A stretch of 35,516 bases of DNA from an uncultured Clostridia bacterium. GTDB lineage: Bacteria > Bacillota > Clostridia > Christensenellales > UBA1242. The position numbers were made by a program, and so were the translations under genes. The stretch spans positions 1-35,516 of the forward strand of contig CAJFOL010000073.1 in the NCBI GenBank assembly GCA_904397185.1, given 5' to 3'. The first letter of the stretch is position 1, and the number at the start of each line of letters is the position of its first letter. The notes beneath the pieces were generated by a model. It did not search any database, was not told the DNA's origin, and saw only the letters and a program-made list of their open reading frames with translations. Positions 1 to 35,516 of the stretch are shown here, piece by piece.

Positions 1-647
1 TCTAATTTAGTACAATTAGCAAAAGCCCCTGCTCCAATATTTTTTAATGTATTAATATCTTCAAACTCGAATGTTGCATTTGTAAAATTACTAAAAGCAC
101 CATTTCCAAGATCTGTAATACTAGAAGGAATGACAACTTTTTCTACGTTTCCAGATATTGTAGGTTCTTCCATTGTTAGAAGATCATCTACAGTACCGGT
201 GAACGTCGGAAAAAGTTTGACAGAATCAATCTTGTAATCTTCTCCACTATAACAAATTAAATTTCCATAATCATTAAATCTAATGGTACTAAGTTGCGAA
301 GTATCTCCACCATTATTCACATAAGATGCCAAATTAGTATTTAAAAACTCAGTTCCATCTAATTCTATTAAATCAACAATTTCTGGGAATATTAACGGTC
401 CTGCCATTAATACAACTATACGGACTATAATAGATTCTGCATCATCTCCATCAGGGAGTGTCAGAGAGATATTTCTAGCCCCTTCACCAGTTGAAATAGT
501 TTGAAATTTTAAGATAGGATAATCTTCCTCAGATATATTATTATCGCTCATGTAGTTTTGCCATTCTTCAATGTTTGCAAATTCAATTGTTGTTCCATCA
601 TTTAAGAAAAATGTAAAATTCTCGAGTGCCATCACTTTATTTTGCAT
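1..647 (-). CDS. BspA-like leucine-rich-repeat (LRR_5-type) surface protein, partial; runs off the window edge; N-terminus uncertain (frame open 1..725, first ATG at 647)
   Basis: Manual reverse-strand translation gives ...VEKVVIPSSITDLGNGAFSNFTNATFEFEDINTLKNIGAGAFANCTKL, the BspA/LRR_5 pattern (IPxSxTxIGxxAFxxC). In-frame TAA at 726-728, no signal peptide, no good SD before the first ATG. Confidence 0.6.
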   Translation of the reverse strand, partial: MQNKVMALENFTFFLNDGTTIEFANIEEWQNYMSDNNISEEDYPILKFQTISTGEGARNISLTLPDGDDAESIIVRIVVLMAGPLIFPEIVDLIELDGTEFLNTNLASYVNNGGDTSQLSTIRFNDYGNLICYSGEDYKIDSVKLFPTFTGTVDDLLTMEEPTISGNVEKVVIPSSITDLGNGAFSNFTNATFEFEDINTLKNIGAGAFANCTKL

Positions 648-748
648 TTCTTCAGTAACTTCTTGAGTCAAATCAACTTCAAGTGTCTCAATATATTCTT
701 GCCATAGTTGAGTTTTATTTGATATTTATATATTGATACATATAATTA

Positions 749-795
749 TTATTGCATTTTTTATTGTTTAATCAAGATTTATTGCATTTTTTATT
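749..795. repeat. 17-bp direct repeat TTATTGCATTTTTTATT (749-765 and 779-795)
   Basis: Two identical copies separated by 13 bp, just downstream of the uvrA stop. Confidence 0.85.
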
Positions 796-799
796 AATG

Positions 800-3631
800 T
801 TATTTCAAATATTTTTTGAGATGTTTGCCTGTGTAGGACTTTTCTACCTTTGCGACTTCTTCTGGAGTTCCTGTTGCGACAATCGTTCCGCCACCACTAC
901 CACCTTCTGGTCCAAGGTCAATGATATAATCTGCAGATTTGATTACGTCAAGATTGTGTTCAATCACAACCACGGTATTGCCATTTTCAACAAGCCGATT
1001 AAGTATGGATATGAGTTTTTTGATATCATACATATGAAGTCCTGTTGTCGGTTCGTCAAGGAGATAGATAGTTTTACCTGTCGACTTTTTAGAAAGTTCG
1101 GTCGCAAGTTTTACCCTCTGTGCTTCACCTCCTGACAGAGTGGTTGCTGGCTGCCCAAGTTTTATATAGTCAAGCCCAACGTCATGGAGTGCTTGCACTT
1201 TATTCTTGATTGATGGGATATTTTCAAAAAATTTGAGTGCCTCTTCAACAGTCATATCAAGGACGTCTGAAATGCTCTTCCCCTTATATTTAACCTCCAG
1301 TGTCTCGCGATTATACCTATGACCTTTGCACACTTCGCAAGGCACGATTATATCTGGCAGGAAGTACATTTCAATCTCTTTCACACCTGCACCCTCACAA
1401 GCATCACAACGTCCGCCTTTTACATTGAATGAAAATCTACCTGCACTGTATCCTCTAGCCTTTGCATCTGGTGTGCTTGCAAAAAGTTCTCGAATATACG
1501 AAAATAATCCAACATAGGTTGCAGGGTTGGAACGTGGAGTTCTCCCGATTGGTGATTGGTCAATATCAATCACTTTGTCAAGAAGTTCGACATTTTCTAT
1601 CTTGTCAAACTTGCCAAGTTCCAGTTTGGAGTTATTCAATTTGTTTGACAAATATGGATATATAACATCATTCAAAAGTGAAGACTTACCACTGCCAGAC
1701 ACACCAGTTATGCAAGTAAACACACCAAGCGGAATATCAACATTGAGTTTTTTAAGGTTATTCTCTCTTGCTCCCCGAACCTTTAAAAATTTATCCGATT
1801 TACGTCTACTTGTAGGCACCTCAATCTTCTCTTGACCTGTCAAAAACTTTGCGGTCACTGAATTTGGTGACTTTATGATATCTTCATATGTGCCATTGCC
1901 AACGATTTCACCACCATGCACACCAGCATAAGGTCCAACGTCAACTATCCAATCGGCAGAGCGAATTGTATCCTCATCATGCTCTACGACTATCAAGGTA
2001 TTTCCTAGGTCTCTTAGGTTTTTAAGTGTGCCAATGAGTCTGTCATTGTCACGTTGGTGAAGTCCTATTGATGGCTCGTCAAGGATATACAATACTCCTG
2101 AAAGTCCACTGCCTATTTGGGTCGCAAGACGAATACGTTGACTCTCTCCACCTGACAAGGTCTCAGCAGAACGCGATAAGGTCAAATACTCAAGTCCTAC
2201 GTCTGACAAGAATTTCAGCCTTGCCCTTATTTCTTTTAAGATACTCTTTGCAATCTCCGCTTTTTCTATTGATAAATTTAAATCATCGAAATACGGCAAA
2301 AGTTCCCCGACCGACATATCGCAGACTTCGGCTATATTCTTGCCTTTTATCTTGACCGACAATGCACTTTCATTCAATCGTTTGCCTTTGCAAGTCGGAC
2401 AGGTTATTTCTCTTACAAACTTGCCTATTTCAAAACGAATAAAATCACTCTTACTTTCGGCAAGTCTTCGTTTTAAGTTGTTTATAATTCCCTCAAATGA
2501 CAATGCTTTTTTGCCGTTGAAATGCTCAAAAGTCTTGTTTCGTGTTTCATTTTCGTACAAATCAAGTTTCTCGCCATTGTTACCATAAAGCAAAAGTTCT
2601 ATGTGCTTGCGAGGGAGTTTCTCAACCGGGCAATCTAGGTCAATATCGTATTTTTTTGCAAGTGCCTTGATGTAACGTTCCGCAAGTCCGCCACCGTCCA
2701 TTCGCCAGCCAGTCGCATTGAATGCCCCTTGATTGACAGACAAATGAGCATCTTTTAAGATAATATCCTCGGACACGTCAGAATATACACCAAGTCCAGA
2801 ACACGTTGGGCAGGCTCCATATGGTGCATTGAATGAAAAAAGTCTTGGAGTTATCTCTTCAAGTGTCCAGCCACAGTATGGGCAGGCATAATTTGTGCTG
2901 AAAAGTTGTTCGCCGTCATCATTATCGACTATGACCAGTCCTTCGGCAAGTTTCACTGCCGTTTCGATGCTGTCGGTCAAACGCGAATTGATGCCATCTT
3001 TCAGTACGAGCCTATCTACCACAACACGAATATTGTGCTTGATATTTTTGTCTAGGTTTATCTCTTCATCAAGCAGATAAATACTACCATCCACCTGCAC
3101 ACGAGTGTAACCTGACTTTTTTAAACTCTCAAACTGCTTAGCAAATGTGCCTTTTTGTCCTCTAACAATTGGTGCCAGTATGGTCAATTTGCTCCCTAGT
3201 CTCATTGTAAGAATAGCATCAACTATTTGGTCAACGGTCTGTTGAGAGATTGGTTTGTTACAATGCGGACAGTAAGGAGTTCCAACACGAGCGAAAAGCA
3301 ATCTTAAATAGTCATAGATTTCAGTCACAGTGCCGACAGTCGAACGTGGGTTGTGGTTTGTTGTCTTTTGGTCAATAGATATCGCTGGGCTTAATCCGTC
3401 AATTGACTCAACGTCTGGCTTCTGTGCTTGCCCTAAAAATTGACGTGCATAAGAAGAGAGGCTCTCAATATAACGTCTCTGTCCTTCTGCAAAAATTGTA
3501 CCAAAAGCAAGACTCGACTTTCCTGAACCACTGACACCAGTAAACACAATAAGTTTGTTTTTGGGTATTTCCAAATCTATATTTTTTAAATTATTTTCTT
3601 TTGCACCTTTAATAACTATTTTATCTTTCAT
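800..3631 (-). CDS. uvrA: Excinuclease ABC subunit A (UvrA)
   Basis: 943 aa; two ABC ATPase modules ([31 protein letters not shown]), [24 protein letters not shown] signatures, zinc fingers CPHC, CPYC..CPTC, CDAC..CEVC. Confidence 0.99.
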
Positions 3632-3637
3632 ACTTTT

Positions 3638-3666
3638 ATTATACCACTTTTATTTTTAACTAACAA
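3638..3666 (-). promoter_or_regulatory. uvrA promoter: -35 TTGTTA, 17-bp spacer, extended -10 TGGTATAAT, only 6 nt before ATG
   Basis: Reverse strand TTGTTA-N17-TATAAT-AAAAGT-ATG; predicted start site at or next to the A of the ATG. Confidence 0.6.
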
Positions 3667-3687
3667 ATTTTTAATACATTTACACCA

Positions 3688-3717
3688 AAAAAGTCAAACG
3701 ATTTTGTTTGACTTTTT
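3688..3717 (-). terminator. Rho-independent terminator downstream of the WG gene/small ORF unit
   Basis: Perfect 12-bp inverted repeat AAAAAGTCAAAC / GTTTGACTTTTT with 6-nt loop and T tract on the minus strand. Confidence 0.8.
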
Positions 3718-3771
3718 AAGAAAAATTTTCAATCTCATTTTTAGAAAAATCCAATTTGTAATTATATAAAA

Positions 3772-3882
3772 CTATCTTTTCGCTTTGTTATCCGCTTTGA
3801 CAATTTTGTCAAGTTTTAATAGACATTTGGAGGTTGTTTCATAGATTTCACCAATTATTTTATTTGCTTCGGCTTTATTCAT
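3772..3882 (-). CDS. 36-aa small protein MNKAEANKIIGEIYETTSKCLLKLDKIVKADNKAKR, overlapping the stop of the upstream WG-repeat gene
   Basis: Manual translation; AAGGAGGG Shine-Dalgarno about 6 nt before the ATG; start overlaps the WG stop in ATGAATAA; terminator follows. Not in the supplied ORF track. Confidence 0.6.
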   Translation of the reverse strand: MNKAEANKIIGEIYETTSKCLLKLDKIVKADNKAKR

Positions 3883-5470
3883 TCTCGCCCTCCTTGGATA
3901 TATTCATTATATTTTGTGCTGTCTTATTATGAATTTGAAGTAGGCTTTCTGCAGCCTCCTTTCTAACTTTTTCTATCTTCTCTTGCTGGCTTTGTTTATT
4001 GGCTTTTTCTTTTGCAATTTCGGTCGCTCTTTCAATCACTAATTTAGAAATTTCGCTATATTCTTCAGTCGCCTTGGCTATCTCTTCTTCGTTTTCGCAT
4101 TCATCTATTTTGTCCTGAACTTGGCATCCAGCAAGGAAAGAATAAAGTGCAAAATAATCCCCACTATTTTCAGCATTTATACACTCTTTTAATACATTAG
4201 GCAAGTATTCGATCTCGGTGCTTAAAAGTAGATCTAAAGTATCCTTTTCTTCATCTGACAAGACTGCCTTTTTGCCATTTCCAGTCACATCTTTGTAACA
4301 TTTCTTTGTGATAAAACTCCAACCTTCTTGAGTCCTATATGCAATAAAGCCGTTTTTTTCTTCTATTTTTATTATCGGATTTTTAGGGTCAGACTCTAAA
4401 ACAAGTTTGCCGTCTTTACTATAATAATCACGTACAGTACTATCTTTTACCGCTCTCTTCCCATCATCTAGATAGCAAACATAGCCATATTTGCTTGATT
4501 TTATATCTTTATATTTATCTGATGGTGTAATCACAACTTTGCCATCATTATCCAAAATGCCACATTCATAAACAGTCATTGCAGACTCATCAAGGTATAC
4601 TTTTTCGCGTCTCTTCACAACTTTAAAGCCATCGCCTACAGTTTTAATTGACTCATATTCAAAAGGTATAATTTGTTTGCCCTCGCTGTTAAAGTAGCCA
4701 CAACTATAATTATGATTTCTTGTTACTCTAAAACCATCGCCTAGTTGTTCTATATTGTCGTACTTTTCAGGAATTATCACTTTGCCATTTTTATCATATA
4801 CCCCGAAATGTTCCCCTTGTACAATAAAACCATTGTTGATAGACAAAATTTCTTTATAACTTTTAGGCAAAATTTGTTCTCCTTCCATATTGAAAACAGT
4901 ATAATTGTCGTTAAGGTCTTGTGCAATAATATATTCGCCACCTTCTCTTATCTCTTTATAATTGCATGGAATTATCTCTTTGCCGTCTTTATAATAACCT
5001 CTTCTTATTACTTGAAATAATTGTGGCATTTCGTCATCGGCATCAGAGACCATAAAACCCTGCCCAATTTTGATGACGTCCGAATACTCGCAAGGCACTA
5101 AAATATCACCATTATAACTTGCAAGACCTTTTCGTATTCCATTAACACTATGGTAAGTCAAAAGAAACCCGTCATTATTTACTTTTATATCAGCATACTT
5201 TGAAGGCAAAACTTCTCTTCCGTCTAATGTTCTATATCCCCAACAGCCGTTTTCTTTTACAAAGTATCCGCCTTTGTAATATTCTTCTCTTATTTTATCA
5301 TATTTACATTCTAAGGTTTGAATGCCACTTTCAGTCACAAATCCACATTTACCTTTTTGCCAAACAATATAGCCATAGTCTGCTTTTTCAATATCACTAA
5401 ATGGTCCTAACTTCTCGCCATAATTTGCAACCAAATATTTTCTATTAAATAGTCCTTTTTGTATTTCCAT
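3875..5470 (-). CDS. WG-repeat (KWG) protein with C-terminal helical/charged tail
   Basis: 531 aa; repeated units such as FGVYDKNGKVIIPEKYDNIEQLGDGFRV, CGYFNSEGKQIIPFEYESIKTVGDGFKV; Lys/Glu-rich coiled-coil-like C-terminus. Confidence 0.88.
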   Translation of the reverse strand: MEIQKGLFNRKYLVANYGEKLGPFSDIEKADYGYIVWQKGKCGFVTESGIQTLECKYDKIREEYYKGGYFVKENGCWGYRTLDGREVLPSKYADIKVNNDGFLLTYHSVNGIRKGLASYNGDILVPCEYSDVIKIGQGFMVSDADDEMPQLFQVIRRGYYKDGKEIIPCNYKEIREGGEYIIAQDLNDNYTVFNMEGEQILPKSYKEILSINNGFIVQGEHFGVYDKNGKVIIPEKYDNIEQLGDGFRVTRNHNYSCGYFNSEGKQIIPFEYESIKTVGDGFKVVKRREKVYLDESAMTVYECGILDNDGKVVITPSDKYKDIKSSKYGYVCYLDDGKRAVKDSTVRDYYSKDGKLVLESDPKNPIIKIEEKNGFIAYRTQEGWSFITKKCYKDVTGNGKKAVLSDEEKDTLDLLLSTEIEYLPNVLKECINAENSGDYFALYSFLAGCQVQDKIDECENEEEIAKATEEYSEISKLVIERATEIAKEKANKQSQQEKIEKVRKEAAESLLQIHNKTAQNIMNISKEGENE

Positions 5471-5490
5471 ATTTCTCTCCTTATTGATAA

Positions 5491-5519
5491 ATTATAACAT
5501 AAATCGCCCTTTAAGTCAA
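5491..5519 (-). promoter_or_regulatory. Promoter of WG gene 1: TTGACT-N17-TATAAT with extended -10 (TGTTATAAT)
   Basis: Read on reverse strand; followed by AAGGAGAG SD before ATG at 5470. Confidence 0.75.
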
Positions 5520-5530
5520 TATGAGACGAT

Positions 5531-5554
5531 AAAAAAGATAGGATGACCTATCTT
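5531..5554 (-). terminator. Rho-independent terminator downstream of WG gene 2
   Basis: AAGATAGG-TCAT-CCTATCTT hairpin followed by a T tract on the minus strand. Confidence 0.8.
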
Positions 5555-5597
5555 CTCAATTTAAACATTTCTCTCTAATCGGGTGTTTTTTGCACTT

Positions 5598-6389
5598 TTA
5601 GTAAAGTTCGTAATCAATATTATCGAAAAATCTACTATTATCATCTAAATGTTGTACATTTCCGTCTTCACTTACAAGGTCAACACCATTTTTGTCTGCC
5701 TTAATCTTGTCATAAATTATAGGTGTAACTGCCTTTCCTGTTCTATCGAATAATCCAAACTTGCCATTCTGCTCAGCAATAATCAGATTTTTAGAAATAG
5801 ATATGCTATCATAATTGCAAGGCATAATCTCCTCACCTTTTTCGTTTAAAACACCATATTTACCTTTTTTCTCCATTTGAAAAACATAAATTCCTAACAC
5901 TTTTCTTACTGCATAATATTTGCAAGGTATAACCTCATTCCCATTCTCATCACAAAATCCCATATTTAAATAGATTTTCTTCTCCCAATCATAAAGAGGC
6001 TTTTCGTCTTGTTGTCTTTGACGTTCTTCGTCAAGATGTCCAACTGAAAAACCATTTTTTACTCTACCGATTGCATAGTATTTTGCAGGAACGACCTGTT
6101 TGCCATTTTCATCAAGATAACCTAAATTAGTTCCGTTTGCAAAAATAAAACCTACAACTTTATGCTTGTAATAGTCATAATCTGGCTTTAAACTTTCATA
6201 AATTGGCAATACTACCTCGCCTTTTTCATCATCTACGTAGCCATATAAATACCCCTTATCGGTTTGCACCTCTGTTTTATAACCATGATGCAATCTATTA
6301 ACTTTGTCATATGGCCCATATTCTTTTTCTTTATCAACTAAAAAATATTGCGACTCGTTGTTATTATCTTCTATTTCTTTTATTAACAT
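5598..6389 (-). CDS. WG-repeat protein (second paralog)
   Basis: 263 aa; repeats such as LGYLDENGKQVVPAKYYAIGRVKNGFSV, YGVLNEKGEEIMPCNYDSISISKNLII. Confidence 0.88.
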   Translation of the reverse strand: MLIKEIEDNNNESQYFLVDKEKEYGPYDKVNRLHHGYKTEVQTDKGYLYGYVDDEKGEVVLPIYESLKPDYDYYKHKVVGFIFANGTNLGYLDENGKQVVPAKYYAIGRVKNGFSVGHLDEERQRQQDEKPLYDWEKKIYLNMGFCDENGNEVIPCKYYAVRKVLGIYVFQMEKKGKYGVLNEKGEEIMPCNYDSISISKNLIIAEQNGKFGLFDRTGKAVTPIIYDKIKADKNGVDLVSEDGNVQHLDDNSRFFDNIDYELY

Positions 6390-6409
6390 AATCCACCTCT
6401 CTTAACTTG

Positions 6410-6438
6410 ATTTTAACATAAACAAAGCAAAATGTCAA
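6410..6438 (-). promoter_or_regulatory. Promoter of WG gene 2: TTGACA-N17-TAAAAT with TGn extension
   Basis: Reverse strand GATATTGACATTTTGCTTTGTTTATGTTAAAAT; SD GAGAGGTGG before ATG. Confidence 0.7.
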
Positions 6439-6455
6439 TATCATTTATAATAAAA

Positions 6456-6484
6456 ATACACCCCACTTGTTGTGTAAGGTGCAT
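6456..6484 (-). terminator. Probable terminator of the Ig-like membrane protein gene
   Basis: ATGCACC...GGTGTAT (one G-U pair) followed by TTTTTATT on the minus strand, 9 nt past the stop. Confidence 0.55.
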
Positions 6485-6492
6485 TTATGCTT

Positions 6493-7416
6493 TTAATTCC
6501 ATTCAATATTATCTGGCAGAGATTGCAAAGGACAAGTCCTGTCATATTCAATTTGTCTTGCAACAGAACTATTGCCATAATCAATTGTCTCTTCTACAAC
6601 CCTAAGTTTTTCATCAAATTGATAATGTACGGTTGTCGAATTGTCATCTGTAACAAGATCAAGTGTGTAAAAACCATCTTGATAATTTAAAGTGACATTT
6701 TCAACGGTGATTATTTCAGCAAAAAGATTGTGGATAAAGTTGTAAATAAAGTTTTCAAGGCATGACTTTTCGCTGTCAAGCGAGATTGAAAGCAGTTGGC
6801 TGTATGCCTCTTCGATTGTCAAACTTGTGTGAGTTCCTGTCAGTGTTGACGGAGTATACTGATAGAGATATCCATCATTATAATATATTATCTCTATATC
6901 ATTTTCTTTAGTATAACCTTTTATATATATTTCTTCATTTGAAAAATAACTTTCAGACAAATTGCCATCATTAAGTACATCAACACTTTGGTACAAACTT
7001 GTCGTGCCACTATAACCTTGCAAAATAATATTTTCTAGTCCTGCAAGGTCAAGCACTTCAACTGTAAATGTGGTTGTAAGGTCATTGTAAGAGATATCTA
7101 TTGTATACTCTCCGAGTGTCATCTTATCAAACTCTGAATAATCTATAGTGAAGTCGGTGATATTTTGACTGCTGCCTTCGCTATCATAATAGGTCACTAC
7201 AACATTCTCTTGATTGAAATCTTCGCCCTGAAGATAGTAAACTTGTGAATTTTGTGTGTCAACAACTAATTGCTCTTGATAGGTCTGCTCGCCCTCTTGA
7301 CTTGATTGATTTTTTTGGTTATTTTCATTCCAAAGATAAACAAACAAGTAAATTAGTCCAGCAAATAATGCAAGAGTGATTATTACGGCGATAAATTTTA
7401 AAATTTTCTTTGCCAT
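6493..7416 (-). CDS. Membrane-anchored extracytoplasmic protein with a bacterial Ig-like (Big_3-type) domain
   Basis: 307 aa; N-terminal TM segment (ILKFIAVIITLALFAGLIYLFVYLW), then YYLQGEDFNQENVVVTYYDSEGSSQNITDFTIDYSEFDKMTLGEYTIDISYNDLTTTFTVEV, resembling Big_3. Confidence 0.75.
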   Translation of the reverse strand: MAKKILKFIAVIITLALFAGLIYLFVYLWNENNQKNQSSQEGEQTYQEQLVVDTQNSQVYYLQGEDFNQENVVVTYYDSEGSSQNITDFTIDYSEFDKMTLGEYTIDISYNDLTTTFTVEVLDLAGLENIILQGYSGTTSLYQSVDVLNDGNLSESYFSNEEIYIKGYTKENDIEIIYYNDGYLYQYTPSTLTGTHTSLTIEEAYSQLLSISLDSEKSCLENFIYNFIHNLFAEIITVENVTLNYQDGFYTLDLVTDDNSTTVHYQFDEKLRVVEETIDYGNSSVARQIEYDRTCPLQSLPDNIEWN

Positions 7417-7439
7417 ATTTACTCCTTTTATGCAGAAAA

Positions 7440-7468
7440 ATTATAACACGACAAAAGTGCATTGTCAA
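7440..7468 (-). promoter_or_regulatory. Full-consensus promoter TTGACA-N17-TATAAT with extended -10 (TGTTATAAT)
   Basis: Reverse strand GATATTGACAATGCACTTTTGTCGTGTTATAAT; AAAGGAGT SD before ATG 7416. Confidence 0.85.
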
Positions 7469-7542
7469 TATCAAAATTTCGCCAAAAATTATCTTTTAAA
7501 ATAAATTTTTTGTTTTTTGTTTGATTACATAAGATTTTATAT

Positions 7543-9516
7543 TTACTTAGTCTTATTTGTTTTGGTCATTTTTTCTAGTTGCTTGCGGAGTTTTTGGATT
7601 TGATTTCGAAGTTCAATCGCCCGCTCAAAATCTAATGCTCCTGAGGCAACTTTCATCATAGCAGTAAGTTTTTCAATCTCGGCAGGTATCTCCTCTTTCT
7701 TGAGTTTGCCGTCATCAACTTTCTTGGTTACGTCAAGTGTATTCTTTATTTCCTTTATAATAGTTTTCGGTGTAATTCCATGCTCCTTGTTGTATTTTTC
7801 TTGCAAAGCACGTCTCTTTTCTGTCGTCTCAATTGCACGTTTCATTGAATCGGTCATTGTGTCGGCATACATTATAACCCTGCCATTTGCATTACGTGCC
7901 GCACGGCCTATCGTTTGAATTAAAGCACCCTCACTTCGCAAAAAACCTTCCTTATCAGCATCCAAAATTGCCACAAGCTCAACCTCTGGCATATCAAGTC
8001 CTTCACGAAGCAGGTTTATTCCCACAAGCACATCAAACTCCCCTGCACGAAGTCCGTTTACAATCTCCACACGTTCCATTGTGTCAATCTCGGAGTGCAT
8101 ATATTTGGTCTTAAAATTATGCTCCTGAAGATATGTTGTCAAACTTTCTGCCATCTTCTTTGTCAAAGTGGTGACAAGCACACGGGCATTATGCTCGACA
8201 ACCTTTTGAATTTCAAGCATCAAATCTTCAATCTGTGTCTTAATCGGCTTAACTTCAATCTTCGGGTCTAATAATCCCGTTGGACGTATAACCTGCTCGA
8301 CAACTTGTCCTGCACGAGAGAGTTCGTACTGGGCAGGAGTCGCCGAGACGTACATAACTTGACCTATTTTACTCTCAAACTCATCGAATGTAAGCGGTCT
8401 ATTGTCCTTAGCGGCTGGCAGGCGGAAGCCGTAGTCAACAAGCGATTGTTTTCTTGCCTTGTCTCCGTTATACATTGCTCGTATTTGAGGCAAAGTCATA
8501 TGACTTTCATCAATAATAGTCAAAAAGCCTTTTGGAAAATAGTCTATGAGTGTATAAGGTGGCTCGCCTGGCTTGCGACCATCAAAATATCTCGAATAAT
8601 TTTCAATCCCGCTACAATACCCCACCTCTCTCATCATTTCAAGGTCATAAGATACTCGTTGACCGATACGTTCGGCTTCTATAAGTTTGCCCTCTCGCGA
8701 AAAATCTTCAACTGCCTTTTCTCTATCCTTTTCAATTTGCTCAAGTGCCTGCTCCAGACGGCTTCTACCAACCGCATAGTGGGTGGCAGGATAGATTGAA
8801 ACGTATTTAAGTTCGTTTATCAAATTGCCAGAAACAGGGTCAAAATTGTATATCTTTTCAATTTCATCTCCAAAAAAGCGAATTTTAACGGCAAGTTCTG
8901 ATTGGTTTGCTGGAAAAATATCAAGTGTGTCACCTTTTACTCTAAAGGTCGAGCGTTTGAAATCTATATCATTTCGTGTGTACTGAATGTCAATAAGTCT
9001 TGAAATAACCTCATCTCGGTCAACTAGGTCACCCTCTCGCAAGGTTATATGCAGATTGTAATATTCCTCGGGATTGCCAAGACCATATATACAGGACACT
9101 GATGCAACTATTATGACATCATCCCGCTCAAGTATTGAAGAAGTCGCAGATGAGCGAAGTTTGTCTATCTCATCGTTGACCGACATATCCTTTTCAATAT
9201 AGGTGTCAGTAGAAACAATATATGCCTCTGGCTGATAATAATCATAATACGAAACAAAATACTCCACACGGTTGTGCGGGAAAAACTCACGAAACTCATT
9301 ACATAACTGTGCGGCAAGTGTCTTGTTGTGGGCTATTACCAATGTCGGTTTTTTCATCCGTTGAATAAGGTTTGCCATTGTAAAGGTCTTGCCACTTCCT
9401 GTGACGCCCAAAAGCACTTGTTCTTTAAGCCCCTCTTGAAAACCCTCCACAAGTTTTTCAATCGCCTGTGGCTGGTCGCCTGATGGCTTGTATGGTGATA
9501 CTAATTCAAAATCCAT
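7543..9516 (-). CDS. uvrB: Excinuclease ABC subunit B (UvrB)
   Basis: 657 aa; [14 protein letters not shown] Walker [12 protein letters not shown] beta-hairpin, DESH box, C-terminal UVR motif ([14 protein letters not shown]). Confidence 0.99.
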
Positions 9517-9534
9517 TTTTTATCCTTTCGCCAT

Positions 9535-9540
9535 ATTATA
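9535..9540 (-). promoter_or_regulatory. uvrB -10 element (TATAAT)
   Basis: Reverse strand TTGTATAATATGGCGAAAGGATAAAAAATG; perfect -10 hexamer and AAAGGA SD; -35 weak. Confidence 0.5.
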
Positions 9541-9588
9541 CAACAAAACCACGTGTTTTTAAAAGTATTTTGCAATAAAATATTCCCC

Positions 9589-9954
9589 CTAACTTTTAAA
9601 AATTGCTTTGAGAATAAGACCAAACACAAAACTGACTGTCGCCAAAAATATACTGCGAAGCACAAGCATTAAAAGAGTTTTCTTTTGATGTTTTACATCT
9701 GCTAGATATGTCTGCCCTTTTTTCTTAAGTTTTACACAATAATAATACCCGTTTTTACTGTCAGACACCACAAAATCAATATAATTTTGCAACGATAAAC
9801 TTGCCATAATCTCGTCAATTTCATTCACTGAAAGCACCATCTTTTTGCATAACTCCTTTGCAATTTCATGCGGAGAAATAAGGTATGTTTTCTTCCCCAC
9901 ACATACCTTACATAAATATTTTAACACCAATTTTTCTTTTCTATTATCTGGCAT
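9589..9954 (-). CDS. Small protein with winged-helix-like N-terminal region and C-terminal transmembrane helix
   Basis: 121 aa; hydrophobic C-terminus LLMLVLRSIFLATVSFVFGLIL; AAGGGA SD; layout matches ORF 10343..10711. Confidence 0.7.
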   Translation of the reverse strand: MPDNRKEKLVLKYLCKVCVGKKTYLISPHEIAKELCKKMVLSVNEIDEIMASLSLQNYIDFVVSDSKNGYYYCVKLKKKGQTYLADVKHQKKTLLMLVLRSIFLATVSFVFGLILKAIFKS

Positions 9955-10342
9955 AAAAATTCCCTTGTCTTTATTCTTGCAAAAATATACAAAAATATTA
10001 CAAGTGAAAGAAAATTTAAAAATAATTATTAATAAAAAAGGAAATTCTCAAAAAATAAATAAAAAATTAAAAAAATATTAAATAATATATAAAATAATAG
10101 AAAAAAATCAAAAAATATGTTTTTAACATAAAAAACAATTAAATAAAGAGGGAATAATGATATAAATTAAAAAAATAAAGTGGTTTTTAAATTTCAATTT
10201 AATTTAAAATATATTTTTAAAAATGTATTTTAAAAAAAATATTGTTGCTTTACTCTCTAGAAAATACTGAAAATATTTGTTTCAAAAAAAAATGGCAATA
10301 ATTTTATGCATAAGTTACTTTATTATAGTTAAAAATATCTAT

Positions 10343-10711
10343 ATGCTTGACTTAAAGTCAAAATTGGTCCTTAAAATTTTGATTAAAGAATGTCCTTATG
10401 GCTCTTACAACATTATAGAATCCAAGGATATTATTTCTGCCATGCCTAGCAAATACAAAATAGACATGGAAGGACTGGAAAATATTTTGATTTATCTTGA
10501 GAGGCAGGAGTACATTTCAATCAAATATGATGATGACGGAGTGTACTGCCTTTGTGTGCTTCCTTTTGGAAATGAAATACTTGAAAATGATGACAACAAA
10601 AAACGGGAAGGCAATCCTCCCCGTCTTTGGGTTATAATCTTATTAGTCTTTATTTCTAGTCTTCTAGCATGTCTTCTAGGAACAGTGCTTGGTCGTATTC
10701 TACCCCTCTAG
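10343..10711 (+). CDS. Small protein with winged-helix-like N-terminal region and C-terminal transmembrane helix (likely divergent paralog of 9589..9954)
   Basis: From ATG 10343: MLDLKSKLVLKILIKEC... versus MPDNRKEKLVLKYLCKVC... ; TM helix LWVIILLVFISSLLACLLGTVLG. The track start at 10277 (TTG) looks like an over-extension. Confidence 0.6.
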   Translation: MLDLKSKLVLKILIKECPYGSYNIIESKDIISAMPSKYKIDMEGLENILIYLERQEYISIKYDDDGVYCLCVLPFGNEILENDDNKKREGNPPRLWVIILLVFISSLLACLLGTVLGRILPL

Positions 10712-11417
10712 TAAATATTCTAATTTTAGACTGACGAGCCATACTATATATCCCATCAATGCCAATAATGAGTGAATCGATTAGTTTACAGCCTGAAAAA
10801 CTAAATAATCCTAGCATCTGCTCATAAGAAAGATTATCTTGTTTTGATGCAATACAACTCCCGCCTGGATGATTATGGACTATATATGCACCTGGCATTT
10901 TATAGGTAGAAACATATAGTGCAATATCTCGCATATTGAGTGAGACCATTGCCGTTCCACCCTTGCCAAAGCATCTACCCTGCATGACTTCTCCTGCAAT
11001 GTTGACACCAAACAAGTATACTTCTTCCTCATTTCTGCATCTAAGCAATTGTTCTACATAGTCAAGAAAATCGCCGAGCGAACTTGGTGGTTGTTCTGAT
11101 AATTTTTTGTTTGTGTAATAATTGAACACCTCAACCAGAGAGTGTATCTTTTTTGCAGCAGTTTCGCCAACACCTTTGACTTCCATCAAATCTTCAACAG
11201 ATGCATCTAAAACAGTTGGAACATTTTTGAACCTATCAAGAAGGCGATGGGCGAGAGGATTTACATCCCCTCGCGGGATTATGAAAAAGAGAATAAACTC
11301 AAGTGCTTGGATATCGCTTAGACCTATGAGACCGACAGTGTTGACTGTATCAAGTAATCTCTTTCTATGTCCATCATGGACGCACTTTTCATTGTTAACT
11401 TTAGTAACTTCTCTCAT
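10656..11417 (-). CDS. radC: RadC/JAB-domain family protein
   Basis: 253 aa; HhH-like EDLMEVKGVGETAAKKI and JAMM-type motif IVHNHPGGSCIASKQD. Confidence 0.93.
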   Translation of the reverse strand: MREVTKVNNEKCVHDGHRKRLLDTVNTVGLIGLSDIQALEFILFFIIPRGDVNPLAHRLLDRFKNVPTVLDASVEDLMEVKGVGETAAKKIHSLVEVFNYYTNKKLSEQPPSSLGDFLDYVEQLLRCRNEEEVYLFGVNIAGEVMQGRCFGKGGTAMVSLNMRDIALYVSTYKMPGAYIVHNHPGGSCIASKQDNLSYEQMLGLFSFSGCKLIDSLIIGIDGIYSMARQSKIRIFTRGVEYDQALFLEDMLED

Positions 11418-14400
11418 TGTTGTTCCCCTTCACTAGTATTTGCTGCAGCCACTAATTCCTCATAACTCTTGCCGTCCCAATCTTTTGGATATTGAGTAGC
11501 ATAAATACTATCCTCACCTATTTGGAAATAATTTTCGATATAATATCCCCCATCTTCGCAAAATATTTGGTCAACGTCAGATAGAATAAGAGGATTCATA
11601 TCTTCAGTATTTCCATTCCTATATATGTTTGTACCATCAAATCTTTGAATCTTAGCCGTTTCAAAGTCGTTGAGATTTGTGGCTTGATACCATCTGTTTG
11701 TATCAAGCATTTCTATTTTAGTAAAGCCATATCTTCCTCTAGCCCCACTAATACCATTGATACCATTTTGAGCCCATGCAGATATTTCTTGGCTATCTGT
11801 AGAAACGATTATTTCACCTCTTTCGCCTGCTTGTCCGCCTTCGCCTGCCTCACTTGGTTCTGGTACTTCTGATCTTGCCTCTTCACCATAGCCTTCGGCA
11901 AGTGTAGATATGCTTTCTTCTGCTCTATAGCCAGAGCCACCTGCACCGCCATTGCCACCGTCACCTGCTTTTATTATTCCATTATTGACAAATCCCATGT
12001 TGTCGTCAGTTAATGAAATAATGTTTGTTGAAGAAATAATAACATTTTTACCTGCGGAAGCATCTTCGCCATCTTCACCATCTTCACCAAAATCTGTCGC
12101 ATTATCTCCATTCTCGCCATCCATACCATTTGCGGATGAAATATAGCCAAAGTTTGTGAATTTTAACGGTGTGCTACTTGAAGTTAGTCCTTTGAATAGT
12201 GTTAGGTCATAGAACTGGCTGTTGCTTTGCAGGTGTGAGCCTGAACTATATAGGTCATTGTTGGTGTTGATATCTGAGGTTATTGTAACATAAGATGTTA
12301 TCTCAATGGTATCACCATCATAATTTCCGCTATAGTCAATCAAAGCACCGCTATTCTTATTGTATCTTTGAATAGAGCCATAATATTTGATATTGATAAT
12401 ATCTGCTTGTATGCTTGTACTTGACGTGGTAGTTTTCTTTATAAACAATGTATCATCATTCTCACCAAGGAAAACTATATCTTTTATATACGAGTTTGTA
12501 CCTAAAAGTGATTTGAAGAAGTTTGAGCCAAAATATGATATGTAATAATTGTTACCTATTATATTGACATTCCCTTTCTTTACAAATCCATCAGGTTCCA
12601 TATTAGAACTATCAAATGATATATCATTCATAAGAATTATAGACAGTGGTTCATTAGGTTTAACTGCATTTTCAACTACGTCACTATTTGTAATAGTTGG
12701 AGTCTGAGAATATGCATTTTTAACTGAGATATTAAAGGTGAAATTCTTAACCTTTACAGTGCTGTCTTGTACTCTTTCTACCATCTTTAGCAAGAATACA
12801 TATGCAGATTCTCCATCGATAATTTCATTTCTATAAACTCTATCTAAATATGCCCCTATAGAAGTTCCATTTTCTGTAGTGAGGTCTACATCAAACTTAG
12901 AGGTGTCTCCTTCTAAGATGCCAGTGCTTATTGTATATGTGTTGTAACGAGCAAATTTCGAACTTCCCCAAGAATAGCCTACGGCATTTATTGAAGTAGA
13001 AAATTCCTGTATACCATTCAATGCCTGCTCAACTTTATAAGTTATCTCATCTAGTGCTGTGTATCTATCATTTAACATCACATAATTTGTTGAGCCAACA
13101 CGACCTAATCTTAAAATATAATTTGTATCATTTTCATCGGTGTATTCAAATTCATCTTGTGTAAAGTATAGTTGACCTGTTGCACTTGATATTATATCAT
13201 AGATACTTACACATTGTCCTTGCAATGAAGTATATACACGACTCGGTCTAAATGTATATTGTCCACCATTTACACTATATTCTATACTTTCCCCTTGAAC
13301 ATATGTTTCTGCATCTTGATTATATCTATTTATAATCTCATTATTACTATTATAGTAAATAACATATGATGGTTCTCTTGTTCCATCTTCATCATTAAAT
13401 TGTCCTGCACTGTCATATGATAAAATCAAATTATCATTCACATCATACACGTTGAAGCCTTCTCTGTTTACTGGATTGCCGTCCTCATATGATACTTCAC
13501 TGAAGTAACTTACTCCTACAATGACTTTTCCGCCTCCAGCCGTATTGTCAACAGCATAATAGATTATTGTATTTTCTAAAATCATTTCATCAAGGTTGAT
13601 ATTTGTTTGCACTATGAAATATTCCAACTGACTAATTCTAGGATTGCTATCTCGAACAACAACTGTTATTTCATCCAAGTCATCTTCAGACAATGCATAG
13701 CCTGCGAAGAGTTCTATACCATATTCATTGTTCTCATTTGTTAAAACATAGTTTGGACTTAAAATATTTGTATAGTATTCTTCAGAACCCTCTGAAACTT
13801 TTGTGATAGTATTTAAGGTTGACTCACTCTCGCCTCCCCATAGTTCATAGATAACTGTGTCGCCGATTTCAAAGATGCTATTGTCTATACCTATTGTGAG
13901 ATTTGTCAAAACTGTTTGGTATGACTGTGTGTAATTTACTGACAATGTCCCATAGTATACTGTGACACCATTAAGAGTGTATGTTGTCAAGCCATTTAAG
14001 TCACTTTGATTGATAGTCAAAATATTGTCAGTAATAGTTGCTGAATTTGTGCTTGTTTCATATTCAAATTCGCGTTCAAATATGGCTTCAATATAGCCAA
14101 CAACTTCTCCATCGTCTGTAATATCAGTTCTTTGAGTAAATTCTGTCTCCAAACTTGCAAATAAGTTGTCTAATGTTACACTATTATCTAAATTATTGAT
14201 TATTGTGGTAAATGTATCTAAGTAACTGATAATTTGTTGGTTAATGCTCTCAATTTCACTCTCAGTCACTGTGCCATCAATTGTCAATGTCAATACGTTA
14301 CCTTCAATAGAAACGTCAAATGTGTGTCCGCCTATGATAAATGGAGGACAGTTTGCTGACTTAACCCAAGTTCCATTGCTGTAACTAAATACTGGAATGC

Positions 14401-17400
14401 CACTTAAGATGGCTAAGCCTTGATTTGATGATAATGATTGAAGATTTATTCTAAATTCATAACCTTGAGAATCTATGATTGTGCTTGAAGGATTTGATGA
14501 GTCTGTTGTAAACGAAGCATAACTTGCAAATTCTCCTCTTCCGTCTAAATTATCAACTACAGCAAAATTTTCTTGAATAAAGGAGCGAAGTTGATTCTCT
14601 AAAGTCGATCTCTCTGTTTCATCTAAATTCAAGTTTGCAAAAGTAAACATCAAATTGCCGTTATAACTTGCAATTGTGTAATTGTAAGTATTGCCGTTGA
14701 GCACAATTGAGTCAGTTGTACTGCTACCCATACTCCATCCGCTTGTATCTGAATATTGAGCAATAAGTGCTCTGTCATGGTAGAGTGTATAGTTTGTAAC
14801 ACTACCTGCAAACTCATACTCGTTTGCTATGTAAAGATTGATTATACTGTTGTACAAAATCACTTCACTTGATGTGATATTGTCGTTATACCAATCTGTT
14901 ACAACTTCACCATACTCAATATTTGCACTGCCTGAACTTGAACCACTTGCATTGTCTACACTATCGCTTGCATTTCCTCTAATGTTTGTAAATGAAATGT
15001 CTTTTATTCTCTCCGAAACACCCGCGACTGAGCAATAATAAGTTTTATCACTAAATCTATTGTTGATAATTGTTTGAACATTATCGTAGAAATCTGTTCC
15101 GCCATTTAGTGTTATATCCTCTTCATTTACCATAACATTTGCTCTACCATTTGATAGGTCGGCATTTGGCAGGTAAACAAGTAGTCCGCTTTCAGTTAGA
15201 CCAAAGTATAATACTGTCAAGTTAGAATCAGTGTCAGTGAAGTCTTCATCATATACAACTTCAGGATAATTCTCTTTCAAATAGTCTAATGTTACTCCAT
15301 CTTCTGCAAGTACTGCTTTTACCACTCTATCATAGTATATTGAAGGGTTAAGATTTGAACGTAATGTGTATCCGCCGATTGGTTGGAAACTATTAATTCC
15401 GTTTATCTCTATACCTACTGAGTAGTCATCAATATAATAATATTTTACATTTGATGGATTGAACGACAATGTCACATCATAGTCAAAATGTATACTGTAA
15501 CTTATTGAACCAGTCAATTCATCATCACTATAACATCTAAAGGTGATACTATTTTCACTGACAGACAAAACTGACGAGGTTAAAGAAACTTGGCCTCCAC
15601 TTGTTCTGCCTGTTGCCTCTATTGAATAATAGGAAGTATTTGCCATATAAGGCAAGTTGCCTAAAGATGCCGTAATCTCATAGGTGTATATACCAGCATT
15701 GAATATTGAACGCAAGTTATTTTCTTCTGCAATGTAGTAACTTGTTCCCCCTATTTGTACCTGTCTTGTCTCGCTTCCACTGGCATGACTTCTAGTACCA
15801 TCCTTTATGGAAGAACCATTTGTTGTGCTTACTGCATCGCTTTGACTTGAAACAAATTTGTTTGTTCCATCATCACCTTTGTATCTTTCAACATAATCTG
15901 AGTAAGCCTCGTCATATGATACTGGACTGAACTCTAAGTTGGTAACTTTATGAGGACTTTCAAGCCCATCACCCATATCAATACGATTTCTCCAGCCATA
16001 GTTTCCTACTCCATTGATTAATACACCAGCTTTTTTGCCTGTAAAATAATTTATGGTTGATTGTATTGACAATTCAACTACAAAACTCTTTGGCAAGCCA
16101 AAACTATTATAAGAGTTGATATAAACATTTGCATCTCCACTTTCAGGTCTTACTACTTCGGTGTCTATTTCAACAATTCTCTTTTCAATAGTACTGAAAT
16201 AAAGTATTGGTCCGAAAAGTATAGGCAATAACCACTCTGTTTCAAGCATAGATTCGCCATGGAAGTTTAGAGAACTAACTTTCACATAGTCGCTTATCTC
16301 CGCCCAACTCCAAGACTGAATTTCGGTGTCTTTTTCTAGCATTGAACCATTCATGTATACCGAATCTTCGCTTGCATCTAGTACTGCAAGACCACTTGCT
16401 GAGCCGTCACCAATATCTCCTATGGCATATGCCCAGACATTTCGTGGACTCGTCTGTCTTAATACTAAGTCTTCACGTCCATCCATTTCCCAATAGAAAC
16501 CAGTTGTTGGGCTTGCACCCAATGCTTCAATTGTACCTTCATTGTAGCATGAGGTAACACTTGCATTCTTTGCCTTTGCAATTATACCGCCACCATATGA
16601 GAAGCCTTGGATATTGCCATCTTCATTTGTTTTTCCATTATACTTATTTCCAGATTTGATTGTGCCTGAGTTGTAACTTCCTTGTATTGTAAGGTCATCG
16701 GCACTACTAAAGCCAGCAACACCACCTACATAATATTGTCCAAGATTTGTGAGAAGTCCGCTGTTGTTTGCATAGCCTGCCATAACTGAAGTTGCATTGT
16801 AACTATAGTTGATTGCACTCTCGCCGTCATCATCTGCAGACGCAACTAAGCCTACAATACCACCAACATAGTAGTTTTGGGTTGCAGTATTTGCAGTTGA
16901 GTAAACATTGATAGGTGCATAGTTTGAACTATAATTTATTGTACTATCAAGCATTGTACCTACAATACCACCGACTGCAAGTACAGAATAACCTGAACTA
17001 AAGCCATCTACGTCAATGGTAACCATGTTGGTAACTGTTGATATTGTTGAATTTTGTGCTTCACTGGCAAGTGCACCAATCGTCAAGTACTTGAAGTCTT
17101 CACCAAAGATTGAGGTGATATTAAAGTCATCAAATAAACCTTGAAGTAGGTCGTTTATTAGTTCTAAGAAGCCTGAGTTGTTGCTTTTGTCGATTAGTTC
17201 ACCTACAGTTGCATTTTTAATTGAGCCTGATAATGTAATGTTTGAAATATCAGAATCATATATCCTAATGGCTAAAAGTCCATTACTTGATATTTCTGCA
17301 TCGGTCAAACGAAGATTTCTAATATTCGAACGTGTCACCACTTCTATACCAGTTGATGGACCAATCATATCAAATAATGGAGAGGTCAAGCCTGAGATTG

Positions 17401-20400
17401 TCTTTTCTCTACCATCGAAGTTGATAGGTATATATGTGTCTCCATTGTCGGTCGTAGTGGTTGTCTCAAAGATAAGGCTAGTCCAAGTAGAATACTGTGA
17501 CTGCGACAAATCAATATCATACCATAGAACGAAGTTTCTTACCTCTGTAGTTGTCGTGCCTTCATCGGTTGTAATTGTATAGTCAATATCGTCAGCCTTT
17601 GCAAGCAAGCCTGCATTAGGTATTATGAAATAGACATTGCTATAGTCACTTGGTCTTGTATTGTTTGCAAGTCTAGTATACTCTGTCTCGGTAATGTATT
17701 CATCATAGTTTGTACCTTGTGTTGTCGTACCTGCCGAGACGTATGATGACGTTTTTAAGAAGCCAAACTTAGACGTTGGATAACCATAGTTAAAGTCGTA
17801 GTCGCCTTTATCATAGTTGTTTCTAATACCAAGATTGCTCTCTGAGTTGTTGGTTAAGCCAGTGACATAGTCAGTGTTTTGCTTATAATCAGTGTCATCT
17901 TCCAAAACTGAAGCATTTATTGCATTATAGTCATAGTACGAATCTGTGATATTATCGTTTTCATCATCTACACCAAATATAGAAAGTTCCCCTGTCGGTT
18001 TCCCGCTTGTGGTGTAGTCATTTAAGTCAAGTTTTGTAATAGAATAACTGTTTGCAATCTCAAATGTATTTGTATTTAGGGTTGATGCGAATGCATACAG
18101 GTTTGCTGAAATGTAAGAAGTTATGCTCCCTGTTGTGTAACTATTGAATACAAATTTATTGTTGTCACTATTTGAAATTGAACCATTCAATTCATTTCTT
18201 AGCCCTACAAGTCCATAGACTTCAGCCATATCTCCTGAATCACTTGCACCTCTGTAGATTATATCCAAAGCGGTCGTAGCATATTCTATCTTTCCAGAAT
18301 ACAGGTTTGTCACAACACCTGCGACATCTATAACTTTGTTGCCACCAATATCCATTTTGCCTTTAACTTGCACCGCAAATATTTGGCTGTTGTCATACAT
18401 ACTGTTTGCAATTCCTGAATAGTTGTCATCAAGTGTTATTGTACTGCCTTCGCTATCCATTGAATTTGTTGATATATCAACATTGACTACAAGCCCTGAT
18501 ACATATGAGAATCCACTAAGCGAATTGATAAGTGAAGAATGAGTTTCGCTTGAATCGTTAACCGTATAGTTTATCTCACCAGCGCCACCAATTATAGCAA
18601 CGTCTTTAAGAGTTGTCTTGTCTGTGCCTACTTCTAATTCTGTGCCTACTTCTAATGTGAAAGGTTCTGTGAATGATAGGTCAGCACTATTTTGACTGAT
18701 TGTAGCATAGGTCATACCATTAAACTTATATGAATTAGGAATAATGGTAGTATCATTTGTAAGTTCATAAGGCTGTAACTTATGTCCAACATCTACATTA
18801 TCGACACTTAACAGAGTATTTATTTGTGCATATCTGCCAAGCATACTTAACTCGTTTGTTCCGTCTGTGCTAAGGCTTAAATTGTTTGTAGAGTTGTAGC
18901 CATAGCCATCTCCAATGTATGGTACTAAGTAACCTATATCACTTCCGTAGTTATCTATGCAAAGTGAAACGGAAGAACTGTAATAGTTGTTGCTAAGTGC
19001 ACTTTGAGGAGAAGGTGCCCTGCCGAACAATGCACCTATAGATGTATAAGTAGTATTTGTACTGTTAACTTCATCTCTTGCATTGTGGTTTGTAACCATT
19101 GAATAGTTGCCATTTGCGACAATTCTATATTGACTTGAAATATCAGCCAAAAGTCCACCAAAGACATATGAATCTAATTCTTCAAGATTGTCATCATAGC
19201 ATACGTAAACGTCACCATAGTTGAAACTGTTGGTAATTGTAGCCTGTATAGTCTGACTTATTCCCGCTGGACTGCCAAGTCGACCTACAAGACCACCTGC
19301 TATAACGTCTCCACCTTGACTGTTTGCCCCATAAACTTTAAGCATACCACCAAAAGATGTGTTTATAAGTGAGACTGTATCGCTAGCACTTGTGAAATTT
19401 GTTTCTCCTATGATACCACCAAAGGTTATATTGCTAATATTTGAGTAAACGGCACCATTGAAGGCAACGTATGAGGAGTTTTGAGCGCCAACATTTACTC
19501 TTGAAATAGAATTTCCACCAGCACTTGTGTCAGTCTTGTAAACACTTCCTATGATACCGCCGACTGCCGGGCTATCGTCAATTTCACCACTTCCAATAAC
19601 TACAAATTGAGCATATGATACTACTCCACTTGTAATATTTACGGTGTTATTTCGAAGTTCGGCAAGTGAGGTCGCTGTTGTCTCGCCAAGAACGGAGCCT
19701 ATTGCAGAGTCATCGCTTATACCTACAAATCTAAATGATTCTCCGTTTGCATTCAATCTAGTAAGGTCAGCCCCCATACTGAAATATGCATTTGTTGAGC
19801 CTACCACAACACCTGCTTTTACTATACCAACTGTATTTGCTGTACCAAGTGTAAGGGTGTTGCTTGCATAATCATTGCTGTCTAAGGTGTCTTTTGATAT
19901 CTCACTGACACCACTTGAAGCACTTGATAGTGCCACAATTTCATAGTTTAATTCGCTAAGGTTTGTAATAGTCATTGAACTTCCAAGCGAACCTGCATAG
20001 CCACCTGCATATAACGAGGTAATTGTCACATTATTTTCACTGCCACTATTTTGAACTACATATAATCCGCCGTCAAATCTTGCACTATTGAAGTTTATTG
20101 CATTGACATTTGTATTGTCTGCTCTACCAAAGATTATACCTGTGTGCAATGTGGTAAATGACGAAGTTGCACTGCTTGTATCGTTGAGATATACATCAAC
20201 ACTGCCTGTGAAATTTGATTGCAAAGTCAAGGTATCAAGTCCGTGATTATAGCCAATATATCCTGCAATATATGCATTTGTCGCTGAAGCATGGCTTACT
20301 GTCACCCTTTGATTCTCATCATTTGACGAATTTATTCTTTCAATACCTTGTAGTGACAAATTCATCCTAAGAGCATTTGCCTCTCTTTCAATCAAACCAA

Positions 20401-23400
20401 AGTAACCACCGACATACATATTAGTAAAGTTTGTGTTTCTAAATGAATCGTTTTGTCTTGCAGAGCCGTCAATATTTATGAGGTTGCTATGTATAGACAT
20501 ATTTAAACCATTGACCTGCATAGTCGAACTTGTGCTTGACTGATACATTCTTCCTGCAAGCATACCTACTGATAACGAGTCAACTGATATTGGGCTGTTA
20601 TCACCTGCACTACTGCTTGTAGTAAAGTATACATTGAGTAATGAATCCGAATCTGTGAAGTCTGAAGAAGGATAGGTCACTGTATCTATAGAAACATTGA
20701 TGATTGTTGAATTGATAATCTCAGGAGCCAAAATACCTACATTTATGTTGCTTCCAGTATTAAGTGCTACTGTAGTATTGATTGGAGCATCTATATAGAT
20801 TCTGAGATTTGTAATGGTCGCTTCATTGAGTGAACCCGTTGAGAAGAGTCCTGCATTACCATTGTTTGCTGTAATCTTTATTTCAGAACCGCTTTTTGGA
20901 ACATACTCAATAACCACGTCATCTAGATAGAAGCCAGCACCAACAGATTCAATGAAACTTTGGTCAGAGATAATTCTTATCGGTCTTTCTTCGCCAGTTG
21001 TTGCATCTACTGTTGTATAGGTGTTGGTATGCCCTACTAAAGAGCCTGAGAAGTTTGATATTGGTGTATAATTGTTATTGAAATAGGTCGCTAAATCAAT
21101 ATCCACATAATTTCCTGTTGTATCCTCTGCATCTGCACTTACAAGTCCACGAACGATGATTGTAATATCACTGTTTGGTGATTGCATGATATCAAAAGCA
21201 CGTTCGATACTTTCATCATAAGCATCAAGGTATATGACATTGCTTACTCTTTGATATTGAATTGATGGGAACAAGTCATCGGTTGGATGAGTCCAGTTTT
21301 CTGTGTTCCAAACACCTGAACTTAAGAATCCTTGTTGAGTGAAGGTATGTCCGATTGCCGAAGAGGTATAGTTGATTGGTGAATTGATTGCATAAACGTA
21401 GTTTGTTTCGTAGAGGGTATTGTCTTCTATACTGCTATCAACGTCACCGAACAAGTTGAGTGACATTATATTGCCATTGAATGTGTAACTTTCGTAAAAT
21501 GCTACCGTTGGGGATAGTATTGAGCCTTGTCCTGCATCTCCTTCATTTGAAAGCCTTATAAGGTTAAGGTATGGTGTATAGTTGCTGTCATTTAGATTTG
21601 TATATACCCACTTTCCGCTTTCTCCAAGGTCAAAGGATGAACCTAAAATCAAGTTTGTCTTGAAAGTCTCTGAAACATTGATTGAAGAGTTAAAGGTCAA
21701 GTAACTATTTGCATTATAATCATAATTTGAAATATAATTCAAAGCATTTACTGCCATAAGGGCAATTCGTCCACTCCCGTAGTTGGCACCAATAATACCA
21801 CCCGCTGTCATAACTCCGCTTTCGCCGTCTTGTCTTGCTCTGACATCGCCTGTTGCGAAGACTTCGTTGATAAAGTATTTAGTATAAATTTCTTGGTCAT
21901 CCCCTAGAAGTTCTGCCTCTGCTTGGTAGGTGTTGGCACTTGATAGGTTAATACCACCTATGATACCACCTGCGAAATTAGATGCCATGCTTACAACGTT
22001 GAGTTTTGAGTAGGATATTTCCATACGTCCGCTCTCTACATAACCTACAAGTCCACCAATATATTCTTGATTATATGAACTGTTATCAAGATAGAAAAGG
22101 TTTGTTGCACCTCTTTCAGTACTATTGTCTCCAGTGTAGAAACTAGACATATTGTTTTCAATCTCACTTTGAGTTGAATCATCATAGACTGCGAAAATTC
22201 TACTCAAACTGCCGAATGACTGTCCTATAGCACCACCAGCAAAGAACTTGGTCGCTATAATATGTGATTGTGTGTTGTCGCTGTCTGCCTCAATTGTTAT
22301 TCCAGCATCACGTACATTTGTTTGGTAGGCTGTTAAACCAAATATACCGCCTGCCACTTGTCCTTGTACGTAAACTCTACCGCTCACTCTTATGTTGTTT
22401 ATGGTAAAGTTTTCGGCTTGATTTATGTTGAAGCCATCAAGTAATGTCGTGAAGTGGTCAGCATAGCCTACAACACTACCTGCATACGAATATACACTTA
22501 AAGTGTTTACTAATGGAGATGAAACCACTGTAGAATTGTTAAGATTATTTCTTATTTCATTTCGTATAGTCCTGATACTTTCAGTTGTGAAGTAATCATT
22601 TGAATCATATCTATCGGCTATAACATTAGGATTTGTCACTGTTATATTTTTGATTACACTGTTGCCAAAAGATAGACCTACAAGTCCACCTACAAAGTTT
22701 AGACCATTTACCTGACTATCATCACTGAATGAAATGTCAATACCTACAAGGATTGAGTCCTTTGCATAACCTGCAAGTCCTCCCACCATGGTTATATCAC
22801 CAGCAATAACTTGGTCTATCTCTAAGTTAAGGTTGCTCACAAGTGGAGTTGAACCGTTCCTGCTCTCGAGTGATGCAAAGAGTCCGTAAGCGACACCCTC
22901 TCCCTCTGATGCTATTGAAAGATTTGAAATTGTAAAGCCATTTGCATACAATCTTCCTGAGAATGATTTGCTGACTGATGGAAGAGTTATTGAAGTGCTT
23001 AAATCAGAAAGGTTGACATCACCGACAAGTCTGTATGTACCCCAAATTGAATAACTATTGAAGTATTGTCCTTCATAAGAAGAAGTTGACAAGCCCATTG
23101 CATCTACAAAATCTTGGGCATTTGCAATTAAGATTGGGTTGTTTGAAGAGCCTAGCGAAGTGTTAATCTCTCTTGTTGAATCTGTGAACTGCAAGATTGC
23201 ATACGGAAGAACGTACTCGCCTTGGTCGTCTACACCTACCACCCCGCCTACTTCACTGCCTTCTGCGATGTATGATACATATCTATGAGAGTATGTCTTA
23301 ATATTTGGCTCTATGAGTTTTATACCCTCGCCTACAACATTGCTCCAAATGCCATCATATTCAGAATCAGCAATAGCAAAGCCATAGAAATATGTTGAAT

Positions 23401-26400
23401 TTTCTGGGTCTGGTATCAGAATAGCACCTGTGCTATAGAGTGCCTCATTTGAACTATCTGATGCCTCTTCATTTCCATAGTACTGATAGTTGAAATAGTA
23501 ACAATTTGTATATGTACCATTTGCAAGCAAGTCACCACTTTCATTTACACCTGAGAAGTTCATCTGTGTGGAACGAGAATTTGCAATTTGAGATGCTGAG
23601 TAACTTGTCTCAATTGTTCCCTCATTTCTATATACGAAACCTGATGCAAGGTAAACATTAAGTGAATTTGAAGAGTTTGATATCAATATATTTGAATAAC
23701 TATCCTTGATAAGACCATTGTTGCTGTTTATAAAGCCTGCAATTATTCCGTATGCTGACTTGAGTGATGTGCCAGTATAGGCAAATTTAGCCCAGTCGTT
23801 AGTGTTAGTCTCGTCTTGTTTGCCTTCGGCATAACTTGTAAGAATAGTTCCTGAGTTTGTCCCAGCAAATCCAGAAGTATCATATGCTGTCGCTCTTGAT
23901 TGATTTTCCATATCAAGAAGTTTAACAAATGATGCTGAGATTGAGCCTGAGTTTGTAAGAACAAAACCTGCCATGTCACCTTGACCTATCATATAGAATG
24001 TATCAAGGTCTATAGTCGAGGCAAATGTATAGCCCATTGCTATAACATCGCCATTCTCGGCAACTTCCGTCCTATCTTCGCCAAGAATGGTCACCTCGTC
24101 ACCGCCTACTCGTGAGTTGGTTATATTACCAGAGTTACTTATAACAAATCCAGCCATTTGAGTTGACCAAGATGAGCCAGCGGTAAGATAAACACTCTCC
24201 GTGGTCAATGCACCACGAATAAATTTGACATTAAATCCTGATGGATTGTTATGTTCGTTTGTCGCTGGTTCTAATAGGCTTTCGCTTTGCCCTACAGCAT
24301 TACCTGTTGTATAGAAGGATACAACTTCGCTGTTTGTGATTATACCTGCATTTGATATTGCAAGTCCGGCAATATTTATTTGAACATTATTATTTAAAGC
24401 ACTGAGGTTTATAGTAAGTTGTCCACCATTGTAAATATTTACCCTAACGTTCTTTAATGTTGTGCTTTCAAGTACGTTATTAAATAGTGCGATATTCAAT
24501 TCGCTTGACGTTGAGGTTAAATTGAAACTTCTAATATGAATAGTATAACCATTTCCGTCAAGACTGCTGATAAGGTTTGTATTGAATGGAGTATGCTCGT
24601 CAAGTACTATATCATTCATCAAAATATAGTCATTCTGTGTTACCGTGCCTGTGTAATTTGATGGATCAAGATTTTCAAAGTCGCTTGCACTGTTTATAGA
24701 TATTGGAAGGTCCTCATCAGAATAAACACCAACTGTAACCGTGAAGTCTGTGTTGTAGGTCATAGGAGTTCCTGTAGCACTGCCGCTTGTATAGACAAAG
24801 GTTTTCAGTCTAAATTGTACTGTTTCGCCCTGTCTTGCTCCTATTATTGAAGCCTCCTCTGTGCCATTCGTATTTTCTATAAACTCAAATCTTGCACCTG
24901 CAGTGTATCTATAATTGTCTAAAACTGGGATTTCTTCGTTTCCATTTACAATATAGAAAAGTCTTTCACTTAATTTATAAGGTCTGTTATTCTCTATATC
25001 ATAGTTGATTGCATATTGAATTAAAGTTGAACTCTCTCCACTTGCATCAGTGAAAGTCTTGCTTGAAACATGATATTGATTTACCAAGAATTCTTGACGT
25101 TTTTGGAGTAATTCGCTCACCTTTGCTACACTTTCTTCGTCATTATGGTCATAAGTATAACTTTCTGGAAGAACATTGTATTCAACTTCAAATGCACTGG
25201 TAACACCTGCCCATGCATCAAGGTTGCCATTGTCGGCACCTACGATTTGTATATTGTTTGTGTCTACCTTTATATCAACCAGTGTGATAGTTGCAAAATA
25301 ATCTCGTGATTCTTTTACACCATTGATAGTCCTTGACACTTTGACAAGAAGTGACAGACTGTTGTTGCTTGAATTTACCGAGGCATTGACACCTGCTGTG
25401 ATAGATGCTGTATATGTCTTAATTCCAGTGATAGGGTCGGTAGTAGGAGTTGACAGTGAAGAGATATAAACCTCTTGAATATTGTCACCGACAAGAGTTG
25501 CACTTTCCACAACTTGGTCTTGTCTTACCTGCACTTCTACATCGACAGTCGAACCTAGTGCGACATATGATTGTGTTTCACCATCCACAAGTACCACTGG
25601 TTCTGACAAATAATTTATGGTTAAATAATAGTTTACTGTGCTTAAAAGTGTGCCTTCGCTTGTAAAGAAGGATGCGGTAAATCTTATGGTGCTATCAGAG
25701 TTTACTTGTGAACTTATTGCTGTCCTAAAGTATAGTGTACCATCATTGTTTTGGTCGCTATTTGGAGTAAATCTTATGGTGTTTGCATACACACTTACAT
25801 CAGCACCGTCATAACCTACAAAATTGTTGTTATTATTGTATGGCATAACAAGTTCAAAACTTACAGCATTTGCAACTGAGGCATTGCTATATGAGAGTTC
25901 CATGTAATCATAGTGCGCAAATGATGGGTTTGCTGTGACTTGCAAGATTGTATTGCTTCCAGGAGTGACTACACTTGTTTGGTCGCCCTTTTGGTGTACC
26001 GTACGGTAAATACCATTGTCGTTTGTCCAGTAAGAGTTTTCAACTTTGTAACTCGTAACATCAATATTTGTAAACTTTTGACGGGTAAGATTGAGCAATA
26101 CCTGTCCATTGTTGTTTCCGCTTGACAAGTCAGAACTATCAATGTTTGAATTGCTCCTAAATGTTACCACAAAATCCATATCTCTAGCAATATTGCTTCT
26201 ATAGTCAACATATACCGAGAATGATATTTCAAAAAGGTAACCATAGGTTTCTGTTTCTTCATCGAATGCATCATCTTCGTTTAAAAGTGTCACTGTCGCT
26301 GATAGGATATAGTTATTCTCGTCTGCCATATAGTCTTGTGGCAATGTATAGTGATAAACCGTTTTATTGTTCGCCGAAAGTACTTCGTCCTTTGTGATAT

Positions 26401-29400
26401 GAAGTTCATCACCATTATAAGAAATAATAGGCTGAAGATTGTCTTTATCACTCTGTGCCGTGGTGTCGACCTCTACACGAAGTGCAGCATTTGTTGATGG
26501 AGTCAAAGGTATGCTTTCGCCTGTGTAATTGAAGGATATGACACCATCAACTGGAGTTATAGTAAACGACCTACTAAACACACTATTGATTGCCGATTGA
26601 TACTCGCCGTCTGTGATAATCGCATCGACTTCAATCGAAGTTGTCACAGAGTCTTTATTGGTGCCTACCATAAATATGTTGTTGATTGGAGTGATATCTA
26701 GGCTGTTACCCACACTTGGTGTCATAGTCAATGTCATATCGTTTGCAACAAGTGAGTACTGCGAAGCAGTATTGCCTAAAAGAATTGTTGAATTTTCAAA
26801 TGTTACAGTATATTGACGTGACTTTGTCCTTTGAAGATAGGTCACTGAATTTTCTTGTATCTCATACGAATTGTTGGCATTGTCGGTGTATGAAACTATC
26901 ATTTGAGAAAGAGCATACATTACTTTGACGTCTATTGTCTTTGTATTCAAAACATCATGTTTAGAAGAAATTGTCAAGGTCACATCACCAGTGCCTACAA
27001 CTACGATGGAAGAACCTATTGTCCTCACTATTGAGGTGTCTGATGAGGTGATTATTATATTATCAGTGACATTTTCTAAGTCAAGCAACTGAGAAAGCGA
27101 GATGGTGTTGAGTTCGTTAAGGTCATTTTGTGCCGAACTTGTCAGGTCAGCCGTTCCACGTTCGACACTGTAGTAAAATAGTATTCCGCTATTTTCATTT
27201 ACCGAAAGTGACTTATAATAGCCGTCCTCATCATAGTTTTGAATCGCCCCTCCAGACACGTCAGTAACCTTCTCTTCTTGATACAAATCTCTAAAGTGAG
27301 GATTTTCATTGTTTACATATGTATAATATCCACTTCCTGATGAGATGAGATTGCCACTGTTTTCATTGTAGTATGATGAAGTGTATTCATCAAGCAGATA
27401 GTAAGACCAGTAAAAGTCAGAGTTTGAGGTGATATTTGCATATGTTGAGCCCATATCATTTCCTGCATAATATGCAACATTATCAATAACACCAAATGAG
27501 TAGTATATTCGTGTTTGCCCTGACAGTTGACCTACAATAGTACCTTTGATAGTCGCATTAATAACTGATATATTATCTTCTATATAATTATCAATATTAT
27601 AATTATAAGCATAAGAATATAATATCGAAGAGCCTTCTGTTGCCTGTCCTACGATACCACCTACAACGGCTCCAGTGAAGGTGTTATAGGCAGTTTGGGT
27701 GTCATCAGCCCTATCTGTAAGATTGTAAAATTCAACTCTTCCGTAACTGATTTCGCCGTTGTTTTGCCCTGCAATACCACCTACTGTTGCATTCTGTGCA
27801 TTGATAGTAAGACCAAGGACTGAAGAACCACTAATTGTGCCATTGTTTACACCAACAAGTCCGCCCGTCATCTCTCTTCCGTCATAATTTAATACACTTG
27901 GATAGGTTTGATAAACATCAACGGTCACATTTTCTATTGTACCGTCATTAGTATTTGCGACAAAGCCTTGTCCTGTCACTGTGCCTTGGAATGTTATATT
28001 CCTTATAATTGCATCCTCGGTCAAGGTGTTTGCAAAGTTTGCACCATTGAAGTTTATAGTAACATTTTCATCATAACCTTGAAGTCCACCACTAAATGAG
28101 TCAATAGAGACTCTAGTTGAAGAGATATCAAGGCTGTTCATTACTGTATAATATAGGCTTGGAATAATGCCATTAAACGAATTTTCATCATATATTCTAT
28201 ATGCATAATCAAAACTGCTACCATCGGCAACGGTTATCTTTATTTTCAAGAGAATATCACTAAAGTAAACCATTTCCATTTCGCCATCAAGCGAAGTGTT
28301 TGAGGTAAAGAAGGCATTGCCGACAAGGAAGTCATACCAAGTTTGTCCGTCAGACCTTAAAAGTCCTAATGCTCTAGCACTGACTTGACTTTGCACTATT
28401 TGGTCATCTACAAAGTAACTAAATATGATATTACCATTATATATTGCATCCTCTGGAAGAAGATAGATATAACCTGTTGTACCTTGTGAGATTATATCGC
28501 TTAGTGATACCCCGATTGTTCCTGTCGTAACACTGTTTACGTTGACAAAGGTATCGTTGTCAATAACATCGCCATTGTCGTCAGTTATTAAATAGGTTAT
28601 ATTGCTATTTCTTGCAGATTGTGGTGCTGTGGTAAGGATTAAATAGTATGGCTCGTCATCTCCTACTTCAAAATATATTCCATCTTCATCACTATTTTCC
28701 CAGTTAATCGAAGAAACTCTTTCTGCATTTCTAATTGTAATGTTGATAGTCGTCCACATTACGTCCAAAACTTCCTGTCCATCTTCCCCGTCAATAAGGA
28801 GTTGATAGTGAACCTCGAGTTCGTCAAAGAAGGTAAAGTCTTCATAGTTTGATATGGTTGATATTGTAAAGCGAAGTTGAGAATCTGTGATTGTTATATT
28901 TTCTATTGTATACCTACCATAATCCCACACAACCGAGTTGCTGTTTGTATGACTTTCACCCATAATTGAATTGCCAGACGAGTCTTTTACGGTAGACACA
29001 AATCTAATATTGTCAATAGATTTATATGTAATACCCGTGTTGGTAAAGTTTATAGTGATAGTCTTCTTTGTAAGGTCATCATCTCTAGTCGCAACGGTGT
29101 TTGCTGAGTAAAGATTTACCTGTCCGTCACTTGAAGGTGTGATTCTCATGCCATCTGGAGCAACATAACTTTCAATAAGTATAATTTTTATAATAGTTAC
29201 ATCGCCGTCCACACCTTTCCCTGTAAAAGTTGCAACAGCATAAGTAAAGCCTACTCCGCTCGTAATGATAGAACTATTATCCGCCGAGAAATATGCCACT
29301 GCACTGTATTTCTGCTGATTTGCTCTCGCATTTTCGATAATTTGTAAGATACCATCTTGAGTGTTTACCAAATTTTTAAACACGTCAAGTGTCATGGTTT

Positions 29401-31414
29401 CACTTGCAACAAAATCATAATAAGATACATCTATATCTGCTACCGCCTCATAGTTACCTGAGGAGTTGAATGAGTAAAACAGTGGTGTTGTCGACCCATT
29501 TTTGAGCATAATACTTGATAAACTTTCGTTATTCTCTTGTATTGCATTTCCTGCCAAATCATAAGACAGATTGTTTGTAGAATAATCGGTTACTGATGCC
29601 GAGGCATTATGTAAAATTACCACACTATTAAACGGAAGGAAGATGTTTATATCAAACTCTTCGCTTTCAAAGCCGTTCTCATGGCAAATCTTATAATGGT
29701 CAATACTTGTTACACCATAACTTGACCTATTTAAAGTCAATGTCACTGCAAATGTGACCGAATCGGTTGTTGCTGATACAAAAGTAGGTCCAGTCAGTGT
29801 CACATTTTCGCTATCCACATCAAGGTACAATCCATCTATTGTCGTCTGTCCTTGCAAAGTAAAGTATTTTGTTTGTGATATGGCTGTTCCGCTTGCACTT
29901 GAGTCAATATTAAAGTCGGCATCCTCGAAGACAAAATCCTCTTGTGTCACACTCTTTATAAGTTGAACGTCAAATGTATTTGTAACCTCTTCATTGTCTG
30001 CACTTCTAAAAGTTACCCTTATACCCTCGAAATTTTGAACTCTCAAATCTGATGCCGCTTTCATGTAAATTCTATCAGCCGAAAGCATATTCTCATCGCG
30101 GGTTGTGTATACGTTGCCGTCATATTCAAGCAATGCTTGAGTGATAGTGTTATTTAAAGAATCTTGATACCAAAATTCCACAGGACAGCCACTAGACAAG
30201 CCTCCTTCTGGCAAAACACCATTTGTTATTTCAACACTGATTGAATACCTGCCAGAGGCATTTACCACTGTTGTTGGTGTCACTTCTACAAAATATTCTT
30301 TGCCATATATATTTCTATATTGTGAATAAAGGACCTGTGTTGTGCCTTCAATGTTGTCTGCCCCATCCGTTGAAATTGTTATACCATTTACCTTTTCTCT
30401 TACACTAACGTAGATAGGCAAGCTTCGAATTGCTGGCAAGTCATAATCAGAATAGCCAACCTCAAAATATACAACAAAATCTTCATTTAGACTTGTAATA
30501 TTCTTGTTTGTGTAAATTGCATAGATTGGGTTACCTTCGCCATCTTCCCCTGTCGACTCAATTATCAACTGGTCAGTGGCATTACCAAACGAGTCTGTAA
30601 CAGTGTAAGAAACCTCAAGGTCTTGAGTGAAGTTGAGTTTTACATATCCTGTATACTGCTCATCACTGGCAAGGTTTGGCACAATGGTAAAGGTAGAATT
30701 ATCTTCAGTTATTTGGTCATACTGCTGATTATCTCGGCTATAGGACCAAGAGAGAGTGAGGTCATCTTCAAGTTGGTCTATAACTGGAAGTTCTATATCA
30801 CAAGTAACTCCCTTCTCTGTCGTAGCCCTAATTATAATAGTATTTTGCTGATACTCAGGAGATATTGTTAAAACATTGCCATTTATAGAGGCATTTGCCT
30901 CACCATCATATAACTCCCAAGTTATTGTACGTCTAGAATTAGAAGAAGGATAGAAAGTTAAAAGATTGTAGTCAATAAGTTCAATGCTGTCGCCTCGGAT
31001 TGCGAAGTTAGATTTTTTGTCGGTCTCTTCTGTCCTTTGTTCCATAGCCGAAACCTCACTGAAAACATCGACATTTATAATCTTTGTGATGTTCCCTTGA
31101 TAAGAGGTCACGTATATTTGACCATAACCTTCAGATAGCCCTGTAATAGTTATTACAGTTCGCCCATCTGAAAGCCCTTCTGTCCTATATGAAAGTATTG
31201 ACGTATCTCGTGCATCGACAGAGACTTGGCTGTCGCTTGTTCCCGTGACAGTCACTGTAACCTCTGCAGTTGATGGCACTGTGTCATCACCTATCTGTAT
31301 TTCTACATATTGAGTTGACAGTGTCATTTGAATGTTGTTCGTTGTGCAAGCGGTCAATATAGTCGCCCCAAGCAAAACAAACATACTTAAAAGCCCGACA
31401 AAAAACTTTTTCAT
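11414..31414 (-). CDS. Giant (6666 aa) predicted lipoprotein with Ig-like domains, GLUG/beta-helix repeat blocks and a C-terminal interrupted Gly-X-Y region
   Basis: Single uninterrupted ORF; N-terminus MKKFFVGLLSMFVLLGATILTAC (lipobox LTAC, Cys23); many GLUG-like motifs (GGLVGVNNGTISGS, GGIAGQNNGEISYG, SGFAGTNSGTILTSYAEG, GGLVGYVESGRMEISYS); AGGAGGA SD. Confidence 0.95.
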   Translation of the reverse strand: MKKFFVGLLSMFVLLGATILTACTTNNIQMTLSTQYVEIQIGDDTVPSTAEVTVTVTGTSDSQVSVDARDTSILSYRTEGLSDGRTVITITGLSEGYGQIYVTSYQGNITKIINVDVFSEVSAMEQRTEETDKKSNFAIRGDSIELIDYNLLTFYPSSNSRRTITWELYDGEANASINGNVLTISPEYQQNTIIIRATTEKGVTCDIELPVIDQLEDDLTLSWSYSRDNQQYDQITEDNSTFTIVPNLASDEQYTGYVKLNFTQDLEVSYTVTDSFGNATDQLIIESTGEDGEGNPIYAIYTNKNITSLNEDFVVYFEVGYSDYDLPAIRSLPIYVSVREKVNGITISTDGADNIEGTTQVLYSQYRNIYGKEYFVEVTPTTVVNASGRYSISVEITNGVLPEGGLSSGCPVEFWYQDSLNNTITQALLEYDGNVYTTRDENMLSADRIYMKAASDLRVQNFEGIRVTFRSADNEEVTNTFDVQLIKSVTQEDFVFEDADFNIDSSASGTAISQTKYFTLQGQTTIDGLYLDVDSENVTLTGPTFVSATTDSVTFAVTLTLNRSSYGVTSIDHYKICHENGFESEEFDINIFLPFNSVVILHNASASVTDYSTNNLSYDLAGNAIQENNESLSSIMLKNGSTTPLFYSFNSSGNYEAVADIDVSYYDFVASETMTLDVFKNLVNTQDGILQIIENARANQQKYSAVAYFSADNSSIITSGVGFTYAVATFTGKGVDGDVTIIKIILIESYVAPDGMRITPSSDGQVNLYSANTVATRDDDLTKKTITINFTNTGITYKSIDNIRFVSTVKDSSGNSIMGESHTNSNSVVWDYGRYTIENITITDSQLRFTISTISNYEDFTFFDELEVHYQLLIDGEDGQEVLDVMWTTINITIRNAERVSSINWENSDEDGIYFEVGDDEPYYLILTTAPQSARNSNITYLITDDNGDVIDNDTFVNVNSVTTGTIGVSLSDIISQGTTGYIYLLPEDAIYNGNIIFSYFVDDQIVQSQVSARALGLLRSDGQTWYDFLVGNAFFTSNTSLDGEMEMVYFSDILLKIKITVADGSSFDYAYRIYDENSFNGIIPSLYYTVMNSLDISSTRVSIDSFSGGLQGYDENVTINFNGANFANTLTEDAIIRNITFQGTVTGQGFVANTNDGTIENVTVDVYQTYPSVLNYDGREMTGGLVGVNNGTISGSSVLGLTINAQNATVGGIAGQNNGEISYGRVEFYNLTDRADDTQTAYNTFTGAVVGGIVGQATEGSSILYSYAYNYNIDNYIEDNISVINATIKGTIVGQLSGQTRIYYSFGVIDNVAYYAGNDMGSTYANITSNSDFYWSYYLLDEYTSSYYNENSGNLISSGSGYYTYVNNENPHFRDLYQEEKVTDVSGGAIQNYDEDGYYKSLSVNENSGILFYYSVERGTADLTSSAQNDLNELNTISLSQLLDLENVTDNIIITSSDTSIVRTIGSSIVVVGTGDVTLTISSKHDVLNTKTIDVKVMYALSQMIVSYTDNANNSYEIQENSVTYLQRTKSRQYTVTFENSTILLGNTASQYSLVANDMTLTMTPSVGNSLDITPINNIFMVGTNKDSVTTSIEVDAIITDGEYQSAINSVFSRSFTITPVDGVISFNYTGESIPLTPSTNAALRVEVDTTAQSDKDNLQPIISYNGDELHITKDEVLSANNKTVYHYTLPQDYMADENNYILSATVTLLNEDDAFDEETETYGYLFEISFSVYVDYRSNIARDMDFVVTFRSNSNIDSSDLSSGNNNGQVLLNLTRQKFTNIDVTSYKVENSYWTNDNGIYRTVHQKGDQTSVVTPGSNTILQVTANPSFAHYDYMELSYSNASVANAVSFELVMPYNNNNNFVGYDGADVSVYANTIRFTPNSDQNNDGTLYFRTAISSQVNSDSTIRFTASFFTSEGTLLSTVNYYLTINYLSEPVVLVDGETQSYVALGSTVDVEVQVRQDQVVESATLVGDNIQEVYISSLSTPTTDPITGIKTYTASITAGVNASVNSSNNSLSLLVKVSRTINGVKESRDYFATITLVDIKVDTNNIQIVGADNGNLDAWAGVTSAFEVEYNVLPESYTYDHNDEESVAKVSELLQKRQEFLVNQYHVSSKTFTDASGESSTLIQYAINYDIENNRPYKLSERLFYIVNGNEEIPVLDNYRYTAGARFEFIENTNGTEEASIIGARQGETVQFRLKTFVYTSGSATGTPMTYNTDFTVTVGVYSDEDLPISINSASDFENLDPSNYTGTVTQNDYILMNDIVLDEHTPFNTNLISSLDGNGYTIHIRSFNLTSTSSELNIALFNNVLESTTLKNVRVNIYNGGQLTINLSALNNNVQINIAGLAISNAGIITNSEVVSFYTTGNAVGQSESLLEPATNEHNNPSGFNVKFIRGALTTESVYLTAGSSWSTQMAGFVISNSGNITNSRVGGDEVTILGEDRTEVAENGDVIAMGYTFASTIDLDTFYMIGQGDMAGFVLTNSGSISASFVKLLDMENQSRATAYDTSGFAGTNSGTILTSYAEGKQDETNTNDWAKFAYTGTSLKSAYGIIAGFINSNNGLIKDSYSNILISNSSNSLNVYLASGFVYRNEGTIETSYSASQIANSRSTQMNFSGVNESGDLLANGTYTNCYYFNYQYYGNEEASDSSNEALYSTGAILIPDPENSTYFYGFAIADSEYDGIWSNVVGEGIKLIEPNIKTYSHRYVSYIAEGSEVGGVVGVDDQGEYVLPYAILQFTDSTREINTSLGSSNNPILIANAQDFVDAMGLSTSSYEGQYFNSYSIWGTYRLVGDVNLSDLSTSITLPSVSKSFSGRLYANGFTISNLSIASEGEGVAYGLFASLESRNGSTPLVSNLNLEIDQVIAGDITMVGGLAGYAKDSILVGIDISFSDDSQVNGLNFVGGLVGLSFGNSVIKNITVTNPNVIADRYDSNDYFTTESIRTIRNEIRNNLNNSTVVSSPLVNTLSVYSYAGSVVGYADHFTTLLDGFNINQAENFTINNIRVSGRVYVQGQVAGGIFGLTAYQTNVRDAGITIEADSDNTQSHIIATKFFAGGAIGQSFGSLSRIFAVYDDSTQSEIENNMSSFYTGDNSTERGATNLFYLDNSSYNQEYIGGLVGYVESGRMEISYSKLNVVSMASNFAGGIIGGINLSSANTYQAEAELLGDDQEIYTKYFINEVFATGDVRARQDGESGVMTAGGIIGANYGSGRIALMAVNALNYISNYDYNANSYLTFNSSINVSETFKTNLILGSSFDLGESGKWVYTNLNDSNYTPYLNLIRLSNEGDAGQGSILSPTVAFYESYTFNGNIMSLNLFGDVDSSIEDNTLYETNYVYAINSPINYTSSAIGHTFTQQGFLSSGVWNTENWTHPTDDLFPSIQYQRVSNVIYLDAYDESIERAFDIMQSPNSDITIIVRGLVSADAEDTTGNYVDIDLATYFNNNYTPISNFSGSLVGHTNTYTTVDATTGEERPIRIISDQSFIESVGAGFYLDDVVIEYVPKSGSEIKITANNGNAGLFSTGSLNEATITNLRIYIDAPINTTVALNTGSNINVGILAPEIINSTIINVSIDTVTYPSSDFTDSDSLLNVYFTTSSSAGDNSPISVDSLSVGMLAGRMYQSSTSSTMQVNGLNMSIHSNLINIDGSARQNDSFRNTNFTNMYVGGYFGLIEREANALRMNLSLQGIERINSSNDENQRVTVSHASATNAYIAGYIGYNHGLDTLTLQSNFTGSVDVYLNDTSSATSSFTTLHTGIIFGRADNTNVNAINFNSARFDGGLYVVQNSGSENNVTITSLYAGGYAGSLGSSMTITNLSELNYEIVALSSASSGVSEISKDTLDSNDYASNTLTLGTANTVGIVKAGVVVGSTNAYFSMGADLTRLNANGESFRFVGISDDSAIGSVLGETTATSLAELRNNTVNITSGVVSYAQFVVIGSGEIDDSPAVGGIIGSVYKTDTSAGGNSISRVNVGAQNSSYVAFNGAVYSNISNITFGGIIGETNFTSASDTVSLINTSFGGMLKVYGANSQGGDVIAGGLVGRLGSPAGISQTIQATITNSFNYGDVYVCYDDNLEELDSYVFGGLLADISSQYRIVANGNYSMVTNHNARDEVNSTNTTYTSIGALFGRAPSPQSALSNNYYSSSVSLCIDNYGSDIGYLVPYIGDGYGYNSTNNLSLSTDGTNELSMLGRYAQINTLLSVDNVDVGHKLQPYELTNDTTIIPNSYKFNGMTYATISQNSADLSFTEPFTLEVGTELEVGTDKTTLKDVAIIGGAGEINYTVNDSSETHSSLINSLSGFSYVSGLVVNVDISTNSMDSEGSTITLDDNYSGIANSMYDNSQIFAVQVKGKMDIGGNKVIDVAGVVTNLYSGKIEYATTALDIIYRGASDSGDMAEVYGLVGLRNELNGSISNSDNNKFVFNSYTTGSITSYISANLYAFASTLNTNTFEIANSYSITKLDLNDYTTSGKPTGELSIFGVDDENDNITDSYYDYNAINASVLEDDTDYKQNTDYVTGLTNNSESNLGIRNNYDKGDYDFNYGYPTSKFGFLKTSSYVSAGTTTQGTNYDEYITETEYTRLANNTRPSDYSNVYFIIPNAGLLAKADDIDYTITTDEGTTTTEVRNFVLWYDIDLSQSQYSTWTSLIFETTTTTDNGDTYIPINFDGREKTISGLTSPLFDMIGPSTGIEVVTRSNIRNLRLTDAEISSNGLLAIRIYDSDISNITLSGSIKNATVGELIDKSNNSGFLELINDLLQGLFDDFNITSIFGEDFKYLTIGALASEAQNSTISTVTNMVTIDVDGFSSGYSVLAVGGIVGTMLDSTINYSSNYAPINVYSTANTATQNYYVGGIVGLVASADDDGESAINYSYNATSVMAGYANNSGLLTNLGQYYVGGVAGFSSADDLTIQGSYNSGTIKSGNKYNGKTNEDGNIQGFSYGGGIIAKAKNASVTSCYNEGTIEALGASPTTGFYWEMDGREDLVLRQTSPRNVWAYAIGDIGDGSASGLAVLDASEDSVYMNGSMLEKDTEIQSWSWAEISDYVKVSSLNFHGESMLETEWLLPILFGPILYFSTIEKRIVEIDTEVVRPESGDANVYINSYNSFGLPKSFVVELSIQSTINYFTGKKAGVLINGVGNYGWRNRIDMGDGLESPHKVTNLEFSPVSYDEAYSDYVERYKGDDGTNKFVSSQSDAVSTTNGSSIKDGTRSHASGSETRQVQIGGTSYYIAEENNLRSIFNAGIYTYEITASLGNLPYMANTSYYSIEATGRTSGGQVSLTSSVLSVSENSITFRCYSDDELTGSISYSIHFDYDVTLSFNPSNVKYYYIDDYSVGIEINGINSFQPIGGYTLRSNLNPSIYYDRVVKAVLAEDGVTLDYLKENYPEVVYDEDFTDTDSNLTVLYFGLTESGLLVYLPNADLSNGRANVMVNEEDITLNGGTDFYDNVQTIINNRFSDKTYYCSVAGVSERIKDISFTNIRGNASDSVDNASGSSSGSANIEYGEVVTDWYNDNITSSEVILYNSIINLYIANEYEFAGSVTNYTLYHDRALIAQYSDTSGWSMGSSTTDSIVLNGNTYNYTIASYNGNLMFTFANLNLDETERSTLENQLRSFIQENFAVVDNLDGRGEFASYASFTTDSSNPSSTIIDSQGYEFRINLQSLSSNQGLAILSGIPVFSYSNGTWVKSANCPPFIIGGHTFDVSIEGNVLTLTIDGTVTESEIESINQQIISYLDTFTTIINNLDNSVTLDNLFASLETEFTQRTDITDDGEVVGYIEAIFEREFEYETSTNSATITDNILTINQSDLNGLTTYTLNGVTVYYGTLSVNYTQSYQTVLTNLTIGIDNSIFEIGDTVIYELWGGESESTLNTITKVSEGSEEYYTNILSPNYVLTNENNEYGIELFAGYALSEDDLDEITVVVRDSNPRISQLEYFIVQTNINLDEMILENTIIYYAVDNTAGGGKVIVGVSYFSEVSYEDGNPVNREGFNVYDVNDNLILSYDSAGQFNDEDGTREPSYVIYYNSNNEIINRYNQDAETYVQGESIEYSVNGGQYTFRPSRVYTSLQGQCVSIYDIISSATGQLYFTQDEFEYTDENDTNYILRLGRVGSTNYVMLNDRYTALDEITYKVEQALNGIQEFSTSINAVGYSWGSSKFARYNTYTISTGILEGDTSKFDVDLTTENGTSIGAYLDRVYRNEIIDGESAYVFLLKMVERVQDSTVKVKNFTFNISVKNAYSQTPTITNSDVVENAVKPNEPLSIILMNDISFDSSNMEPDGFVKKGNVNIIGNNYYISYFGSNFFKSLLGTNSYIKDIVFLGENDDTLFIKKTTTSSTSIQADIINIKYYGSIQRYNKNSGALIDYSGNYDGDTIEITSYVTITSDINTNNDLYSSGSHLQSNSQFYDLTLFKGLTSSSTPLKFTNFGYISSANGMDGENGDNATDFGEDGEDGEDASAGKNVIISSTNIISLTDDNMGFVNNGIIKAGDGGNGGAGGSGYRAEESISTLAEGYGEEARSEVPEPSEAGEGGQAGERGEIIVSTDSQEISAWAQNGINGISGARGRYGFTKIEMLDTNRWYQATNLNDFETAKIQRFDGTNIYRNGNTEDMNPLILSDVDQIFCEDGGYYIENYFQIGEDSIYATQYPKDWDGKSYEELVAAANTSEGEQQ
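11725..12140 (-). other. Interrupted collagen-like/glycine-rich segment of the giant protein
   Basis: NGMDGENGDN..GEDGEDGED..GDGGNGGAGGSG..AGEGGQAGERGE..NGINGISGARGRYGF. Confidence 0.7.
12061..12087. repeat. 9-bp tandem repeat x3 (CATCTTCGC/CATCTTCAC/CATCTTCAC) encoding GEDGEDGED
   Basis: Direct reading. Confidence 0.9.
18621..18656. repeat. Perfect 18-bp tandem duplication (TCTGTGCCTACTTCTAAT x2) inside the giant gene
   Basis: Direct reading; encodes LEVGTE-LEVGTD. Confidence 0.95.
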
Positions 31415-31478
31415 ATATCCTCCTCGTTTGTTGCCCTCAATGACAAAACAAACTTAAACAGCAATTTTGTATAAAAAG

Positions 31479-31508
31479 ATTATACATTTTTGCCATGTTT
31501 TTTGTCAA
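31479..31508 (-). promoter_or_regulatory. Promoter of the giant gene: TTGACA-N18-TATAAT
   Basis: Reverse strand TTGACAAAAAACATGGCAAAAATGTATAAT; both hexamers perfect; 5' UTR about 55-60 nt to AGGAGGA SD and ATG 31414. Confidence 0.8.
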
Positions 31509-31632
31509 ATAAAATCAAATAAAATAGAAATAAATATATTTATATATTTAATTTTATTTTAGTTTTTAGTTTTAAAGAAAAAAGATATTTTTATGCATAA
31601 ATTAAATTTTTAATTTAAAAACAAATATTTAA

Positions 31633-31661
31633 TTGTATTTTTTTTACTTTTTTGATATAAT
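31633..31661 (+). promoter_or_regulatory. Promoter of ttcA: TTGTAT-N17-TATAAT with TGA extended -10
   Basis: TTGTATTTTTTTTACTTTTTTGATATAAT upstream of AGGGG-like SD and ATG 31683. Confidence 0.6.
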
Positions 31662-31682
31662 TTCATTGTTTTAGGGGTAAAA

Positions 31683-32393
31683 ATGCAAAAAATACTGAGT
31701 GTAATGCGTAAAGCATGTGAAAATTACAATTTGATAGAGGACGGTGACAAGATTGCAGTTGGTCTATCTGGCGGGAAAGATAGTCTAGCCTTGCTGACCG
31801 CATTAAAACGATATCAAAGTTTCATTGATAAGAAGTTTGAACTAATCGCTATTGCCATAGACTTAAGTGGTGGGAAAAACGATTATTCTGCCATCAAAGC
31901 CTATTGCGATGAGATTAATGTTGAACTCCACATCATCCCATCCAATGTCTTTGAAGTCGTTTTCGATATAAGAAAGGAGAAAAATCCATGTTCTCTATGT
32001 GCAAATTTACGAAGAGGACTGTTAAACAGCCATGCAAAAGAACTTGGATGCAATAAAGTAGCCTTAGGGCATCACAAAGATGACCTTATTGAGACCTTTT
32101 TAATGTCGCTCTTCTTTGAAGGACGTCTATCCACCTTTAAGCCTAAGACATATTTAAGCCGAGTGGATATCACAGTCATTCGTCCGCTAATTTATTGCGA
32201 TGAAAGTGAGATAATCAAAATTAGCAATAATTTCCCTATACTCTACAATAATTGTCCAGCGAACAAGCATACAGAACGTGAGAATGCAAAAAAGATTCTT
32301 AAAAATCTTGACCAAATATATCCAAATGCAAAAGAAAAAATATTCAATGCAATTATCAATCCACAGAGATATAATTTATTTGATAAAATCTAA
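31683..32393 (+). CDS. ttcA: TtcA-family PP-loop ATPase (tRNA 2-thiocytidine biosynthesis-like)
   Basis: 236 aa; PP-loop SGGKDS, CSLCANLRRG CxxC motif, GHHKDDLIETFLMSLFFEGRL. Confidence 0.85.
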   Translation: MQKILSVMRKACENYNLIEDGDKIAVGLSGGKDSLALLTALKRYQSFIDKKFELIAIAIDLSGGKNDYSAIKAYCDEINVELHIIPSNVFEVVFDIRKEKNPCSLCANLRRGLLNSHAKELGCNKVALGHHKDDLIETFLMSLFFEGRLSTFKPKTYLSRVDITVIRPLIYCDESEIIKISNNFPILYNNCPANKHTERENAKKILKNLDQIYPNAKEKIFNAIINPQRYNLFDKI

Positions 32394-32549
32394 AAAAAAT
32401 TAATAAAAAAAATCATTTTTACTATTTTTAACGTATTTTTTTGATTTTTTTTGAATTTTTTGGCAATTTTTAATTAATTATTAAAATCAATCATACTTTT
32501 ATTGACGAATTTTAAAGACAAAATTAATATAAATTTAAAGGAGAAAATT

Positions 32550-34052
32550 ATGGTTACACTTATTATTTTAGATGGTTTTGGAATCAGCAAAGAAAAGTTT
32601 GGAAATGCGATCACTTCGGCAGGAACACCTAATCTTGACAAACTTATAAGGATGTATCCAAACACCACACTCAAGGCAAGTGGCAATGCTGTTGGGCTTC
32701 CTGAAGGTCAAATGGGCAACAGCGAAGTTGGGCATTTGACTCTTGGAGGTGGACGAGTTATACTTCAAGATTTAATGAAAATTGATAACGACATCAAGAC
32801 AAAAGCATTTTTTAACAACAAAAATCTTTTAAAAGCCTTAAATCATGCAAAAGAAAAAAATTCGGCTCTTCATATTATGGGGCTTCTCTCAGATGGCGGA
32901 GTCCATTCGCATATAAATCACCTGTTTGCAATAATTGACATGGCAAAACAAAATGGACTTAAAAAGGTCTATATCCATGCTTTTCTTGATGGAAGAGACA
33001 CACTTTACAATAGCGGAAAAGGTTATATCCAACAACTTGAAGATAAATTAAAAGGCACTGATTACAAAATCGCCTCTCTTTCAGGAAGAATTTATGCTAT
33101 GGACAGAGAACAGCGGTACGAACGGCTACAAAAAGCATACAATGTTTTAATATACGGAGAAAATTACAAAGATGAAAGTGCTTTGGACGCAATTGAAGAC
33201 AGTTATAAGCAAGGCGTCTATGACGAATTTGTTGAACCAATTTTACTTGTAAAAGATGCCACAATCAAAGATGATGATAGTGTTATCTTCTTCAATTATC
33301 GCTCAGACAGAGCAAGAGAGTTGACCTCTGCTCTCACAGATGAAAATTTCAACCACTTTAAGACAAAGAAGTTTAAAAACCTACTTTTCTCACCAATGGA
33401 AGAATATTCCGCCGAATTTAAAAAATTGAACGTCATTTATCCACCTGAAACAATTGAAGACAATCTTTCAGCAATCATATCTAAAAATGGGTTAAAACAA
33501 TTTCATATTGCGGAGACCACAAAATATGCCCATGTAACTTTCTTCTTTAATGGTGGAATTGAAAAGCCGTATGAAGGCGAAGACCGAAAATTAATTGAAA
33601 GCATAGATACTCAAGACTTCTCGTACTATCCAAAGATGAGAGCAATTGAAATTACAGAAGCGACACTTGATGCCATTGCCTCTGCAAAATATGACTTTGT
33701 TTTAGTGAACTATTCAAATCCTGACATGATAGGTCATACAGGAAATTTTGAAGCGACCAAACAGGCAATAGCCTGTGTAGAAAAACAAGCATATGCACTT
33801 GCTCTTGCAACCCTTATGGCAGGAGGCGATTGTATCATCACCGCTGACCACGGTAATGCCGAGTATATGATTGACAAAAATGGGAAAAAGATAACCTCTC
33901 ACACGACCAACCCAGTGCCAGTCATTTTAGTGAGTGAAAGATATAAAAAGGTTAGGCTTAAAAGAGGATGTTCTATTGCAAACATTGCACCAACAGTACT
34001 AAAACTATTAAATCTTGAAATACCTTCAACTATGGAAAAATCATTATTTTAA
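32550..34052 (+). CDS. gpmI: 2,3-bisphosphoglycerate-independent phosphoglycerate mutase
   Basis: MVTLIILDGFGISKEKFGNAI.., GNSEVGHLTLGGGRVILQDL, DGRDT, ITADHGNAEYM. Start set at ATG 32550 with AAAGGAG SD rather than track start 32502. Confidence 0.98.
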   Translation: MVTLIILDGFGISKEKFGNAITSAGTPNLDKLIRMYPNTTLKASGNAVGLPEGQMGNSEVGHLTLGGGRVILQDLMKIDNDIKTKAFFNNKNLLKALNHAKEKNSALHIMGLLSDGGVHSHINHLFAIIDMAKQNGLKKVYIHAFLDGRDTLYNSGKGYIQQLEDKLKGTDYKIASLSGRIYAMDREQRYERLQKAYNVLIYGENYKDESALDAIEDSYKQGVYDEFVEPILLVKDATIKDDDSVIFFNYRSDRARELTSALTDENFNHFKTKKFKNLLFSPMEEYSAEFKKLNVIYPPETIEDNLSAIISKNGLKQFHIAETTKYAHVTFFFNGGIEKPYEGEDRKLIESIDTQDFSYYPKMRAIEITEATLDAIASAKYDFVLVNYSNPDMIGHTGNFEATKQAIACVEKQAYALALATLMAGGDCIITADHGNAEYMIDKNGKKITSHTTNPVPVILVSERYKKVRLKRGCSIANIAPTVLKLLNLEIPSTMEKSLF

Positions 34053-34104
34053 AATTATTAAATTACCAAAAATAAAAAAATACACTTAAATACATTATTT
34101 TTTC

Positions 34105-34143
34105 AAAAAAACATATAAAAATGCAAATTTTTATATGTTTTTT
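34105..34143. terminator. Bidirectional rho-independent terminator between gpmI and the convergent MBL gene
   Basis: Near-perfect hairpin AAAAAACATATAAAAA-TGCAAA-TTTTTATATGTTTTTT with A/T tracts on both sides. Confidence 0.85.
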
Positions 34144-34166
34144 ATTGTTTTATTTTAAATTTTTAA

Positions 34167-34787
34167 TTATTTTATATAAATTTCATAATTTATATCTTTG
34201 TCTAAATATGATATAAATTCTTTCTCATTTTGTTTTGTTCCTACAATCGCATTGTAATGCGATGGAATGACAAGTTTTGGTTTTATGATATTTGTAAGTT
34301 CTGCTCCCTCTTTGCCATCCATGGTAAATGTACCGCCTATTGGCACAAACAGACAATCGCATTTTATCTTTTTGTTATCCTCATTGATATCACAGTCGCC
34401 TAAAATTGCATAGCTGATATTTTTATATGTTATTTTATATCCCACCCAGCCGTATTCTTTTTTATGGAATTGTTTATTGACGTTATATGATGGAAAGGCC
34501 TCGACCCTTATTCCGTCAAGCAAAAATTCTTGATTTGGCTGGACTGCTACCATCTTATTTTTATAAGTTTTCTTTATCTCCTGAGCGACATCCATAGGAG
34601 CGATAAATATAGTATCATCACACACTATCTTATCAATATCTTCAGGCGAATAGTGGTCATAGTGAGCATGAGTTATAAAAATATATTTTGCCTTGTACTC
34701 CCCTGTTATCTTATAAGGGTCAACGAAGATTTCATCCCCTATCATTATTGAACTATGATAAAGTACTTTTGCATTATAATTTAACAT
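34167..34787 (-). CDS. Metallo-beta-lactamase-fold hydrolase (UlaG-like)
   Basis: 206 aa; ITHAHYDHYSPEDIDKI (HxHxDH), AILGDCDINEDN, VPIGGTFTMDGKEGAEL, VIPSHYNAI. Confidence 0.9.
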   Translation of the reverse strand: MLNYNAKVLYHSSIMIGDEIFVDPYKITGEYKAKYIFITHAHYDHYSPEDIDKIVCDDTIFIAPMDVAQEIKKTYKNKMVAVQPNQEFLLDGIRVEAFPSYNVNKQFHKKEYGWVGYKITYKNISYAILGDCDINEDNKKIKCDCLFVPIGGTFTMDGKEGAELTNIIKPKLVIPSHYNAIVGTKQNEKEFISYLDKDINYEIYIK

Positions 34788-34829
34788 TTTTATCTCCTTT
34801 TTGCTAAAAAAACAATAAAAAATTCAATT

Positions 34830-35459
34830 TTAAGCCGTTTTTTCATCAAATTCATCAATATTTTCTTGATTTTGCTTTTCATTATCCTTCTTCTCTTTTT
34901 GGATGAGAAGCCTATTATATATCTTTAAAAATTTAGGTCTTAAATATCGCTGAACAAGTATTGGCATTATATGAAGAAGAAAATTCAAGAAAAATACAGG
35001 TAATCCAATCGTGAAAATGTATTCTCGTGGCAAGAATATGAATATAAGCAAACCCGCCACTATAGAGTAAAAATGCAAGGCTTCGGCTATGCAATTCTCT
35101 GTCAAAAATTTATAAATATATTCTGGGTTATTCGGCTCTGCAATTTCAGTCTTTGCAAAACCACTAAGTTTGCCGAGTTCTGGTATCTTATCCTTCCATT
35201 TTTTTATTTTCAATTTGTTATATAATTCATTCTCTTTGCTGTAAACTTTATATCTCTTTCGATACGGATTAAAGACCTTTGATGGTAGTATTCGGGTAAT
35301 TAATGTTATTACACCCGACATCAAACCACACACAACTACTGCTAAAAACAAATATAAAAACATTGCACCTACGTCCTTGTTCTCTGTAAGCACATAAAAG
35401 AGATTCCCTCCCATTATGATTGTTAAACCAACTGACAATATTGCAATGTATAATTTCAT
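34830..35459 (-). CDS. Polytopic membrane protein of unknown function
   Basis: 209 aa; several hydrophobic helices (LYIAILSVGLTIIMGGNLFYVL; MFLYLFLAVVVCGLMSGVITLI; HFYSIVAGLLIFIFL; YIFTIGLPVFFLNFLLHIMPILV). Confidence 0.8.
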   Translation of the reverse strand: MKLYIAILSVGLTIIMGGNLFYVLTENKDVGAMFLYLFLAVVVCGLMSGVITLITRILPSKVFNPYRKRYKVYSKENELYNKLKIKKWKDKIPELGKLSGFAKTEIAEPNNPEYIYKFLTENCIAEALHFYSIVAGLLIFIFLPREYIFTIGLPVFFLNFLLHIMPILVQRYLRPKFLKIYNRLLIQKEKKDNEKQNQENIDEFDEKTA

Positions 35460-35465
35460 ATTAAT

Positions 35466-35471
35466 AGTTTA
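35466..35471 (-). promoter_or_regulatory. Candidate -10 (TGC-TAAACT) 6 nt before ATG 35459
   Basis: Reverse strand TTTGTGCTAAACTATTAATATG; no recognisable SD; weak -35. Confidence 0.4.
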
Positions 35472-35516
35472 GCACAAATATCATAAAAAATAAAACAAGT
35501 TTTTAGATTTTACTAA

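Follow-up and report, generated by a model that had tools for sequence, protein, structure and literature searches.

What does a single gene of 20 kb, coding for a protein of 6666 amino acids, do in an uncultured Clostridia bacterium, and is it one gene at all? The window analysed here, i.e., the whole stretch of 35,516 nucleotides, makes up the entire contig C73, one of 128 contigs in a metagenome-assembled genome of 1.19 Mb and 75% completeness. A preliminary description of this DNA had reported an intact 6666-aa frame at 11414-31414 without stating its strand. Precisely there, on the minus strand, a frame of 6666 codons starts with ATG and contains no internal stop. The fragmented state of the genome would speak for an artefact, either separate genes joined by misassembly or a frame that is open by chance. 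However, a stop-free run of this length has a log-probability of about -498 at the base composition of the window, and the five other frames of the gene contain 356-659 stops each, which excludes a chance open frame. BLAST with the N-terminal 500 aa gave matches in most of 36 genomes of the same genus, while 24 genomes from other families of the order gave no match. Stop-free frames of 6059-7690 aa (full regions) are present in 18 other species and full-length frames of 6355-6756 aa in five further species, so that the search for orthologues of the same length, as recommended earlier, returned full-length counterparts in 23 other species (6059-7690 aa). The full frame is therefore found in 24 species. 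Moreover, 18 orthologues are collinear with the window protein across ~5000-6666 residues at 24-59% identity, the collinearity running from end to end in those tested, and dN/dS is below 1 in all bins of all pairs compared. Since independently assembled genomes carry the full frame, the frameshift or assembly fusion that had been named as a refuting result is excluded, and an artefact has practically no chance of explaining the gene. An apparent frame of 30,488 aa in another genome (G029) was discarded, as it represents 72 kb of masked N.

The protein begins with a signal peptide and the lipobox LTAC with Cys23 (residues 1-23; 31346..31414, minus strand), as had been proposed. Equivalent lipoboxes are present in 18/18 other full-length orthologues tested, and A22 and C23 are invariant in all 19 proteins, the window protein included. 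The lipoprotein processing enzymes are encoded as well, Lgt in 17/17 and LspA in 16/17 genomes searched, and both are found in the genome of the window. Past the signal peptide, the window protein contains neither a transmembrane-grade segment (mature maximum KD19 1.35) nor an LPXTG motif, and Cys23 thus holds as the only visible anchor. A stretch near residues 5000-5110, which is hydrophobic in some orthologues, was considered as a membrane-inserting element and rejected because it is not conserved.

The gene (11414..31414) has a perfect sigma-70-type promoter, TTGACA-18-TATAAT (31479..31508, minus strand), 64 bp upstream of the ATG, and a Shine-Dalgarno sequence AGGAGG (31419..31424, minus strand). 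All 25 orthologues with upstream DNA, two of them from another genus, have a sigma-70 promoter matching 11-12 of the 12 consensus bases at a distance of 28-94 bp to the start, followed by an AGGAGG-type Shine-Dalgarno sequence in nearly all cases; shuffled upstream regions reach a mean best score of ~9.3. The conserved consensus promoter argues for strong expression of the giant gene, and since the gene has such a promoter of its own, the product is probably abundant. Abundance would suit a protective or structural coat, in which giant lipoproteins standing as a dense brush would protect the cell from phage, protozoa or host defences and would also serve to maintain the envelope. The strongly acidic, Ser/Thr/Asn-rich composition of the giant would go along with this as well, whereas an S-layer or wall-binding domain was not found in it.

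The gene order is kept among the orthologues. Upstream and divergent are iPGM and a PP-loop ATPase, the latter being TtcA-like and located at 31683..32393 on the plus strand of the window. Downstream follow radC, two small helix-turn-helix-like/TM proteins, uvrB and uvrA. The radC-like gene (10656..11417, minus strand) overlaps with its start codon the stop of the giant (ATGA). The two small proteins (9589-9954 and 10277-10711) have a winged-helix-like N-terminus and a C-terminal TM segment, lack a Pfam match and are kept beside radC throughout the genus. In five genomes (G006, G036, G034, G019 and G003) a second radC-like copy lies 8-11 kb from the first and is oppositely oriented. The window furthermore contains a 307-aa Big_3-domain membrane protein (6493-7416) with a perfect consensus sigma-70 promoter of its own just upstream, and, between uvrA and uvrB, two adjoining WG-repeat-type proteins of 531 and 263 aa (3875-6389). 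An Rfam element was not found in the window.

How is the protein built? The membrane-proximal conserved region (residues 24-1060; 28235..31345; this and all following parts on the minus strand) has no Pfam match and is probably beta-rich. It is followed by a first GLUG-motif block (residues 1061-1300; 27515..28234). The most conserved block (residues 2211-3240; 21695..24784) contains GLUG motifs, is predicted to form a parallel beta-helix and is shared with a shorter paralogue. The distal arm (residues 3331-6666; 11417..21424) is fast evolving and mosaic, and is absent from the paralogue. Near its C-terminus lies a glycine-rich, collagen-like / GGNGGAGG cluster (residues 6428-6560; 11735..12133), which according to sequence alignment is conserved in most of the genus. 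The window protein has 17 strict GLUG motifs (shuffle mean 1.6, maximum 7), located at residues 1184-1256, 2723-3209, 3952-4044 and 4815-4901, and none distal to ~4900. The GLUG-like repeats described earlier are thus enriched, but instead of occurring throughout they form blocks that all lie between residues 1184 and 4901, and the bacterial Ig-like repeats mentioned alongside them have no support from Pfam, in which no Ig-like domain (Big_x) was detected for the protein. Pfam and NCBIfam are nearly empty, with one weak Glug match and one sub-threshold collagen-like match at the C-terminus. A single GLUG motif (PF07581) scores 22.9 bits at a cut-off of 20.5, while the 3333-aa N-terminal half gives 15.4 bits, which is under the Pfam cut-off.

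AlphaFold2 modelling of residues 2211-3390 together with 12 orthologues gave a pTM of 0.80 and a mean pLDDT of 75.6, with pLDDT >90 for a large part of the first 400 residues. The model, which shows a parallel beta-helix strand pattern, is largely beta-helix. The proposed stalk or fibre therefore keeps its elongated form as a prediction, with one 1180-aa stretch modelled mostly in this fold. In the PDB, this model comes closest to IgA1-protease-like proteins (E 6.6e-4), in which the GLUG part folds as a beta-helix; PL6, GH55 and GH87 polysaccharide lyases/hydrolases come next, with non-significant E-values. These matches would be compatible with a surface enzyme built on a beta-helix, either a polysaccharide-degrading one (PL/GH type) or a protease of the M26 type. 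However, just two matches have E <1e-3 and the others reflect the generic fold, the HExxH protease motif is absent from 12/12 orthologues tested, and there is no PL, GH or M26 match in Pfam. An M26 protease identity was thus rejected, and an enzyme of any of these types is very unlikely. The C-terminal 672 residues are modelled poorly (pLDDT 55, pTM 0.47), and neither the PDB nor viral libraries contained a fold matching them significantly. Sequence searches of the PDB, run with the tip and with two profiles, produced no meaningful match. Due to the weak tip model and the missing fold match, the idea of a polyglycine tip stays an analogy.

The two halves of the protein evolve differently. Purifying selection is strong on the membrane-proximal ~3200 residues, whereas the rate of evolution is several times higher in the distal half. 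In the close pair G032/G084, dS is 0.29 and dN 0.019 in the first 500 aa, compared to a dS of 1.58 and a dN of 0.47 at residues 5501-6000, with dS in the flanking genes being 0.33 (ttcA), 0.18 (pgm) and 0.17 (radC). Seven pairs, among them the same pair as L085/L086, have the proximal-distal split in common: omega is 0.06-0.3 in most proximal bins and 0.3-0.6 in most distal bins, generally so past residue 3501, and it is raised in single proximal bins in two of the seven. Local dS peaks occur in several pairs (L100/L102, L116/L117, L125/L128), and since L116/L117 has an additional dS peak at its N-terminus, exchange is not limited to the distal arm alone. A conserved stalk carrying a diversifying, recombining arm would be in line with this pattern. 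Since omega exceeds 1 in no bin of any pair, positive selection is not demonstrated, and relaxed constraint on the distal arm is a possible alternative. That selection acts for function, as had been concluded from the size of the intact frame, is supported by the full-length collinear orthologues, the purifying selection and the conserved promoter.

Distal diversification with mosaic dS would also be expected for the protective coat, where variability would mean escape from such attackers and not the binding of a ligand. The conservation of the terminal glycine-rich cluster across most of the genus rather suggests a constrained tip. We consider the coat unlikely, while ranking the brush as the main rival of a fibre. 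A long beta-helical stick whose N-terminus is conserved and whose C-terminus varies is moreover reminiscent of contact-dependent toxin delivery of the CdiA/polymorphic-toxin type, in which the variable C-terminus would be the toxin. That reading is hardly credible, however, since the variability covers ~3400 aa with smooth grading and no switch at a short C-terminal domain, the C-terminal part retains the glycine-rich cluster and has no toxin domain in Pfam, and radC is located directly downstream in most orthologues instead of a variable immunity gene.

The preliminary description had dealt with one gene, and beyond its claims go the paralogue, the conservation across the family and the split into a conserved proximal and a variable distal part. 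The same genome encodes a second giant, a 3835-aa lipoprotein on contig C86 (L163 2561-14068), located between a TraG/VirB4-like ATPase and rpoB, a position that it keeps in three sister species. This short paralogue has a size range of 3.1-3.8 kaa and aligns to the proximal half of the long giant: residues ~1-3200 of the long form and the short form share a common plan, with the best match at long residues ~2200-3250. The ATPase directly upstream (14113-16791; PF19044) is a lone P-loop ATPase; the three sister species have a similar gene of ~900 aa in the same position, and no other secretion genes were seen alongside. A third GLUG protein is represented by its 3' end on contig C80 (L164 9956-10324), cut by the contig end, and this contig also carries an FtsH-like gene and a GerA spore-germination gene. 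The long and the short giant genes adjoin directly in genus g29, and in G366 two tandem giants are located next to the TtcA-like gene, which suggests an ancestral tandem duplication as origin of the long and short giants. The giant is usually kept as one member of a pair.

A search with a beta-helix profile found relatives in 93/117 good genomes and 30/38 genera of the GTDB family, which is probably UBA1242, usually with several matches per genome, most of them giant, in frames of ~3000-9000 aa. The frames in genus g28, with 9045 aa in G433 (L190-L191) and 8323 and 5045 aa in G250 (L185-L186), are among the longest found in the family. The remaining 24 of the 117 genomes have no match to the profile, and 20 of these contain only shorter GLUG proteins of up to 2141 aa; thus not every genus requires the giant. 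Scanning the collection with the beta-helix alignment gave 174 loci, of which the best 80 are all from uncultured Clostridia/Firmicutes/Christensenella metagenome-assembled genomes, several of them from deer or rabbit gut.

Taken together, we assign a probability of about 0.6 to the giant being a lipid-anchored fibre with a conserved stalk and a variable distal binding arm. The protein would be exported via Sec and be held by its N-terminal diacylglyceryl-Cys in the outer leaflet of the cytoplasmic membrane, with the proximal ~3200 residues, comprising beta-rich modules and GLUG beta-helices, as stalk across the wall. The distal ~3400 residues, which evolve fast and recombine and which end in the glycine-rich cluster, would form an exposed arm that may bind a partner cell, mucus or a plant-fibre surface, and the giant may act together with the shorter paralogue of the same proximal plan. 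In favour of the fibre are the collinear full-length orthologues with lipobox, the encoded Lgt and LspA and the lack of a second anchor, as well as the beta-helix model, whose nearest folds are the GLUG helix of IgA1 proteases and polysaccharide-binding beta-helices, the selection gradient in the seven pairs, the conserved glycine-rich tip and the consensus promoter. Against it stand the poor C-terminal model, the genomes of the family without a match and the fact that known binding domains were not detected in the giant; furthermore, immune, phage or predator pressure could yield a variable distal arm without adhesion.

The fibre would also fit its host. In PMC12306168, UBA1242 is described as genome-reduced, with sporulation genes kept and most biosynthesis and known transporters missing, and as probably partner-dependent, with uncharacterised membrane proteins being proposed for cell contact. 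A place in the order Christensenellales, the herbivore gut as habitat, genomes of 0.7-1.7 Mb and the GerA gene mentioned above all fit this family. In a lineage that has lost most of its biosynthesis, at least 2-3% of the genome still goes to giant surface proteins, and their conservation across most of the family together with the consensus promoter is strong circumstantial evidence that the giants are central to the lifestyle. It is conceivable, though at clearly less than even odds, that the long and short giants are a contact apparatus tethering these genome-reduced, sporulation-gene-bearing gut Clostridia to partner bacteria off which they live, with the species-specific, exchangeable arm setting the partner range. 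With its conserved base and variable far end, the giant is a leading candidate for the means by which these bacteria attach to whatever they live on, and it offers a concrete, testable molecular candidate for the partner dependence proposed in these uncultured bacteria. Moreover, it suggests that N-terminal lipid anchoring can hold proteins of 5000-9000 aa in Clostridia, and the orthologues offer a natural series for the study of one-ended diversification in giant beta-helical proteins.

How does the giant compare to known systems? The parts of PMC12306168 and of the huge-protein survey PMC11573180 at hand contain no description of this gene. The GLUG-containing IgA1 proteases (M26) share the GLUG motif and are the nearest solved folds to residues 2211-3390 (3n6z, 7uvl), but the giant lacks the peptidase domain, HExxH and LPXTG and has ~5x the length of the solved chains. 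The serine-rich repeat proteins, such as SRRP of L. reuteri (5nxk), are beta-solenoid surface adhesins with a long stalk (PMC12863079), as is proposed for the giant. The giant, in contrast, has the opposite polarity due to its N-terminal anchoring and contains no serine-rich repeats, and the fold match of 5nxk to residues 2211-3390 is non-significant (E 0.41). The C-terminal LPXTG with TM segment of sortase-anchored MSCRAMM/SRRP proteins is absent, as is the combination of a short variable C-terminal toxin and an immunity gene typical for polymorphic toxins/CdiA. Glycine-rich motifs are also found at the receptor-binding tip of the gp38 long-tail-fibre adhesins of T-even phages (PMC12892980), which is an analogy in sequence style, with no gp38-type match by sequence or fold. 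The closest analogue, alike in scale and genome economy, are Giant1-5 of Apilactobacillus kunkeei, extracellular proteins of 3000-8000 aa with several per 1.5-Mb genome, which have beta-solenoid content, are kept universally in the species and undergo intragenic recombination (PMC12863079). Giant1-5 have a Sec/SPI signal, a beta-solenoid at the N-terminus only, alpha-helical rods or arrays of beta-domains and a C-terminal DUF5776, and are encoded in one cluster (PMC12863079), whereas the giant described here has a lipoprotein signal, GLUG beta-helices in the middle of the protein, no Pfam match to DUF5776 in its C-terminal part and separate or tandem loci, and belongs to another bacterial class. 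Giant surface adhesins are thus an already known kind, from whose representatives Giant1-5 the present protein differs in signal type, domain plan and sequence family.
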